From assembly GCF_002086695.1 (NCBI RefSeq), contig NZ_MVIH01000004.1:186001-250000 (forward strand): a DNA stretch of 64,000 nt, written 5' to 3'. Under the pieces are notes generated by a model that was given only the letters and a program-made list of their open reading frames with translations, ran no database searches and was not told where the DNA came from. Made by a program: the position numbers and the translations under genes. Source of the DNA: Mycolicibacterium rhodesiae (GTDB lineage Bacteria > Actinomycetota > Actinomycetes > Mycobacteriales > Mycobacteriaceae). Shown piece after piece: positions 1 to 64,000 of the stretch (within the stretch, counting starts at the first letter, position 1; every line of letters starts with the position of its first letter).

Positions 1-2
1 AT

Positions 3-227
3 GCCGGCGTGGAAAAGCTCGTGTCGAACGCCCACGCTGCCGGCGCGATCCGCCCCGATGTCACCGGGACCGACGTCTTCCTGCTGATGTGCGCACCGGT
101 GCACGTGATGGATGGTCTTTCCGATCCGCCGCCCGACTTGTGGCGGCGCTACCTGGCGATCATTTTCGACGGGTTACGTCCGGAGGGTGCAAGCACGCTA
201 CCGCTGCCTGCGCCGGAATTGTCCTGA
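3..227 (+). CDS. TetR-family regulator, C-terminal fragment (cut by window edge)
   Basis: The reading frame is open from the left edge, so this is the last ~74 codons of a gene that begins outside the window. The residues (…AHAAGAIRPDVTGTDVFLLM…, then DLWRRYLAIIFDGLRP) look like the last helices of a TetR/AcrR ligand-binding domain, where a conserved 'AGxIRPDVTxxDV' stretch precedes the final helices. No DNA-binding domain is visible. The GTG at 9 is internal and should not be taken as a start. The gene ends 16 bp before the tail of the convergent LLM oxidoreductase. TetR membership is inferred from the C-terminal pattern only. Confidence 0.6.
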   Translation, partial: AGVEKLVSNAHAAGAIRPDVTGTDVFLLMCAPVHVMDGLSDPPPDLWRRYLAIIFDGLRPEGASTLPLPAPELS

Positions 228-243
228 GCCGTAACGCCTTCGG

Positions 244-1290
244 CTACCCCACCGCATGCCGGTAGGCCGCGACCACCGGCTCCAACTCGTCCGGGGTGGC
301 GCCGTGCATGATCACCGCGTCGGCACCGTAGTCGAACTCCTTGCGGATGCGGTGGACACACTGTTGCGCCGACCCGGTGGCCGACGGCTCCAGCCACTCA
401 TCGGGAATCAGCGTCGCGATGTGCTCGATCTGTTCAGCCGTTGCCTTGTGATCGATCCCGCCACCCACCGACTGCACCACGGAGTCCGCGCGGAAGCGTT
501 CCAGCACAGCGGGATCCCAGTTGTTCGTGGTGACCATCAGCTCGCCGTAGCCCTGCAGATAGGTGGCCAGCCGCGCGACGGTCTTCTTCAGCCGCAACTC
601 CTCGGGCAGATGATCGCCCACGGTGGCGAAGCATGACCAGACCCGCACGTCGGCCGGATCTCGGCCGGCCTGTTCGGCGGCGTCCTTGACCGTCTTGACG
701 CAGCGAGTCAACGTCTCCGGGGTGAAGTAGGTGTGCAAGATGACGTCATCGAATGCCCGGCCGCCCAGCTTCAACGTCTCCGGGCCGAACGCCACCAGCG
801 CCAGCCTGATGTCCTCGTTGAAGTCCGGATCGAGGAACAACACCGGGTACTTTCCGAGTGGCCCTTCATGATTGAAGATCAGCTCGCCGTGCCACAGCCG
901 CCGCATCACCTGGGCGAAGTCTTCCATCTGCGCGGTGGTCACCGGTGGGATACCAAACGCCCCGTAGATCGCCGCAATGCCGCGACCGATGCCGAGCGTG
1001 AACCGGCCGCCGGAAAGGCGGTGCATGGTGGTCGCCCACGAGCCGGTGATCAATGGATGACGGGTGTTGTGATTGGTTGCCGCGGTGGCGATCTGCATGC
1101 GGCTGGTGACGGCAAGCGCCGCACCGACCAATGACGACGCCTCCTTGACGTTCCAACGCTCGGAGATGAACCCGGTACCGAAGCCCAGCTCCTCACCGCG
1201 GCGCGCTTCGTCCATCAGCGTGGCCGGCCCCTCGCCGCCGGCTCCGGCCAGCAGGTAGTAGCCGAGCTCATCGAGCACGCGTTCACTCAC
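244..1290 (-). CDS. LLM-class F420-dependent oxidoreductase
   Basis: 348 aa, luciferase-like monooxygenase TIM barrel of the kind that uses coenzyme F420 in mycobacteria. Visible marks are the N-terminal GYYLLAG strand, an RRGEELGFGTGFISERW segment, the ATAATNHNTRHP strand, and SGGRFTLGIGRG, which is typical of the phosphate-binding region of F420-LLM proteins. The frame stays open further upstream, but the GTG at 1288-1290 overlaps the upstream stop as GTGA, so translational coupling decides the start. It is the last gene of a leftward three-gene operon (kinase, SnoaL-like, LLM). Substrate unknown; it probably oxidises or reduces an alcohol, ketone or enone intermediate. Confidence 0.85.
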   Translation of the reverse strand: MSERVLDELGYYLLAGAGGEGPATLMDEARRGEELGFGTGFISERWNVKEASSLVGAALAVTSRMQIATAATNHNTRHPLITGSWATTMHRLSGGRFTLGIGRGIAAIYGAFGIPPVTTAQMEDFAQVMRRLWHGELIFNHEGPLGKYPVLFLDPDFNEDIRLALVAFGPETLKLGGRAFDDVILHTYFTPETLTRCVKTVKDAAEQAGRDPADVRVWSCFATVGDHLPEELRLKKTVARLATYLQGYGELMVTTNNWDPAVLERFRADSVVQSVGGGIDHKATAEQIEHIATLIPDEWLEPSATGSAQQCVHRIRKEFDYGADAVIMHGATPDELEPVVAAYRHAVG

Positions 1291-1661
1291 GCCCAAACTC
1301 CTTGTTTGTAGCCGCAGTTCCATACTTCGGTGATCCGGCCGTCGACGACGCGGAAGATCTCCATACTTCCCACGTCGACTCGCGTGCCGTCTTTGAGCGT
1401 CATGGGTGACTGGTAGACGATCGCGACGTGCTCGCCGTCATCGCCGGCCACCATCAGGTTCAGGTCGAAGCGGATCTCGTCGAACATCTCCAGATGGTCG
1501 ACGACGCGCTGAACGGCCTCGGCATGGGTGAGCACCACGGCTTCACCGACCTCGTGCCGAATCACACTGTCGCCCAGCAGTTCCTCGGCCAGCGCGACAT
1601 CCCGGTCGTTCCAGACCACCAGGTTGTACAGCTCGACGACCTCGCGTGCGCTGCGGCTCAT
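1287..1661 (-). CDS. SnoaL-like / NTF2-fold protein
   Basis: 124 aa, the usual size of a single NTF2-like alpha+beta barrel. The pattern of helix (REVVELYNLVVWNDRDVALAEELL), central sheet and C-terminal strands (GSMEIFRVVDGRITEVWN) fits SnoaL_2/SnoaL-like polyketide-cyclase-type proteins, which include isomerases, hydrolases and ligand binders. ATGA overlaps with the gene on each side show that it is translated in one operon with the kinase and the LLM oxidoreductase. No catalytic residue can be assigned with confidence. Confidence 0.8.
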   Translation of the reverse strand: MSRSAREVVELYNLVVWNDRDVALAEELLGDSVIRHEVGEAVVLTHAEAVQRVVDHLEMFDEIRFDLNLMVAGDDGEHVAIVYQSPMTLKDGTRVDVGSMEIFRVVDGRITEVWNCGYKQGVWA

Positions 1662-2707
1662 CCGAACACCTCGAGCGCATCGATGTCGGTGATCGCCGCC
1701 ACGGCCCGATCGGTCAGCGTCAGACAGAGGTCACGTGAGCGCTGCGGCAGCGCATCCCAACCGAGCAATGTGATGACGGGCAACACGATCAGGAATCCTG
1801 TCGCCAGCCGGTAGTGCCGCCACGCCTCGTCGAACGAGTAGCCGATGTCGCCGAGGTCCTGGAGGTATCCGCGCACCAGCGTCTCGTCCTGGCCGCGCCG
1901 GATCTCGGTGGGTAATCCCTGGCTGACCAGGTAGGCGATATCGGCCGCACCCGCACCGACACAGGCGAACTGGAAGTCCACCACCTTCATCTCCTCGCCC
2001 GAGAAGAACATGTTGTCGGCGCGGATGTCGCCGTGCAGCAACATCGACCGCTCAGTCAAGCCGTCGAGCGCGCTCGCAGCATGCTCGGTGAACCGCTCCG
2101 CGAAACGCGACACCGACTCGGGCAACGGTGCCGCCGAGTGCGTTCGGTAGATCTCCCAGCCGGGCCCGAAGGCTGGCACCAGTAGATCGCGGACGGCGGG
2201 CATGTCGAAACTGGGAAATACCCGCAGCGCAGCGATATTGGACGGTTCGACCGACCAGGCGTGCAATCCGGCCAACTGCTGGATGCACAGCCGCGCGCGT
2301 TCGATCGACAATCCGGCGAGGTGGTCGGCGTTGTCCCAGTCTCGGAGGTCCTCCATCACCAGCACGAAGTCGGCGCAATCGTCGGCCATCCGAGCCGCGT
2401 AGACGTGCGGCGAGTCCATCGGTGCGCGGCTCGCGATATCGCGATAGAACGCCAACTCCCGCCGGTAGCCGCCAAGCAGCTCCATCGCGCCGCGGGCTTC
2501 CGACTGTGCGGCCAGCTTGGCGATCACCGTCGGCGGAACTCCCTCGCCGGTGAGGTGCAGGCGATACAGCAGCGACGAGAATCCGCTGTCCTGGGCGATC
2601 TGCTCGGCGACGACGTCGGTCACGGTCGCGCCCAATGCCTCGGTGAGCCATGCCGGGTCGACTGCGTGGATGCTTGACGGCACCCTTGCCGTCGCTGAAG
2701 TCACCAT
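1658..2707 (-). CDS. APH/EcKinase-fold phosphotransferase
   Basis: 349 aa. The kinase-like fold is recognised from the Brenner motif LLHGDIRADN (His225, Asp227 as catalytic base, Asn232) followed by VVDFQ with the Mg-binding Asp244. An N-terminal VIAKL strand carries the expected ATP-binding Lys near residue 64. This type (ecdysteroid-kinase-like/CHK) phosphorylates small hydroxylated metabolites. It heads a leftward operon, and a related kinase lies at the other end of the island (46003-47076). The 34-bp gap to the divergent TetR gene contains a short inverted repeat. Substrate unknown. Confidence 0.82.
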   Translation of the reverse strand: MVTSATARVPSSIHAVDPAWLTEALGATVTDVVAEQIAQDSGFSSLLYRLHLTGEGVPPTVIAKLAAQSEARGAMELLGGYRRELAFYRDIASRAPMDSPHVYAARMADDCADFVLVMEDLRDWDNADHLAGLSIERARLCIQQLAGLHAWSVEPSNIAALRVFPSFDMPAVRDLLVPAFGPGWEIYRTHSAAPLPESVSRFAERFTEHAASALDGLTERSMLLHGDIRADNMFFSGEEMKVVDFQFACVGAGAADIAYLVSQGLPTEIRRGQDETLVRGYLQDLGDIGYSFDEAWRHYRLATGFLIVLPVITLLGWDALPQRSRDLCLTLTDRAVAAITDIDALEVFG

Positions 2708-2722
2708 CGCAAGATAGTTGCG
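2708..2722. promoter_or_regulatory. Short inverted repeat between divergent kinase operon and TetR gene
   Basis: CGCAA-N5-TTGCG, perfect 5-bp arms, in the only 34 bp separating two divergent genes. A TetR protein encoded next to its own operator is the usual arrangement, so this is a candidate operator for the 2742 TetR. The arms are short, so chance is possible. Confidence 0.35.
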
Positions 2723-2741
2723 AGGTGTTTAATATGCAAGG

Positions 2742-3350
2742 GTGCCCTCCCCCGCACGCGGTCTGACGCAGCCCGAACGAGTCGAGACGTCCCGGCGCCG
2801 CCTGATGGAAGCCGCCGCCGAGCTCATCGTCGAGAAGGGCTGGGAGGCAACCACTGCCGCCGAGATCGGGCGCCGAGCCGGCTACAGCCGCACCATGGTG
2901 CACGCCCGTTTCGGCGGCAAGGAGGCGATCCTCGAGGACTTCCTGCAGGAGTACGTCAGTCGGCTCAACCCGGAACTCGTTCCGTACCCGACCGGCATGG
3001 ACCAGGTGCTTGCCCACATCGACCGGATACGTGACCTGTACGCCCATGACCGGGACGTATTGCGCGCGATGTTCGTCTCCACCTTCGAGGCGATGAAGAC
3101 AACCTCGCCACTGCGCGACCGCGTCCAGGGCCAGTTGACCGGGGGCATCGCCAACGTGGCCGACGGACTACGGAAGGGACAGCGCGACAACTCGATTCGA
3201 CCGGACATCGATCTGGACCGCGCGGTCACCGATATCACCGCCGCGTTCTTCGGTCTCGCCTTCCAGTGGGTCGCGCTGCCCCCAGGCTTCGACCTGGACG
3301 CCGAGCTGGTGCACGCGCGGGAGCGGATCGTCCGCGACTACGGCGCCTGA
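2742..3350 (+). CDS. TetR/AcrR-family transcriptional regulator
   Basis: 202 aa. The N-terminal HTH is clear (residues ~22-65: AAELIVEKGWEATTAAEIG…AGYSRTMVHARFGGKEAIL), with the TetR-specific 'tyrosine-x-x-F-x-x-K' end of the recognition helix altered to HARFGGKE. The remaining ~135 residues are an alpha-helical ligand-binding domain. It starts with GTG at 2742 and diverges from the kinase operon, which it probably represses. It is convergent with the alpha/beta hydrolase and overlaps it by 13 bp at the tails. Confidence 0.85.
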   Translation: MPSPARGLTQPERVETSRRRLMEAAAELIVEKGWEATTAAEIGRRAGYSRTMVHARFGGKEAILEDFLQEYVSRLNPELVPYPTGMDQVLAHIDRIRDLYAHDRDVLRAMFVSTFEAMKTTSPLRDRVQGQLTGGIANVADGLRKGQRDNSIRPDIDLDRAVTDITAAFFGLAFQWVALPPGFDLDAELVHARERIVRDYGA

Positions 3351-4447
3351 GTCAAGGCCCGCAGGAACTGCTCGGTCTGGGCGTGTACCGCACCCGAGAA
3401 CAGATGCCCGACGTGCCCGCCGTCGTGCCAGTACAGCTGCCCGCCCCAGCGTTCGTGCAGAGCCAACGCGGACTGCCGGTAGGCCATCTGGTCGTGCCAC
3501 GCCCCGACGATCAGCCGCCGGTCCGGAGGCGGTAACGGGTCGAGGGCGAGCGGGTCGATCACCGAGGTCAGGTCGGACACGATGTCGGATGCCATTGCCG
3601 CACCGATGATGTCGGCCGCCGACCCCCACCGGTGCAGATGCCGGGCGATCATCCCATTCAGTCCGAGGATCGGCGTGTAGAGCGCGACGGCGCGAACCCG
3701 GTCGTCCAGACCCGCCACCAGCGCCGCGACCGCACTGCCCAACGACAACCCGGACACCGCGATCGTGGTCGAGTCGGGTTCGAGCCAGTCGATCACCGCA
3801 CGTACTTCGGAGACAGCCCGGACCATTCCCGCGACGTTCGCGACCGGGTCGGTGCCGGGATACGCCGGCCAGCGGTCGCGCCGCGGACCATGTCCGGGCT
3901 GGACGGGCAACGCGACATTGAAGCCGAGCTCCCGGTGGATGCGCCCGACCCTGGCGACGAGGATGTCGGACATGCCGCCCTGGCCCGCGCCGTGTACCCA
4001 CACCAGCCAGGGCCGCGGTCCGTCGGAGTGGCGGAACAGCACGACCTCGGCTCCGGCGGGGCCGTCGTGACCTTCCGCGGCCAGCGCCGTGGGCAGATGC
4101 GGGTCGTGGTCGTAGCTCATCCGGTCATAGGAAAGCACCCCGGCGCTGACCTGACGAATGCTCTTGACCTCCAATGGCTCCGGCACAGGATGCGCTCCGG
4201 CCACGCCGAGCGCGGCCACTTCGGCCGCGACCCCGGCATAGTCTTCGACCGGCCGGTCCAGCCGCGGTGGCGACGACATCAGGGTCATCCCGGTGACCAC
4301 CAGTTCGTCAAGGGCGACCTCGGCGACCTGCCGTAGACCGCGCCCGGACAACGGACTCCAGTCCTGCGACAGCTGCAACGCGGCCAGCGACCGCGGCAGC
4401 ACGCCGCCCAGTTGGGTAGCCAGCCGGTGTGCGCTGCTCAGCCCCAT
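3338..4447 (-). CDS. Alpha/beta-hydrolase fold esterase/lipase-like protein
   Basis: 369 aa from the ATG at 4447, which lies 5 nt after the stop of the upstream (broken) monooxygenase gene; the in-frame extension to 4501 would overlap that gene and was rejected. The hydrolase core begins about residue 138: oxyanion segment WVHGAG (His152), nucleophile elbow SGLSLGS (Ser235), a late acid in GAWHDQM and the catalytic His in DGGHVGH. The first ~130 residues are a mycobacterial extension of unknown role. Its pairing with a Baeyer-Villiger-like monooxygenase would make ester/lactone hydrolysis a natural role, but that is inference. Confidence 0.75.
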   Translation of the reverse strand: MGLSSAHRLATQLGGVLPRSLAALQLSQDWSPLSGRGLRQVAEVALDELVVTGMTLMSSPPRLDRPVEDYAGVAAEVAALGVAGAHPVPEPLEVKSIRQVSAGVLSYDRMSYDHDPHLPTALAAEGHDGPAGAEVVLFRHSDGPRPWLVWVHGAGQGGMSDILVARVGRIHRELGFNVALPVQPGHGPRRDRWPAYPGTDPVANVAGMVRAVSEVRAVIDWLEPDSTTIAVSGLSLGSAVAALVAGLDDRVRAVALYTPILGLNGMIARHLHRWGSAADIIGAAMASDIVSDLTSVIDPLALDPLPPPDRRLIVGAWHDQMAYRQSALALHERWGGQLYWHDGGHVGHLFSGAVHAQTEQFLRALTQAP

Positions 4448-4452
4448 CCCGC

Positions 4453-6011
<1,559 letters not shown>

Positions 6012-6077
6012 ATTGGAACCGGCCGGATCGCCGGTTCCGCCAAACCCTCAGGTGGGCGATGCGGTACACATCGGTTC

Positions 6078-6084
6078 GAGGAGG
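6078..6084 (+). promoter_or_regulatory. Ribosome binding site that decides the Rieske oxygenase start
   Basis: GAGGAGG six bases before the GTG at 6091. The longer frame starting with ATG at 6001 begins inside the operator repeat and has no such site, so GTG 6091 is the better start. Confidence 0.7.
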
Positions 6085-6090
6085 TTCCGC

Positions 6091-7095
6091 GTGAAGGTTC
6101 CGTTCACTTGGAAGGTCACCGGCTGGTTCATGATCGGCTGGTCGGCGGAGTACGCCGTCGGTGACGTCCGGCCGCTCCACTACTTCGGCGAGGACATGGT
6201 GATCTATCGCGACCAATCCGGCGAGCTGCACGTGCTCGAGGGCCACTGCAAGCACCTCGGCGCGCACATCGGGCACGGCGGCACCGTCGTCGGCGACTGC
6301 ATCGAGTGCCCGTTCCACGGCTGGCGCTGGGGGCCCGACGGTGCCAACACCTATATCCCCTACCAGCCGGATCGGCCCAATAAGGGACTACGCCTTCGGA
6401 CCTACCCCGTCGAGGAGCAGCACGGCTGCATCTTCCTGTGGCACCACCCGGGCGGTGAGCCACCCCGGTGGGAGCTGCCCGACATGTTCGCCAAGTTCCC
6501 GCAATTCACCGCCGCCCCGGACGAGTACTACCGCCCGTACCCGGAGTTCTCCCGCTTCGCCGGGAACGAACCGGTGCACCCGCAGATCGTGGCCGAAAAC
6601 GGGCCGGACAGTTCCCATTTCCACTACGTCCACCACGCGACGGTCACGCCGGTCTGCCTGGAGTGGGAGGCAGTCGATGAGGAGTGGCGGTTCGTCACCG
6701 GCTGGCCCGATGCACGCAGCGGCGACCCGAACGCCATGGCCTTGCGGATCCACAGCCACTTCTCCGGGCTTGGCTTCGCCATCAGTGCGTTCGAGGGCAC
6801 GTCGAACCACCGGCTGATCTTCGCCTGCACACCCGTCGACGACGAAGTGTCCAATATGTTCTATTCGATCTGGTGGCCGCGAAAGACTGGGGACACCAGT
6901 GACATTCCGCCGGCCGACATTCGCGAACGGGTGGAGAAGCAGTATCTGGGCACGGTGTGGGACGACCTCGAGATCTGGCGGTACCAAAAGTACGTCGAAC
7001 ACCCGGCGCTGGCGAAAGTTGACGCGAAACCCTATATGGCAATGCGCAAGTGGGCTCTGCAGTTCTATGACGTCTCGGCGGCGGCACCGGTATGA
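6091..7095 (+). CDS. Rieske non-heme iron oxygenase, KshA-like terminal oxygenase
   Basis: 334 aa. The Rieske [2Fe-2S] motif is complete: Cys53-x-His55 and Cys73-x2-His76 (CKH…CPFH). The mononuclear Fe(II) ligands appear as Asp173-x2-His176-x4-His181 in ENGPDSSHFHYVHH. Overall layout (short N-terminus, early Rieske domain, 'GWR' after the second His) resembles the oxygenase component of 3-ketosteroid 9alpha-hydroxylase, but the substrate need not be a steroid. No reductase (KshB-like) gene is in the window. It is the first gene of an operon with the isochorismatase-fold protein (ATGA overlap) and a P450, under operator site 1. Confidence 0.85.
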   Translation: MKVPFTWKVTGWFMIGWSAEYAVGDVRPLHYFGEDMVIYRDQSGELHVLEGHCKHLGAHIGHGGTVVGDCIECPFHGWRWGPDGANTYIPYQPDRPNKGLRLRTYPVEEQHGCIFLWHHPGGEPPRWELPDMFAKFPQFTAAPDEYYRPYPEFSRFAGNEPVHPQIVAENGPDSSHFHYVHHATVTPVCLEWEAVDEEWRFVTGWPDARSGDPNAMALRIHSHFSGLGFAISAFEGTSNHRLIFACTPVDDEVSNMFYSIWWPRKTGDTSDIPPADIRERVEKQYLGTVWDDLEIWRYQKYVEHPALAKVDAKPYMAMRKWALQFYDVSAAAPV

Positions 7096-7700
7096 ACGCC
7101 GATCTCGTCGACCCGGGCCATACCGTCATCGTCACCCAGGAGTTACAGGGCGCCGTCGTCGGACCCGGTGCCGGACTGGCAGCATTGGCCCGCGAAGCCG
7201 AGCGTGAGGCGCTACCCAACATCACCCGCCTGTTGCCCGCGGCGCGGACGGCCGGGGCGACCGTGGTGCACTGCCTGGCTCAGCGCAGGCGTGATGGACT
7301 CGGCTCCAACCACAACGCCACGCTGTTCGCGATCGGCGCGCGGGCGGTGGACATCGCGCCGGGCAGCCCCGGTGCCACGCTGTTGCCGCAATTCGGGCCG
7401 GAGCCAACCGATCTCGTCCTGAGCCGGTGGCATGGCCTTGGCCCGATGGGCGGTACCGATCTCGACCCGATCCTGCGCAACCTCGGTGCGACCACCGTTG
7501 TCGCCGTCGGGGTGTCACTGAACGTGGCGATTCCGAATCTGGTGATGGACGCCGTCAACGCCGGCTACCGGGTGGTGCTGCCGCGCGATGCGGTGGCCGG
7601 GGTACCCACCGAGTACGGCACCGCCGTCATCGAGAACACCCTGGCCTTGCTTGCCACCATCACCACCACCGACGAACTCATCGCGGCCTGGGAGGCATGA
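7092..7700 (+). CDS. Isochorismatase-fold protein lacking the catalytic cysteine
   Basis: 202 aa with the cysteine-hydrolase fold: N-terminal VIVTQELQGAVVG strand/loop, a middle VHCLAQRR strand, and the late GVSLNVAIPNLVMDAVNAGYRVVLPRDA block. In active members the triad is Asp (…IDMQ), Lys and Cys (…TDVCV…). Here the Asp position is Glu, the Lys region reads SRWHG, and the Cys position in NVAIPN is Ala, so ordinary amidase/hydrolase chemistry is unlikely. It overlaps the Rieske gene (ATGA) and the P450 start, so it is co-translated with two oxygenases. Function unknown. Confidence 0.75.
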   Translation: MNADLVDPGHTVIVTQELQGAVVGPGAGLAALAREAEREALPNITRLLPAARTAGATVVHCLAQRRRDGLGSNHNATLFAIGARAVDIAPGSPGATLLPQFGPEPTDLVLSRWHGLGPMGGTDLDPILRNLGATTVVAVGVSLNVAIPNLVMDAVNAGYRVVLPRDAVAGVPTEYGTAVIENTLALLATITTTDELIAAWEA

Positions 7701-8902
7701 TGGACACCGATACCGCAGTGCCGCAATTGCCTGCTGATTATCTGCGCGATCCCTATCCGTTCTTCGCCGAGATGCGCCGCGGCCCTGGGATCTTCCGCGG
7801 GACGGTGATGGATTACTCGAAGACGCCGGAGTCGCTGCGCCCGAAACAGGAGTATGCCGCGGTGTCCTTCGACGCCGTGAACAAGGTGCTGCGCGACGGG
7901 CGGGTGTTCAACTCCTCCATCTACGACTCCACCATCGGACTGTTCATCGGGCCGTCGTTGCTGGCGATGGAAGGCAAGGCCCATTGGGATCACCGCAATC
8001 TGGTCTCCGCGGCATTCAAGTCGAAGTCGTTGGCGCGCTGGGAACCTGAGGTGGTCCGCCCCATCGTCAACGGTCTGATCGATGAATTCATCCGCGACGA
8101 GCACACCGACCTGGTCCGGGCATTCACCTTCGAGTTCCCAACCCGCGTCATCACCCGGCTTCTGGGTCTACCCGAAGAAGATCTGCCCACCTTCCGGCGC
8201 CGCGCGGTCCAACTGATCAGCTACGCCGTCGATTACCGGAAAGCATTCGAGGCCTCGACGGCGCTCAAGGACTATTTTCTCGAGCAGATCGACAAACGTC
8301 GGTCGACGCCGACCGACGACATCATCGGCGATCTGGTGAGTGCCGACATCAACGGGGAGAAGCTGACCGACGAGGCGATCTACTCGTTCCTGCGACTGCT
8401 TCTGCCGGCCGGGCTGGAAACCACCTACCGGTCGTCGGGCAATCTGCTCTATCTGTTGCTCACCCATCCCGAGCAGTTCGCGGCGGTACAAGCCAACCGG
8501 GAACTGCTGGCGCCGGCCATCGAGGAAGGCCTGCGCTACGAGACCCCGCTGACCACCGTGCAGCGGTTCGCCACCGAGGACAACGAACTGGAAGGTGTTG
8601 CGATAAAAGCCGGTTCGGTGATCGACGTGTGCATGGGCTCGGCCAACCGCGATGCGAACCGCTGGCCGGACCCGGAGAAATTCGACATCTTCCGCAAACA
8701 CACCCCGCACATCACGTTCGCGGCGGGTGAGCACACCTGTATGGGGCTGCACCTGGCCCGGATGGAGACCCGTGTCGCGCTGGAGTCTCTACTGGATCGA
8801 CTGCGCGACATCACGCTGATCACCGACGGCGATCCGCACATCCACGGCCAGCCGTTCCGGTCACCGACCGCGCTGCCGGTGACTTTCACCGCGGTCCGCT
8901 AG
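7700..8902 (+). CDS. Cytochrome P450
   Basis: 400 aa, standard soluble bacterial P450 length. I-helix AGLETT (237-242, with Glu instead of the usual Asp/Glu-Thr pair variants), ExxR at Glu276-Arg279, and haem loop FAAGEHTCMG with the proximal ligand Cys347. ATG occurs at 7697 and 7700; 7700 has the better spacing from GGAGG at 7690-7694. It is the third gene of the Rieske operon. The substrate is probably the same hydrophobic compound handled by the rest of the operon. Confidence 0.9.
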   Translation: MDTDTAVPQLPADYLRDPYPFFAEMRRGPGIFRGTVMDYSKTPESLRPKQEYAAVSFDAVNKVLRDGRVFNSSIYDSTIGLFIGPSLLAMEGKAHWDHRNLVSAAFKSKSLARWEPEVVRPIVNGLIDEFIRDEHTDLVRAFTFEFPTRVITRLLGLPEEDLPTFRRRAVQLISYAVDYRKAFEASTALKDYFLEQIDKRRSTPTDDIIGDLVSADINGEKLTDEAIYSFLRLLLPAGLETTYRSSGNLLYLLLTHPEQFAAVQANRELLAPAIEEGLRYETPLTTVQRFATEDNELEGVAIKAGSVIDVCMGSANRDANRWPDPEKFDIFRKHTPHITFAAGEHTCMGLHLARMETRVALESLLDRLRDITLITDGDPHIHGQPFRSPTALPVTFTAVR

Positions 8903-8934
8903 GCGACGGCAACCTTGTTGTCCAACTTGCTCAT
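8899..8934 (-). pseudogene. Stub of a short-chain dehydrogenase: first ten codons only
   Basis: ATG at 8934 with a strong AGGAGG-type ribosome site just upstream opens a frame reading MSKLDNKVAVA, then TAG. 'M-x-KLDxKVAVVTG' is the classic first strand of SDR enzymes, so this is the start of an SDR gene truncated at VAV, with the stop supplied by sequence of the convergent P450 end. It directly follows the aldehyde dehydrogenase stop, as a downstream operon gene would. The rest of the SDR has been deleted. Confidence 0.6.
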
Positions 8935-8945
8935 TGGGCCTCCTC

Positions 8946-10451
8946 CTATGACTGGCGTGGGGCGCGGAACGCAAGTGTCTTTGTTTCCAGGTACTGCTCG
9001 AATCCCTCGAGGCCGCACTGGCGGCCGACGCCGCTGTCCTTGTAACCCCCGAACGGGGCATCGGCGCCGTAGAACATTCCGCCGTTGACACCGACCGAGC
9101 CGGTGCGGATCCGGCGCGCGACAGCGGTGCCACGCTCCACGGACCCCGACAGCACCGCGCCGGCGAGCCCGTAGACGCTGTCGTTGGCGATGCGGACGGC
9201 TTCGTCGTCATCGCGGAACGGGAGCACCACCAGCACGGGCCCGAAGATCTCCTGCTGAGCGATCGCGGACCGGGGGTCGGCACCGATGATCACCGTGGGT
9301 GCGACGAAATACCCACCGGCGAGGTGCTCCGGCAGACCGTCGACATCGCCTCCGCCGACGACGATTTCGGCGCCGTCACGACGAGCCTGGGCGCACGCGT
9401 CGAGCACCCGCTGCTTCTGCGTGGCGCTGACGAGCGGGCCGACGAATGTGCTCGGCAGCGCCGGGTCACCGACCGGCACCGACTGGAAGGCCGCGGTGAT
9501 CGCGGCCAGTGCCTCCGGGTAGCGCGATTCATGGATCACCAACCGCGTGGTGAGCGCGCAGGCCTGCCCGGCATGCACGCATACCCCGACCGCTCCACCG
9601 ACGATGTGCGCCGGGTTGGCATCGTCGAGCACGATCAGCGCCGACTTGCCGCCCAGTTCCAGGAATGTGCGCTTCATGGTGTCGGCACCGTCACGCATCA
9701 ACTGCTTGCCTACCGCGGTAGATCCGGTGAACGACACCATGTCCACCCGCGGGTCGGTGGCCAGCAGTCCCGCGACACCGTTGTCGGGGGTGGGCACCAC
9801 GGCCAGGACACCGGGCGGGACGTCGGTGTGCTCGGCGACCAGCCTGCCGATGCGGGTGGCGTTCCACGGGGTGTTGGGATCGGGTTTGAGGACGACGGTG
9901 TTGCCGGCCGCCAGCGCGGGGCCGAGCTTGTTGAGGATGACCTCGATCGGGTAGTTCGACGGGGTGATCGCCGCGACCACGCCGACCGGCTCCTTGACGA
10001 CGGTGCGGACGTTGCGATCGCCGAAGAGACCCCCGCCGTCCAGCGTTCGCTCCCAGCCGAATTCGTCGATCAGCCGGGACGGGTAGCGCAGCGAGTCGGT
10101 CAGCGACCACTCCAATTGAGCGTCGCCCGTCGACATCACCGGGCACCCGACCTCCGCGACGAGTTCCTCGCGCAGGTCTTCCTTCTCGGACTCCAGGGCG
10201 GCCTGTAGCTGGGCCAGGCACCGCTTGCGCAGCGGGCGGTTGGTAGACCAGTCGGTGTCGTCGAAAGCCCGCCTGGCCGCTGCGATGGCGCGGTCCATAT
10301 CGGCGGGCCCGGCGGCGGCAGTCGCCCCCAACACCCGTCCGGTCGCAGGACTGACGTTGTCGAACTCGGCGCCGTCGGCCGCCGCAGCGAGTTGCCCGTC
10401 GATGAGCATCCGGGTTTCGGCCCGCTGTGCCGCCCGCAGCCCGAGCTCCAC
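8946..10451 (-). CDS. NAD(P)-dependent aldehyde dehydrogenase
   Basis: 501 aa from the GTG at 10451, which has AGGGAG five bases upstream (10457-10462). The frame remains open to a TTG at 10505, but that codon touches the operator repeat. ALDH hallmarks: TPSNYPIEVILNKLGPALAAGNTVVLKP, Rossmann motif FTGSTAVGK, general base Glu265 in LELGGKS, catalytic Cys298 in HAGQACALTTR, and PFGGYKDSGVGR near the C-terminus. It would oxidise an aldehyde from P450/alcohol dehydrogenase action to a carboxylate ready for CoA ligation. It is divergent from a CoA-transferase across operator site 2. Confidence 0.9.
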   Translation of the reverse strand: MELGLRAAQRAETRMLIDGQLAAAADGAEFDNVSPATGRVLGATAAAGPADMDRAIAAARRAFDDTDWSTNRPLRKRCLAQLQAALESEKEDLREELVAEVGCPVMSTGDAQLEWSLTDSLRYPSRLIDEFGWERTLDGGGLFGDRNVRTVVKEPVGVVAAITPSNYPIEVILNKLGPALAAGNTVVLKPDPNTPWNATRIGRLVAEHTDVPPGVLAVVPTPDNGVAGLLATDPRVDMVSFTGSTAVGKQLMRDGADTMKRTFLELGGKSALIVLDDANPAHIVGGAVGVCVHAGQACALTTRLVIHESRYPEALAAITAAFQSVPVGDPALPSTFVGPLVSATQKQRVLDACAQARRDGAEIVVGGGDVDGLPEHLAGGYFVAPTVIIGADPRSAIAQQEIFGPVLVVLPFRDDDEAVRIANDSVYGLAGAVLSGSVERGTAVARRIRTGSVGVNGGMFYGADAPFGGYKDSGVGRQCGLEGFEQYLETKTLAFRAPRQS

Positions 10452-10504
10452 GCTCGCTCCCTGCTCACACACTTCAGACACCACCTTCCGCTCTGGGATG
10501 GTCA

Positions 10505-10521
10505 ACGGTAAACGTTACAGT
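10505..10521. promoter_or_regulatory. Operator-like inverted repeat, regulon site 2
   Basis: ACGGTAA-ACG-TTACAGT: one arm is exact, the other has one mismatch to the ACTGTAA consensus. It lies between the divergent aldehyde dehydrogenase and CoA-transferase genes, the same arrangement as site 1. Confidence 0.65.
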
Positions 10522-10606
10522 AGCCGCCTGGAGGGGTGTTGAGCCCATTCCTCGACCCGCCGAGTCCGGGGTGTGAGAATGTGGTTACCACGGTCGGGCG
10601 AGAGGA

Positions 10607-11836
10607 ATGATCTTGATCAAGGTGATGGACGGCATCCGGGTATTGGAGGTCGCGCAGTTCACGTTCGTTCCGGCGGCCGGGGCGATCCTGGCGGACTGGG
10701 GCGCCGACGTCATCAAGGTCGAGCACCCGGTCCGCGGCGACACTCAGCGCGGCTTCATCAACATGGGTGGTTTTCAGCTCGACCCGAACCGGCACCCGCT
10801 GATCGAACATCCCAACCGCGGCAAGCGCAGCGTCGGCATCGACGTTTCCACGCCGGACGGCCAGGAGGTGCTCTACGAGATCGCCAAGACCGCCGACGTC
10901 TTTCTGACCAACTACATGCCGCAGGCCCGGCAGAAGAACAGGTTCGACGTCGAGCACATCCGCGCGGTCAACCCGAACATCATCTACGCCCGCGGCAGCG
11001 CGTATGGCGACAAGGGACCCGAGCGCCTGGTCGGCGGCTTCGACGGCACCGCGTTCTGGACACGCAGTGGCGTCGGCCACGCGCTCACCCCGGAGGAGCT
11101 CGGAGGCGCTCTGCCGCAGGGCATTCCGGCGTTCGGTGATTCGATCGGCGGGATGAACATCGCCGGCGGCATCTCCGCTGCGCTGTTCCATCGGGAGCGG
11201 ACGGGCGAGGCGGTGGAGATCGACGTGTCGCTGCTGAGCACCGCGTGGTGGGCGGCCGGCGCAAGCGTCACCCAGGGCATGGAGACCGGCGAGACCATGC
11301 GGTCGCTGATGCCGGGCTCCATGACATCGGTCAATCCGTTCATGGCCAACTACCTGACCTCCGACGGCGGCACGATCAACCTGTGCATCGTCAGCCCGAC
11401 CGGCTACATCCGCGACACCTGGGAACATCTCGGCTTGGCAGAACTCGCCGACGACCCCCGGTTCTCCGACGTGATGCCGCTGATCCAGAACGCCGAAGAG
11501 GGTGTCCGGCTCATCACCGAGGCCATCGCCGCCAAGCCGTTCGAGTACTGGCGTCAGCACCTCAAGACGATGAAGGGCCAGTGGGCGCCGTTCCAGAGTC
11601 TGGTCGATCTGGCTACCGACGAGCAGGCGATCGCCAACGACATGATCGTCGAGGTGGAGGCCGCTGATGGCGGGGCACCGTTCAAGGTGGTGCGCGGGCC
11701 GGTCCAGTTCAATCATGAAGCGCTGCAAACCACCCGCGCCCCGCAGGCCAGTGAGCACACCGAGATCGTGCTGATGGAGATCGGCATCGACTGGGACCGC
11801 ATCGAGGCGCTCAAGGAGTCCGGCGCGATCGCTTAG
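10607..11836 (+). CDS. CaiB/BaiF family CoA-transferase
   Basis: 409 aa, class III CoA-transferase length. N-terminal GIRVLEVAQFTFVPAAGAILADWGADVIKVEHP and the RGKRSVGIDVSTPDGQEV segment are family signatures. The expected catalytic Asp is in the FGDSIGG stretch (~residue 177). These enzymes move CoA between carboxylic acids. The start is uncertain: ATG 10607 abuts a GAGAGGA sequence, and ATG 10625 (MDGIRVLE) is possible. Its tail overlaps the convergent molybdopterin oxidoreductase by 4 nt. Probably driven from operator site 2. Confidence 0.88.
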   Translation: MILIKVMDGIRVLEVAQFTFVPAAGAILADWGADVIKVEHPVRGDTQRGFINMGGFQLDPNRHPLIEHPNRGKRSVGIDVSTPDGQEVLYEIAKTADVFLTNYMPQARQKNRFDVEHIRAVNPNIIYARGSAYGDKGPERLVGGFDGTAFWTRSGVGHALTPEELGGALPQGIPAFGDSIGGMNIAGGISAALFHRERTGEAVEIDVSLLSTAWWAAGASVTQGMETGETMRSLMPGSMTSVNPFMANYLTSDGGTINLCIVSPTGYIRDTWEHLGLAELADDPRFSDVMPLIQNAEEGVRLITEAIAAKPFEYWRQHLKTMKGQWAPFQSLVDLATDEQAIANDMIVEVEAADGGAPFKVVRGPVQFNHEALQTTRAPQASEHTEIVLMEIGIDWDRIEALKESGAIA

Positions 11837-14028
11837 GTGTCGACTCGCTCGACGCGAACCGGGACGCCGGTCAGCCAGGCCATCCCCGCCAGCGACTCGA
11901 CGTCTTCGGGCTCGCTCGACGTCAACCGGTTGACGTTGGACCCGCCTGCGCGATTCGCCAGTTTCCAGGTACCGGTGCCGGTGTGCCCCCAGCCGTGCGG
12001 AACGGCGATCACTCCGGCCATCAAGTCCTTGGTGGTCATCACCTCGACGGTGATCTGGCCGTACGGCGACGATACCCGCACCACGTCGCCGTCAGCGATG
12101 CCGTGTTCGGCTGCGTCGTCGACTCCGATGAGTGCCCGGTGACCCCGCTGGCCTCGCATCAGCAGGGGCGCATTGTGCATCCACGAGTTCTCCGACCGCG
12201 GCTCGCGCATCCCGATCATCCGCAGTGGATAGCCCTCGGGATGTCCACTGCTGCCGAGCTTCTCGACCTCGGCGCCGATAGCGGAATGATTCAGCCGGAC
12301 CCGGCGGGACAGATAGGCCACCGAGTTGCGCAGCGCACCGGTGCGGATATGCGGTGCCACCACCACACCGTGCGGATGGTCCTCGATCAACCGGCGATGG
12401 GTCAGCCCGCCGCGACGCAAGCCGAACAGGTCACCGCCCTGTGACAATCGGATCAGCGCGTCGATCATGATCCGCGGCTGGAGGTTCACCCCGAAGCGGC
12501 CCAGTACTTTTCGGGCAGTCGTGAACACCGCGAAGGCCGGTATGCCGGGGGCCAGCCGGGCCATCAGATCGGCAATGATGTCCCATTCCGGCCGGGCCTG
12601 TCCTGCCGGGGCGACCACAGCGTCGGTGGCCTGCCGAAACGGCGTGGCCTGGAAGGCCTGGAAGGTGTACGGGAAGTCGTCGCGTTCGTACATCGTGGTC
12701 ACCGGCAGGATGTAGTCAAACCTGCCGGTCGTCTCGGTGACGTAAAAGTCAAGGGCGACAGACAATTCCAGGGAGTCGAAAGCCGACTCGAGTTCGTCGC
12801 CGTTGGGCACCGACAGGACCGGGTTGCCCGCCGAGACGAACATCGCCCTGATCTGGCGGTCGCCCGGCGTCATGATCTCCTTGGCCATCAGCGCGGCCGG
12901 TTCCATCGCGACGGCGATGGGGATCCCCCCGATCCGCGACCGATTGCGATACGAGCGGCGCATCGCAAGACCCATCATCGTGGCCTGCCAGCGTCCACCG
13001 ACGGTCTCCATCGAGCTGAACACCGATCCGCCGGGCGCATCGAGGTTTCCCGCAACAAGATTCACCGCATCGATCAGATAGGTGGTCAGTGTGCCGTAGC
13101 GACCGACGCACGTCCCGAGCCTGCCGTAGACGGCCGCCCGCGGTTCGCGCACCAGATCCCGGGCGAGGGACCGGACACTGTCGGCATCGATGCCGGTGTG
13201 CGCCGCGGTGACCTCCGGGGTGAACGGCGCGCACAGCGACTGCAGCCAGTCGAGGCCGTCGGCCTGTGCGTTCACCCGTGCGGTGTCGACGAGGCGCTCG
13301 GCGAACATCACCTGCAGAAGCGACAACAGCAGGAACGAATCGGCGTCGGGCACGATGGGCAACCACTCGAAGGCCGCCGCCGTCTCGGTGCGGCGCGGGT
13401 CGACCACGACGACACGCCCGCCCTTCTTGACGATGTCGTGCATTCGATCTTTGATCCGCGGCGCGGTCAGGAAGCTGCCATGGGAGACAACGGGATTCGC
13501 GCCCATCATGACCAGAAGGTCGGTTCGGGTCAGATCCGGGATCGGCACCGACGTCGGAGACCCGTACAACATCTGGCTGGCGATCAGCCTGCTGTTGGTG
13601 TCCTGCGATGACGCCGTGAAGTAGTGGCCGCCGCGGCCGAGGCCCTTGATGAACCCCAAGGCCGCGAAGGTGTGCGCATAGCTGAAAGCACCGGGGTTGC
13701 CCATGTACCAGCCGACCGCCCCCGCCCCGTGGGCGTTCAGGATTCGCGTCAACCGGGCGGCGATATCGGACAGCGCCTCGTCCCAGCTCACGGGTTCGTA
13801 GCCAGCCCGGCTTTTGCGAAGCGGTGTCGTGACCCGGTCCGGATCGTTCTGCACCTCGGTGAACGCGATGCCCTTCTGGCAGGCGAAACCGGCCGAGAGC
13901 GGATGGTCCTTGTCCGGGCGCAGTGCCGTCAACCGGCCGTCCTCGACGGTGGCCACCATGCCGCACAGCGGTTCGCAGATGCGGCAGAAGGTGGTCTTGT
14001 GCTCGATCGTGGAAGCCACGTAGGACAC
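11833..14028 (-). CDS. Molybdopterin-dependent oxidoreductase with [4Fe-4S] cluster (DMSO reductase superfamily)
   Basis: 731 aa from GTG 14028. Cluster ligands Cys15-x2-Cys18-x3-Cys22-x27-Cys50 (CRICEPLCG … FACQKG) are those of bis-MGD enzymes such as formate dehydrogenase/Nap. Molybdopterin-binding blocks MMGANPVVSHGSF, VVVVDPRRTETAAAF and the C-terminal MDB domain (VRVSSPYGQITVEV) are present. No Cys or Sec is evident at the Mo-ligand position (the loop reads SSQDTNSR), and there is no twin-arginine signal, so it is cytoplasmic. The frame extends to 14085, but that would place operator site 3 inside the gene; GTG 14019 is also possible. It resembles, from memory, the Rv0197 group. Substrate unknown. 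Confidence 0.85.
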   Translation of the reverse strand: MSYVASTIEHKTTFCRICEPLCGMVATVEDGRLTALRPDKDHPLSAGFACQKGIAFTEVQNDPDRVTTPLRKSRAGYEPVSWDEALSDIAARLTRILNAHGAGAVGWYMGNPGAFSYAHTFAALGFIKGLGRGGHYFTASSQDTNSRLIASQMLYGSPTSVPIPDLTRTDLLVMMGANPVVSHGSFLTAPRIKDRMHDIVKKGGRVVVVDPRRTETAAAFEWLPIVPDADSFLLLSLLQVMFAERLVDTARVNAQADGLDWLQSLCAPFTPEVTAAHTGIDADSVRSLARDLVREPRAAVYGRLGTCVGRYGTLTTYLIDAVNLVAGNLDAPGGSVFSSMETVGGRWQATMMGLAMRRSYRNRSRIGGIPIAVAMEPAALMAKEIMTPGDRQIRAMFVSAGNPVLSVPNGDELESAFDSLELSVALDFYVTETTGRFDYILPVTTMYERDDFPYTFQAFQATPFRQATDAVVAPAGQARPEWDIIADLMARLAPGIPAFAVFTTARKVLGRFGVNLQPRIMIDALIRLSQGGDLFGLRRGGLTHRRLIEDHPHGVVVAPHIRTGALRNSVAYLSRRVRLNHSAIGAEVEKLGSSGHPEGYPLRMIGMREPRSENSWMHNAPLLMRGQRGHRALIGVDDAAEHGIADGDVVRVSSPYGQITVEVMTTKDLMAGVIAVPHGWGHTGTGTWKLANRAGGSNVNRLTSSEPEDVESLAGMAWLTGVPVRVERVDT

Positions 14029-14031
14029 GAT

Positions 14032-14048
14032 ACTGTAAGTGTTACAGT
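14032..14048. promoter_or_regulatory. Operator-like inverted repeat, regulon site 3
   Basis: ACTGTAA-GTG-TTACAGT, perfect arms. It lies between the divergent molybdopterin oxidoreductase and thiolase genes. The GTG start proposed for the former is only 4 bp beyond the repeat, so binding would occlude transcription start or an almost leaderless message. Confidence 0.75.
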
Positions 14049-14087
14049 TCCTGCGCGTCTCCGCGGATCCCGAGAGGAAGACCATCG

Positions 14088-15233
14088 ATGAACGATGTCG
14101 CCATCATCGGCGTCGGCCTGCACCCCTTCGGCCGGTTCGAGGGTAAGTCCGCGATGCAGATGGGTGTCGACGCGATCTTCGCCGCCGTCGCCGACGCCGG
14201 CATCGAATGGAAGGACGTGCAGTTCGCCACCGGCGGCAGCTGGACCGTCGCCAACCCGGACGCCATCGTCGGCATGGTCGGGTTGACCGGGATCCCGTTC
14301 ACCAACGTCTTCAACGCCTGCGCCACAGCGGCCAGCGCCGCCAAGGCGTGTGCCGACGGAATCCGGCTGGGCGACTACGACATCGGCATCGCGATCGGTC
14401 TGGACAAGCACCCGCGCGGCGCCTTCACCGAGGATCCCGCGCTGGTCGGGATGCCGCGCTGGTATGCCGAGAACGGCCAGTACCTCACCACGCAGTTCTT
14501 CGGCATGAAGGCCAACCGCTACCTGCACGACCACGGTATCTCCCAGTCCACCCTGGCCAGGGTGGCCGCCAAGAACTTTCGTAACGGCGCACTGAACCCG
14601 AATGCGTTCCGCCGCAAGCCGATCCCCGAAGACCAGATCCTCAATTCGACGATGCTGAACTACCCGCTGACCCAGTACATGTTCTGCGCGCCCGACGAGG
14701 GCGCCGCGGCGGTGGTGATGTGCCGGGCCGACATCGCGCACCGCTACACCGCCAAGCCGGTGTACCTCAAGGCCGTCGAGATCCGCACCCGAACCTACGG
14801 CGCCTACGAGGTCAACACGACCTTCGGCCCCGTCGACGAGGTGCCCGCACCGACGGTGTTCGCCGCCCGCGCCGCGTTCGAAAAATCCGGTGTGTCACCA
14901 CACGACGTCGACGTGATCCAGCTACAGGACACCGATGCCGGCGCGGAGATCATCCACATGGCCGAGTGCGGGTTCTGCCCGGACGGCGACCAGGAGCGGC
15001 TGCTGGCCGACGGCGCGACCGAGATCAACGGCTCCATGCCGATCAACACCGACGGCGGGCTGATCGCCAACGGCGAGCCGATCGGCGCGTCCGGGCTGCG
15101 GCAGATCCACGAGATCGTCCGTCAGTTGCGCGGCGAGGCGGGCGACCGGCAGGTTCCCGGTCAGCCGAAGGTCGGTTTCACCCAGCTCTACGGCGCACCG
15201 GGGACCGCGGCAGCGACCATCCTGACGCGGTAG
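14088..15233 (+). CDS. Thiolase-fold lipid-transfer protein / Ltp-like acyl-CoA thiolase or aldolase
   Basis: 381 aa. Thiolase fold of the SCP-x/Ltp type: nucleophile candidate Cys78 in NVFNACATAASAAKACADG, MAECGFCPDGD in the middle, and the C-terminal NTDGGLIANGEPIGASGLRQ loop, in which the usual thiolase His (GHPxGA) is Glu. This pattern is shared by mycobacterial Ltp-like proteins, some of which are retro-aldolases acting with a DUF35 partner. No DUF35 gene is visible here. ATG 14088 follows GAGAGGA. The downstream CoA-transferase starts 4 bp after the stop, so the two form an operon under site 3. Confidence 0.8.
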   Translation: MNDVAIIGVGLHPFGRFEGKSAMQMGVDAIFAAVADAGIEWKDVQFATGGSWTVANPDAIVGMVGLTGIPFTNVFNACATAASAAKACADGIRLGDYDIGIAIGLDKHPRGAFTEDPALVGMPRWYAENGQYLTTQFFGMKANRYLHDHGISQSTLARVAAKNFRNGALNPNAFRRKPIPEDQILNSTMLNYPLTQYMFCAPDEGAAAVVMCRADIAHRYTAKPVYLKAVEIRTRTYGAYEVNTTFGPVDEVPAPTVFAARAAFEKSGVSPHDVDVIQLQDTDAGAEIIHMAECGFCPDGDQERLLADGATEINGSMPINTDGGLIANGEPIGASGLRQIHEIVRQLRGEAGDRQVPGQPKVGFTQLYGAPGTAAATILTR

Positions 15234-15237
15234 ACCC

Positions 15238-16419
15238 ATGGGCGTTCTCGACGGGGTGCGGGTGCTGGACTACGGCAGGTTCATCGCCGCGCCCTGGTGC
15301 AGCGCGCTGCTGGCCGACATGGGCGCCGACGTCCTGCGCGTCGAGAAGCGGGAAGGCGGCGAGGACCGCTGGGTGCAGTCGGTCACGAGCGGAGGTGAAG
15401 GCGGCACCTTCCTGCAGTGCAACCGGAACAAGCGCTCCTTGACACTGGACTCGACGACGCCGGAGGGCGCCGACATCACCCGCCGGTTGGTGGCCCGCTC
15501 CGACATCGTGATCGCCAACATGCCCGCAGCAGGCATGCGGGCCAGCGGGCTCGACTACGAGTCCCTGCGTGCTGTCAAGCCCGACATCATCCTGGCCAGC
15601 GCAACGGCATACGGCGAGGGTGGCCCCTACAGCGATCGGATCGGATTCGACGGGGCGGGTCAGGTGATGTCCGGCGCCGTCTACCGCCAGGGGCTCCCGG
15701 AGCTGCCGATCCGAACGGTGGTCCCCCAGGCCGACTTCGGCACCGCCCTCACCTTGACCATCGGCGTGATGATGGCGCTCTACCACCGCAGCCAGACCGG
15801 GGAGGGCCAGCACGTGGAAGGCGCGCTGCTGCCCACGGCGTTGATGCTGTCCAACGCCTTCCTCATCGAACGTGAGCTGCTCGGCGTCGACAAACCCCGC
15901 GCCGCCAACCGCGGCACCTCGGTCGCACCGTGCGATCTGTACGAAGTCACCGACGGCTGGGTGCTGCTCCAGGTCGCCGGCCGGCCGATGTTCAAGCGGT
16001 GGTGCCGGCTGATCGGCCGCGAGGATCTGTTCGACGATCCGCGCTTCGCCGACGACGACTCCCGATGGCGGCACGGGGACGTCCTCAACGATCTGATGCA
16101 GCAGTGGTGTTCGGGCAAGACGAAAGCCGAAGTGCTCGCAGCGCTCGAAGCTGCGAAACTGCCGGCGGCGCCCCTGAATTCGCCGCAAGAGGTGCTCGAC
16201 GATCCGCACGTCGAGGCGATGGGCTACCTCAAACGGGTGCCGTTCCCTGGTGCGGCCAAACCGGTGCCGCTCATCGAGACGCCGTTTCGCCTCTCGGCGA
16301 CACCCGGCTCGATCCGGCGGCGCGCCCCGCTGCTCGGCGAGCACACCGACGAGGTGCTGGCCGAGATCGGTTACGGCGCCGACGAGATCGCTCAACTGCG
16401 GGGCAATCGCATCGTCTAG
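15238..16419 (+). CDS. CaiB/BaiF family CoA-transferase
   Basis: 393 aa. Family start LDGVRVLDYGRFIAAPWCSALLADMGADVLRVEKREGGEDRW, core NRNKRSLTLDSTTPEGADI, and likely catalytic Asp in VVPQADFGTAL (~residue 165). It is only moderately similar to the class III transferase at 10607, so the two are not a recent duplication. It follows the Ltp-like thiolase by 4 bp. The pair probably activates and cleaves a CoA thioester of the island's substrate. Confidence 0.88.
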   Translation: MGVLDGVRVLDYGRFIAAPWCSALLADMGADVLRVEKREGGEDRWVQSVTSGGEGGTFLQCNRNKRSLTLDSTTPEGADITRRLVARSDIVIANMPAAGMRASGLDYESLRAVKPDIILASATAYGEGGPYSDRIGFDGAGQVMSGAVYRQGLPELPIRTVVPQADFGTALTLTIGVMMALYHRSQTGEGQHVEGALLPTALMLSNAFLIERELLGVDKPRAANRGTSVAPCDLYEVTDGWVLLQVAGRPMFKRWCRLIGREDLFDDPRFADDDSRWRHGDVLNDLMQQWCSGKTKAEVLAALEAAKLPAAPLNSPQEVLDDPHVEAMGYLKRVPFPGAAKPVPLIETPFRLSATPGSIRRRAPLLGEHTDEVLAEIGYGADEIAQLRGNRIV

Positions 16420-16423
16420 GCAC

Positions 16424-16452
16424 TTGACATCGAACATATGTTCGAATACTGT
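16424..16452 (+). promoter_or_regulatory. SOS promoter: -35 TTGACA, LexA box, -10 TACTGT
   Basis: TTGACA at 16424-16429 and TACTGT at 16447-16452 are separated by 17 bp. That spacer is filled by the perfect palindrome TCGAACATATGTTCGA (16430-16445), which matches the mycobacterial/Gram-positive LexA consensus CGAAC-N4-GTTCG. Transcription would start about 16459, on the ATG of the DUF222/HNH gene, giving a leaderless mRNA. Damage-inducible expression is inferred. Confidence 0.85.
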
Positions 16453-16458
16453 GACGAC

Positions 16459-17688
16459 ATGAACGCCGCCACCGCGGAACTCATCCGGATCGCCGAGGAA
16501 CTGCGCGACCTGGAGCTCGATGGTGCTGACGTGATCGAGGAACTACGGGCGGTTCTGGCGGTACGCCATCTCGCCGACCACCGTGCCGCGATGCTGGCCA
16601 ACGTTCTGGCGGGTCTTGATATCGCGGCTCGTGGCGGCCGACGGCCGCGAGAAGTCCTGATGTCGTTGGGGTGCGCACCATCAGTGGCCGCGCGGCTGCT
16701 CCGTGTCGGGGCAGCTGCTGAGGCGTTGCCAGTGGCGATGGCCCACGCTGCCGACGGGGCGTTGTCCGGTGAACATGTGGATGCAGTCGTGAAGGGCGTC
16801 AACCATATACAGGTACGGGCGGCGAAGCCGGTTGATGAGGACACCCGGTATCAGCATCAAGTCGATCTCTTGAGTCAAGCCTTATCTGGCGCCACTCCGG
16901 CCGAGATCGGGGATCGGGCAAGAAAATTGGGCAACCAGATCGCCGGGGAGAAGGGCGGGCTACCGGCGGCGGAGGACCGCTCGATTAACGAAATGCACTG
17001 TGTCAAGACTTGCGACGGGCGTTGGCGGGTGCGGGGAGATCTGGATGCCGAAGTAGGGGTGAAACTCGCCGCCGCCCTGGAGGAAGGGTCAGCGCCACGC
17101 CCTGAGCCAGATGGCACACCCGATTTGCGGAGTGCTGAGCGACGCCGCGCCGACGCCCTGGAAGCGGTACTCGACACCGCCTCACGCGCCGGTGACAGCG
17201 CATCACCGCCCCGCACGCAGTTGTTGCTGACCGTACCCGCCGACACCCCTGATGCCGCCGAGTTGGAATTCATGGGACCGATCAGCCTTGCCAGCCTGAG
17301 CCGGTTGTCCTGCGATACCAGCGTGACCACGATAATCGTTGACGGCCAACAGGTTCCCCTCGAAATGGGACATGACAAACGTCTGTTCCCGGCGCATCTG
17401 CGTAAAGCGCTATATCTGCGTGATCGGTGTTGCATCAAGTGCGGTGCTCCCGCCAGCAGGACCCATTGCCATCACATTCAGCACTGGATCCACCACGGTG
17501 AAACGAGCCTGAACAACGGCTGTCTGCTCTGCCCAGGCTGTCACGCCGATATCCACCACAACGGCTGGGACGTCATCCTCGGCTACGACAAACACCCCTG
17601 GCTCATCCCGCCCGCAACGGTCGACCCACAGCGAAGTCCACTACCCGCATACAACCGACGCACCATGCATCTCGACGCCGCGGCCTAG
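16459..17688 (+). CDS. DUF222 / HNH endonuclease domain protein (13E12-repeat family)
   Basis: 409 aa. The N-terminal ~280 residues are the DUF222 region typical of mycobacterial 13E12-type proteins (LADHRAAMLANVLAGLDIAARGG…, GLPAAEDRSINEMHCVKTCDGRW). The C-terminus carries an HNH nuclease: a CIKCGAP…THCHHIQHW zinc/His block, then LNNGCLLCPGCHADIHHNGW. The ATG at 16438 lies inside the LexA box, so ATG 16459, at the predicted transcription start, is preferred. Several 13E12 genes of M. tuberculosis are known to be LexA-controlled. The gene breaks the catabolic theme of its neighbours and may be a mobile passenger. Confidence 0.88.
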   Translation: MNAATAELIRIAEELRDLELDGADVIEELRAVLAVRHLADHRAAMLANVLAGLDIAARGGRRPREVLMSLGCAPSVAARLLRVGAAAEALPVAMAHAADGALSGEHVDAVVKGVNHIQVRAAKPVDEDTRYQHQVDLLSQALSGATPAEIGDRARKLGNQIAGEKGGLPAAEDRSINEMHCVKTCDGRWRVRGDLDAEVGVKLAAALEEGSAPRPEPDGTPDLRSAERRRADALEAVLDTASRAGDSASPPRTQLLLTVPADTPDAAELEFMGPISLASLSRLSCDTSVTTIIVDGQQVPLEMGHDKRLFPAHLRKALYLRDRCCIKCGAPASRTHCHHIQHWIHHGETSLNNGCLLCPGCHADIHHNGWDVILGYDKHPWLIPPATVDPQRSPLPAYNRRTMHLDAAA

Positions 17689-17788
17689 CGGTCAGCACTG
17701 AAAAACGTCTTGCAGCTTGATAACTCCACAGTGGCACCACCATCGCCAACGTCGCCCAGTACTGAAAACCGGTGGCCTCACCGGCTGG
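17689..17788. other. Intergenic gap between convergent HNH and P450 genes
   Basis: 100 bp without a coding frame. A 6-bp hairpin CCGGTG-GCCT-CACCGG at 17769-17784 could act as a weak terminator but lacks a U-run on either strand. Confidence 0.3.
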
Positions 17789-18985
17789 TCAGGCGAGCAC
17801 CCTTACCGGCACATTGCTCCATCCTGCGACGTTCTGCATGTTGACCCGGCGGCACCCGTCGAAGTCCACCTCATATTTGGGCATGAAGTCGAGCATCTTC
17901 TCCAGTGCGATCGTGCTCTCCAGGCGGGCCAGGGCCGCGCCCAGGCAGCTATGAATTCCGTAGCCCAGCCCCAGATTCTGGGCCTCGGTGCGATCCCGCT
18001 CGATGTCGAATCGGTCCGGGTCGGTCCACGCCAGCGGGTCGCGGTTCGCGGACCCCCCGACCAGGAAGACGGGCTTGGCCGCCGGAATAGTGGCGCCGTG
18101 CAGAGTCACCTCCCGCAGCGAGCAGCGTACGTTGTACTGCGCCGGGGCCTCGTAGCGCAACAGCTCCTCGACGGCCAACGGTATCTTGCTGCGGTCACTC
18201 TGCAGCAAGTCCCACTGGTCCGGATTCTGCGCGAAAACCACCGCCGCGTTGCCGATCAGCTTGGTCACGGTCTCCGCGCCGGCACCACCCAATAGCGTTG
18301 CGAATTCCGTGATTTCAATATTGTCCAGCGGCTCCATCCGCCCGTCATCACGTTCGATCTCGGCACAGATCAGCTTGCTCAACAGGTCGTCGCCCAAGTT
18401 CCCGCGCCGCTTCTTGGTCAGCCGGAAGTAGTAGATCGCCATGTCGACGGCGGCCTTCTGGCCGGCTTCGGTCATCTCGACGTCACCGCTCTCGCGGTGC
18501 AGCAGTTCGTCGATCCACAACCGGACTTGTTGGCGGTCTTCGGCGGGGACGCCCTGCATGCCGGTCATCACGTCGACCGGGAACAGCGCCGAAAAGTCCT
18601 GCACGAAGTCGAATCCGGCAGGGTCGACGGCCGCGAGATGCTTGTCGACCAGCTCGATGACCAGGGCCCGCTGCGCTTCGATCGCCCGCGGCGTAAACAC
18701 CTGGTTGAGCAGGCTGCGCATCCGCCGGTGCGCAGGCGGATCCATCGCGATGATCGACCCGTGCTTGGTGACCTCACCCTTGCGTACCTGACCGAGATCC
18801 ACACCGTAAGCCGAGGAATAGGTCTCGAAGTCCTTGAACGCCGCGGCAACATCGTCGTGCCGGGTCAGCGCGTAGAAGTCGTATTCCTGGCTGTAATAAA
18901 CCGGGGCCTCCTCACGCATCCGCCGGTACGTCTCGTAGGGGCTGAGGAAGAAGTCTTCCGAGAACGGGTCGAAGACGACGGTCAT
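17789..18985 (-). CDS. Cytochrome P450
   Basis: 398 aa. I-helix GAGAET (234-239), ExxR Glu274-Arg277, haem loop LGYGIHSCLG with ligand Cys347. It is the last gene of a nine-gene leftward operon and overlaps the preceding acyl-CoA dehydrogenase by 4 nt. It differs clearly from the P450 at 7700. It is probably a hydroxylase for the operon's substrate; redox partners (ferredoxin/reductase) are not encoded nearby. Confidence 0.9.
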   Translation of the reverse strand: MTVVFDPFSEDFFLSPYETYRRMREEAPVYYSQEYDFYALTRHDDVAAAFKDFETYSSAYGVDLGQVRKGEVTKHGSIIAMDPPAHRRMRSLLNQVFTPRAIEAQRALVIELVDKHLAAVDPAGFDFVQDFSALFPVDVMTGMQGVPAEDRQQVRLWIDELLHRESGDVEMTEAGQKAAVDMAIYYFRLTKKRRGNLGDDLLSKLICAEIERDDGRMEPLDNIEITEFATLLGGAGAETVTKLIGNAAVVFAQNPDQWDLLQSDRSKIPLAVEELLRYEAPAQYNVRCSLREVTLHGATIPAAKPVFLVGGSANRDPLAWTDPDRFDIERDRTEAQNLGLGYGIHSCLGAALARLESTIALEKMLDFMPKYEVDFDGCRRVNMQNVAGWSNVPVRVLA

Positions 18986-20178
18986 TTAGCTGCCGGGACT
19001 TTCGGTGGGAAGTAGTTCGGCTTGCCGAGCCCGAGCACGTGTTGGGCGATCATGTTGCGGAACACCTCGAGTGTGCCGCCGTAGATCCCGAACAGCGGCG
19101 CGAACCGGAAGGCATATTCGGAAGCACCGTTGTCGGCCGCCCCGTCGGTGTCCACCGGCAACACCGAGGCCGCTCCGGCGAGATCCATCAGGTCCGGTGC
19201 GATGTCGCGCATCGTCTGGGCCTGGGCCACCCGCCCGAAAATGCTTGGTGTGGAGAGGGATGCCTCCAGCCGCGCGGCACAGCGGCCGAGCCGGTAGGCG
19301 ACGGCGCCGTCGTCGACCATCCGTCGTCCGGCGGCGTCGACCCGTCCGGCCCGGGCAGCAACGGCGTCGACGGCGGCGGCAAGAACGCCGGCCTGATGAG
19401 CCATGATCGACACGTCGGAGAGCCCATCTGCTTCCGTCGGCGCGGCCCCGTGTTCGGCGTCGAGCGGTCCGCGCAGCACCGTCCAGCCCCCGTTGGCTTC
19501 GCCGAGCAGATACTTCTCATCGACCCGAACGTCGGTGTAGTACACGATGTTCGTGCGGTCGCCGTCGACGGTTCGGATGCCCTGGATCTCGATGCCCGGA
19601 GTGTCCAGGGGAACCAGGAACATGCTCAGGCTCTTGTGTTTCGGCGCGGTCGGATCGCTGTTGGTCAGCAGGAACAAGTACTGGCAGTTGTGCGCGCCGG
19701 TGGTGAACATTTTCGAACCGTTGATCACCCACTGGTCACCGTCGCGGACGGCGCGGGTCTTGCAGGTGGCCACGTCCGAGCCACCCTCAGGTTCGGTGTA
19801 GCCCAGACACATTCGCGCGGTGCCGTCGAAGACCCGCGGCAGCACCTCGTCGACCAGCTCGGGCTTGCCGAACGCGGCGACCGCCCTCGCCACCATCACG
19901 GTGGTCCCCCACGTCACCCACGGCACATGCGCCCTGCGCCGTTCGAGATCCCAGATGCGGCGGCGGATTCGGCTGAACCCGCCGTCGGTGCCCGTCTTGA
20001 ACTCGGCCTCCAGGTACCCGCGAGCACCGAGTGCCAGGTGCACCCCCTCGTCGAAGTTGTCCCCTGTCTGCCGGTCCCGCAGACGCACCTCGTCGGTGAC
20101 GATGCCGGACAGGAATGACCGCAGGTCGCGCTGGAAGGCCGCGTCGTCGGCGCTCAGCTCGACTTCGGTGAAATCCAT
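18982..20178 (-). CDS. Acyl-CoA dehydrogenase, large-subunit type
   Basis: 398 aa FadE-type flavoprotein. FAD/substrate blocks CLGYTEPEGGSDVATCKTRAVRDGDQWVINGSKMFTTGAHNCQY are intact. Near the C-terminus the motif reads GIYGGTLEVFRN, so the MCAD-type catalytic Glu (YEGT) is Gly; the base may lie elsewhere, as in other mycobacterial heteromeric enzymes. It is a close paralogue of the gene at 21423-22616, with an amidohydrolase between them. It probably pairs with a smaller subunit such as 22624-23661. Confidence 0.88.
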   Translation of the reverse strand: MDFTEVELSADDAAFQRDLRSFLSGIVTDEVRLRDRQTGDNFDEGVHLALGARGYLEAEFKTGTDGGFSRIRRRIWDLERRRAHVPWVTWGTTVMVARAVAAFGKPELVDEVLPRVFDGTARMCLGYTEPEGGSDVATCKTRAVRDGDQWVINGSKMFTTGAHNCQYLFLLTNSDPTAPKHKSLSMFLVPLDTPGIEIQGIRTVDGDRTNIVYYTDVRVDEKYLLGEANGGWTVLRGPLDAEHGAAPTEADGLSDVSIMAHQAGVLAAAVDAVAARAGRVDAAGRRMVDDGAVAYRLGRCAARLEASLSTPSIFGRVAQAQTMRDIAPDLMDLAGAASVLPVDTDGAADNGASEYAFRFAPLFGIYGGTLEVFRNMIAQHVLGLGKPNYFPPKVPAAK

Positions 20179-20187
20179 AGCAGCTCC

Positions 20188-21426
20188 TCAATACGGCGCG
20201 GCCAACACGGGTGGCTCGAGTGCGGCCGGGTCGGGGTTGGCCAGCGGCAGACCCATGAACCGCCGGGCGTTGTCGCCCATGAAGTCGTAGGTTCGGCGTT
20301 CGTCCATACCTTCGGCGTACTTCCAGAACCCGCGCGGCTCGGCCAGCCCCTCCGGGTGCGGATAGTCCGACCCGAACAGCACCCTGTCCCAGCCGACGGT
20401 GTTCACCACATCCGAGACGCTGCCCTCCCAGAACGGGCTGACCCAAATGTTGCGCCGGAATACGTCGTGCGGGTGCTCGGGGAAATTCTGCGGCATCTTC
20501 CTGTAGAGGTCGTCGAAATCGTTGAAGAGCTGGCCTATCCACGAACTGCCGTTCTCGACGCTCGCGATCCGCAGCCGCGGGAACCGCGTCAGAGTGCCGT
20601 GGCAGATCAGGCTGGTGATCATGTCGGCGATCTCGCGGTGGCCCAGCACCATCCACCGGAACGCACTCATCGCCATGAAGTTCTGGGTGTGCGGCGGCTC
20701 CCACTTGTTGACGTAGGAATCGAGCGGCGGGTAGCTGGCGTGCAACACGATCGGCAGGCCGGCAGCCTCGACATCACGCCAGAACGGATCGAATTCCGGT
20801 AGTGCCGGGGAACGCCAGCCGCGTACGCCGCGGACCGGTCCCGGTTTGATCAACGCCACTCTGGCCCCGTGGGACAGGATGTAGTCGAGTTCGGCTTGCG
20901 CGCCTGCGACTTCGGACAGATTGATGATCGGGGTGGAGAACAGCCGGTCGTCGTAGACGTAGGACCAGTGCTCGGCCATCCACTGGTTGAGGGCGTGGAT
21001 GATCGCCAGCGTCAGCTCCGGATCGTCGGCCGACGAGTGCTCGACGAGGCTGGCCAGCGTCGGATAGTTCAGCGCCTGCACGACACCCTGGCGGTCAAGC
21101 TCGGCGATCCGGTCCGCCGGGTTCCTGGTGGCCGCCGGCGCTTCGATTGCCGGGCCTTGCATTTCGCGCAACGTCAGGCCTTCGGAATTCTCCCCTGCGA
21201 AGAACTTCTCGTGCGCGCCAGGGGCGGCGACCCGCTCGAACGTCGGGTTCGGGATGAAGTCGCTGACGTGAGAGTTGATGACCAGCCTGGTCTGCTTGCC
21301 CATCTGCGCGTACTGCACCGCATAGCGATACCGTTCGGGCAGATACCTGGTGAGCGCCTCGCGTTTTTCGTACATGTGCTGATCGGCGTCGAAGATCGGC
21401 ACGTCGCGCCGCTGCGCTTCGGTCAT
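20188..21426 (-). CDS. Amidohydrolase-2 family metal-dependent hydrolase/decarboxylase
   Basis: 412 aa TIM-barrel protein. N-terminal FDADQHMYE takes the place of the His-x-His motif, a mid-chain VLHASYPPLD gives a metal His, and FGSDYPHPEG near the C-terminus supplies the conserved Asp. This subgroup (ACMSD-like) includes decarboxylases and ring-cleavage hydrolases that use CoA or aromatic acids. It starts with an ATGA overlap to the upstream acyl-CoA dehydrogenase and lies 9 bp before the next gene. It is one of three amidohydrolases in this operon. Confidence 0.85.
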   Translation of the reverse strand: MTEAQRRDVPIFDADQHMYEKREALTRYLPERYRYAVQYAQMGKQTRLVINSHVSDFIPNPTFERVAAPGAHEKFFAGENSEGLTLREMQGPAIEAPAATRNPADRIAELDRQGVVQALNYPTLASLVEHSSADDPELTLAIIHALNQWMAEHWSYVYDDRLFSTPIINLSEVAGAQAELDYILSHGARVALIKPGPVRGVRGWRSPALPEFDPFWRDVEAAGLPIVLHASYPPLDSYVNKWEPPHTQNFMAMSAFRWMVLGHREIADMITSLICHGTLTRFPRLRIASVENGSSWIGQLFNDFDDLYRKMPQNFPEHPHDVFRRNIWVSPFWEGSVSDVVNTVGWDRVLFGSDYPHPEGLAEPRGFWKYAEGMDERRTYDFMGDNARRFMGLPLANPDPAALEPPVLAAPY

Positions 21427-22616
21427 GACACCTTCTTCGGTTGCGGTGCGTACGCGGGCTTGCCCAGCCCCAGCACGTACTGGCCGATCATGTTGCGGAA
21501 GACCTCCAGCGTGCCGCCGTAGATCCCGGACAGCGGCGCGAAGCGGTACACGTACTCCGACGCGCCGTCGTCGGCAGCGCCGTCGGTCTCCACCGGAAGC
21601 GTTGCGGCAGTACCGAGAATGTCCATCAGGTCCGGTGAGATGTCCCGCATGGTCTGCGCGATCGCGACCCGGCCGTAGAGACTCGGTGAACTCAGGGCGG
21701 CCTCCATCCGGGCCGTGCTGCGCCCAAGCCGGTAAGCCACCGATCCGTCGTCGACCGCACGGCGGCCGTTCGGGTCGGACCGGCCGACGGCGGCGGCCAC
21801 CTTGTCGACGGCAGTAGCCATGAAGTTGGCCTGGTGCATCATGATCGACACATCGGCCAATCCGTCGGCTGCCGCGGCCACCGCCCCGTGCTCGACGTTG
21901 AGCGGTTCCCGCAAGACGGTCCAGCCGCCGTTGACCTCACCGAGTCGGTACCTGTCGTCGACGCGGACGTCGCTGTAGTACACGATGTTCGTCCGGTCAC
22001 CGTCGACGGTACGCAGACCCTGGATCTCGATGCCCGGAAGGTTCAGCGGGACCAGGAACATGGTGAGGCTCTTGTGCTTCTGCGCATCGGGATCGGTGTT
22101 GGTGATCAGAAACACGTACTGGCAGTTGTGCGCGCCGGTGGTGAACATCTTGGAGCCATTGATAACCCACGTTGATCCATCCTTCACCGCGCGGGTTTTG
22201 CAGGTGGCGACATCCGAGCCGCCTTCGGGTTCGGTGTAGCCCAGACACAGCCGGATGTGCCCGCTGAAAACCCCCGGTAGCACTTCGGCTTTGAGCTCAT
22301 CGGAACCGAATGTGTCGACCGAGTGTGCCACCATCGACGTCGTCCCCCAGGTGACCCACGGGACTGCGAACCGTCGCTTCTCGAGTTCCCAGATCCGCCG
22401 GCGCACCCGGGTGAAGCCGCCCTCGGATTCCGGCTTCCACTCGGCCTCGAGGTAGCCGGCCGCTCCGAGCGCCAGATGCACGCCCTCGTGGAAGTTGTCA
22501 CCGGTCTCTCGGTCGTGCCGGATCACCTCGTCGGTGATGTGCGTCGTCAGGAAGTCGCGGACCTCGTCGAGGAACAGCTGGTCCTCGGCGGTCAGCTCTA
22601 CGCGTGAGAAGTCCAT
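21423..22616 (-). CDS. Acyl-CoA dehydrogenase, large-subunit type (paralogue)
   Basis: 397 aa from ATG 22616 (MDFSRVELTAED); a longer open frame to 22760 runs into the upstream gene and was rejected. It shares nearly every block with 18982-20178, including GDNFHEGVHLALGA, CLGYTEPEGGSDVATCKTRAVKDG and the altered GIYGGTLEVFRNMIGQYVLGLGKP motif. This points to a tandem duplication with an amidohydrolase in between. It lies 7 bp after the smaller dehydrogenase, consistent with an alpha/beta heteromer. Confidence 0.88.
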   Translation of the reverse strand: MDFSRVELTAEDQLFLDEVRDFLTTHITDEVIRHDRETGDNFHEGVHLALGAAGYLEAEWKPESEGGFTRVRRRIWELEKRRFAVPWVTWGTTSMVAHSVDTFGSDELKAEVLPGVFSGHIRLCLGYTEPEGGSDVATCKTRAVKDGSTWVINGSKMFTTGAHNCQYVFLITNTDPDAQKHKSLTMFLVPLNLPGIEIQGLRTVDGDRTNIVYYSDVRVDDRYRLGEVNGGWTVLREPLNVEHGAVAAAADGLADVSIMMHQANFMATAVDKVAAAVGRSDPNGRRAVDDGSVAYRLGRSTARMEAALSSPSLYGRVAIAQTMRDISPDLMDILGTAATLPVETDGAADDGASEYVYRFAPLSGIYGGTLEVFRNMIGQYVLGLGKPAYAPQPKKVS

Positions 22617-22623
22617 GACGGTC

Positions 22624-23661
22624 CTAGGCGGTTTCGCGGTCTGCCAGGATGCGCCCGATCTGCTTGGCGCTGGCGCCGGGGTCGCCACCGGCCAGCGGCC
22701 AGCCCCTTGCCCGCACCAGGTACGCGGTCGCGGCGGCCTCCGAGGACACTCCGAGGCCACCTTGGATGTGCACGGCCATCGTCGCCGCCTTGGACGCCTC
22801 TTCTGCCATGAATACGAACGCCGACGGCGCCAGTTCGCGACGCGCCTGCGGCTCGTTGTCGAGGAACCACGCAGCGCGGCGGGCCAGGTTGCGTCCGCCT
22901 TCGACGGTGATCACCATGTTGGCCAGCGGGTGCGAGATGGCCTGTAGCGTGGCGATCGGGACGCCGAGCGTGTAGCGGGACTTGGCGAATTCGGCGGCGA
23001 TGGTCATGGTCTCCTCGACGAGGCCGACAAGCGCCGATGCCGTCAGAAGTCGCCATTCATCCAGTGCGCGAGCATATTCGGCGAGCGCGTCCGGCCCACT
23101 GCCCAGCACCGTGCGGCTGTCGGCGGCCGCCGGGTCGACCCAGGCCATCGGGAGGCGGCCGATGTTGTCGACCTTGGCCGGACGCGTGCCGAAGGTCAGC
23201 GCGACGACCTCGTCGCCGTCGCGGATGATGATGTGGTCGGCGATCGACCCGGTCGGAATGAGCCGCACCCCGGAGACGCTGTCCAGCGAGGCGTCCAGGC
23301 CGGCGATCTGGTTGCCGCTCATCACCTCGTCGGTGAGGGCGCCCAAGCCGGCCAGCAGACGGGCAGCGCACACATGGTCGATCCACGGTACCGGGGCAAT
23401 GCAGCGTCCGAGTTCCTCGGCCACCAGTGTCAAGTCCACCAGCGTGGCACCGTCGCCACCCGCCGACTCCGGGACGGCCATCGTCGTTGCGCCCATGGTG
23501 CACAACCGTTCCCACAGACTCTTGTCGAATCCGGTGGCCTCGGCAGCCCGCACCGTCTCGATCGTGCTGTGGGTCTTGAAGAATTGCCGATAGGCGGTCT
23601 GCAGATCGGTGTGGTCCTCGGAGAGGCTGTAGTCGAGCCTGCGCAGTTCGTAGCGGTCCAT
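22624..23661 (-). CDS. Acyl-CoA dehydrogenase, small-subunit type
   Basis: 345 aa, shorter than catalytic FadE proteins. It keeps the N-terminal helical domain (LWERLCTMGATTMAVPESAGGDGATLVDLTLVAEELGR) and a C-terminal helical bundle with AVHIQGGLGVSSEAAATAYLVRA, but lacks the EGTxE catalytic segment. This is the pattern of the non-catalytic or half-site partner in heterotetrameric mycobacterial acyl-CoA dehydrogenases that act on bulky CoA esters. It sits between an amidohydrolase and the large subunit, with abutting genes. Confidence 0.82.
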   Translation of the reverse strand: MDRYELRRLDYSLSEDHTDLQTAYRQFFKTHSTIETVRAAEATGFDKSLWERLCTMGATTMAVPESAGGDGATLVDLTLVAEELGRCIAPVPWIDHVCAARLLAGLGALTDEVMSGNQIAGLDASLDSVSGVRLIPTGSIADHIIIRDGDEVVALTFGTRPAKVDNIGRLPMAWVDPAAADSRTVLGSGPDALAEYARALDEWRLLTASALVGLVEETMTIAAEFAKSRYTLGVPIATLQAISHPLANMVITVEGGRNLARRAAWFLDNEPQARRELAPSAFVFMAEEASKAATMAVHIQGGLGVSSEAAATAYLVRARGWPLAGGDPGASAKQIGRILADRETA

Positions 23662-24489
23662 TCAGCGCTCCCTGAAGAAGAAATCGTTGGCGTTGTCGTA
23701 CAGATAGTTCTCGAGGACGTCCGGCGGTAAGTCGAGTGCCTCGGCTTCCGGCACGACGCGGTGCATCCTGAGGACCGGCCAGTCGGAGCCGAACATCACC
23801 TTGTTCGGTCCACGGGTGCGCATGTAGTGAAGCAGGCTGTCCGGCAGCCGCTTCGGCGACCACGCCGACGTCATCATCCGCAGGTTCTCGTACTTGATCA
23901 TCAATCGGATCGCGACGTCCCACCAGGGGTCGGCGCCGTGGATCATGCACAACCGGAGTTCGGGGAACCGCACGCACACCCGGTCCAGGTGGATCGGATT
24001 CTGCACCTCACCGGGAATCGGCGGACCGGGCAGTCCGGTGTTCAGGCACAGCGGCAGGTCAAGCTCCGCGCATTTGGTGTATAGCGGGTAGTACACGGCA
24101 TCACTCGGCGGATACTGAGCGTCGCCCCAGAAGCTGGGTCCCACGGCGGCATACACAACCGGTAGGCCGGCAACCGCCGCCGTCAGCTCGCGCAAGGTGG
24201 GCATCGGTGTGAGCAGGTTGAGGCCACCCATCGCGAGGGCGAACCGGTCCGGGCGCGTTTCGGCGAACTTGCGGGCGGTCGCAGACGGCTTGACGAGGTT
24301 GTCCATCAGGACGGCCTTCTGCACGCCCTGGGCATCCATCTCGTCGAGCAGTTCGGCCATGTCCACCTGGGCGAACATCGACTTCGGGCCCTTGAAGTAG
24401 TCATCGCGGACCTTGAGCATCCACGTCGGCTGTTGTTCGATCTCACCGAAGTGGACGTTGACCAGACCGTCTATCACCTTGCGCGTCAT
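23662..24489 (-). CDS. Amidohydrolase-2 family protein (short form)
   Basis: 275 aa, much shorter than the other two amidohydrolases. Conserved points: an N-terminal DGLVNVHFGE in place of DxHxH, MIHGADPWWD in the middle, MFGSDWPVLRMHR at the metal-Asp position. The frame begins with ATG in an ATGA overlap with the upstream acyl-CoA ligase and ends abutting the dehydrogenase small subunit. The role may be hydration or decarboxylation of a CoA-linked or free acid intermediate; the sequence does not decide. Confidence 0.8.
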   Translation of the reverse strand: MTRKVIDGLVNVHFGEIEQQPTWMLKVRDDYFKGPKSMFAQVDMAELLDEMDAQGVQKAVLMDNLVKPSATARKFAETRPDRFALAMGGLNLLTPMPTLRELTAAVAGLPVVYAAVGPSFWGDAQYPPSDAVYYPLYTKCAELDLPLCLNTGLPGPPIPGEVQNPIHLDRVCVRFPELRLCMIHGADPWWDVAIRLMIKYENLRMMTSAWSPKRLPDSLLHYMRTRGPNKVMFGSDWPVLRMHRVVPEAEALDLPPDVLENYLYDNANDFFFRER

Positions 24490-26096
24490 GGCAGCGAAAC
24501 CTTGCTGTTGGCAGTCGCTTTGGCCCAGCGATAATCGGCCTTGCCGTTGCCGAGGCGCTTGACCTGGTGCACGACGATGAACTCCTTCGGCGCCTTGTAG
24601 CGGGCCAGTTGCGCTGTGCAGTGCTCGTGCAATGCGTCATGGGCAACGTCGGTATGCAGCGCCACCAGCGCGACGAGCTCCTGACCCCACCGCTCGCTGG
24701 ACCGCCCCACCACCAGAGCGTCGGCGACATCGGGGTGCGCGCGCAGCACCTCTTCGACCTCCTCGACGAACACCTTCTCCCCGCCGGTGTTGACCACCAG
24801 TGAATCTCGGCCGAACAGCCGCAGCGTTCCGTCCGGCGCCAGCGAGCCGCGGTCACCGGATATCACCACCCGCCCTCCGCCTACCTCGGGGAAGGTCCTG
24901 CGGGTGGCCTCAGCATCGTCGAAATAGCCGAGCGGGATCCGGCCCGCGCGGGCCACCCAACCGACCTGGTCCTCGCCGGCGTCGAGGAAGCGGCCGTAGT
25001 CCTCGGCGAGAACCAATGCGCCGTCCCGTAATTCGAAGGTGTCCTTGTGGTCACCGCGCATGCTGCGCCCGAACCCGACGTTGCCGGTCTCCGACGAACC
25101 GTAGCCGTTGATCAAGATGATGTCGGGCAGCAGTTCGAGCAAGGCGTGCTGATGCTTGGGGTTGGTCGCCGCGCCCCCGGTCGCCAACGCGAACAAGGAG
25201 GACAGGTCGTAGTCGCCCCGCCGCAGCTCCTCGACCAGAGGGGCGGCGTAGGCGTCGCCGACCATCGTCATCATGCCGACCTTGTGCCGCTGCGCCGTCG
25301 ACAGAACGCGTTGCGGATCAAACTTCGGGGAGTCGTAGAGCACCACGGTCTGCCCGTTCAGGACTCCGGCGAACGCCGTCCACATCCCGGCCGCGTGCAT
25401 CAGCGGGGACACTGCGAACCACGGCGCACCGGGCGTGCCGAGCTTGTCGTGGATCTCACTGACCGACTCGTGATCGGCACCGTTCATCGAGATGGCATAG
25501 GTGTCGGCTTGCCGCCACATCACCCCTTTCGGTCGGCCCGTGGTGCCGCCCGTGCAGATCATCAGCACGTCGTCTGGCGAGGCCTCGATGCCCTGATCCT
25601 GATCACCCTGCGCCAGAGCGTCATTCAGATCTATCGCACCGGGAAGATCGGGTCCGGCACTGGCGTCGTCGATCGAGATCAGCAGCTCGGCACTCTCCGG
25701 TGGTAGCACGTCGGCGAACTTGACGCCCAGTGAGCGGTGGTAGATCACGCCGCGCGGCTTGACATAGTCCAGCAGTTCGGCGACTTCACGCGGCGTGTAG
25801 TGGTGGTTGACATTGACGGGTACGACTCGGCCCTTGAGGCAGCCGATGACCATGTCCGGGTAGAGATCGTTGTGCATGATCAGCGCGACCCGGTCCTGAC
25901 CGCACTCCCAGTTCTGTAGGTCGGAGCGTTCGCGGTGCGCGCCGAATCCCCTGCCGGCCAGGAAGTTCGCCAACCGGCGCGTGCGGTCGGCCGCATCGGC
26001 GAAGGTGCTGGTGAGTTCGCCGCAGATCGTCATCGGCCGGTCTGGAACGACCTCGGCGATGGCGTCGAGCACCGCACCGATCGTCCATTCGGGCAC
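24486..26096 (-). CDS. Acyl-CoA synthetase (FadD-type, AMP-forming)
   Basis: 536 aa ANL-superfamily ligase. P-loop CTGGTTGRPKGVMWR, A5 motif NGYGSSETG, A8 region VISGDRG…FGRDSLVVNTGGEKVFVEEVE and C-terminal catalytic Lys in GNGKADYRWA. It activates a carboxylic acid as acyl-AMP, then acyl-CoA. The start is GTG 26096, 2 bp after the upstream stop. The region after LAGRG carries a short insertion (AHRERSDLQNWECGQ) also seen in the FadD17/FadD19 steroid-side-chain group, which is suggestive only. Confidence 0.9.
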   Translation of the reverse strand: MPEWTIGAVLDAIAEVVPDRPMTICGELTSTFADAADRTRRLANFLAGRGFGAHRERSDLQNWECGQDRVALIMHNDLYPDMVIGCLKGRVVPVNVNHHYTPREVAELLDYVKPRGVIYHRSLGVKFADVLPPESAELLISIDDASAGPDLPGAIDLNDALAQGDQDQGIEASPDDVLMICTGGTTGRPKGVMWRQADTYAISMNGADHESVSEIHDKLGTPGAPWFAVSPLMHAAGMWTAFAGVLNGQTVVLYDSPKFDPQRVLSTAQRHKVGMMTMVGDAYAAPLVEELRRGDYDLSSLFALATGGAATNPKHQHALLELLPDIILINGYGSSETGNVGFGRSMRGDHKDTFELRDGALVLAEDYGRFLDAGEDQVGWVARAGRIPLGYFDDAEATRRTFPEVGGGRVVISGDRGSLAPDGTLRLFGRDSLVVNTGGEKVFVEEVEEVLRAHPDVADALVVGRSSERWGQELVALVALHTDVAHDALHEHCTAQLARYKAPKEFIVVHQVKRLGNGKADYRWAKATANSKVSLP

Positions 26097-26098
26097 GC

Positions 26099-27307
26099 TC
26101 AGACCGCCGACGACACGGAGACACCCAGCAAGTCCAATGCATTGTCCCGCATCACCTTCCGGGTGTCTTCGGCACTGAACTCCGGGAACTGCGGGATGTC
26201 GGCGGTGAAGCTCATCGGATCGGCCAATCCCTCACCGTGCGGCCAGTCCGAGCCGAACAGGATCTTGTCGACACCGATCGTGTCCGCCAGCAGCTTTACG
26301 TCATCCTCGTAGTACGGGGCGATCCACACGTTGTTCTTCAGCTGCGCGACCGGGTCTTCCGTGAAGTGGTACGGCGCGGTGTTGGCGGCCTTCTTCAGCC
26401 GCTTGATCAACCGGTAGACGAAGTAGGAGCCGTTCTCGATGCTCGCCACCTTGAGCTTGGGATGCCGGGTGAAGACCTGGTGCACGATCATCGATGCCAT
26501 CGAGTCGTGGATCGCGCGGTCGTCGAGTAGCACGTTGTCGAGCGGATCCCGCTTCCCGAATCCCTCGAAGGTCCCGGTGCCACCCCACAGCGCCGAGATG
26601 GCCAGGTAGCCACTGTCGGACAGGTGGAAGACCACCGGTGCGCCCGCTTCGGCCAGCCGGGCCCACACCGGGTCGTGCACCGGATCGCCCAGTGAGCGCG
26701 GCTTCACTCGTCCCGGCACCGGCGCCGGCCGCACGCAGACGATCTTGGCACCGCGACTCAGCACGAACTCGACCTCGGCCACCGCCAGGTCGGGGTCGGC
26801 CAGCGAGATGATCGGGGCCGATAGGAACCGGTGGTCGGGGCGGTCGAAGCCCCAGTCCTCGTCGAGCCACAGATTGAAGGCATGCACCGAGGCCATCGTC
26901 GCCTCGATGTCTCGCTTGAGCGCCTCCTCGACCCCGCACGCGAAGGTCGGCAGCATGAACACGGTTTCGAGATTCTGCTTGTCCAGGATCCTAATCCGGG
27001 CATCCCGGTTCTGGTATTCGGGATGATCGGCCAACCGGTCGACCTTCATCAGCGACCCCGGGTCGACACCGTCGGGGATCTCGCCCCGGAACAACAAGTC
27101 CAGACATCCCGGCTCGATGATCGGGTCGAACGTCGGGTTGGGGATGAACTGGTTGACGACGCCGCCGATGACGGCGAACGTGCGTTTGCCCTCGGTGAGC
27201 ATCTGCACGCCACGGCGCTTGAACTCCTTCGGCAGATGCCGGGTGAACGAATCGATCGGCTCGTAATAATGGTTGTCGACGTCAATCGCCCGGTAATCCA
27301 AACTCAT
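26099..27307 (-). CDS. Amidohydrolase-2 family metal-dependent hydrolase
   Basis: 402 aa. Begins YRAIDVDNHYYEP (metal-site strand), has VVFHLSDSGY in the middle and LFGSDWPHGEG near the C-terminus. It is similar in layout to 20188-21426 (FIPNPTFDPIIEPG versus FIPNPTFERVAAPG), so these two are paralogues. It is second in the operon, 13 bp after the crotonase gene. Confidence 0.85.
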   Translation of the reverse strand: MSLDYRAIDVDNHYYEPIDSFTRHLPKEFKRRGVQMLTEGKRTFAVIGGVVNQFIPNPTFDPIIEPGCLDLLFRGEIPDGVDPGSLMKVDRLADHPEYQNRDARIRILDKQNLETVFMLPTFACGVEEALKRDIEATMASVHAFNLWLDEDWGFDRPDHRFLSAPIISLADPDLAVAEVEFVLSRGAKIVCVRPAPVPGRVKPRSLGDPVHDPVWARLAEAGAPVVFHLSDSGYLAISALWGGTGTFEGFGKRDPLDNVLLDDRAIHDSMASMIVHQVFTRHPKLKVASIENGSYFVYRLIKRLKKAANTAPYHFTEDPVAQLKNNVWIAPYYEDDVKLLADTIGVDKILFGSDWPHGEGLADPMSFTADIPQFPEFSAEDTRKVMRDNALDLLGVSVSSAV

Positions 27308-27320
27308 CGGTGTCGTCCTC

Positions 27321-28163
27321 TCACGTCGGGGGCGGGAAGTTCGGGGTGCGCTTCTCGAAGAACGCGGTGATGCCCTCGATGAAGTCGGGCCGGTGCATGG
27401 ACTCGTGCATCAGCGCCTCGGCCCGCCCGCTGGCGTCGGCCGCCTCGCGCAGCGCGTCGCCGTAGACCTGGCGTTTGATGACGGCCAGTGAACTGGGTGC
27501 GCAGTTGGCGGCGATATCCTCCGCGTATTCGATTGCACGGCCCAGCAACTCGTCCGGTGCGACGACTTCTTTGACCATGCCGAGTTCGAAAGCCTCCTCG
27601 GCATAGAACACCCGGCCGCTCAACAACAAATCCAAGGCAGCTCCCCAACCGACCACCTTGGGCAGGATCCACGAGATCCCGTACTCGGCGATCAGGCCGC
27701 GGCGCACGAACGAGGTGGTGAACTTCGCTCCGGCAGCGGCGAATCGGATATCGCACATGAGCGCCTGAGTCAGCCCGATGCCGGCGCACGCACCGTTGAT
27801 GGCCGCGATGACCGGCTTGCTCACGGTCGTGACGAACAGCGGGTGCCGCTCTCCCACCATCTTGGTCAGGTCGGCTTCTCCGGCGGTGCCGACGCTGGCC
27901 GAACTGATCGACGACAGGTCGCCCATGTCGGCTCCGGCGCAGAACGCCCGGCCGCTGCCGGTGACGACGATCGCGCGAACGTCCGGGTCGGCTTCGGCGG
28001 CGTCCATCCCCGCGTAGAAACCCGCGGCCAGCCCACCACCCCAGCCGTTCATCCGCTCCGGACGGTTGAACGTCAGAACCGCGACGCCGCGCTCGCGTAC
28101 CTCGTACAGAACCGGCTTGGCCGCAGCGGAATTCGCGGTGAGATCGGCGTGGGTGTCGCTCAC
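27321..28163 (-). CDS. Enoyl-CoA hydratase/isomerase (crotonase) family
   Basis: 280 aa from GTG 28163. Oxyanion-hole segments GSGRAFCAGADM and NGACAGIGLTQALMCDIRFAAAGAKF are intact. The next block FVRRGLIAEYGISWILPKVVG carries one acidic residue in place of the usual Glu pair. It is the first gene of the nine-gene leftward operon. It probably adds water to the alkene formed by the dehydrogenases downstream. Confidence 0.88.
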   Translation of the reverse strand: MSDTHADLTANSAAAKPVLYEVRERGVAVLTFNRPERMNGWGGGLAAGFYAGMDAAEADPDVRAIVVTGSGRAFCAGADMGDLSSISSASVGTAGEADLTKMVGERHPLFVTTVSKPVIAAINGACAGIGLTQALMCDIRFAAAGAKFTTSFVRRGLIAEYGISWILPKVVGWGAALDLLLSGRVFYAEEAFELGMVKEVVAPDELLGRAIEYAEDIAANCAPSSLAVIKRQVYGDALREAADASGRAEALMHESMHRPDFIEGITAFFEKRTPNFPPPT

Positions 28164-28210
28164 CTACGGGTACCTCCGGGAATGGCCGGGCAACGTGCGG
28201 ATTTGTCCAT

Positions 28211-28227
28211 ACTGTACACCTATCGGT
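28211..28227. promoter_or_regulatory. Degenerate copy of the ACTGTAA/TTACAGT operator
   Basis: ACTGTAC-ACC-TATCGGT: left arm 6/7, right arm 4/7 to consensus. It is about 48 bp upstream of the GTG start of the nine-gene operon, where an operator would be expected. On its own the match is weak; the position supports it. Confidence 0.4.
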
Positions 28228-28405
28228 AACACCTTCCGCAATGGCCGCTCGAGCCGGCCGAGCTGCTGGTGGGCCTGCTCGTTCTGAGCCCTTCCAGCCT
28301 CGGGCAATTCGGTCCGCGGCGGGCCCGAATACGGATAGTCGCCGATCGGCAATCCCACGGCCTGGCGTCGCGTGCCGTCACCATCACCGCTCCTCGGTCT
28401 CACGC

Positions 28406-29203
28406 TCAGGTGAAGTCGGATCCGCCGTCGACGTTGACGTTGGCGCCGGTCATGTACGAGTTGCGTCTCGACGCCAAAAAGGCGACCACGGGCCCGATCT
28501 CGTCGGGCAGCCCGGCTCGCGGCAGATGTGCTGGATGGCCGAAATGCTCGTCGATGGCGGCCATCAGCGCATTGGGGTCGGAGCCGTCGACTCCGACGGA
28601 TTCGGCCCAGCCGGTGAGCGCCTCGGACGCGATGCTGCCCGGCGAAACGACGTTGACCAGGATTTCGTCGGGCGCCAGCGACAGCGACAGGTTCTTGGAG
28701 ACGCTGGTGACCATCGCTTTGGCCGCGGTGTAGGCCGCCAGCCGCGGGCTCTGCCGTTGGGTCGACTGAGCGGCGAAGTTGACGATGCGCGCCCACTCCG
28801 CGGCCCGCAGCAGGGGTAGCGCCGCGCGCACGCAGCGCACCATGCCCATCGCACCCTCGTCGATCGCGGTGTGCCACTGCGCGTCGGTCAAATCGCCGAA
28901 AGTGCCGTGCACACTTGGCCCTACCGCATTGATCAATATATTGAGCTGCCCTCCCCAGCGCTCACCGATGCGACCGAACGCGCGCTGAACCTGCGCGTCA
29001 TCGCCGGTGTCGGCCACCACCGCCAGCGCATCCGGGCTGCCTCGTCCGCTCAGCTCGTCGGCCGCGGCGTCGAGCACCGCCGAACTGCGGCCGATCAGCG
29101 CGATCCGCGCACCGTCGTCGGCCAGGCACCGTGCGGCAGCCAAACCCATTCCGCGGCCGCCACCGACCACGACGGCGGTGGCGTCACCGAGCCCGAGATC
29201 CAC
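28406..29203 (-). CDS. Short-chain dehydrogenase/reductase
   Basis: 265 aa from GTG 29203, preceded by an AAGG site. The open frame to 29347 would contain the operator site at 29280, so it was not used. Cofactor loop VGGGRGMGLAAARCLADDGA, then NILINAVG, active Ser in NFAAQS, and Tyr-x3-Lys as AYTAAKAM. It ends with MTGANVNVDGG, typical of FabG-like SDRs. It is divergent from the 29401 TetR gene. The ~240 bp after its stop, up to the crotonase operon start, is non-coding. Confidence 0.85.
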   Translation of the reverse strand: MDLGLGDATAVVVGGGRGMGLAAARCLADDGARIALIGRSSAVLDAAADELSGRGSPDALAVVADTGDDAQVQRAFGRIGERWGGQLNILINAVGPSVHGTFGDLTDAQWHTAIDEGAMGMVRCVRAALPLLRAAEWARIVNFAAQSTQRQSPRLAAYTAAKAMVTSVSKNLSLSLAPDEILVNVVSPGSIASEALTGWAESVGVDGSDPNALMAAIDEHFGHPAHLPRAGLPDEIGPVVAFLASRRNSYMTGANVNVDGGSDFT

Positions 29204-29279
29204 GGCCTTGGCGTTCCCGCGGAACTGCGTCCGACATCCGCGGCTCCTCCATGGTGCTTCGCTGGTATCGGTAAAACCT

Positions 29280-29296
29280 ACTATAGGCTTTACAGT
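29280..29296. promoter_or_regulatory. Operator-like repeat (one exact arm) between SDR and TetR genes
   Basis: ACTATAG-GCT-TTACAGT: right arm exact, left arm 5/7 to the ACTGTAA consensus. It lies between the divergent SDR and the 29401 TetR gene. This makes that TetR the best candidate for the protein that binds all the repeats. Confidence 0.55.
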
Positions 29297-29400
29297 AACG
29301 GGCCGAGACTGACGGATCCGGAGCGGGGACGGGGCTCCACACACCACTTCCGGGGTAAGGTTTCCACCCGCTGATTCTCGAACGGAAGGGTGGACCTGCA

Positions 29401-30135
29401 GTGGCCAAGCCAGCGACCGCCGCCAAGCGGCCCCGGCGCGAGCGTGGGTCGATCAATCCCGATGACATCATCGCCGGCGCTTTCGAACTCGCCGAGCAGG
29501 TGTCGATCGACAACCTCAGCATGCCGCTGCTTGGCAAGCACCTCGGCGTCGGAGTCACCAGTATCTACTGGTACTTCCGCAAGAAGGACGACCTGCTCAA
29601 CGCGATGACCGACCGCGCACTGGGCCAGTACGTGTTCGCCACGCCATACGTCGAGGCCGCCGACTGGCGTGAGACTTTGGCCAACCATGCGCGTGCGATG
29701 CGAAAGACGTTCATGGGCAACCCGATCCTGTGCGACCTGATCCTCATCCGCTCCGCACTGAGCCCGCGCGCGGTGCGGGTAGGCGAGCAGGAGGTCGAAA
29801 AGGCGATCACCAGTCTGGTCGAGGCCGGCCTGTCCGCGGAGGACGCGTTCGACACCTATTCCGCGGTCTCGGTGCATGTTCGCGGTTCGGTTGTGCTGCA
29901 CCGGCTTTACGAGAAGAACCGGGCCGCCGGCGAGGATGCCCACCAGCTCGAGGACGCGATCATCGGCACCGCCGAGAGCACCCCGCTGCTTGCCAAGGTG
30001 AGCGCAGAGGGGCACCGGATCGGCGGCGCAGACGAGCGTAACTTCGAGTTCGGCCTCGAGTGCATCCTCGACCACGCGGCCGCGCTCATCGAGGAGGGCA
30101 AGAAATCCTCCGCGAGCAGACGCAAACGGTCCTGA
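29401..30135 (+). CDS. TetR-family regulator; candidate master regulator of the island
   Basis: 244 aa. A basic N-terminal tail (KRPRRERG) precedes a TetR HTH (DDIIAGAFELAEQVSIDNLSMPLLGKHLGVGVTSIYWYFRKKDDLL) with the classic 'TSIYWYFRKKDDLL' recognition end. The C-terminal domain is long, ending in KKSSASRRKRS. It starts with GTG 29401. It is divergent from an SDR with an operator-like repeat between them. Its last codons form one arm of a long hairpin (30113-30170). Confidence 0.85.
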   Translation: MAKPATAAKRPRRERGSINPDDIIAGAFELAEQVSIDNLSMPLLGKHLGVGVTSIYWYFRKKDDLLNAMTDRALGQYVFATPYVEAADWRETLANHARAMRKTFMGNPILCDLILIRSALSPRAVRVGEQEVEKAITSLVEAGLSAEDAFDTYSAVSVHVRGSVVLHRLYEKNRAAGEDAHQLEDAIIGTAESTPLLAKVSAEGHRIGGADERNFEFGLECILDHAAALIEEGKKSSASRRKRS

Positions 30136-30170
30136 ACCACCGGAGTGTCGGGGTCGTTTGCGTCTGCTCG
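30113..30170. terminator. Long inverted repeat, probable bidirectional terminator
   Basis: CGAGCAGACGCAAACG (30113-30128) is perfectly complementary to 30155-30170, giving a 16-bp stem with a 26-nt loop. It lies between the convergent TetR and thiolase genes and overlaps the end of the TetR frame. The GAGCAGACGCAAA core is, from memory, a recurrent mycobacterial intergenic element. There is no long U-run. Confidence 0.6.
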
Positions 30171-30178
30171 GCGTAAAC

Positions 30179-31354
30179 CTAGACCTCGACGACGACGGCG
30201 CCGCCCTGGCCGCCGCCCGCGCACATCGCCGCGACACCGATGCCGCCGCCGCGACGGCGCAGCTCGTAGATCAAGGTGGTGATCATCCGGGCGCCCGACG
30301 CCGCGATCGGGTGGCCGAGGCTGCAGCCGCTGCCGGAGAAGTTCACCAATTCCTCGTCGATGCCGTACTCCTTGCAGGCCGCGATCGGCACCGAGGCGAA
30401 AGCCTCGTTGATCTCCCACAGCGCGATGTCCGACGGCGTGAGCCCGGCCCGGTCGAGCACCTTGCCGATCGCGGCGACCGCGCCGAGGCCGGTGTCGCGC
30501 GCGGGCACGCCCGCCGCTCCCCACGCCTTCACCGTGGCCATGACGTCGAGCCCGTTGGCGCTCGCGTAGTCGCGGTCGGTCAGGGTGACGGCGGCAGCCG
30601 CGTCGTTGGTGCCGCTGCTGTTGCCTGCGGTGATCGAGAAGCCCTCGATCTCCGGGTGCAGGACCTTCAGCCCGGCCAGCTTCTCGACGGTGGTGTCACG
30701 TCGCGGGTGCTCGTCGACGGAGAACTCGGTGACCGAGCCGTCGAATTGCTCCACCTTCAGCGGGATGATCTCGTCGGCGAACTTGCCGGCATCCTGGGCT
30801 GCCACGGCACGCTGGTGGCTGCGCGCGGCCCATTCGTCGAGCTGCTCGCGGCTGATGCCGTAGGACTGCGCGGTGTTCCAGCCGACCGTGATCGACATGT
30901 CGCGAGCGGGCGCGTCGGGGGTTTCGACGTGGATCGGCGGTAGCCAGCGCTCCTCGAACTTCAGCTCCGGCCCGGGGATGCGCTGGTTCATCAGCGGCGT
31001 CATCGACAGTGACTGCACACCACCGGCGACGAGAACCCGCTCCATCCCGGAACCGATCTGCGCCGAGGCGTTGCCGATGGCGGTCAGGCTGCCCGCGCAG
31101 TGCCGGTTGACGGCCTGGCCCGGCGCGTTCTCGAAGCCGGCGACGAGTGCGGCGTAACGGGCGAGATCGCCTCCGCCATAGTGCGATTCGGCGATGATGA
31201 TGTCATCGATGGCACTCGGGTCGACGCCTGCGCGGCGGACCACCTCGGGGAGCACCGCACCGAGCAGGACATCGGGCGGGGTGTTGGCCAGCGTCCCCTT
31301 GAACGAACGACCGATCGCGGTCCGGACGGCACCAACGATGACTGGTTCGGGCAT
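30179..31354 (-). CDS. Acetyl-CoA acyltransferase (thiolase, FadA-type)
   Basis: 391 aa from ATG 31354, which has GGTGGAG upstream; GTG 31363 is an alternative. Catalytic set complete: nucleophile Cys86 in NRHCAGS, His in GHPIAASGAR, and Cys in MCAGGGQGGA. TAGNSSGTNDAAAAV is the thiolase family block. It would carry out thiolytic release of acetyl- or propionyl-CoA. It is transcribed leftward alone, convergent with the TetR gene. Confidence 0.92.
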   Translation of the reverse strand: MPEPVIVGAVRTAIGRSFKGTLANTPPDVLLGAVLPEVVRRAGVDPSAIDDIIIAESHYGGGDLARYAALVAGFENAPGQAVNRHCAGSLTAIGNASAQIGSGMERVLVAGGVQSLSMTPLMNQRIPGPELKFEERWLPPIHVETPDAPARDMSITVGWNTAQSYGISREQLDEWAARSHQRAVAAQDAGKFADEIIPLKVEQFDGSVTEFSVDEHPRRDTTVEKLAGLKVLHPEIEGFSITAGNSSGTNDAAAAVTLTDRDYASANGLDVMATVKAWGAAGVPARDTGLGAVAAIGKVLDRAGLTPSDIALWEINEAFASVPIAACKEYGIDEELVNFSGSGCSLGHPIAASGARMITTLIYELRRRGGGIGVAAMCAGGGQGGAVVVEV

Positions 31355-31435
31355 GTTCTCCACCTCGGGATCGGCAGCTCTACGGCGTTACAAAAGTAGC
31401 AGATAATGTATCGGTATCGGGAGGGGGTACGCCGC

Positions 31436-32302
31436 TCACGGCTCCGGCACGTAGAAGTGTTCGTCACGCAGCCGGAACGCCTCTTTGGTGCCGACCTGCG
31501 CCCGGGTCTTGACGAAGTTGAACTCCCCCGGCGCGAACTGCAGGTTGGTTCCGTACGCGTGGAACAGATAGCTGGCCACTTCCTCGCCCTGGTAGGCCTG
31601 GCTCTGCTCGACCAGCCGGAAGGCTTCTTTGGCGATGACCACACCGTCGGCAGGCATCTTGGCCGCCTTCTCGGCCCAGTACCGGGCCCGGGCGCTCACC
31701 GACGAGGCGTCGCAGGTGTCGGTGAAGACGCCAAGATGCTCGACGTCGCCGGCGGTGATCGTGTCACCGGTCAACAACAGCCGCCGGGCCAGCACGGGGC
31801 CGAGTCGGTGAAAGAACATGTGCAGGCTGCCCAGTGCGGGCCCCAGGAACCGGGTGGCCGGCATGCCGATCTTGGTGTCGCGGGCGATGACCGAGATGTC
31901 GGTCATCAAGGCCATCTCGAAACCACCGCCCAGTGCGTAGCCGCAGATCTCGCCGACCGTGACCTTCGGAAAGCCCATGAGGTTGTGGTAGAAGCCGAAT
32001 GACTTGCGGTCCACCGTGAGTCGGCGACGTTGACTGGGACGCCGGTTGGCCTGCGCCTCAGATTGGTCGCCGTACCAGGCATACGCGTTGTTCATGTTCG
32101 CACCGGTGGAGAACACCCCTTCGGCGCCGCGCAACAACACCACGGTGATGTCGTCGTCGTCGGCGACGACATCCAGGTAGCGGCCGACGGTCTCGCGCAT
32201 CGCCGCGTCGTACGAGTTGCGCTGGGCAGGGTTGTTCAGCGTGATGGTCGCGATGCGCGTATCGCGGTCCATTTCGAACAGCACACGGTCGTCGTCGGTC
32301 AT
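31436..32302 (-). CDS. Enoyl-CoA hydratase/isomerase (crotonase) family
   Basis: 288 aa from ATG 32302 (GAGGAA upstream); the frame extension to 32350 overlaps the GntR gene. Oxyanion segments GAEGVFSTGANMN and GEICGYALGGGFEMALMTDISVIARDTKIG are clear. The catalytic stretch reads MPATRFLGPALGSLHMFFHRLG, without the two Glu of true hydratases, so an isomerase, hydrolase or retro-Claisen role is possible. It lies 10 bp after the GntR stop and so is probably in one operon with the regulator. Confidence 0.82.
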   Translation of the reverse strand: MTDDDRVLFEMDRDTRIATITLNNPAQRNSYDAAMRETVGRYLDVVADDDDITVVLLRGAEGVFSTGANMNNAYAWYGDQSEAQANRRPSQRRRLTVDRKSFGFYHNLMGFPKVTVGEICGYALGGGFEMALMTDISVIARDTKIGMPATRFLGPALGSLHMFFHRLGPVLARRLLLTGDTITAGDVEHLGVFTDTCDASSVSARARYWAEKAAKMPADGVVIAKEAFRLVEQSQAYQGEEVASYLFHAYGTNLQFAPGEFNFVKTRAQVGTKEAFRLRDEHFYVPEP

Positions 32303-32312
32303 GATCGGTTCC

Positions 32313-33086
32313 TCACCTGGTGTCCGGATTCGAGATGAGCTTGGCCTCAATGGTTCTGTCCCGGCCGAAGGCCAAGGTGGTGCGGCGCGCGGCGGCCAGA
32401 TGATCCTGGGCCAGCCGGACCGCCCGCTCGGCGTTGCCGTCGCGGATCGCGGTCAGCATCTTGTGATGGTCGCTCAGCGCGGCCCGCATGGTCTTGTGCC
32501 GCATCGGGTCCGGTTCGTCGCTCCACACCGACGACTCGTGGGCCGACCAGATCAGTTCGAGCGACCCGATCAGCAGGATCATCGGCTCGTTGCCGCAGCG
32601 CGACACCATCGCCTCGTGGAAGCGCCGAGCATTGGGAACGTACTGCGAGGTGTTCTCGAATTGCGCTTCCTGGCGGTCGATTTCGGCCTGCAGATAGGGC
32701 ACGACCTCGGTCATGCGGTCTTCCCGCGCGGCGCACATCCCCGCACAGATCGGCTCCAGATGCATCAGCGCCCCGCTGACGTCGGCCGGGGTGGACGAAC
32801 GCGATTGCAGCACCATGCTGATCATGTGGGCGGTGCGGTCGGCCGACGGCAGATGCACGACGGCACCACCCACGTTGCCGCGCCGCACCGACACCAAACC
32901 GTCGACCTCGAGGATGTGGATTGCCTCACGCAACGCGGGCGGGCTGACGCCGAACTCGGTGAACAGGTTTTCCTGGGTGGGCAGGACGTCACCTTCCCGC
33001 AGCCGGCCGGACAGAATGTCGTCGCGCAGCCGCGACGCGACGATCTCGGCGACGCGGGGCTGGCGGATACGCGGAACGGCTGCCAT
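32313..33086 (-). CDS. GntR-family (FCD subgroup) transcriptional regulator
   Basis: 257 aa from ATG 33086 (GGGGAG upstream). Winged HTH in residues ~10-75 (VAEIVASRLRDDILSGRLREGDVLPTQENLFTEFGVSPPALREAIHILEVDGLVSVRRG), then an all-helical FCD/FadR-C domain with metal-type His residues in RRFHEAMVSRCGN and SDHHKMLTAIRDGN. The 22-bp palindrome at 33111-33132 lies directly upstream, so autoregulation is likely. It is divergent from three crotonases and a FadD. Confidence 0.9.
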   Translation of the reverse strand: MAAVPRIRQPRVAEIVASRLRDDILSGRLREGDVLPTQENLFTEFGVSPPALREAIHILEVDGLVSVRRGNVGGAVVHLPSADRTAHMISMVLQSRSSTPADVSGALMHLEPICAGMCAAREDRMTEVVPYLQAEIDRQEAQFENTSQYVPNARRFHEAMVSRCGNEPMILLIGSLELIWSAHESSVWSDEPDPMRHKTMRAALSDHHKMLTAIRDGNAERAVRLAQDHLAAARRTTLAFGRDRTIEAKLISNPDTR

Positions 33087-33110
33087 CGACTCCCCTCGCC
33101 ACACCATCCT

Positions 33111-33132
33111 TGCTATCTTGTACAAGATAGCA
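33111..33132. promoter_or_regulatory. Perfect 22-bp palindrome, GntR operator candidate
   Basis: TGCTATCTTGT followed immediately by its exact reverse complement. The centre TTGTACAA agrees with the GT…AC core expected for FCD-GntR operators. It lies 25 bp upstream of the GntR start and 45 bp upstream of the divergent crotonase operon, so one site could control both. Confidence 0.8.
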
Positions 33133-33176
33133 CTACTGTTGGGCTATCCGTAAAGTCGCAGAGGGCGGAGTTCTGG

Positions 33177-33989
33177 GTGGGTGACGAGGCCCGATCGGCC
33201 GACGGAGTAGTGACCACATCACGCGATGGCGCGGTCCTGCACATCCTGCTCGATCGGCCCGGGCGCCGTAATTCATTGAGCCCCAGCATGATCGACTCCC
33301 TGAACAAGGCGTTGGTCGCCGCGGCCGGCGACGACGAGTTGCGCGCGGTGCATCTGAGCGGAGCCGGGCCGGACTTCTGCGCCGGAGTGGACTGGGTCGG
33401 CTCCAACAGCGGCGGTCAGCGCCCACGCACCGGCGACCTCGTCCGCCGCATCCCGCACACCGCGCACCGCGCCATCGAACTCATCCACACACTGCACCTA
33501 CCGGTCGTGTGCGCGGTCCGCGGCTGGGCCGCAGGGATGGGCTGCAACCTGGCGCTGGCGGCCGACTTCACGGTGGCGGCCGCCGATGCCGTGTTCTGGG
33601 AACCGTTCGTGGCCCGCGGCTTCAGCCCGGACTCCGGCGCGACATGGCTGTTGCCGCGACTGGTGGGTGTAGCCCGCGCCAAGGAAATGCTGCTGCTCGG
33701 TGAGAAGGTCGAAGCCGCGACTGCTGTGCAGTGGGGCCTGATCCACCGCAGCGTCGACGAGTCCGAGCTCGATACCACCGTGGCCGCCCTGCTGGACCGG
33801 CTGGCATCCGGCCCGACGGTTGCGATCGGTCTGGCAAAGCAGGCCATCAACCACGTCCAGCACGCCACCCTGAACCAGGCCATGACCCAGGAGTTGTTCA
33901 ACCTCGAACTGTCCTGCCGGACATCGGACTTCAAAGAGGGCCTGGCGGCATTTCGGGACAAACGCCCGCCCGGCTTCACCGGGCGATGA
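33177..33989 (+). CDS. Enoyl-CoA hydratase/isomerase (crotonase) family
   Basis: 270 aa from GTG 33177, with GGCGGAG 6 nt upstream. The frame is open far upstream across the GntR gene, but that stretch is a shadow. Motifs: LSGAGPDFCAGVDW, VRGWAAGMGCNLALAADFTVAAADAVFWEPFVARGFSPDSGATWLLPRLVG; the FSPDSG Asp resembles PaaG/ECI-type catalysis. First of four same-strand genes (three crotonases and a FadD). Confidence 0.88.
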   Translation: MGDEARSADGVVTTSRDGAVLHILLDRPGRRNSLSPSMIDSLNKALVAAAGDDELRAVHLSGAGPDFCAGVDWVGSNSGGQRPRTGDLVRRIPHTAHRAIELIHTLHLPVVCAVRGWAAGMGCNLALAADFTVAAADAVFWEPFVARGFSPDSGATWLLPRLVGVARAKEMLLLGEKVEAATAVQWGLIHRSVDESELDTTVAALLDRLASGPTVAIGLAKQAINHVQHATLNQAMTQELFNLELSCRTSDFKEGLAAFRDKRPPGFTGR

Positions 33990-34006
33990 GAGATAGGGAA
34001 GCACAG

Positions 34007-34819
34007 ATGTCGGCACAGTCGTACGCCACCATCGGCTACGAGGTCACCGGCCACACGGCAACGATCACGCTGAACCGGCCTGAGGCGCTCAACGCGCTGA
34101 GCCCGCACATGATCACCGAACTGCGCAGCGCCTACCACCGGGCGGAGACTGACGACAACATCTGGCTGTTGATCGTCACCGGCACGGGGCGCGCATTCTG
34201 CACCGGTGCCGACGTCAAGGAAATTCCCGAAGACGGCAAGGTGATCGACGAGCGGCCCTATCTGTCCACATACGACCAGTGGGAGGCACCGCAGGAAGGC
34301 ACCCCGCCGTTCCGGCGAATGGCCAAACCGGTGATCGCGGCGATCAACGGAATCTGTTGTGGCGCAGGCCTGGACTGGGTGACCACCGGTGACATCGTGA
34401 TCGCCTCGGACAAAGCGACGTTCTTCGATCCGCACGTGTCGATCGGTCTGGTGGCCGGCCGGGAGATGGTACGGCTGGCCCGGGTGTTGCCACGCACGGT
34501 GGCGTTGCGGATGGCGATGATGGGTAAGCATGAGCGGATGGACGCTACTCGCGCCTACGAGCTCGGACTGATCACCGAAATCGTGGAACATGACCGGCTT
34601 CTCGAGCGGGCTCACGAAATCGCCGAGATTGTGACGCGCAATGCGCCACTGGCGGTTCGCGGCACCCGCTTGGCGATCATCAAGGGACGGGAGATTCCGA
34701 TGCACGAGGCCGAGATGCTCGCCGAGGCGTTCCGGGAGCGCAATCTGCACACCGAGGACTCGCTCGAAGGGCCCAAGGCCTTCGTCGAGAAGCGCACACC
34801 CGAATGGCAATGCCGATGA
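34007..34819 (+). CDS. Enoyl-CoA hydratase/isomerase (crotonase) family
   Basis: 270 aa from ATG 34007, behind AGGGAA. Motifs VTGTGRAFCTGADVKEI and NGICCGAGLDWVTTGDIVIASDKATFFDPHVSIGLVAGREMVRLARVLP. The acid at FFDPHVSIG replaces the first catalytic Glu, and the second Glu lies in REMVRL. It overlaps the next crotonase by 4 nt (ATGA). Confidence 0.88.
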   Translation: MSAQSYATIGYEVTGHTATITLNRPEALNALSPHMITELRSAYHRAETDDNIWLLIVTGTGRAFCTGADVKEIPEDGKVIDERPYLSTYDQWEAPQEGTPPFRRMAKPVIAAINGICCGAGLDWVTTGDIVIASDKATFFDPHVSIGLVAGREMVRLARVLPRTVALRMAMMGKHERMDATRAYELGLITEIVEHDRLLERAHEIAEIVTRNAPLAVRGTRLAIIKGREIPMHEAEMLAEAFRERNLHTEDSLEGPKAFVEKRTPEWQCR

Positions 34820-35601
34820 CCGCCGCGTTCGAGACCATCCTGCTCGACTTCGACCGGGTCGATCACGTCGCCACCATCACGCTGAACCGACCTGACCAGC
34901 TCAATGCGTTCAACCGCACCATGTGCGAAGAGGTCGCCGCCGCATGGCGAATCGTGAAGAACGACAACGCGATCAACGCGGTGGTCCTGCGCGCGGCCGG
35001 CGAACGCGCGTTCAGCGCAGGTCTGGACATCAAGACCCCGTACGGCCAGCCGCAGAACGTGTGGAACCACGAGGACCCGGGCGAGCTGCTCAGCCCCAAG
35101 TGGCAGAAGATGTGGAAACCCGTCGTCTGCGCGGTGCACGGCATGTGCACCGCCGGGGCGTTCTACTTCGTGAACGAGTCCGACGTGGTGATCTGCTCCT
35201 CCGACGCCACGTTCTTCGACTCCCATGTCAGTGCCGGCCTGGTCTCTGCGCTCGAGCCGATCGGCCTGATGCGCAAGATCGGACTCGGTGAGTCGCTGCG
35301 AATCGCGCTGATGGGCAACGACGAACGTGTCAGCGCCGATACCGCACTGCGCATCGGTCTGGTGTCAGAGGTCGTCAAGCCGGACGATCTCTGGTCGCGG
35401 GCCCACGAGATCGCCGCCACCATCGCTGCCAAGCCGCCGTCGGCCACCCAGGGGACGGTCAAGGCGATCTGGGAGTCCCTGGACAAGCCATATCGGGTGG
35501 CCATGGAGCAGAACCTGATCTACACCCGGCTGGGCAACCCGCTGGGTCAGGCCGAGCTGGCTGAACAGGAGAAGACCCGGATCGTCCCGAAGGTGCGGTA
35601 G
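34816..35601 (+). CDS. Enoyl-CoA hydratase/isomerase (crotonase) family
   Basis: 261 aa from ATG 34816, chosen for the ATGA overlap; in-frame ATGs at 34804 and 34810 are possible. Motifs RAAGERAFSAGLDIKTPYG and HGMCTAGAFYFVNESDVVICSSDATFFDSHVSAGLVSALEPIGLMRKIG. It is most like the preceding gene, suggesting divergence of a tandem pair. Its stop overlaps the FadD start by 1 nt (TAGTG). Confidence 0.88.
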   Translation: MTAAFETILLDFDRVDHVATITLNRPDQLNAFNRTMCEEVAAAWRIVKNDNAINAVVLRAAGERAFSAGLDIKTPYGQPQNVWNHEDPGELLSPKWQKMWKPVVCAVHGMCTAGAFYFVNESDVVICSSDATFFDSHVSAGLVSALEPIGLMRKIGLGESLRIALMGNDERVSADTALRIGLVSEVVKPDDLWSRAHEIAATIAAKPPSATQGTVKAIWESLDKPYRVAMEQNLIYTRLGNPLGQAELAEQEKTRIVPKVR

Positions 35602-37052
35602 TGCACGCCCTGAGCCGCCGGATCAGCGACGTCCTGGGGCTGGACCCCGGGGTTCACGCGATCGAATACGACGGCCACTGGTACACCTGGCGGCAGCTCG
35701 CGGACGCGAGCAAGCGAATCGCCTCGGCCGTGCAACCCGGTACCGACGTGGGACTCCTGCTGCGCAACAGCCCCTCTCACGTGGCCGCACTGCTGGCGGT
35801 ACTGGCTGCGGGTGGCTCTGTCGTCGTCATCAACCCGTCGCGCGGCGACGAACGGATCAGGGCCGACATCGCCGCGTTGGCCCTGCCGGTCATCGTCGGC
35901 ACCGAGGACGACATCACCCTGCTGGCGCACCCGGCCGATGTCGCCACCGTGGTGTCGATCGGCGATCTCGACACCGCTCCGCGGATCCGCCCGGGGGTGC
36001 CAACCGATGCCGGCGCAGGGCGGGTGGCCGTCCGAATGCTGACCAGCGGCACCACCGGACCACCCAAACGCGTGGACCTCACCTACGACATGCTGGCGGT
36101 CTCGGTGATCGGCACCGACTTCACGACGGCGCCCGAACCGACCGGGGTTTCCGGCAACGTCGCGATCGTCAACGCACCACTGGTGCACATCGGTGGGGTC
36201 TACCGGGTGTTGCAATGTATCTGCCAGGCAAGGCCGTTCGTGCTCCTGCCGCGCTTCGAGCTGGCATCCTGGGCCGCCGCGGTGCGCCGCTACTCCCCCA
36301 AGGCGGTGTCGCTGGTGCCTGCGGCGCTACGGATGGTGCTGCAGTCCGATCTCGGTCCGCACGACCTCGCCGGGGTCCGCGCCGTCACGTCCGGGACGGC
36401 ACCGTTGTCGGCCGAGGACGCCGACGCCTTCTTCGAGAAGTTCGGGATCCCGGTGCTGACGTCCTATGCGGCAACCGAATTCGGCGGTGGGGTGGCCGGT
36501 TGGACGCTGGCCGACCACCGGAAGTACTGGAAGTCCAAGCGCGGCAGCGTCGGCCGGGCCAGCTTGGGCGCCGACCTGCGGGTGGTGTCCGATGATGGGG
36601 TGCCCCTGGGTGCGGGCCAGGTCGGACTGTTGGAGGTCAAGCCCGGGCAACACGGCCGCGACGCCGCGTGGGTGCGCACCACCGATCTGGCACGCATCGA
36701 CGCCGATGGGTTCCTGTGGATCCTGGGCCGGGCCGATCAGGCCATCATCCGGGGCGGCTTCAAGGTGTTGCCCGACGACGTCCGCGCGGCGCTGGAGAAC
36801 CACCCCGCAGTACTCGGCGCATCGGTGGTGGGGATGGCCGACGAACGCCTCGGTGAGACACCGGTGGCGATGATCGAGCTGCGCCGCGGCGAGTCGGTCA
36901 CCGATGCGGAGCTGGTGGAGTATCTGCGGTCCCGGCTGGCGCCCTACGAAATCCCCTCGGAGATCGCGATAGTCGAGGCGATCCCGCGTACACCGTCGGG
37001 TAAGGCGGATCTGACTGCGGTTCGGCGACACTTCACCGGCCGTGACCGCTGA
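35601..37052 (+). CDS. Acyl-CoA synthetase / AMP-dependent ligase (short form)
   Basis: 483 aa from GTG 35601. ANL blocks: LTSGTTGPPKRV (A3), SYAATEFGGG (A5), RTTDLARIDADGFLWILGRADQAIIRGGFKVLPDDV (A7-A8), and PRTPSGKADL with the adenylation Lys (A10). The N-terminal domain is compact compared with long FadDs. It activates the carboxylate that the three preceding crotonases act on after dehydrogenation. Its end overlaps the start of a decayed second ligase. Confidence 0.9.
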   Translation: MHALSRRISDVLGLDPGVHAIEYDGHWYTWRQLADASKRIASAVQPGTDVGLLLRNSPSHVAALLAVLAAGGSVVVINPSRGDERIRADIAALALPVIVGTEDDITLLAHPADVATVVSIGDLDTAPRIRPGVPTDAGAGRVAVRMLTSGTTGPPKRVDLTYDMLAVSVIGTDFTTAPEPTGVSGNVAIVNAPLVHIGGVYRVLQCICQARPFVLLPRFELASWAAAVRRYSPKAVSLVPAALRMVLQSDLGPHDLAGVRAVTSGTAPLSAEDADAFFEKFGIPVLTSYAATEFGGGVAGWTLADHRKYWKSKRGSVGRASLGADLRVVSDDGVPLGAGQVGLLEVKPGQHGRDAAWVRTTDLARIDADGFLWILGRADQAIIRGGFKVLPDDVRAALENHPAVLGASVVGMADERLGETPVAMIELRRGESVTDAELVEYLRSRLAPYEIPSEIAIVEAIPRTPSGKADLTAVRRHFTGRDR

Positions 37053-37231
37053 CACCGTCGGACGGCTTCTGCGCCATCAGGCCGCCGCCCGTGGCGAGCA
37101 CCCCCTGCTCGTCTGCGATGCCGAGCGGCTCACCTACCGCGAGGCCGATGGCTCCCGACCGGCTGCCACTGATGTCCAGCGGCAAGCTCGATGTGCACCG
37201 CCTGCGTGAGCTGTTCGCCGGACAGGCGTAA
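37042..37231 (+). pseudogene. Remnant of a second acyl-CoA synthetase: both ends, no middle
   Basis: GTG 37042 opens a frame VTADTVGRLLRHQAAARGE… LTYREAD, a normal ANL-ligase N-terminus of ~36 codons. At about 37145 the sequence switches frame to LPLMSSGKLDVHRLRELF and a TAA at 37229-37231, a normal ligase C-terminus with the A10 GK motif. More than 400 codons between them are gone. The start overlaps the previous FadD stop, as in an operon, so two ligases once stood in tandem. Confidence 0.8.
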
Positions 37232-37242
37232 CTTTTAGGTCC

Positions 37243-37851
37243 ATGACGCTGCAGGCGCATGTCGAGACGTTCCGCCGAGCCGGTGACCACGCCGTGTCGG
37301 TGGCTGAGCAGGTCAAGCCCGACCAGTGGGATTCTCCCGCGCTCGGGACATGGAGCGTCCGAACACTGGTCGGCCACATCAGCCGCTCGTTTACCACCGT
37401 GGTCGACTACTCGGCACGGCCGGCCGACCGGGTGGATGTCTCCGATGCCGCTCAGTACTACGTGGTGATCGCGCCGATGCTCACCGACTCCTCGCAGATC
37501 GATGCGCGCGCCGTGCAGGCCGGCCTGGCGCTGGGGGACGATCCGCTGGATACCCTTCGCGAACTGCAGGATCGCGCTGCTGCCGTGCTGGACATCGACG
37601 ATCAGGTCATCCAGACGATCGCCGGAGGTATGCGCCTGTCGGACTACCTGCCCACGCGAATCTTCGAACTCGGTTTGCACAGCATCGATCTGGCCCGCGC
37701 CATCGGCGCGTCCGAGGCTCTACCGGCCGAGGTCGCCGACAGTATCCTTGCCCTCTCGGTCGCCGTCGCCCAGCGTCGTGACGACAGCCAGGCGCTGCTG
37801 TGCGCGCTCACCGGGCGGGGCCCGCTCACGCCGGGCTATTCCATAGTCTGA
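37243..37851 (+). CDS. Maleylpyruvate isomerase-like (mycothiol-dependent, DinB-fold) protein
   Basis: 202 aa four-helix-bundle protein of the MDMPI/TIGR03083 type. The three metal ligands of the family are visible: His45 (LVGHISRS), Glu142 and His146 (FELGLHSIDLARA). Members use mycothiol as cofactor for isomerase or transferase reactions, or have unknown activity. It lies 11 bp after the ligase remnant and its tail overlaps the convergent GntR gene by 16 bp. Confidence 0.8.
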   Translation: MTLQAHVETFRRAGDHAVSVAEQVKPDQWDSPALGTWSVRTLVGHISRSFTTVVDYSARPADRVDVSDAAQYYVVIAPMLTDSSQIDARAVQAGLALGDDPLDTLRELQDRAAAVLDIDDQVIQTIAGGMRLSDYLPTRIFELGLHSIDLARAIGASEALPAEVADSILALSVAVAQRRDDSQALLCALTGRGPLTPGYSIV

Positions 37852-38519
37852 AAGCGCTGCGCCACACCCTGTTTGACGAGGTGCTCGATCAGCGGAGCCG
37901 CACCCGCCGCCAGGTGATCCGACATCGCGGCCCGGGCCCGATCTTGGTCGTGCAACTTGAGCGCTGCCAGGATCCGCTTGTGATCGGCGATCGACTTGGC
38001 CGGCCAGCCCTCGATGGTGGGAAACACCGATTCCGGTGCGTACCGGGTGATCTGAGACATCAGCTGAGCGAGCTTCGGTGAATCAGCCGCGACATTGATC
38101 GCACGATGGAATTCATGGTTGAGCCGCACCGCACGCGCATCATCGTCCGCGTAGGCCGCGACCAACTCGTCGTGAATCGACGACAAGACGGCCAGTTGGT
38201 CGTCGGTGATGTTCAACGCCGCCCGGGCGGCCAGCTCACCGCCGACATAGGCCTGCAGGTTCGAGACATCGGTGATGTCCCGATCGGTGAACGGCAGCAC
38301 GACGAAGCCGCGCCGCGGCAACTGGTCCAGCAGGCCCTCGCCGCGCAGCTCGAACAACGCTTCCCGGACCGGCGTGACGCTGATACCGAGCTCGGCGGCC
38401 AACTGCTCCAGCCGGATGTACTGACCGGCGGGATAGGTGCCGTTGAATATCCGGGTCCGGACAAAGCGCGCGACGTCCTCGGCCAGCTGCGGGCGAGGAG
38501 CGAAATCCGGTGCGCTCAT
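37836..38519 (-). CDS. GntR-family (FCD subgroup) transcriptional regulator
   Basis: 227 aa. Winged HTH (LAEDVARFVRTRIFNGTYPAGQYIRLEQLAAELGISVTPVREALFELRGEGLLDQLPRRGFVV), then FCD domain with metal-site residues DDDARAVRLNHEFHRAI and IADHKRIL. It is the last gene of the leftward operon SDR-thiolase-FadE-GntR, 1 bp after the FadE stop, so it probably regulates its own operon from the repeat at 41711-41729. Confidence 0.9.
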   Translation of the reverse strand: MSAPDFAPRPQLAEDVARFVRTRIFNGTYPAGQYIRLEQLAAELGISVTPVREALFELRGEGLLDQLPRRGFVVLPFTDRDITDVSNLQAYVGGELAARAALNITDDQLAVLSSIHDELVAAYADDDARAVRLNHEFHRAINVAADSPKLAQLMSQITRYAPESVFPTIEGWPAKSIADHKRILAALKLHDQDRARAAMSDHLAAGAAPLIEHLVKQGVAQRFQTME

Positions 38520-38520
38520 G

Positions 38521-39714
38521 TCAGATCCGGTAGTCGGCCAGCAGCCGCTTGCTGATGATGTTCTTCTGGATTTCGCTGGTGCCCTCGCCGATGAGCAGGA
38601 ACGGCGCGTCGCGCATCAACCGCTCGATCTCGTACTCCTTGGAGTACCCGTAGCCGCCGTGGATGCGGAAGCTCTGCTGGGTGACCTCGGCGCAGAACTC
38701 GCTCGCGAGATACTTCGCCATCCCGGCCGCGACATCGTTGCGTTCGCCGGAGTCCTTGAGCCGCGCGGCGTTGACCATCATCAGGTGTGCGGCCTCGACC
38801 TTGGTGGCCATCTCGGCCAGCTGAAACGCGATGGCCTGATGCTCGGCGATCGGCTTACCGAAGGTGTTGCGCTGCTGGGCATACCGCACAGCCAGCTCGA
38901 ACGCGCGGATACCGACACCGCAGGCACGGGCCGACACATTCACCCGGCCGACCTCGACCCCGTCCATCATCTGGAAGAAACCCTGCCCGGGCTTGGCGCC
39001 GAGAACGTCGTCGGCGCCGGCGACGTATCCGTCGAAGATCAGCTCGGTGGTGTCGATGCCCTTGTAGCCGAGCTTGTCGAGCTTGCCGGGGATCGTCAAG
39101 CCCGGAGCGACTTCGCCGAAGCCGGAGGGCTTTTCGATCAGGAAGGCGGTCAGGTTGCGATGCGGCTTGTCGGCACCTTCGTCGGTGCGCACCAATGCGG
39201 CCACCAGTGTCGAACTGCCGCCGTTGGTCAGCCACATCTTCTGGCCGTCGATGGTGTAGGTGCCGTCGCCGTTGTCTCTGGCCCTGGTGCGGATGGCCGC
39301 GACGTCGGAACCGAGCTCGGGCTCCGACATCGAGAAGGCGCCCCGGATCTCGCCGGTGGCCATCCGCGGAAGGAAACGCTGCTTCTGCTCATCGGTGCCG
39401 TGCTGACGAATCATGTAGGCCACGATGAAGTGGGTGTTGATCACCCCGGAGACGCTCATCCAGCCGCGAGCCAGCTCCTCGACGCACAGCGCGTAGGTCA
39501 GCAGCGACTCCCCCAGCCCGCCGTACTCCTCGGGGATCATTAGCCCGAACAGACCCATCTCGCGCATCTGGTCGACGATGGCCTGCGGGTAGGTGTCGGC
39601 GTGCTCGAGCTCTTGGGCGTTGGGGATGATCTCCTTGTCGACGAATTGCCGCACTGTGGAGATGATTTCGGCCTGAACCTCGGTAAGGCCGAGCGTCTGG
39701 GCAATGCGTGTCAT
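38521..39714 (-). CDS. Acyl-CoA dehydrogenase
   Basis: 397 aa from ATG 39714 (ATGA overlap with the thiolase stop); the longer frame to 40143 is a shadow of the thiolase. FadE blocks FSMSEPELGSDVAAIRTRARDNGDGTYTIDGQKMWLTNGG and the C-terminal IHGGYGYSKEYEIERLMRDAPFLLIGEGTSEIQ. The GEGTSE motif keeps the MCAD-type catalytic Glu, unlike the dehydrogenases at 18982 and 21423. Likely a homotetrameric short/branched acyl-CoA dehydrogenase. Confidence 0.92.
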   Translation of the reverse strand: MTRIAQTLGLTEVQAEIISTVRQFVDKEIIPNAQELEHADTYPQAIVDQMREMGLFGLMIPEEYGGLGESLLTYALCVEELARGWMSVSGVINTHFIVAYMIRQHGTDEQKQRFLPRMATGEIRGAFSMSEPELGSDVAAIRTRARDNGDGTYTIDGQKMWLTNGGSSTLVAALVRTDEGADKPHRNLTAFLIEKPSGFGEVAPGLTIPGKLDKLGYKGIDTTELIFDGYVAGADDVLGAKPGQGFFQMMDGVEVGRVNVSARACGVGIRAFELAVRYAQQRNTFGKPIAEHQAIAFQLAEMATKVEAAHLMMVNAARLKDSGERNDVAAGMAKYLASEFCAEVTQQSFRIHGGYGYSKEYEIERLMRDAPFLLIGEGTSEIQKNIISKRLLADYRI

Positions 39715-40931
39715 TCGCTCCCAACCCTTTCGAACACCGCGGCCAGGCCCTGGCCGCCGCCGATGCACATCGTCTCCAGGCCGTAGCGTGCCTCGCGCCG
39801 GTGCAACTCCCGCGCCAGCGTGGCCAGCATCCGCCCACCGGTGGCGCCCACCGGATGCCCGAGCGAGATCCCCGAGCCGTGGACGTTGGTGCGCTCGTGG
39901 TCGGCAGCGGTGAAGTTCCAGGCCTTCATACAGGCCAGCGCCTGGGCGGCGAAGGCCTCGTTGAGTTCGATGAGGTCGATGTCGGCCATCCTCAGATCGG
40001 CTTTGGCCAAGGCCGCTTCGGTGGCCGGCACCGGCCCGATGCCCATCACCTCGGGGCCCACCCCCGCCGACGCCCACGACACCAGTCGGACCAGCGGAGT
40101 CAAGCCCAGTTCGGTGGCCTTCTCCGGAGTGGTCACGATGCACATCGACGCGGCGTCGTTCTGCCCGCTGGAGTTGCCCGCAGTGACGGTGGCCTCCGGA
40201 TCCTGCTTGAGCAGAACCGGTTTGAGCTTGGCCAGCGATTCGACGGACGTGTCGGCGCGGGGATGTTCGTCGGTGTCGATCACGTCCTCACCCCGGCGGG
40301 TGGTGACCGTGACGGGAATGATCTCCTCGGCCAGGATGCCATCCTTCTGCGCGGCGACCGCCCGCTGATGGGACGCCACCGCCAACTCGTCCTGCTCCTG
40401 GCGGGAGATGCGGTACTCGCGGCGCAGATTTTCGGCGGTCTCGAGCATGCCGCCCGGCACCGGGTGGAACTTGCCGCCGGCCGTCGTGCGACCCCGAGCC
40501 AGACCGTCGTGCACCTGCACCCCGGTGCGGCCGCCGCCCCAACGCATGTCGGTCGAGTAGAAGGCGACGTTGCTCATGCTTTCCGCGCCGCCGGCGACGA
40601 CGAGATCGTTGTCCCCCGAGGCGACTTGGAGGCACGCCTGGATGACGGCCTGCAGGCCCGAGCCGCAGCGCCGGTCCACCTGCATGCCGGGTACCGTCAC
40701 CGGCAGACCGGCGTCGAGTGCGACGACGCGGCCGATCGCGGGCGCCTCGCTGTTCGGATAGCAGTGCCCGAGGATCACGTCCTCGACGGCGCCCGGCGCG
40801 ACCCCGGTGCGGTGCAGCAGACCCTGGAGCGCGGCAACCCCGAGATCCACGGCCGTCAGCGACGCGAACATGCCGCCGTAGCGGCCGATCGGCGTGCGGA
40901 CCGGCTCGCAGATGACGGCCGTGCGTGTCAC
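39711..40931 (-). CDS. Acetyl-CoA acyltransferase (thiolase, FadA-type)
   Basis: 406 aa from GTG 40931 in a GTGA overlap with the SDR stop. Catalytic residues complete: Cys89 ([11 protein letters not shown]), His in [13 protein letters not shown], and Cys in MCIGGGQG. Also [14 protein letters not shown]. With the SDR and FadE it makes a nearly full beta-oxidation set. Confidence 0.93.
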
Positions 40932-41668
40932 AGGTGCCGTCCGCCGGTGACCTCGAGGACCGTTCCGGTCATGTACGACGACAGGTCAGATGCCAGGAAC
41001 AGCGCCACCTTCGCAACCTCGGACGGCTCACCCGCGCGGCCCATCGGCACCTCGGCCACCTTGGAATCCCAAATGCGTTGCGGCATGGCCTCCGTCATCG
41101 CCGAACGGATCAATCCCGGCTGGATGGCGTTGACCCGCACCCCGAGATGGGCCAGTTCCTTCGAGGCCGCTTTGGTCATGCCGACGATGCCGGCCTTGGC
41201 GGCCGAGTAATTGGTCTGCCCGATCATGCCGACCTTGCCGGAGATCGATGACATGTTCACGATCGCGCCGCTCTTCTGCTCACGCATCACCGCGGACGCC
41301 TTCTTCAGTCCGTTCCAGGTGCCCTTCAGATGCACCGCGATGACCTGGTCGAACTCGTCCTCGGTCATCTTGCGCAGCGTCGCGTCGCGGGTGATGCCGG
41401 CATTGTTCACCATGATGTCGAAGCGGCCGAACTGTTCGATGGCGGAATCTACGAGTGCGTCGACGTGGGCATAGGAGGTGACGTTGCACTGCACCGCTCT
41501 GGCGACGTCGGCACCACCGAGTTTGGTGACCGCCTCCTCGGTGGCGTCGAGATTGAGGTCACCGAGTATGACGCGGGCGCCCTCGGCGATGAACTGCTCC
41601 GCAATCGCAAAGCCGAGGCCCTGCGCTCCACCGGTGATGACCGCGGTCTGGCCGGCCAGCAGCGACAT
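40928..41668 (-). CDS. 3-oxoacyl-(CoA/ACP) reductase-type SDR (FabG-like)
   Basis: 246 aa from ATG 41668; the open frame to 41722 would cover the operator repeat. Cofactor loop [21 protein letters not shown], active Ser in MSSISGKVG, Tyr-x3-Lys in NYSAAKAG, and C-terminal [11 protein letters not shown]. Likely a 3-hydroxyacyl-CoA dehydrogenase in the thiolase/FadE operon. First gene of a leftward operon ending with a GntR regulator. Confidence 0.88.
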
Positions 41669-41710
41669 GTGAACTCCTATGTTCCTCGAACGGACCCCCG
41701 ATTGGGCAAC

Positions 41711-41729
41711 ATCATATTTCATATATGAT
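41711..41729. promoter_or_regulatory. Inverted repeat between divergent beta-oxidation operons
   Basis: ATCATAT-TTCAT-ATATGAT, perfect 7-bp arms. It is 43 bp upstream of the leftward SDR start and 36 bp upstream of the rightward FadE start. The FCD-GntR encoded at the end of the leftward operon is the natural candidate ligand. Confidence 0.65.
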
Positions 41730-41764
41730 CGCGCCTGGCAGCGCCCCCGGACCCAAGGAGCCTG

Positions 41765-42940
41765 ATGACCGGCCCGACGACCGACGTCAGCGACGACGAC
41801 TTCCGCGAGATCCTGGCTCAGACCCGTCAGTTCGTGCGTACCGCCGTGGTCCCGCGCGAGGCCGAGATCCTCGCCGAGGACAAGGTGCCCGACGATCTGC
41901 GCGACCAGGCCAAAGCGATGGGTCTCTTCGGCTACGCCATCCCTCAGGAATGGGGTGGCCTCGGCCTGAACATCGCCCAGGACGTCGAGCTGGCCATGGA
42001 ACTGGGCTACACCAGCCTGGCGTTGCGGTCGATGTTCGGCACCAACAACGGCATCGCCGGGCAGGTCCTCGTCGGGTTCGGTACCGACGAACAGAAGTCA
42101 CGCTGGCTGGAGCCGATCGCCTCCGGCGACGTGGTTGCGTCGTTCGCACTGACCGAGCCGGGCGCCGGATCGAATCCGTCCGGCTTGAAGACGAAGGCCG
42201 TTCGCGACGGCGACAGCTGGGTGATCAACGGAAGCAAGCAGTACATCACCAACGCCCCGGTGGCGAACCTGTTCATCGTGTTCGCCCGCACCAGGCCCGC
42301 CGATGAGAACGGCGCCGGGATCGCGGTCTTCCTGGTGCCCGCCGATACGCCGGGCGTCGAGATCGGGGTCAAGGACGCCAAGATGGGCCAGGAGGGCGCC
42401 TGGACCTCGGATGTGAACTTCACCGACGTGCGGGTGGGTGACGACACCCTGATCGGCGGCAGTGAGGACATCGGTTACCGCGCCGCGATGACCTCATTGG
42501 CCCGCGGCCGCATCCACATCGCCGCGCTGGCAGTCGGTTCCGCCCAGCGCGCGCTCGACGAGTCCGTCAGCTACGCGGCCACGGCAACCCAGGGCGGCAC
42601 GCCGATCGGCAGTTTTCAGCTGGTGCAGGCGATGCTGGCCGATCAGCAGACCGGGGTGATGGCCGGACGCGCACTCGTGCGTGACGCAGCACGCAAGTGG
42701 TTGGACGACGAAGACCGCCGGATCGCACCGTCGGTGGCCAAGTTGTTCTGCACCGAGATGGCAGGCACCGTAGCCGATCTCGCGGTCCAGGTGCACGGCG
42801 GCGCCGGGTACATGCGTGGTGTGCCCGTCGAGCGGATCTACCGGGAGGTCCGGCTGTTACGGTTGTACGAGGGCACCAGCGAGATCCAGCGCCTGATCGT
42901 GGGTGGCGGACTGGTCAAGGAAGCGCAGCGCAAAGCATGA
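41765..42940 (+). CDS. Acyl-CoA dehydrogenase
   Basis: 391 aa. [39 protein letters not shown], then the C-terminal [35 protein letters not shown] with the MCAD-type catalytic Glu in YEGT. First gene of a rightward pair with the mycofactocin-type SDR, joined by an ATGA overlap at 42937-42940. Confidence 0.92.
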
Positions 42941-43758
42941 CGGGAAAGCTCAGCGGCAAGGTCGCATTCATCACCGGAGCCGCCCGCGGGCAGGGCCGCG
43001 CACACGCGGTGAAGATGGCCGGCGAGGGTGCCGACATCATCGCCGTCGACATCGCGGGCAAGCTGCCGGACTGCGTCCCGTACAACCCGGCCACCCCGGA
43101 TGATCTGACCGAGACCGTGCGCCTGGTCGAGGCCACCGGTCGGCGGATCGTGTCGACCGTCGTGGATACCCGCGATCTCGATGGACTCAAAGACGCGGTG
43201 CGAGACGGCGTGGCAACGCTGGGCCGCCTCGACATCATCGTCGCCAATGCGGGCATCACCTCGCCTGCCGCCTGGGACCAGATCACCCCGGAAGCCTTCC
43301 GGGATGTCATGGACGTCAACGTGACCGGCACGTGGAACACCGTGATGGCTGGTGCGCCCTCGATCGTGGAAGGTGGTGCCGGAGGTTCCATCATTCTGAT
43401 CAGCTCGGCGGCCGGGATCAAGATGCAGCCGTTCATGGTGCATTACACCGCCAGCAAGCACGCCGTCACCGGGATGGCCAGGGCGTTCGCCGCCGAGCTC
43501 GGCAAGCACAACATCAGGGTCAACAGTGTTCACCCGGGACCGGTCAACACCGACATGGGGACCGGCGACATGGTGGCGGAATTGGGCAAGGCGATGGAGA
43601 CCAACCCGGCGTTGCAGAACATGATGCTGCCGTTCCTGCCGATCTACATCGCCGAGCCGGAGGACATCGCCGATACGGTCTGCTTCCTGGCCAGCGATGA
43701 CGCGAAACTGATTACTGCTGAGGCAATTTCAGTCGATCAGGGCTCGACGAAGTACTGA
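42937..43758 (+). CDS. Mycofactocin-coupled SDR oxidoreductase
   Basis: 273 aa. The subfamily is recognised by GAARGQGRAHAVKMAGEGADIIAVDI, an insertion with PATPDDLTETVRLVEATGRRIV, and VVDTRDLDGLKDAVRDGVATLGRLDIIVANAGI. These SDRs hold NAD(H) tightly and hand electrons to the peptide-derived cofactor mycofactocin, usually oxidising an alcohol. Ser in ISSAAG and Tyr-x3-Lys in HYTASKHA are present. The mycofactocin genes are not in this window. Its last 47 bp overlap the convergent hydrolase. Confidence 0.85.
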   Translation: MTGKLSGKVAFITGAARGQGRAHAVKMAGEGADIIAVDIAGKLPDCVPYNPATPDDLTETVRLVEATGRRIVSTVVDTRDLDGLKDAVRDGVATLGRLDIIVANAGITSPAAWDQITPEAFRDVMDVNVTGTWNTVMAGAPSIVEGGAGGSIILISSAAGIKMQPFMVHYTASKHAVTGMARAFAAELGKHNIRVNSVHPGPVNTDMGTGDMVAELGKAMETNPALQNMMLPFLPIYIAEPEDIADTVCFLASDDAKLITAEAISVDQGSTKY

Positions 43759-44653
43759 GAGTGCGAGTCAGGAAGGCGACCTGGTCCCCGACTGCCTTCT
43801 CGAACCAGTCGTGCCCGGGCCACACATCGAAATGATCGCAGGGATAGTGATGCACCTGTCCCCGGCCCAGCACCGCGGTCTTGACCACCGATTCGGCTGG
43901 CACATAGCGGTCGAAGTCGGCGATCTGCACCAGCAGCGGGCAGCGTAATCGCTTGGCGGCGTCGGCCGTTCGAATCGATGCGATCTGCAGACCCACCGCG
44001 GAGTCGACCTCGTTGCGCCAGGTCGGTCCGGCCATCGCGGTGTAGCTCTCGTAGGCTCCGTCCAGGGCCAGCGCTCCCGGCTCGCCGGGCCGGCCTACCA
44101 GGGGCATCAGCGTCGGGCGACGGCCGCGCGATACGTCGATGCGGCTCTTGAGGCCTACCGCCGTCCATTTCAGCGCCTGGCCGACATCGCCGTGTTCGAC
44201 GGCCGCACGGCTGACGGCCACGCCGCTGGTCAAGGGTGTCATCGCGAGGACACCCGCGACATCGGTGTGGCCGGCCGCCACCCGGATGACATGACCGCCG
44301 GACATCGAGGATCCCCACAGCACAACGCGATCCGGGTCGACGCCGGGTAGCCGCTTGGCCGCGGAGATCGCGGCCTCGAAGTCGGCTATCTGCCCGGAAA
44401 CCGAAACCGTCTGCCGTGGTTCGCCTTCCGACGCCCCGAAGCCCCGGTAGTCGAAGGCTAGTACGTCCACGCCTGCGGCGCTGATCCGCTCGGCGAACGG
44501 CTCCAGTCCGGAGTCCTTGGTGCCGCCGAAGCCATGGCCCATCACCACCACCGGGCGCCCGGCCGGGCCCGCCAACGAGTCCCCTTGTCCGGGGAAATGC
44601 CATGCACTGCACCGCACGCCGGACGACTCGAAGGTGATGTCGGTGCGGCTCAT
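43712..44653 (-). CDS. Alpha/beta-hydrolase (dienelactone hydrolase/peptidase S9-like)
   Basis: 313 aa from ATG 44653 (ATGA overlap with the monooxygenase). Core: VVVMGHGFGGTKDSGLEPFAERISAAGVDVLAFDYRGFGASEG, nucleophile Ser116 in WGSSMSGG, acid in IADFDRYVP, catalytic His in YPCDHFD. It follows a flavin monooxygenase, so it may open an ester or lactone made by that enzyme; the broken monooxygenase at 4453 has a hydrolase neighbour too. Its C-terminal 15 codons overlap the convergent SDR. Confidence 0.82.
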   Translation of the reverse strand: MSRTDITFESSGVRCSAWHFPGQGDSLAGPAGRPVVVMGHGFGGTKDSGLEPFAERISAAGVDVLAFDYRGFGASEGEPRQTVSVSGQIADFEAAISAAKRLPGVDPDRVVLWGSSMSGGHVIRVAAGHTDVAGVLAMTPLTSGVAVSRAAVEHGDVGQALKWTAVGLKSRIDVSRGRRPTLMPLVGRPGEPGALALDGAYESYTAMAGPTWRNEVDSAVGLQIASIRTADAAKRLRCPLLVQIADFDRYVPAESVVKTAVLGRGQVHHYPCDHFDVWPGHDWFEKAVGDQVAFLTRTLSTSSSPDRLKLPQQ

Positions 44654-45993
44654 ACGGCGACTCTCCGGCGACGCAGTTCGGCCCGCTTCATACCGGCCGG
44701 CAACTCTCGGGTGCGAATGTCGTGGTCGTAGTGGAAGTAGTCGACCTGCTGGGTGTGCCGCGGGCGATCGGTGCAATGCCCCACGTAGAGCTTCTGGTCG
44801 GCGTCGATCACCCGTTCCATCTCGGCGGTCGGTGGCAGCGCGTACCGGCCGACAGCGTAGGCCGCCAGCAATTTGGCTTGGCATTCGATGAACGGGAACA
44901 GCGTCGGCACCGCCTGGGCGAAGCCGATGAAGACCAGATTGTCCATGCCCGGCTTGAACATTCGCTTGTACAACCGGATGGCGTTGTCCGGCGCATTGAT
45001 GAACTCCGGATCGAAGAACGGGAACGTGATGTTGTAACCCGTGGCGTAGACGATCACCTCGAACACCCCGCTGGTGCCGTCGTCGAAGTGGACGGTGTCC
45101 CCGTCGAGTCGGCTCACGTTGGGCTTGGGGATGACGTCGCCGGATCCCAGCCGCAGCGGAAGTTCCACCGACTGCGTGGGATGCGCCTCGAAGAGCTTGT
45201 GGTTCGGCGCGGGCAGGCCGTACAGCTGCGGATTGAGGCCCATGGCGGGCGCCAACAGCTGAACGGCCTTGCGCTGCCAGGACAACGGGATATGCGGCGA
45301 CGTCTGCCATACGCTGTCACCGGGGCGGCCGGCGATGTATTTGGGCACGATCCAGGCGCTCGAGCGTGTCGAGAGCGTCACCGTGTTCTGCAGGGTACGA
45401 GACGACAACTCGACGGTGATATCAGCGGCGCTGTTGCCGATGCCGACCACCAAGATTCGTTTGCCGGTCAGATTCAGCGGAGTTTGCGGGTCGATGTAAT
45501 GGTGGGAATGGATTGTCTCGCCGGTGAATTCACCTGGGAAGTCCGGATAGCGGGCATCCCAGTGGTGGCCGTTGCCGACGACCAGCAGATCGAACTCCCG
45601 CGTCTGACCCTCCTGGTCGATGATGTCCCAGCGGCCGTCACCGTTGAGCGCCGCGTGCGCGACACCATTGTTGAACTCGATGTTCTCCAGCAGACCGAAG
45701 GTCTCGGCGTAGGAGTCCAGGTAGGTCTTGATATCGCTGTGGTGCGGGAATGACGGAAAGTGTTCGGGAATCGGAAAGTCCCGGAACGACAAGCGTTGTT
45801 TGGACGTGTCGATGTGCAGCGACCGGTAGGCGCTGCTCAATCCGTTGGGGTTGGCGAACGCCCAGTTGCCGCCGATGCGGTCGGACAGTTCGAAGGTGGT
45901 GTAGGGCACGCCATAGTCCTTGAGCATTTTGCCCGAGGTCAGCCCGCTGACGCCCGCGCCGATGATGGCGGTGCGCGGCATGGAATCGCCCAA
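44650..45993 (-). CDS. Flavin-containing monooxygenase (FMO-type)
   Basis: 447 aa. FAD motif GAGVSGLTSGKMLKDYG, the ERIGGNW-like DRIGGNWAF, NADP motif VVGIGNSAADI, and FMO signature YATGYNITFPFFD. FxGxxxHxxx-type residues are replaced by FPGEFTGETIHSHHY. The likely start is TTG 45993, because AGGAG at 46000-46004 lies 6 nt before it; ATG 45981 has no good site. It oxygenates a carbonyl or heteroatom. Operon: SDR pseudogene, kinase, this gene, hydrolase. Confidence 0.87.
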   Translation of the reverse strand: MGDSMPRTAIIGAGVSGLTSGKMLKDYGVPYTTFELSDRIGGNWAFANPNGLSSAYRSLHIDTSKQRLSFRDFPIPEHFPSFPHHSDIKTYLDSYAETFGLLENIEFNNGVAHAALNGDGRWDIIDQEGQTREFDLLVVGNGHHWDARYPDFPGEFTGETIHSHHYIDPQTPLNLTGKRILVVGIGNSAADITVELSSRTLQNTVTLSTRSSAWIVPKYIAGRPGDSVWQTSPHIPLSWQRKAVQLLAPAMGLNPQLYGLPAPNHKLFEAHPTQSVELPLRLGSGDVIPKPNVSRLDGDTVHFDDGTSGVFEVIVYATGYNITFPFFDPEFINAPDNAIRLYKRMFKPGMDNLVFIGFAQAVPTLFPFIECQAKLLAAYAVGRYALPPTAEMERVIDADQKLYVGHCTDRPRHTQQVDYFHYDHDIRTRELPAGMKRAELRRRRVAV

Positions 45994-45999
45994 CGCGTA

Positions 46000-46004
46000 C
46001 TCCT
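46000..46004 (-). promoter_or_regulatory. Ribosome binding site supporting a TTG start
   Basis: AGGAG on the minus strand, overlapping the kinase stop codon, 6 nt before TTG 45993 of the flavin monooxygenase. Confidence 0.6.
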
Positions 46005-47076
46005 AGCTTGTGATGAGCTCTAGTGTGCCGAGGTCGCGGATGGCCGCGCATCCCCGGCGCAGCATCGTGGCCATCATGTCGTCGCCACGTTCGGTTTCCA
46101 CCGCGAACGCGCAACCCAGAGCCGAGATCAACGGAACCTGGATCATCCCCAGAAGGTAGTCATGCCAGCAGGTGGCCGCGTCGTAATCGGCAACCCCGGT
46201 ATCGAGCAGGGCCCGGTGGTACTCCGCGACGAGGTCCCTCTCGGCCTCGGCCCGCAGCGCGGGTTCCAGGCTGGTTCCGGTGAAGTACGCGAGGTCGCGG
46301 CCCGCAAGCCCGACACCGAGGGTCTGCCAGTCGACGACGCTGACCCGGTCGCCGTCGAAGAGCAGGTTGTCCAGCCGGTAGTCACCGTGCAGCAGTGCGA
46401 ACCGGTCTGGCGCGTTCAGCAGCCATGGCGTCACCAGATCCATTGCTGCTACCAGCGTTTCGGCATCCTCAGTGCCGAGCCGAGTCCCGAGCTTCTCGAT
46501 CGTGATGCCCGCGGCCATCGTCGAGATGTCACCGAGACCGCGGATGGCGTCCTCGCCGACGACCGACATCGCCAGCCCGGGGAAGGTCTGCCACCGCTCG
46601 TCGCACCAGGTCGGTCCGTGCAGACCGGCCAGGGCCCGCACCGCCAGGCGGGCCTCGGGCAAGCCACATCCGGCGATCTGATCGCCCTGAACTGCCGGCG
46701 CCTGATCGGCCAGCAGCAGCGCGTAACTGGCTCCGTCATCGGCGATCTCGACGTGGTAGCACTCCGGGATCGGGATTGTCACCAGCTCGGCGACGGACTG
46801 GTAGAACGCACACTCGCTGCGGTAACCCAGCGTCACCCGGTCTCGCACGGCGTCGTCATTGGCGGGCAGTTTCAGGATGAAGCTGCCCGGCAGACCATCC
46901 GGGTTGTCGACATAGGTGGCCGTGACGCGGAACGTCGCGCCCGTCTGGCCGGTGCCCACCGGCGTCACCTCGACGGCGTCGACGTCGGCCGTCGAACCGG
47001 ACCTGCGCAGGACGCCTGCGAGCCAGTCGCTGGTGACATCGGTCGGGTAGCGAGGGATCGCGGTCGCGGCGCTCAT
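46003..47076 (-). CDS. APH/EcKinase-fold phosphotransferase
   Basis: 357 aa from ATG 47076 (ATGA overlap with the upstream SDR frame). Brenner motif LLHGDYRLDNLLF (His230, Asp232, Asn237) and VVDWQ with Asp249; ATP-site Lys in FILKLPAN near 69. It is distantly related to the 1658 kinase at the far end of the island. It probably phosphorylates a hydroxylated catabolic intermediate or a toxic look-alike. Substrate unknown. Confidence 0.85.
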   Translation of the reverse strand: MSAATAIPRYPTDVTSDWLAGVLRRSGSTADVDAVEVTPVGTGQTGATFRVTATYVDNPDGLPGSFILKLPANDDAVRDRVTLGYRSECAFYQSVAELVTIPIPECYHVEIADDGASYALLLADQAPAVQGDQIAGCGLPEARLAVRALAGLHGPTWCDERWQTFPGLAMSVVGEDAIRGLGDISTMAAGITIEKLGTRLGTEDAETLVAAMDLVTPWLLNAPDRFALLHGDYRLDNLLFDGDRVSVVDWQTLGVGLAGRDLAYFTGTSLEPALRAEAERDLVAEYHRALLDTGVADYDAATCWHDYLLGMIQVPLISALGCAFAVETERGDDMMATMLRRGCAAIRDLGTLELITS

Positions 47077-47812
47077 GGTGTGGGCTGCCTTCCGTCGGAG
47101 CGTTGTCGGTCGACGAAGCGCACAGCCATCCGGTTGAGCAAGCCGGGTGCCAGACGCGCGAAAAACCATGCCGCGCGGGCCTGACGGGGTGCGACCAGAA
47201 GGGCCTTGTTGCGTTCGATTGCCCGCAGCGTATCGGCGGCCAACCGGTCCGGGCTATAGAAAGTCCCAGTGCGCTGGCCCATCCGGTAGAACCCGTGGCC
47301 GAGGGCTTCGGTGCGCAGTGCCAGCGACAGGCCGACGACGGCATGCTTTGTCATCACGTAGCTGGTGATCCGGCCGGCTGCCGCGAGACCCGCCATCGAT
47401 GCGGTGTTGATGATGTGGCCGCTGCGCTAGCGGACCATCTGCGGGTAGGCGGCGTGCACCCGTGCACGACACCGCGGATGTTCACGTCGATGATGTTGTT
47501 CCACTGATCCAACGTGAGCAGCTCGGTGTCGCCGCCCCAGGTGATTCCGGCGTTGTTGAACAGCAGGTCGATTCGCCCCGCGCGTTCGACGACACCATCG
47601 ACCGCCTGCTGGACGGCGGTGGCGTCGGTGACGTCGAGTTGCAGCGCGGTCCCCCGCGTGCTCAACGAGGCGGCGGTGTGTTCGGCGGCGACGCCGTCGA
47701 TGTCGGTGCACAGCACGTCCGCCCCGGCATCGGCCAGCGCCCGACACAGCGCCGCGCCGATCCCCGAGCCGGCGCCGGTGACGATCGCCCGCTTGCCGAC
47801 GAACCGCGTCAC
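47073..47812 (-). pseudogene. Short-chain dehydrogenase with frameshift and amber codon
   Basis: From ATG 47812 the frame reads a good SDR (KRAIVTGAGSGIGAALCRALADAGADVL, FNNAGITWGG) to IRGVVHG. A lost G in the GGG run at 47459-47461 shifts the frame. The correct continuation, VHAAYPQMVR, then meets TAG at 47427-47429 before RSGHIINTASMAGLAAAG… YVMTKHAVVG and a normal C-terminus ending at 47073. The Q-to-amber change and the frameshift are two independent lesions, so this is a real pseudogene rather than one read error. The kinase start still overlaps its stop. Confidence 0.82.
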
Positions 47813-47865
47813 GCCGACATCCCGCCTCCTGTGGACACTCGCGCGGGTTCGCTCAAGTCGGGTCT

Positions 47866-47882
47866 ACTGTAAGTGATACGGC
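47866..47882. promoter_or_regulatory. Operator-like repeat upstream of the SDR pseudogene operon
   Basis: ACTGTAA-GTG-ATACGGC: left arm and spacer identical to site 3, right arm 4/7. It is 54 bp upstream of the ATG of the leftward SDR-kinase-monooxygenase-hydrolase operon. Confidence 0.5.
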
Positions 47883-47916
47883 AAGAGTCGCGGTAGAGCG
47901 GCTTCCTGATGCGGTG

Positions 47917-47935
47917 GAAAAGCCCAGAACGGGCT
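47917..47935 (-). terminator. Rho-independent terminator of the tRNA Glu-Asp-Phe operon
   Basis: On the minus strand, AGCCC-GTTCT-GGGCT followed by TTTT, 14 nt after the 3' end of tRNA-Phe. Confidence 0.6.
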
Positions 47936-47948
47936 GAAGAACTTTGAG

Positions 47949-48022
47949 TGGCCAGGGCCGGGATCGAACCGGCGACCTTCCGCTTTTCAGGCGGACGCTC
48001 GTACCAACTGAGCTACCTGGCC
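47949..48022 (-). tRNA. tRNA-Phe (anticodon GAA)
   Basis: 74 nt. Acceptor stem GGCCAGG/CCTGGCC with discriminator A, anticodon loop CTGAAAA, TpsiC loop GGTTCGATCC. CCA is not encoded. Confidence 0.95.
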
Positions 48023-48060
48023 GGAAGGCACTGCGTCAATCCAATGCCTCACCACATACA

Positions 48061-48137
48061 TGGCGACCCTGACGGGACTCGAACCCGCGACCTCCGCCGT
48101 GACAGGGCGGCGCGCTAACCAACTGCGCCACAGGGCC
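48061..48137 (-). tRNA. tRNA-Asp (anticodon GTC)
   Basis: 77 nt including an encoded 3' CCA. Acceptor GGCCCTG/CAGGGTC with a G-T wobble pair, discriminator G, anticodon loop CTGTCAC. Confidence 0.95.
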
Positions 48138-48177
48138 TTACTTGTACTGCTCGCTCCGGCGTTGCCGCCGTCACGCG

Positions 48178-48250
48178 TACCCCCAACGGGATTCGAACCC
48201 GTGCTACCGCCGTGAAAGGGCGGCGTCCTAGGCCACTAGACGATGGGGGC
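48178..48250 (-). tRNA. tRNA-Glu (anticodon TTC)
   Basis: 73 nt. Acceptor GCCCCCA/TGGGGGT, discriminator A, anticodon loop CTTTCAC. First gene of the leftward Glu-Asp-Phe set. Confidence 0.95.
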
Positions 48251-48372
48251 CAGAACCGAATCACTCCGGGGTACTCACAACGAGTGCACGTTAGAGCGTC
48301 GTTAGCTTAGGGCACCACAGGCTCAATCCCAAAACCGAGGGCCAACATCGGAGGCAGTATTGTGTGCGACGC

Positions 48373-48445
48373 GCCCCTATAGCTCAGTCGGTAGAGCTAC
48401 GGACTTTTAATCCGCAGGTCCCAGGTTCGAGCCCTGGTGGGGGCA
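48373..48445 (+). tRNA. tRNA-Lys (anticodon TTT)
   Basis: 73 nt. Acceptor GCCCCTA/TGGGGGC, discriminator A, anticodon loop CTTTTAA. It is divergent from tRNA-Glu across 122 bp that hold both promoters. TATTGT at 48358-48363 is a plausible -10. Confidence 0.95.
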
Positions 48446-48528
48446 CAACAGGGGGATGAACGGGTTCTTCGCAGGACAGGATAGGGACCTTTCTGAGATT
48501 GCCCCTGCGCCGTCGGGGGTGACCTATC

Positions 48529-49203
48529 GTGAACGACATGAGTGAGGGGGCCTCACAGCCCGGGGGTGGCGCTGGGCACGGTGCGCGCCACAGCGTCGAC
48601 CGTCAGACCGGCCGCCATGTGATCGCGCGTCTGGCCGGCCCTGAACACGACCAGACCGTCCAAGCCGTCGTCGACCAGCTTTCCGGTGAGCAGGGTGCCG
48701 TCGACGCGATCGTCGACGACGCCGTGTCGGACCCCGAACGCCTGGAGATGCTGGAGCGGTTGGGCAACCACGACGACTTCCGCAGCACGACGCTGGATCG
48801 CGTGGCGGCCCTGACCGCCGAGGCGCTGGGCACTCCGATGGCAGCAGTGTCCATCGTGTACCCCGACCGGCAGGTGCTGGCCGGGAGCACCGCGAGCGAC
48901 GAAGCGCTTCCGCGAGTGCGGCCGATCGAGATGTCCATCTGCAAGTTCACCGTCGCCAGTCGCGAGCCGCTGGTGGTCGACGACACCCGCGCACATCCCC
49001 TGCTTGCCGACCATCCAGCGGTCAAGGAAGGAGTTCTGGCCTACGCCGGAATTCCGTTGATCGACAGCAACGGTCATGTGGCGGGGACGCTCTGCACGTG
49101 GGACACTCGCCCGCGGCACTGGTCCAGCGGCCAAGTTCAGATACTCAACGACCTCGCCGCCGTCGCACGCCAACGCCTACTCGCCGAGCCACGCGACGCG
49201 TAA
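48529..49203 (+). CDS. GAF-domain sensor-like protein
   Basis: 224 aa. After a ~70-residue N-terminal region, residues ~80-215 form a GAF domain (TTLDRVAALTAEALGTPMAAVSIVYPDRQVLAGSTA…SICKFTVASREPLVVDDTRAHPLLADHPAVKEGVLAYAGIPLIDSNGHVAGTLCTWD). No kinase, cyclase or HTH output domain is attached, so it may act through protein contacts or bind a small ligand or haem. The start may be GTG 48529 or ATG 48538. Its own transcription unit, between the tRNA cluster and the sugar transferase. Confidence 0.8.
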   Translation: MNDMSEGASQPGGGAGHGARHSVDRQTGRHVIARLAGPEHDQTVQAVVDQLSGEQGAVDAIVDDAVSDPERLEMLERLGNHDDFRSTTLDRVAALTAEALGTPMAAVSIVYPDRQVLAGSTASDEALPRVRPIEMSICKFTVASREPLVVDDTRAHPLLADHPAVKEGVLAYAGIPLIDSNGHVAGTLCTWDTRPRHWSSGQVQILNDLAAVARQRLLAEPRDA

Positions 49204-49300
49204 TCTTTGCCAAAATGCGCCACACGGGGGATATGTGACTCGACGGGTCCTGACATCGGGTAGCGTCCCGCGTGTGGTTCGGTGGGTGAAGTGAGCGGTC

Positions 49301-50785
49301 ATGGCGACACGAACTCTTCACGTCGAGAATCCGCCGGCCGCGCCGGCTCGTAACGGTACGTCGGGGCCGCGGAAGAAAACCTTTGCCGAGCGGGTCCGAA
49401 CCGATCCGTTGAGCACGATCATCACCGTCGCGATCGACGTTCTGTCGGTATCGACCGCGACCGCCCTCGGCGCGTGGTGGGCGATATCCACCAACGACTA
49501 TCCCCCGGACCTGTGGCTGGCCATCCTGTTCGTGCCGGTGGTGATCGCCACGCTCGGCGCACGCGGGGTCTACCGGCGTCGCCTGAACCGAGAGTTCCTC
49601 GACGAGATCGGGCCCATCGAGGCCACCGTCGCCATTTCGACGATGTTCCTGCTGGCCGGCATGCTCCTGACCCACGAGTCCGGTCGACCGGGGTCGACCG
49701 TACTGAAGATCTGGCTTTGCGCCGCGGTACTCATGCCGTTCGGCCGTCTGATCCGGGTGATCATCCAGCGCAGCCTGCGGCGACACCATCACCTCGTGGC
49801 GCCGACCCTCATCGTCGGCAACGGCCGCGTAGCCGGTCACATCATCAACCGCCTCGAAGAGTTCCCGGAATACGGTCTCGGGCCGGTCGGGATCATCGAC
49901 GCCGAACCGTGGTTCGGACAGGCGGGCGACCCGCGGCCCGATATCCCCTACCTGGGTCCACCGGAGGACATCGACAAGGCGATTCAGGAGACCGGTGCCC
50001 AGAACGTCGTCATCGCGTTCTCCCGGACTCAGGACCAAGTGCTCACCCATGTGGTCCGCGCCGCCCATCAAAATGGCTTGCGCGTCTGGGTGGTGCCGCG
50101 CATGTTCGACACGATCGGCGAGCGGGCCCGGATCGAGCACATCGGCGGCACTCCGCTGCTGGCACTGCCGCATACCAACCCGCGCGGCTGGCAGTTCACC
50201 GTCAAACACATCTTCGACCGGGTGGTGTCTTTCCTTCTGCTGCTGTTTATCTCGCCGGTTTTCCTGACCCTGGTGCTACTCGTGAAGTTGAGCTCGCCGG
50301 GGCCGATCTTCTTCCGCCAGCCGCGGGTAGGCCGCGACGGACGCGTCTTCGACTGCCTGAAGTTCCGCACCATGCGGGCACCCGACGCCGCCGATGCGGC
50401 GTTCCAGCTCAAGACCGGCGCCGCCCCCGGTGGCGTGGAAGGTGCCGACCGCCGCACAAAGATCGGCAAAATTCTGCGCGCCACGTCGCTCGACGAGCTG
50501 CCGCAATTCCTCAATGTGCTCAAGGGCGAGATGAGCCTGGTGGGCCCGCGGCCCGAGCGGCCCGAGTTCGTCGAGCTGTTCGAAGCACAGATCCAGCGAT
50601 ACGGCGAGCGTCACCGCGTTCGAGCCGGCGTCACCGGGTGGGCTCAGGTACACGGACTACGTGGGCAGACGTCGATCGCCGATCGCGCCGAGTGGGACAA
50701 CTACTACATCGAGAACTTCTCGATCGCTCTCGACCTCAAGATCTTGGCGCTGACGATTCCGGCGGTCCTGCGTCGCGCGGAGTAA
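49301..50785 (+). CDS. Polyprenyl-phosphate sugar-1-phosphate transferase (WbaP/CpsE type)
   Basis: 494 aa membrane protein. N-terminal hydrophobic segments (~38-60, 70-90, 110-130, 140-155) are followed by a Rossmann-like CoA-binding fold (LIVGNGRVAGHIINRLEEFPEYGLGPVGIID). The C-terminal catalytic Bac_transf domain begins with one helix (~310-335, DRVVSFLLLLFISPVFLTLVLLVKLSSPGPIFFRQPRVG) and contains CLKFRTM, RRTKIGKILRATSLDELPQFLNVLKGEMSLVGPRPERPEF and VRAGVTGWAQVHGLRG. It would transfer a sugar-1-phosphate to polyprenyl phosphate to begin an exopolysaccharide or glycan unit. Monocistronic here. Confidence 0.92.
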   Translation: MATRTLHVENPPAAPARNGTSGPRKKTFAERVRTDPLSTIITVAIDVLSVSTATALGAWWAISTNDYPPDLWLAILFVPVVIATLGARGVYRRRLNREFLDEIGPIEATVAISTMFLLAGMLLTHESGRPGSTVLKIWLCAAVLMPFGRLIRVIIQRSLRRHHHLVAPTLIVGNGRVAGHIINRLEEFPEYGLGPVGIIDAEPWFGQAGDPRPDIPYLGPPEDIDKAIQETGAQNVVIAFSRTQDQVLTHVVRAAHQNGLRVWVVPRMFDTIGERARIEHIGGTPLLALPHTNPRGWQFTVKHIFDRVVSFLLLLFISPVFLTLVLLVKLSSPGPIFFRQPRVGRDGRVFDCLKFRTMRAPDAADAAFQLKTGAAPGGVEGADRRTKIGKILRATSLDELPQFLNVLKGEMSLVGPRPERPEFVELFEAQIQRYGERHRVRAGVTGWAQVHGLRGQTSIADRAEWDNYYIENFSIALDLKILALTIPAVLRRAE

Positions 50786-50824
50786 AGCTTCGATAACGGA
50801 GCGGTTAGCTGGTGTGTGAAAGAT

Positions 50825-50837
50825 ACCCGGACCGGGT
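50825..50837. repeat. Small palindrome after the sugar transferase gene
   Basis: ACCCGG-A-CCGGGT, 40 bp after the stop. The 1-nt centre is too tight for an RNA hairpin loop, so a protein-binding site for the downstream small ORF is as likely as a terminator. Confidence 0.35.
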
Positions 50838-50900
50838 AAGTCCCAGTTAACGCATCGGGGAGCGGGGCAGTCCTGTTTCACGCGCGCCTCAGGAGTTAAC

Positions 50901-51059
50901 ATGAGTCACCCTCTGCTCACGTCGACCGATGTAATTCGCCACGCGATCGCCGACCAAGTCCGGCGCCTGGGCGGCAATGACGAGAACATCGACGACATTG
51001 CCTTCGCCGCGTCCTATGCCGTGATGTGCTGGGGTTTGGCTGCGGCCGAAAGCAATTGA
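50901..51059 (+). CDS. Small 52-aa protein of unknown function
   Basis: ATG 50901 with AGGAG five bases upstream (50891-50895). The frame reads MSHPLLTSTDVIRHAIADQV…, an amphipathic helix, then IDDIAFAASYAVMCWGLAAAESN. It has no match I recognise. The strong ribosome site, codon-like GC3 pattern and clean stop support translation. It stands alone, 116 bp after the sugar transferase and ~220 bp before the convergent MpaB-type gene. Confidence 0.5.
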   Translation: MSHPLLTSTDVIRHAIADQVRRLGGNDENIDDIAFAASYAVMCWGLAAAESN

Positions 51060-51277
51060 CGGTCGCGTCGTCCCGGGGCACCGCCTGCCGCGAAGGGGCC
51101 GTCGTCCCGGCCGCCGATCGACCTGGCGCGGCCGGTGGGTTCTCCGCAGATGCATTTCAGGCTCTGCGCGACGGACCGCGATGTTCGACCCGCAAATTTT
51201 GCGCCGGCAACCATCACCGGATGCCCGATCGACGTAGCTGACCGGTAGCTCTCAGTGCCGCTTTCGTCGGCGAACCG
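51060..51277. other. Intergenic gap
   Basis: About 220 bp between the small ORF and the tail of the convergent MpaB-type gene. I see no gene, RNA or clear hairpin. Confidence 0.4.
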
Positions 51278-52309
51278 TCAGGACGCCACGGTTTTCGTCG
51301 GGCATGCGTTGCCCAGGTAATGAATTCCCTTGTCGCGCTCGCCTACCGGCGGCAGATTGCGGGCCGGGGTGTGGATCAGCGGGGCGTCGTGGGGAATCCG
51401 GCCGGTGGCGCGATCCCAGCCCGCACGCGCACGCGGGTGCATCCGACGACGCTCGGGCAAGATCTTGAACGCCATATTGACCATGCGGCCGAACAACCTG
51501 TGCAGCCGCTCGTCTCGCTTCGACCACCGGTAGCCCATCAGGTCGCGGACCGGCTGATCGTAGAGACCGACGGTGATCCACACCGCGAATGGACCGAGCA
51601 CCTTGAGGTAGGCCGCCCACAGGAAGTCCGGAACCCATTGCAGTGAAGGATGTTTGGGCATCGTCGACAGATCGAGAACCTCGCGGGTAGCCCAGTTGTT
51701 CTCGAGGACGTTGCGGCACATGTGATCCCAGTAGACCTGGAACTCTTCCCAACTTGCCGGCACCGGCCGCATGCTCATGCCGTACATCCGGTACCACGTG
51801 ACGTGCTCGTCGAAAAGTTGGCGCTTCTGGTCCTCGGTCAGACCGTCACCGAAGTGCTCGGCAGTCAGGACCGTGCCCATGAAAAACGTTGCGTGGGCCC
51901 AATAGAAGACGTCGGGGTTGAGTGCGCTGTAGCGGCGCCCCTGGGCGTCCACCCCCTTGATCGGAATGTGGTAGTCACGCACTTCCGCTCCCGTCGCCGG
52001 CGACCGATCGCCGTCGAACACCACACCCCCGATGGGATACAGCGATCGCAACAGTCGGGGCAGCCGCTCCATGAAGAAGATCGAATGCTGCTCGACGGCG
52101 GCGCCGAGCTGAGGATGCATGTTCTGCATCGAGCCGGCCCATGGCCCCTGGAGCAATCCGCGCCAGTCACCGAAGTATTTCCACGTCAGCGACTCGGGAC
52201 CAAGAACCGCCGGCGGGCTGTCATATCCTCCGTCGGTCACCGGGCAGCCGGACGCAACGTGCGCGCCCTCGCTGGTGACGGGGCACGATTCGGAAGTATC
52301 TTGACTCAA
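51278..52309 (-). CDS. Oxygenase MpaB family / DUF2236 haem protein
   Basis: 343 aa. The DUF2236 core is recognised by LTWKYFGDWRGLLQGPWAGSMQNMHPQLGAAVEQHS, YSALNPDVFYWAHATFFMGTVLTAEHFG (His as likely haem ligand), and the later MPKHPSLQWVPDFLWAAYLK. Relatives include latex-clearing protein and the fungal MpaB oxygenase. The N-terminus has a Cys-rich extension (ESCPVTSEGAHVASGCPVTDGG). The order with the divergent TetR gene matches Rv0826/Rv0825c of M. tuberculosis from memory. Substrate unknown. Confidence 0.85.
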   Translation of the reverse strand: MSQDTSESCPVTSEGAHVASGCPVTDGGYDSPPAVLGPESLTWKYFGDWRGLLQGPWAGSMQNMHPQLGAAVEQHSIFFMERLPRLLRSLYPIGGVVFDGDRSPATGAEVRDYHIPIKGVDAQGRRYSALNPDVFYWAHATFFMGTVLTAEHFGDGLTEDQKRQLFDEHVTWYRMYGMSMRPVPASWEEFQVYWDHMCRNVLENNWATREVLDLSTMPKHPSLQWVPDFLWAAYLKVLGPFAVWITVGLYDQPVRDLMGYRWSKRDERLHRLFGRMVNMAFKILPERRRMHPRARAGWDRATGRIPHDAPLIHTPARNLPPVGERDKGIHYLGNACPTKTVAS

Positions 52310-52340
52310 CTGGTGACCTTCCCGAGGAAGTCTGTCATTT

Positions 52341-52358
52341 TGACTACATGCGTTGTCA
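52341..52358. promoter_or_regulatory. Palindrome in the divergent MpaB/TetR promoter
   Basis: TGAC-T-AC-N4-GT-T-GTCA, symmetrical at 12 of 18 positions in the pattern TGACNACNNNNGTNGTCA. It lies 20 bp before the preferred TetR start, so autoregulation and repression of the MpaB-type gene are likely. Confidence 0.5.
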
Positions 52359-52377
52359 CCAAGAGCTTAGGAGTGAT

Positions 52378-52974
52378 GTGACGCCGGGTCAACGACGGGG
52401 CCGCTGGTCCGGCGTCCCGCTGCCGGACCGGCAGGCGCTGCGCCGCGACGAACTGATCGGCGCCGGCGTCACACTGCTCGGCAGCCCCGGGGGGCCGGCG
52501 CTGACGGTGCGTGCGGTCTGCCGCGACGCCGGCCTGACCGAGCGGTACTTCTACGAAAGCTTCTCCGACCGGGACGACTTCGTCCGAGCCGTCTACGACG
52601 ACGTCTGCACTCGCGCCATGAGCGCGCTGATGTCGGCCACCACGCCGCGGGCGGCGGTCGAACAGTTCGTGAGTCTGATGGTGGACGATCCCGTTCGCGG
52701 CCGCGTGCTGCTGCTGGCACCGCAGGTCGAGGCCGTGCTGATCCACTCCGGCGCGGAGTGGATGCCCAGCTTCATCGAACTGCTGCAGAGCAAGCTGACC
52801 ACGATCAGCGATCCGGTACTGCAGAAGATGATGGCCACCGGGCTGATCGGGGCGCTGACTGCGTTGTTCACCGCCTACCTCGACGGCCAGCTACCGGCGT
52901 CGCGCGAGCAGTTCATCGACTATTGCGTGGACCTGCTGCTCGCTCCCACGGCGAGTTACCCGCCGGCGACCTGA
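52378..52974 (+). CDS. TetR-family regulator
   Basis: 198 aa from GTG 52378, with AGGAG at 52369-52373; the ATG at 52348 lies inside the palindrome and was not used. HTH: RDELIGAGVTLLGSPGGPALTVRAVCRDAGLTERYFYESFSDRDDFVRAVYDD, with the TetR 'ERYFYESFSDRDDF' end. The rest is a helical ligand domain. Divergent from the MpaB-type oxygenase, its probable target. The tail overlaps the convergent secreted protein gene by 19 bp. Confidence 0.85.
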   Translation: MTPGQRRGRWSGVPLPDRQALRRDELIGAGVTLLGSPGGPALTVRAVCRDAGLTERYFYESFSDRDDFVRAVYDDVCTRAMSALMSATTPRAAVEQFVSLMVDDPVRGRVLLLAPQVEAVLIHSGAEWMPSFIELLQSKLTTISDPVLQKMMATGLIGALTALFTAYLDGQLPASREQFIDYCVDLLLAPTASYPPAT

Positions 52975-53417
52975 CCCGCCTCACCCGGAACATTGCCGGT
53001 TTGATCCAACTCGCTCGACTCGCTCTGCGCCGCTTCAGCCTGGGCCTTGGCGAGCTGCTCCTCGTAGTCGGCGCGAGCCGCACGTCCTTCCGGGCTGCCG
53101 ATCGAGTTACCCGGCACGCCGGCCGTCGCAAAGGTGTTGTTGCAGTTCAGGTAGAGCAGTACGCGGTTACCGGGGTTGGTGCCGCTGGAGTCGAGGAAGT
53201 CGGCGCTGCGCGATCCAGTGACCATGCATTGATCGGTCGGCAGGAAGCTGCCGACCCGGGTGGCGATGGTCGCCGACTGACCGGCGTCGCTGATCGCCTG
53301 CGCCGCATCAGCATAAGTCTGACCAGCGTATTCGTTGGTTGCCGACGCGGTGCCGCAGCCGAACATCGCCACCGCTGCACCGAGCGCACCAACGCCGAGG
53401 ACCAAGTAGTTCTTCAT
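52956..53417 (-). CDS. Small secreted protein (PASTA-like), possibly a lipoprotein
   Basis: 153 aa from ATG 53417; the open frame upstream to 53546 has no signal. Signal peptide MKNYLVLGVGALGAAVAMFGCGTASA: either an atypical lipobox MFGC (Cys ~22) or signal-peptidase I cleavage after TASA. The mature part begins TNEYAGQTYADAAQAISDAGQSATIATRVGSFLPTDQCMVTGS, a PASTA/DUF-like fold with two Cys that may pair. The tail is acidic and low-complexity (EEQLAKAQAEAAQSESSE). Function unknown. Confidence 0.7.
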   Translation of the reverse strand: MKNYLVLGVGALGAAVAMFGCGTASATNEYAGQTYADAAQAISDAGQSATIATRVGSFLPTDQCMVTGSRSADFLDSSGTNPGNRVLLYLNCNNTFATAGVPGNSIGSPEGRAARADYEEQLAKAQAEAAQSESSELDQTGNVPGEAGQVAGG

Positions 53418-53626
53418 CGCGACCTCCGGGATGTGCGTTGCCTGTGCATTTGCGTACCAAACGCTGGATATTTCTGGTGCGCAAATAATACGCCGAGGGG
53501 CCGGAGTCTGCAGTACGGAAATGAGGTGACGAACCGTTACCAACATGCCGCAGGGGGAACTTGAATGTCACCGAGATACACAGATATATTGAGTGCAACC
53601 ACTAGGAACAGATAACTGGAGGGTTC
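53418..53626. other. Intergenic region with divergent promoters
   Basis: About 210 bp between the secreted protein gene and desA1. The half nearest desA1 is AT-rich (AGATATATTGAGTG at ~53580) and probably holds its promoter. No RNA or ORF seen. desA1 is reported to be repressed by MadR in mycobacteria, but I did not identify that site. Confidence 0.4.
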
Positions 53627-54622
53627 ATGTCGAAAGACCTGACCGACCTCGATCTCCTGCACGAGCTGGAACCGGTGGCGGAGAAACTCATCAACCGCCA
53701 CATGACGATGATGAAGGACTGGAACCCCCACGACTACATCCCCTGGTCGGACGGCAAGAACTATTACGCCCTCGGCGGCCAGGACTGGGATCCCGAACAG
53801 TCCAAGCTCTCCGAAGTCGCCCGCACGGCGATGGTGCAGAACCTCTTGACCGAGGACAACCTGCCCGCATACCACCGCGAGATCGCGATGAACTTCTCGA
53901 TGGACGGCCCCTGGGGCTACTGGGTCAACCGGTGGACCGCGGAGGAGAACCGGCACGGCATCTCGATCCGCGATTACCTGGTGGTCACCCGCAACTGCGA
54001 TCCCATCGAGCTCGAAGAGCTGCGGATGGAGCAGATGACCCGCGGCTTCTCCCCGGGCCAGAACCAGCAGGGCGATCTGTTCGCCGAGAGCCTGTTCGAC
54101 TCGGTCATGTACGTCAGCTTCCAGGAGCTGGCCACCCGGGTGTCGCACCGCAACACCGGCAAGGCCTGCAACGACCCCGTCGCCGAGCAACTGCTGGCCA
54201 GGATCTCCAACGACGAGAACCTGCACATGATCTTCTACCGCGACGTCAGTGAGGCCGGTTTCGACGTGGCCCCCAACCAGGCGATGAAGTCGCTGCACCG
54301 GGTGCTGCGCAACTTCAAGATGCCCGGGTACACGGTGCCGGACTTCCGGCGCAAGGCCGTCATCATCGCGATGGGTGGCGTCTACGACCTGCGCATCCAC
54401 CTCGACGACGTCGTGATGCCGGTGCTGAAGAAGTGGCGCATCTTCGAGCGCGACGACTTCACCGGCGAGGCGGCGGCAATGCGCGACGACCTGGCGAACC
54501 TGATCACCGAGATCGAAGAGGCCTGCGACAAGTTCGAAGAGTCCAAGGCCCGCAAACTCGAGCGCGACGCGCGTCTCGCCGAGAAGCGCAGCGCCAAGGC
54601 ATTGGCAGGGGCGGCAACATAG
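53627..54622 (+). CDS. desA1: Acyl-[acyl-carrier-protein] desaturase DesA1
   Basis: 331 aa soluble di-iron desaturase. The two iron-binding repeats are Glu107-x2-His110 (WTAEENRHG) and Glu197-x2-His200 (NDENLHM). Glu76 (LTEDNLP) and Glu167 (SFQELAT) complete the usual six ligands. There is no signal or membrane segment. It introduces a double bond into an ACP-bound meromycolate chain, a step of mycolic acid synthesis that is essential in mycobacteria. Neighbours (dus, LCP, phoU) match the order around Rv0824c. The last ~40 residues are charged helix (RKLERDARLAEKRSAK). The stop overlaps the next gene by ATAG. Confidence 0.92.
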   Translation: MSKDLTDLDLLHELEPVAEKLINRHMTMMKDWNPHDYIPWSDGKNYYALGGQDWDPEQSKLSEVARTAMVQNLLTEDNLPAYHREIAMNFSMDGPWGYWVNRWTAEENRHGISIRDYLVVTRNCDPIELEELRMEQMTRGFSPGQNQQGDLFAESLFDSVMYVSFQELATRVSHRNTGKACNDPVAEQLLARISNDENLHMIFYRDVSEAGFDVAPNQAMKSLHRVLRNFKMPGYTVPDFRRKAVIIAMGGVYDLRIHLDDVVMPVLKKWRIFERDDFTGEAAAMRDDLANLITEIEEACDKFEESKARKLERDARLAEKRSAKALAGAAT

Positions 54623-55782
54623 TCGACATCGCACCAGCGGCCACCGGGCTGCGGATTGGGCCCTTCGCCCTCCGCAGCCCGGTTGTCTTGGCGCCCATGG
54701 CCGGCGTCACCAACGTCGCATTCCGCACCTTGTGCCGCGAGCTGGAGGAGGCACGGGCCGGAACCGTGTCGGGCCTTTACGTCTGCGAGATGGTGACCGC
54801 CCGAGCGCTCGTCGAACGCCACCCGGTCACCATGCACATGACGACGTTCGCTCCGCAGGAGTCACCGCGTTCGTTGCAGCTCTACACGGTTGATCCAGCG
54901 ACGACCTACGAGGCCGCCCGGATGATCGTCACCGAAGGTCTCGCGGACCACATCGACATGAACTTCGGCTGCCCGGTGCCCAAGGTCACCCGTCGCGGCG
55001 GCGGTGCCGCACTGCCCTACAAGCGACGCCTCTTCGGCCAGATCGTGGCCGCCGCCGTCCGCGCCACCGAAGGCACCTCGGTGCCGGTGACCGTGAAATT
55101 CCGGATCGGCATCGACGACGATCACCGCACCCACCTCGACGCAGGCCGGATCGCCGAGCAGGAGGGCGCCGCGGCGGTCGCGCTGCATGCGCGCACGGCC
55201 GCCCAGCGCTACTCCGGGACCGCCGACTGGGACGAGATCGCCCGACTCAAAGACGCCGTCACGACGATCCCCGTGCTCGGCAACGGCGACATCTTCGAGG
55301 CCAACGACGCCCTGGCGATGATGGCCTCGACCGGGTGTGACGGAGTCGTCATCGGCCGCGGTTGCCTGGGGCGGCCCTGGCTGTTCGCCGAACTCTCGGC
55401 GGCCTTCACCGGCTCGCCGACGCCGACCCCGCCCACGCTCGGCGAAGTCACCGACATCATCCGCCGCCACGGCGAGTTGCTGGCCGACCACTTCGGCGAG
55501 GACAAGGGCATGCGCGACATCCGCAAGCATGTCGCCTGGTATCTGCACGGCTTTCCCGCGGGTGCCGACATCCGGCGAGCGTTGGCGCTGGTCAAGACCC
55601 TGGCCGAGTTGGACAGCCTGCTCGACCGGCTCGACCGCGACATCCCGTTCCCGGACGCCGCGACGGGACCGCGGGGACGTCAGGGGTCGGCCTCGTCGGT
55701 CACCCTGCCGGAGGGCTGGCTCGACGACCCCGACGACTGCACGGTGCCCGCAGGGGCCGACGTGATGAACTCCGGAGGCTGA
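54619..55782 (+). CDS. dus: tRNA-dihydrouridine synthase (Dus family)
   Basis: 387 aa flavoprotein. TIM-barrel marks: VVLAPMAGVTNVAFRTLCRE, active Cys in DHIDMNFGCPVPKVTRRGGGAALPY, HARTAAQRYSG, PVLGNGDI and GVVIGRGCLGRPW. It reduces uridines in tRNA D-loops with NADPH. There is no in-frame ATG, GTG or TTG between the distant 54433 and the start of the domain. The likely initiation codon is ATA 54619, which overlaps the desA1 stop as ATAG; CTG 54649 (LRIGPFAL) is the alternative. Coupled with desA1. Confidence 0.85.
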   Translation: MVDIAPAATGLRIGPFALRSPVVLAPMAGVTNVAFRTLCRELEEARAGTVSGLYVCEMVTARALVERHPVTMHMTTFAPQESPRSLQLYTVDPATTYEAARMIVTEGLADHIDMNFGCPVPKVTRRGGGAALPYKRRLFGQIVAAAVRATEGTSVPVTVKFRIGIDDDHRTHLDAGRIAEQEGAAAVALHARTAAQRYSGTADWDEIARLKDAVTTIPVLGNGDIFEANDALAMMASTGCDGVVIGRGCLGRPWLFAELSAAFTGSPTPTPPTLGEVTDIIRRHGELLADHFGEDKGMRDIRKHVAWYLHGFPAGADIRRALALVKTLAELDSLLDRLDRDIPFPDAATGPRGRQGSASSVTLPEGWLDDPDDCTVPAGADVMNSGG

Positions 55783-56016
55783 ACCGAGACGGTCCCGACA
55801 CCTGTGCGAGCTAGCGGTTCGACAGCTTGTCTCAGTACGATGGTGATCTTGTCTTGTCGCGGGCCGCTGGAGTGGCGGACAGCCACCGACTGCTGCTACA
55901 AGACATAGGACAGTTCAGACGGCCGCGCATCGATGCCGGCCGAGGTCTCGGTACAACCAGACCATCATGTGCACGCGCGTCGATGCGCACGACCTAGAGT
56001 CGGAGGCGACTGGAAC
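55783..56016. other. Intergenic region before the LCP gene
   Basis: 234 bp with no convincing ORF or RNA. It should hold the promoter of the LCP gene. No hairpin with a U-run after dus was found. Confidence 0.4.
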
Positions 56017-58005
56017 ATGAGTGACGGCGGCAACGCCACTCCTGGCCAGCACCGCGCCCCCGACGAGGGCCAGCGAGTGACCAGGACGCCCAGAGCAGCG
56101 GCCGGCGCCGCGCCCTGGGAGCGGATGAGCGTGCCCGCTCCCCCGGGCGGCAACCACACCACGGGCGTAACCGTCGCCGACCTGATCGCGAAGGTGTCGG
56201 GTTCCCGGGCTGCGATCGAGCCCACCCGGCACCGGGCCGACGACGAGCACGACCCCGTCTCCCCTGATGCCACAGACGTCCCCGACCTGACCGATCTCAC
56301 CGAACCCATCCCGGTCGTCACCGCCGCCTACGCCGACGAAGTGCCCGACCTGGAGGCGATCGGACGCGCGCGCGGTCCGCTGGCCGCTGACCCCGATCCG
56401 GCGCCGTCGAGCACCAAGAAGCCCAAGTCGCGCCGCAAGCCCGTGCTGCTGGCCGGGCGATCCGCGGCGGCGCTGTTCGCGGTGTCGGCCTTGGTGCTGA
56501 CCGGCGGCGCCTGGCAGTGGCAGTCCACCAAGAACGATCTGCTGCGCAATGTGGCGGCCCTGGACACCAATTCGCGCGACATCATCGACCCCAACGCACA
56601 GTTCGGTGACGAGAACTTCCTGATCGTCGGCGTCGACAGCCGCACCGGCGCCAACGGCGAGATCGGGGCAGGTACCACCGAAGACGCAGGCGGCGCCCGG
56701 TCGGACACCGTGATGCTGGTCAACGTCCCCGCCGACCGCAAGCGCGTCGTCGTGGTGTCGTTCCCCCGCGACCTGGCCATCACTCCCGCCTACTGCCAAG
56801 CCTGGGACCCCGACACCGGCAAGTACGGACCGGTCGCCGATAAGACCACCGGCGAGATGAGCGACGACTACCGCTACACCGAGACGAAGCTGAACTCCGC
56901 ATACGCCTACGGCGGCCCGAAATGTCTGGTCAAGGTCATCCAGAAGATGTCGGGGCTGTCGATCAACAGGTTCATGGCCGTCGACTTCGCAGGCTTCTCC
57001 AAGATGGTCGACGCGGTCGGCGGCGTCGAGGTGTGCAGCACCACCCCGCTGAAGGACTACGAGCTTGGCACCGTGCTGGAGAACGCGGGCCGCCAGGTAC
57101 TCGACGGGCACACCGCGCTGAACTACGTCCGCGCTCGCCAGGTCACCACCGAGCTCAACGGCGACTACGGCCGGATCAAGCGCCAGCAGCTGTTCCTGTC
57201 CTCACTGCTGCGATCGATCATCTCCAAGGACACGTTGTTCAGCCTCACCAAGCTCAACAACGTGGTCAACGAATTCATCGACGACACCTACGTCGACAAC
57301 GTCCGCACAAAAGACCTGGTCGACCTCGGCCAGTCGCTGCAGGGCGTCAACGCGGGCCGGATCACGTTTGTCACGGTGCCCACCACCGGAATCACCGACG
57401 CCGACGGGAACGAACCGCCGCGCACCCAGGACATCCGCGCGTTGTTCGACGCGATCATCAACGACGATCCGCTGCCCGGCGAGAACGACACCAATGCGAC
57501 GACGAGCCCGATGACGGCCTCGCAGAACGCCATTGCGGCGACCAAGCCCAGCCAGGTCGAGCAGCCGGGACAAACGACGCAGACCGAATTGGTCAACGCC
57601 GTGACCACCGACCCGCAGGACATCACGGTGCAGGTGTCGAACTCCACCGGCCAGGACGGGCTGGGCTCCACCGCCGCCACCGCGCTAAAGCAACACGGCT
57701 TCCACGTGCTGGCCCCGGACGACTACACCGGCACCGTCACCGCGACCACGGTGATGTTCTCGGCAGGCAACGAGCAAGCCGCCGCCACCGTCGCAGCGGC
57801 GTTCCCGGCCGCGCAGATGGAGCGCATGGACGGCCTCGGCGACACCGTCCAGGTGGTGCTCGGGCCCGACTTCAGCAGTGTGGCCGCCCCGCCGCCGAGC
57901 GGATCGGCAGTCAGCGTGCAGGTCAGCCACAACTCCAAGAGCACCCCCACCGAGTTGCCCGAGGACCTCACGGTCACCAACGCCGCGGATGTCACCTGCG
58001 AATAA
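56017..58005 (+). CDS. LytR-CpsA-Psr (LCP) family cell-wall glycopolymer ligase
   Basis: 662 aa from ATG 56017 (CGGAGG upstream). A long, polar cytoplasmic N-terminus (~1-140) is followed by a single membrane anchor at ~143-166 ([22 protein letters not shown]), then the LCP domain ~195-450: [40 protein letters not shown] (pyrophosphate-binding Arg), [10 protein letters not shown] and [17 protein letters not shown] … [10 protein letters not shown]-terminal LytR_C domain (~550-630, [25 protein letters not shown]) is extracytoplasmic. LCP proteins join arabinogalactan to peptidoglycan in mycobacteria. From memory it corresponds to Rv0822c. Confidence 0.9.
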
Positions 58006-58032
58006 GCAGGCTCGAGCAGGACGGGCGTTTGC

Positions 58033-58054
58033 GTTCATTCACCGTTCGTTCACT
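58033..58054 (+). promoter_or_regulatory. Pho-box-like 11-nt direct repeat upstream of phoU
   Basis: GTTCATTCACC and GTTCGTTCACT in tandem (9 of 11 identical), with the 11-nt period and GTTCA start of actinobacterial PhoP/RegX3 boxes. It is 47 bp upstream of the phoU ATG. Confidence 0.6.
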
Positions 58055-58100
58055 CCACCTCGGCATACTGGGTGCACTGGCAGAAAGTAGGGTGGACGCT

Positions 58101-58766
58101 ATGCGGACCGCATACCACGAGCAACTTGATGCGCTGACCAACCAGCTGGCCGAGATGTGCCGGATGGCGGGACTCGCGATGGAACGAGCCACCCAGTCGC
58201 TGCTTCAGGCCGACCTGGTGCTGGCCGAACAGGTCATCACCGACCACGAGCAGATCTCGGCGGCCAGTGCGCGCGCCGAGGAAGCTGCCTTTGTGCTGCT
58301 GGCATTGCAGGCGCCGGTCGCCGGCGACCTGCGGGCGATCGTCAGCTCCATCCAGATCGTCGCCGACGTCGACCGGATGGGAGCGCTGGCACTGCATGTC
58401 GCCAAGATCGCCCGTCGCCGGCATCCGCAGCACACGCTGCCCGAGGAAGTCAACGGGTACTTCGCCGAGATGGGCCGTGTTGCAGTCGATTTGGGCAACA
58501 GTGCGCGGGAGGTGCTGCTGTCCCGGGATCCGGAGAAGGCACGTCGCATCCGCGAGGAAGACGACGCGATGGACGACCTGCACCGGCATCTGTTCACCGT
58601 GCTGATGGACCGCGAGTGGAAGCACGGCGTGGCTGCCGCCGTCGACGTGACGCTGCTGGGCCGCTTCTACGAGCGGTTCGCCGACCATGCCGTCGAGATC
58701 TCCCGACGCGTGATCTTCCAGGTGACCGGACGGCTGCCCGAAGAAGAGGAAATCGCCGCGACCTAG
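58101..58766 (+). CDS. phoU: Phosphate transport regulator PhoU (PhoY-type)
   Basis: 221 aa, two PhoU three-helix repeats. Metal-cluster motifs of the E/D-x3-D type occur in both halves ([45 protein letters not shown] and [15 protein letters not shown] … [18 protein letters not shown]). It links the Pst transporter to the SenX3-RegX3 two-component system and keeps the phosphate regulon off in high phosphate. It is convergent with pstB across a shared terminator. Corresponds to phoY2 (Rv0821c) in M. tuberculosis. Confidence 0.92.
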
Positions 58767-58775
58767 ACGCATACG

Positions 58776-58811
58776 AAAAGGCCGGTATAGCATCCGCGAT
58801 ACCGGCCTTTT
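58776..58811. terminator. Bidirectional Rho-independent terminator (phoU/pstB)
   Basis: AAAAGGCCGGTAT (58776-58788) pairs perfectly with 58799-58811, giving a 13-bp stem and a 10-nt loop. The flanking A4 and T4 give a U-run on both strands, so it ends both convergent transcripts. Confidence 0.92.
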
Positions 58812-58824
58812 CTGTTGTGCAGGC

Positions 58825-59601
58825 TCAGCCGAATCGGCCGGAGATGTAGTCCTCGGTGGCCTTCTCACGTGGGTTGGAGAAGATCTTCTCGGTGTCGTCG
58901 ATCTCGACCAGGCGTCCCGGCTTACCGGTTGCCTCCAGGTTGAAGAACGCGGTCTGGTCGCTGACCCGCGCGGCCTGCTGCATGTTGTGCGTGACGATCA
59001 CGATCGTGAACTCCTGCTTGAGTTCACCGATGAGATCCTCGATGGCCAGCGTCGAGATGGGGTCCAACGCCGAGCACGGCTCGTCCATCAGCAGCACGTC
59101 GGGCTGCACAGCGATGGCGCGCGCGATGCACAGCCGCTGCTGCTGACCGCCGGACAGGCCGCCGCCGGGCTTTTCCAGCCGGTCCTTGACCTCGTTCCAC
59201 AGGTTGGCGCCCTTGAGGGAACGCTCACACGTCTCGTCGAGCACCTTCTTGTTGCGGACACCCTGCAACTTCAGGCCGGCCACCACGTTGTCGCGAATCG
59301 ACATGGTGGGGAACGGGTTTGGCCGCTGGAAGACCATGCCGATGGTCTTGCGCACACCGACCGGGTCGACACCGGATCCGTAGATGTTCTCACCGTCAAG
59401 CAGCACCGAACCCTCGACACGGGCACCGGGGATGACCTCGTGCATGCGGTTGAGCGTGCGGAGCACCGTGGACTTGCCGCAACCCGACGGACCGATGAAG
59501 GCGGTCACGTTGCGCGGCGGCACCGCCAGCGACACGTCGGCGACAGCGTGGAATGCGCCGTAATAGATGTTGACGTCTTTGAGATCAAGCCGCTTGGCCA
59601 T
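58825..59601 (-). CDS. pstB: Phosphate ABC transporter, ATP-binding protein PstB
   Basis: 258 aa. Walker [10 protein letters not shown] (37-45), signature LSGGQQQ (149-155), Walker B VLLMDE (169-174) followed by the CSALDP D-loop, and switch His in IVTHN. It powers high-affinity phosphate import with PstA and PstC. Last gene of the leftward pstS-pstC-pstA-pstB operon, 23 bp after pstA. The M. tuberculosis copy at this place is called phoT. Confidence 0.96.
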
Positions 59602-59624
59602 GGTCAGTAGTCTCCTAAACCTGC

Positions 59625-60539
59625 TCAGACCTTTTTAGGGGCAAAGAATTTGGCGATGAAGCGGGCGCCGACGTTGAGGATCGCGATCAGCACGATCAGC
59701 GTCAGTGCGGCGCCCCACAGTCGGTCGGTGGGAACGGGGTTGGCACCCGCACCGGCCGATGTCTGGTCGTACATCATGCCGGGCAGCGAACCCATGAACC
59801 CATTGAACATGTCGAAGTTCATCGCCTGCGAGTAGCCGACCAGGATCAGCAGCGGCGCGGTCTCGCCCATGACGCGGGCCAGCGCCAGCATCACACCGGT
59901 GACGATGCCCGAGAGTGCGGTCGGAATGACAATGCGCGCAATGGTTTTCCACTTCGGCACACCGAGCGCATAACTGGCCTCGCGCAGGTCCATCGGAACG
60001 ATCCGCAGCATCTCCTCGGTGGAGCGCACGATCACCGGGATCATCAGCAACACCAGCGCCAGCGACACCGCGAAGCCGGAACGCTGAAAGCCCAGCGTCG
60101 CCACCCACAGTGCGTAGATGAACAGCGCGGCGACGATCGACGGCACGCCGGTGAGAATGTCCACCATGAACGTGGTGAGCTTGCCCAGCCGGGTCCCGCC
60201 GCCGTACTCCACCAGATAGATGCCGACGAACACACCGACCGGAATCGAGATCACCGCGCAGAACAAGCCTTGCAGCAGCGTTCCCACCAACGCGTGGTAG
60301 ACGCCACCGCCGGCCATGAACGCGGTCATACCGGACTGTGAATGCGTCCACCAGCCACTGTCGAGAACAATCTTCAGGCCCTTGGTGATCACTGAGTACA
60401 GCACCCAGATCAGCGGCACCACAGCTATGACAACCGACAGCGTCACCAGCACGGTGGCGGTGTTGTTGGTCAGCTTGCGCCGCAGGCTGACCGCCTGGAA
60501 GGTCGGCGCCTTGACCGGCTTGTCGAGGGTCGAGGTCAT
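59625..60539 (-). CDS. pstA: Phosphate ABC transporter permease PstA
   Basis: 304 aa integral membrane protein with six predicted helices. The EAA-loop, [57 protein letters not shown], is the contact with PstB. It overlaps pstC by 4 nt (ATGA). Confidence 0.95.
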
Positions 60540-61609
60540 CGGGCACCCCTTCCGGCCACCGCGGCGCGGGCCGCCGAGTTGACCACGAACGTCAGGATGA
60601 ACAGCACCAGACCGGCGGCGATGTAGGCCCCCGCTTTGTACTGGTCATTGAATTCCGAAGCGGCCGAGGCGATCTTGCTGGCGAAGGTGTACCCGGCGTC
60701 GAACAACGACCAACCGAACGCCTTCTGCGTGCCGCGCAGGATAATCAGCAGCGCGATCGTCTCACCCAGGGCACGACCCAGGCCGAGCATCGCGCCGCTG
60801 ATGTACCCGGACAGACCGAACGGCAACACGGTGGTTTTGACCACTTCCCAGCGGGTCGCGCCGAGCGCCAGCGCGGCCTCGATCTGTCCGCGTGGGGTCT
60901 GCACAAACACCTCACGGCTGACGGCGGTGATGATCGGCAGGATCATCACGGCCAGCACGATCCCGGCGGTGAAGATGGTGCCACCGCCTGCCACCGAGGC
61001 ATTGCCGGTGTCGAACAAGAACAGCCAGCTGAGGTTGCCGTTGAGCCACATGGCGAGCGGCTTGAGCACCGGAGCCAGCACGTAGAGGCCCCAGACGCCG
61101 TAGATGATCGACGGCACGGCGGCCAGCAGATCCACCATGTAGCCCAGCGGCCCGGACACCCTGCGCGGGGCGTACTGCGTCAGGAAGATCGCGATACCGA
61201 GCGCGACGGGCATCGCCAGGACCAGGGCGAACAGTGAGACGAACACCGTCACCTGCAGCAGGTCCAGGATGCCGAACTTCATGTGGGCGGTGTCGGTGGT
61301 GAGCCAGGTGCCGCCGTAGGTGAAGAAGTTGGCGTCGTTTCGGCCCAGCGCCGGTACCGCACGCCAGACGAGGAACAGGCCGATCGCGGCGATCAGCGCG
61401 ATGACGAGAATGCCGGAACCTTCGGACAACCCGCGGAAGATCCGATCGCCGAGGCGCACCTTGGCTGTTCCGGACGGGTTCGTCGGGATCGAGGGCTTCT
61501 CGGGAAAGGGCTCAGCCACGACCTCACCGGCTCCAGCCTCCGCTGGATTAGGCCCGGGCATGTCTTGGGTCACATCCACCCCATCGCTCACTGATCTCTC
61601 CATCGTCAC
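60536..61609 (-). CDS. pstC: Phosphate ABC transporter permease PstC
   Basis: 357 aa. A ~60-residue cytoplasmic N-terminus precedes six helices. The EAA-loop is [56 protein letters not shown]. The start may be GTG 61609 or ATG 61603. It lies 27 bp after pstS. Confidence 0.95.
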
Positions 61610-61636
61610 CGCTATCGACCTGCCTCGCCAGCGCTC

Positions 61637-62764
61637 TTACTGAATTGCTTTGACGGCGGTCAGCAACCGCTGCTTGAACGCGTCCGGCAGCGGGACGTAC
61701 CCGGCCGCCGGGAGCCCTGCCTGGCCGTCATTGGCCGACACGGTCAGGAAGGACTTCACCGCCGCGGAGGTTTCCGCGTCGTAACCCTTCGAGCACACGA
61801 TCTCGTAGGTCGCCAGCATCAGCGGGTAGGCGCCCGGAGCTTTGGTGGAGTACAGCGACTTCAGGTCCAGCTTCAGATCGTTGCCCTCACCGGCGAACTT
61901 CGCGGAGTCGATGGCGGCCTTGGCGGAATCGTCGCTCAGCGCCACCGGGCCGCTGCCGGTGTCGATCTGAGCCATGCTCAGCTTGGCCTGGTCGGCGAAG
62001 CCCTTCTCGATGTAGCCGATCGCACCCGGGGTGGCCTGCACGGCCTGCACGACGCCGGCAGTCTTCTGCGCGCCTTCACCCGCACCGCCCTGGAACTCCT
62101 TGCCCGCACCCTTGGTCCACGTCTCCGGAGCTGCAGCGCCCAGGTACGTCTGGAAGTTGTCGGTGGTGCCCGAGGAATCCGAACGGTAGATCGGGGTGAT
62201 CTTCTGGTCGGGCAGCGACACACCGCTGTTCAGCGCGGCGATCGCCGGATCGTTCCAGTTGGTGATGGCACCGGTGAAGATCTTGGCCAGCACGTCGGCA
62301 TTGACGACGAGCTTGTCGACACCCGGGAGGTTGTAGCCCATGGCGACCGGACCGAAGACCATCGGCAGGTTCCAGGCCGGGTTCCCGCCGCAACGCTTGG
62401 CGGCGGCGTCCGGCTGATCCTTGGACAGCGCGGAATCCGATCCGGCGAAGTCCACCTGGCCGGCGATGAACTGGGTGACGCCGGCGCCGGAACCGGTTGG
62501 GTTGTACGACAGGTTCTTCCCCGGGCACTTCTGGCCCCACACCTGGTTGAACACCGCGATGGCGTTCTGCTGCGCGGTCGAGCCCTCGGCGGTCAGCGCG
62601 TTCTTGCCACCGCAGTCGGCCGAAGCGCTGGACGAACCGGACGCGTTGGTCGAGGACGACGTTCCGGCGTTGTTGTCGCTTCCGCAGGCGGTGAGCGTCA
62701 GGCCGGTGATGGCCGTTGCTGACGCGGTCACGAAGAACGCCTTGCCAAACCTGTTCAGATTCAC
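61637..62764 (-). CDS. pstS: Phosphate-binding lipoprotein PstS
   Basis: 375 aa from GTG 62764. Signal peptide with lipobox LTAC (acylated Cys27), followed by a Ser/Asn-rich linker. Phosphate-binding blocks ALTAEGSTAQQNAI, YNPTGSGAGVTQFIAGQVDFAGSDSAL and IYRSDSSGTTDNFQTYL carry the conserved Ser, Asp, Arg and Thr ligands. Anchored on the outer face of the membrane, it delivers phosphate to PstCA. First gene of the operon, with a Pho-box-like repeat ~100 bp upstream. Confidence 0.96.
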   Translation of the reverse strand: MNLNRFGKAFFVTASATAITGLTLTACGSDNNAGTSSSTNASGSSSASADCGGKNALTAEGSTAQQNAIAVFNQVWGQKCPGKNLSYNPTGSGAGVTQFIAGQVDFAGSDSALSKDQPDAAAKRCGGNPAWNLPMVFGPVAMGYNLPGVDKLVVNADVLAKIFTGAITNWNDPAIAALNSGVSLPDQKITPIYRSDSSGTTDNFQTYLGAAAPETWTKGAGKEFQGGAGEGAQKTAGVVQAVQATPGAIGYIEKGFADQAKLSMAQIDTGSGPVALSDDSAKAAIDSAKFAGEGNDLKLDLKSLYSTKAPGAYPLMLATYEIVCSKGYDAETSAAVKSFLTVSANDGQAGLPAAGYVPLPDAFKQRLLTAVKAIQ

Positions 62765-62859
62765 CTATCCCACTTTCTCCAGTGTTGCCCTGTTCGCCCC
62801 GGTAGGAGCACATGCACCACCCGGGAAGTTAGGCGTTGGTAGTGGACGGAACCCACCCG

Positions 62860-62893
62860 GAATATGAACGGAAGGTGAACAGGTTGATGAACG
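62860..62893 (-). promoter_or_regulatory. Pho-box-like direct repeats upstream of pstS
   Basis: On the minus strand three GTTCA units begin at 62892, 62880 and 62869 (spacing 12 and 11), reading GTTCATCAACCT, GTTCACCTTCC, GTTCATATTCC. This matches the actinobacterial PhoP/RegX3 direct-repeat box. It is 96-129 bp before the pstS start. Confidence 0.7.
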
Positions 62894-62915
62894 ACGCATT
62901 GCGGGCAGCCGCTAA

Positions 62916-64000
<1,085 letters not shown>

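Follow-up and report, generated by a model that had tools for sequence, protein, structure and literature searches.

Organization of the operon

The window analyzed here is a stretch of 64,000 nucleotides from Mycolicibacterium rhodesiae. ORF calls combined with Pfam searches placed nine co-directional genes on its minus strand, running from position 28163 down to 17789:

27321..28163, minus strand: ech, crotonase/enoyl-CoA hydratase family, first gene of the operon (PF00378, E 3.2e-49; NCBIfam PRK06210 above cut-off)
26099..27307, minus strand: AH1, PF04909 protein predicted to be a dinuclear (Fe/Fe or Mn/Fe) oxygenase (MAP2389c (4dzi) orthologue; ligand set)
24486..26096, minus strand: FadD, acyl-CoA ligase (PF00501; NCBIfam PRK07798 above cut-off)
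23662..24489, minus strand: AH2, short PF04909 protein lacking the ligands of the oxygenases, with hydrolase, lactonase or decarboxylase as candidate functions
22624..23661, minus strand: ADs, small acyl-CoA dehydrogenase subunit, FadE27/Tcur3481-like (middle domain not recognised)
21423..22616, minus strand: ADL1, large acyl-CoA dehydrogenase subunit, FadE26/Tcur3483-like
20188..21426, minus strand: AH3, second predicted dinuclear oxygenase of PF04909 (ligand set)
18982..20178, minus strand: ADL2, large acyl-CoA dehydrogenase, ADL1 paralogue
17789..18985, minus strand: cytochrome P450, last gene of the operon (PF00067)

A sequence-only reading had described these genes as an overlapping or abutting run from the crotonase to the P450, in which three amidohydrolases stand among one small and two paralogous large acyl-CoA dehydrogenases (ACADs) and a ligase. 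All nine genes were found at the positions it gave, with gaps between -4 and +13 bp (from ech to the P450: +13, +2, -4, 0, +7, -4, +9 and -4 bp), and Pfam agreed on the content, i.e., three Amidohydro_2, one AMP-binding, three ACAD-type, one ECH and one P450 protein. For ADL1, the start at 22616 is preferred over the first ORF start, 22760. Terminator-like matches were no more frequent than in shuffled sequence.

The tandem paralogues ADL1 and ADL2 are 72.6% identical. A large chain with the FAD/middle domain and the catalytic Glu (E242 of ADL1 lies opposite E247 of 4x28_A in the alignment) is encoded next to a small chain in which no middle domain was recognised, as in the genes of heteromeric mycobacterial ACADs, and this gene pair predicts that ADs/ADL is of the heteromeric (α2β2) type. 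The large and small subunits of FadE26-FadE27 (4x28) and Tcur3483-Tcur3481 (6wy8/6wy9) are likewise encoded side by side; unlike these systems, the operon provides two large paralogues alongside a single small subunit.

AH1 and AH3 carry the ligands of dinuclear oxygenases

AH1 and AH3 share 35% identity, and both passed the PF04909 cut-off. They were aligned to the amidohydrolase-related dinuclear oxygenases (AROs), whose six ligands were taken as the positions equivalent to D25, H27, H211, E265, D337 and H340 of AibH2. The corresponding residues are D11, H13, H228, E291, D354 and H357 in AH1 and D15, H17, H229, E291, D354 and H357 in AH3, with E359 in addition in each, and the ARO ligand set (D-x-H, H, E, D-x-x-H, plus E) is complete in both proteins. 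It was invariant in 105 of 105 AH1 orthologues and intact in the AH3 orthologues (n = 36) except for one residue in 1/36. AROs and non-AROs fell apart in the tree, where AH1, AH3, MAP2389c and three host paralogues formed one clade (support 1.00) beside the PtmU3, DitZ and AibH2 groups.

The sole solved structure in this clade is that of the AH1 orthologue MAP2389c of M. avium subsp. paratuberculosis (4dzi), a protein known by structure only, in which all ligands are conserved; our literature search turned up no clade member with a reported activity. A Fur-like ChIP peak was reported at MAP2389c, but since the same study reports thousands of sites (PMC7192006), it was not taken as evidence. 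The modelled fold of AH3 matched 4dzi and PtmU3, the latter being the best match outside its own clade. Since the models of AH2 and AH3 had pLDDT values of 68 and 66 and shallow alignments, they were used as support only.

Similarity to the characterised AROs is low (phmmer, 41-57 bits). Among these, PtmU3 hydroxylates a diterpenoid-CoA (PMC7782822, PMC10127204), whereas AibH2 hydroxylates an unactivated methyl group, SfbO performs O2-dependent C-H hydroxylation and LynB7 catalyses an oxidative decarboxylation (PMC7782822, PMC10401708, PMC10811679, PMC10127204). PtmU3 (6omp), a nonheme diiron monooxygenase of platensimycin/platencin biosynthesis, shares the PF04909 TIM barrel with AH1 and AH3, its aligned ligand string (DHHEDHE) is identical to theirs, and its substrate is CoA-linked and cyclic, as we propose for AH1 and AH3 (PMC7782822, PMC10127204). 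It differs in its score of 57 bits with AH1, its separate clade and its biosynthetic context, the context here being catabolic. DitZ of Rhodococcus rhodochrous (8uyr, manganese-substituted) is actinobacterial like the host and has the same ligand set (DHHEDHD); however, it belongs to another ARO clade, and its nearest host paralogue is C45:241965 rather than AH1 or AH3. Its name presumably refers to abietane diterpenoid (dit) catabolism. AibH2 of the AibH1H2 2-aminoisobutyrate monooxygenase has the same ligands as AH1 and AH3 across the aligned part, but it has a partner, AibH1, and a free amino acid as substrate.

AibH2 and SfbO, which share ARO chemistry, are each encoded beside a small Rieske protein, unlike AH1 and AH3. 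An adjacent small Rieske ferredoxin is an accessory ARO trait used to find AibH2-like members, and here it is absent: the operon contains no Rieske ferredoxin or reductase serving AH1 and AH3, nor did a motif scan of the window recognise a small ferredoxin; apart from the motif of the KshA-like Rieske protein, its matches looked random. That protein, a full-length oxygenase, is the sole Rieske protein in the window; small Rieske proteins are encoded elsewhere in the genome. An AibH1H2-like pair with a Rieske gene lies at C10:81.9-84.3 kb.

It had been proposed that all three amidohydrolases hydrolyse or decarboxylate CoA-linked ring intermediates. PF04909 does include decarboxylases, hydratases and lactonases, AH3 was also scored by ACMSD and dihydroxybenzoate decarboxylases, and AH2 lies on the non-oxygenase side of the tree. 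AH1 and AH3, however, lack the hydrolase-type H-x-H/H histidine pattern; they have near-invariantly D-x-H, E291 and D354-x-x-H357 in its place and cluster with the AROs, which makes three hydrolytic enzymes improbable and leaves only AH2 as a candidate for such a role. On the basis of their ligands and clade, AH1 and AH3 probably act as monooxygenases with an Fe/Fe or Mn/Fe centre and have CoA thioesters as substrates.

AH2 is a different type of PF04909 protein

AH2 is only about 24% identical to AH1 or AH3, over short stretches. Its residues at the ARO ligand positions are N11, H13, N150, H184, D236 and V239, which do not make up the ARO set. In the decarboxylases/hydrolases of PF04909, such as ACMSD, resorcylate decarboxylase and LigJ, the third ligand position is a histidine instead of Glu and D-x-x-H is absent. 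Compared with these enzymes, AH2 keeps H184 and D236 but has asparagine in the first and second positions, as N11 and N150. AH2 groups with non-oxygenases in the tree, and the fold neighbours of its model are BB4693, LigJ and decarboxylases. For AH2, a role as hydrolase, lactonase or decarboxylase is the more likely, each of these being a candidate activity.

A putative palindromic operator links the operon to neighbouring genes

A 19-bp palindrome, TACTGTAANNNTTACAGTA, precedes the operon and likewise the TetR gene adjacent to the operon, the KshA-like Rieske gene and the CaiB/ALDH and Mo-enzyme/thiolase genes. The sites and genes concerned are as follows:

28210..28228, minus strand: putative operator, diverged copy TACCGATAGGTGTACAGTA, upstream of the operon
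29279..29297, unstranded: putative operator TACTATAGGCTTTACAGTA, between the SDR and TetR genes
14031..14049, unstranded: putative operator TACTGTAAGTGTTACAGTT, divergent promoter of Mo-enzyme/thiolase
10504..10522, unstranded: putative operator AACGGTAAACGTTACAGTA, divergent promoter of ALDH/CaiB1
5994..6012, unstranded: putative operator GACTGTAATGATTACAGTA, upstream of the KshA-like Rieske gene
47865..47883, unstranded: weaker putative operator TACTGTAAGTGATACGGCA, upstream of an SDR gene
29401..30135, plus strand: TetR-family regulator, proposed regulon repressor (PF00440/PF02909; operator in its own promoter)
28406..29230, minus strand: SDR dehydrogenase, divergent from TetR
11833..14085, minus strand: molybdopterin oxidoreductase (PF00384, PF01568, PF04879; start probably downstream of the annotated one)
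13923..15233, plus strand: SCP-x/lipid-transfer type thiolase (true start probably near 14088)
15238..16419, plus strand: CaiB/BaiF CoA-transferase 2
10607..11836, plus strand: CaiB/BaiF CoA-transferase 1
8946..10505, minus strand: aldehyde dehydrogenase
6001..7095, plus strand: Rieske oxygenase with a KshA_C domain (PF00355, PF19298; true start probably downstream of 6012)

Just outside the window, an acyl-CoA carboxylase-like gene lies beside an operator.

In 88 of 99 loci, ech was preceded by a close form of the operon operator. Since the strict consensus of this operator gave only one match in the strain's own genome, the regulon became visible only with the general palindrome; allowing up to 2 mismatches, the latter gave six sites in this genome, all inside 50.6 kb. 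The genome-wide number of sites was not above that of a reversed-pattern control, and therefore the regulon argument rests on clustering and co-occurrence. Among 37 genomes of the genus, operator and AH1 were both present in 27 and both absent in 10 (operator in 27/27 genomes with AH1 and 0/10 without; p about 3e-9, if genomes are independent). In a further set of 22 genomes, 21 of them from other genera, the operator was present in 9/11 genomes bearing AH2 and 0/11 lacking it. The palindrome thus lies at the regulator and target promoters, is clustered and co-occurs with the genes, which supports one TetR regulon comprising the operon and the other genes behind a predicted operator, to which the TetR repressor would bind. 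Hence, the earlier suggestion that the operon, Rieske, P450, CaiB and Mo-enzyme genes belong together was borne out by the operator that they share with the TetR gene.

The FadE26/FadE27-like ACAD pair, the SCP-x thiolase and the KshA-domain Rieske enzyme would also fit a cluster that extends the known system of cholesterol/phytosterol catabolism (KstR/KstR2) instead of forming a pathway of its own. We consider this quite unlikely, since the gene set includes a TetR of its own and carries a different operator, and no operon protein passed an NCBIfam cut-off for a sterol-pathway enzyme. A box search of the window for KstR/KstR2 control found no KstR box and one KstR2-like match, at 12020, inside the Mo-enzyme gene.

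Distribution of the gene set

The order ech, AH1, FadD, AH2, ADs, ADL is repeated across the genus, with this six-gene core present in about 90% of 105 loci, which indicates an arrangement beyond chance. Only close relatives carry the AH3-ADL2-P450 tail, a clade-specific extension present in 10/105 loci. Other genera of the family retain the AH2-ADs-ADL core, and in several of them FadD-AH2-ADs-ADL is followed by a KshA-like Rieske gene, which in some genera comes directly after ADL. In the neighbourhood of the operon in this strain, the BVMO gene is broken and a flavin monooxygenase gene is missing, and thus the full pathway may not run here.

Proposed pathway

We infer that the operon is part of an aerobic, CoA-dependent route degrading a probably cyclic carboxylic acid, with AH1 and AH3 as oxygenases and one TetR repressor acting through the 19-bp palindromic operator; we put the probability of this reading at roughly 0.65. 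FadD would convert the acid to its CoA thioester, the ADs/ADL heteromer would oxidise the thioester to the enoyl-CoA, and the crotonase would hydrate or isomerise the latter. AH1 and AH3 would hydroxylate the CoA-bound skeleton alongside the P450 and the KshA-like Rieske enzyme, and AH2 would more likely open or trim the oxidised product by lactone hydrolysis, C-C hydrolysis or decarboxylation. The order of these steps, like the steps themselves, is a proposal, and the whole set would be under the one repressor.

The substrate is probably terpenoid- or steroid-like, judging from family resemblance. The same enzymology, with AROs acting on CoA esters, could instead serve a branched or alicyclic (naphthenic type) acid or a substituted aromatic acid. 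The families closest to the ligase and the crotonase lack substrate specificity, and the acyl-CoA carboxylase-like gene beside an operator just outside the window would fit branched chains; on the other hand, PtmU3, the characterised CoA-type ARO, acts on a diterpenoid, and the KshA-like and FadE26/27-like enzymes suggest bulky rings. We regard a non-terpenoid substrate as the less likely, though a serious, alternative to the terpenoid- or steroid-like one.

An undescribed pathway for such a compound had been suggested from the sequence. Its novelty was upheld to the extent that no operon matching ours with an assigned pathway was found in the searchable literature, where subscription papers are thinly covered, while the FadE26/FadE27-type ACADs and the KshA-domain Rieske enzyme fit the proposed substrate without proving it. 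Clusters for ibuprofen or other reported Mycolicibacterium degradation were set aside; the published account names no amidohydrolase gene.

The regulated gene set appears to be common to most mycobacteria and hitherto undescribed. More tentatively, and with the odds slightly against the proposal in full, the MAP2389c-like proteins may form a fourth ARO clade, in which AH1 and AH3 would carry out two successive O2-dependent oxidations of a CoA-bound polycyclic skeleton in a TetR-controlled, widespread and undescribed mycobacterial pathway, and AROs may be a major class of catabolic oxygenase in actinobacteria. The operator offers a way to the repressor and to its targets, and to an induction assay by which the substrate could be identified. 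This genome has 13 genes with the full ARO ligand set, about 11 of them near CoA-metabolism genes, compared with the handful of characterised AROs described in the literature searched, and therefore a mis-annotated oxygenase class may hide under the name "amidohydrolase" throughout mycobacteria.

Organization and conservation of the operon

The sequence-only reading had placed a nine-gene operon in this region, and its position and minus strand were confirmed for all nine genes:

28163 to 17789, minus strand: crotonase (ech), amidohydrolase AH1 (26099-27307), acyl-CoA ligase (FadD), amidohydrolase AH2, small acyl-CoA dehydrogenase (ADs), first large dehydrogenase (ADL1, start 22616 preferred), amidohydrolase AH3, second large dehydrogenase (ADL2), P450

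The intergenic gaps are -4 to +13 bp. By Pfam, three of the nine proteins belong to PF04909 and three are acyl-CoA dehydrogenase chains, the others being a crotonase, an AMP-binding ligase and a P450. ADL1 and ADL2 share 73% identity and AH1 and AH3 35%, with AH2 a distant relative of both. Terminator-like patterns in the operon region were not more frequent than in shuffled sequence.

Relatives are in Mycobacterium and Mycolicibacterium, with AH1 identities of 97% (Mycobacterium sp. ENV421) and 95% (M. sphagni). AH1 orthologues (at least 69% identity) were found in 27 of 37 genus genomes, counting the host, itself a 6.0-Mb draft. The core order ech-AH1-FadD-AH2-ADs-ADL is almost constant over 105 loci, where AH2 occurs in 101, ADs and FadD in 100 each, ech in 99 and ADL1 in 91, the large chain being scored as ADL2 in some of the remaining loci. 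The full nine-gene arrangement was seen in 10 of the 105, in some cases the same strain from two collections. AH3 orthologues (at least 83%), often on the opposite strand, are present in 12 of the 37 genomes, all of which also have AH1. An AH3 orthologue (76%) on the 864-kb plasmid pJCM12687 of M. branderi adjoins P450, TetR and Baeyer-Villiger monooxygenase (BVMO)-like genes.

Other genera of the family retain the AH2-ADs-ADL block, usually with FadD and sometimes with AH1, and a KshA-like Rieske gene follows it in several cases. Nocardia alba and N. gamkensis carry AH1 orthologues at 85% identity, above expectation for another genus, with operator-like sites close by and the rest of the core absent from the stretch examined; horizontal transfer is possible.

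AH1 and AH3 carry an oxygenase ligand set

PF04909 includes decarboxylases, hydratases and hydrolases, as well as monooxygenases termed amidohydrolase-related dinuclear oxygenases (AROs; PMC10811679). AROs as such are already known. The metal ligands of AibH2 are D25, H27, H211, E265, D337 and H340 (PMC7782822, PMC10401708). Their equivalents are D11, H13, H228, E291, D354 and H357 in AH1, and D15, H17, H229, E291, D354 and H357 in AH3. Both proteins also have, close by, a counterpart of the iron-binding acidic residue of PtmU3 (E313). No position of the set varies among 105 AH1 sequences, and a single D to E change is the only variation among 36 AH3 sequences. AH2 lacks the set, carrying N11, H13, N150, H184 and D236 and then no histidine, all conserved; the nearest folds to its structure model are BB4693, LigJ and decarboxylases.

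The full set occurs in 13 of the 21 host PF04909 genes. In a tree with MAP2389c (4dzi, the AH1 orthologue of M. avium subsp. paratuberculosis) and partial sequences of PtmU3, DitZ and AibH2 taken from printed alignments, set-bearing proteins were separated from set-lacking ones (split support 0.82-0.90), the sole exception being an AibH1-like partner, which lacks the set and grouped with AibH2. AH1, AH3, MAP2389c and three host paralogues formed one clade (support 1.00). The AH3 structure model matched 4dzi best and then PtmU3, with ACMSD-type decarboxylases only slightly lower; therefore the ligand set, not the fold, decides the ARO assignment. MAP2389c and the crotonase MAP2395c are among the 43 strongest Fur-like ChIP peaks in iron-replete M. 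avium subsp. paratuberculosis (PMC7192006, Table 1); with thousands of sites called in that study, the evidence is weak.

When homology to window genes was taken as a rough annotation, 11 of the 13 host genes with the full set were near acyl-CoA dehydrogenase, FadD, CaiB or crotonase-like genes. A second, paralogous cluster on another host contig (C12:666176-670306), with an ARO, a short amidohydrolase and a large/small dehydrogenase pair, suggests a recurring module. At C10:81894-84339, two amidohydrolase genes, an AibH1H2-like pair, adjoin a small Rieske protein and resemble the AibH1H2-AibG arrangement. Unlike this pair, the operon has no small Rieske gene beside it, and a scan of the window gave no small ferredoxin.

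A shared operator supports a proposed TetR regulon

The sequence TACCGATAGGTRTACAGTA, or a close variant, is nearly constant upstream of ech, in 88 of 99 loci. The TetR gene promoter contains a related palindrome, from which the general form TACTRTA-N5-TACAGTA was derived. Sites in the window are at 5994, 10504, 14031, 28210, 29279 and 47865, giving 12 strand-counted matches against 0.33 expected, each palindrome being counted twice. Genome-wide, six distinct sites were found at up to two mismatches, all within C34:183253-233883; the operon copy at 28210, diverged with three mismatches, is additional to these.

At up to one mismatch, the operator was present in 27 of 27 genus genomes with AH1 and in 0 of 10 without (p = 3e-9, treating genomes as unrelated). 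Another 22 genomes, of which 21 belong to other genera, showed it in 9 of 11 with AH2 versus 0 of 11 without. Operator sites in relatives flank the same genes (BVMO/KshA-like, P450, ALDH/CaiB and Mo-enzyme/thiolase). From its position, we infer that the adjacent TetR protein binds these sites.

Some neighbouring genes are missing, or are or appear broken:

4453-5960, minus strand: Baeyer-Villiger-type flavin monooxygenase, about 94 bp missing relative to relatives, plus a frameshift
about 6018-6077: about 880 bp missing relative to relatives, at an LLM-class flavin monooxygenase-like gene that they carry between the BVMO and KshA-like Rieske genes
47354-47812: SDR gene downstream of the weak operator at 47865, apparently frameshifted after IRGVVHG

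The first break is either genuine or a product of faulty assembly. Just outside the window (C34:183253-184802), an extra operator is flanked by an LLM-type gene and a gene resembling an acyl-CoA carboxylase carboxyltransferase; a gene of this kind adjoins the core in some other genera too.

Proposed pathway

ADL1 matched Tcur3483 and FadE26 (4x28_A), and ADs matched Tcur3481 and FadE27 (4x28_D). E242 of ADL1 aligned to E247 of 4x28_A, the catalytic base of that enzyme. The family matches of FadD and ech gave no substrate information. A bulky-ring substrate is proposed by analogy with PtmU3, which acts on a diterpenoid-CoA, and from the Rieske protein's KshA domain and the resemblance to FadE26/27.

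Gene content, ligand sets and regulon come from the computational analysis; the pathway mechanism is a proposal. FadD would activate the substrate, ADs/ADL would dehydrogenate it and the crotonase would hydrate the product. AH1 and AH3, with the P450 and the Rieske enzyme, may oxidize C-H bonds of the CoA-bound skeleton, SDRs would carry out an oxidation step, AH2 may catalyze a hydrolytic or decarboxylating cleavage, and thiolases would perform the final step. Compared with the open-licence literature (subscription journals may differ), what is new is that the MAP2389c-containing ARO clade is placed within a regulon for CoA-dependent catabolism that is conserved and associated with a TetR gene.
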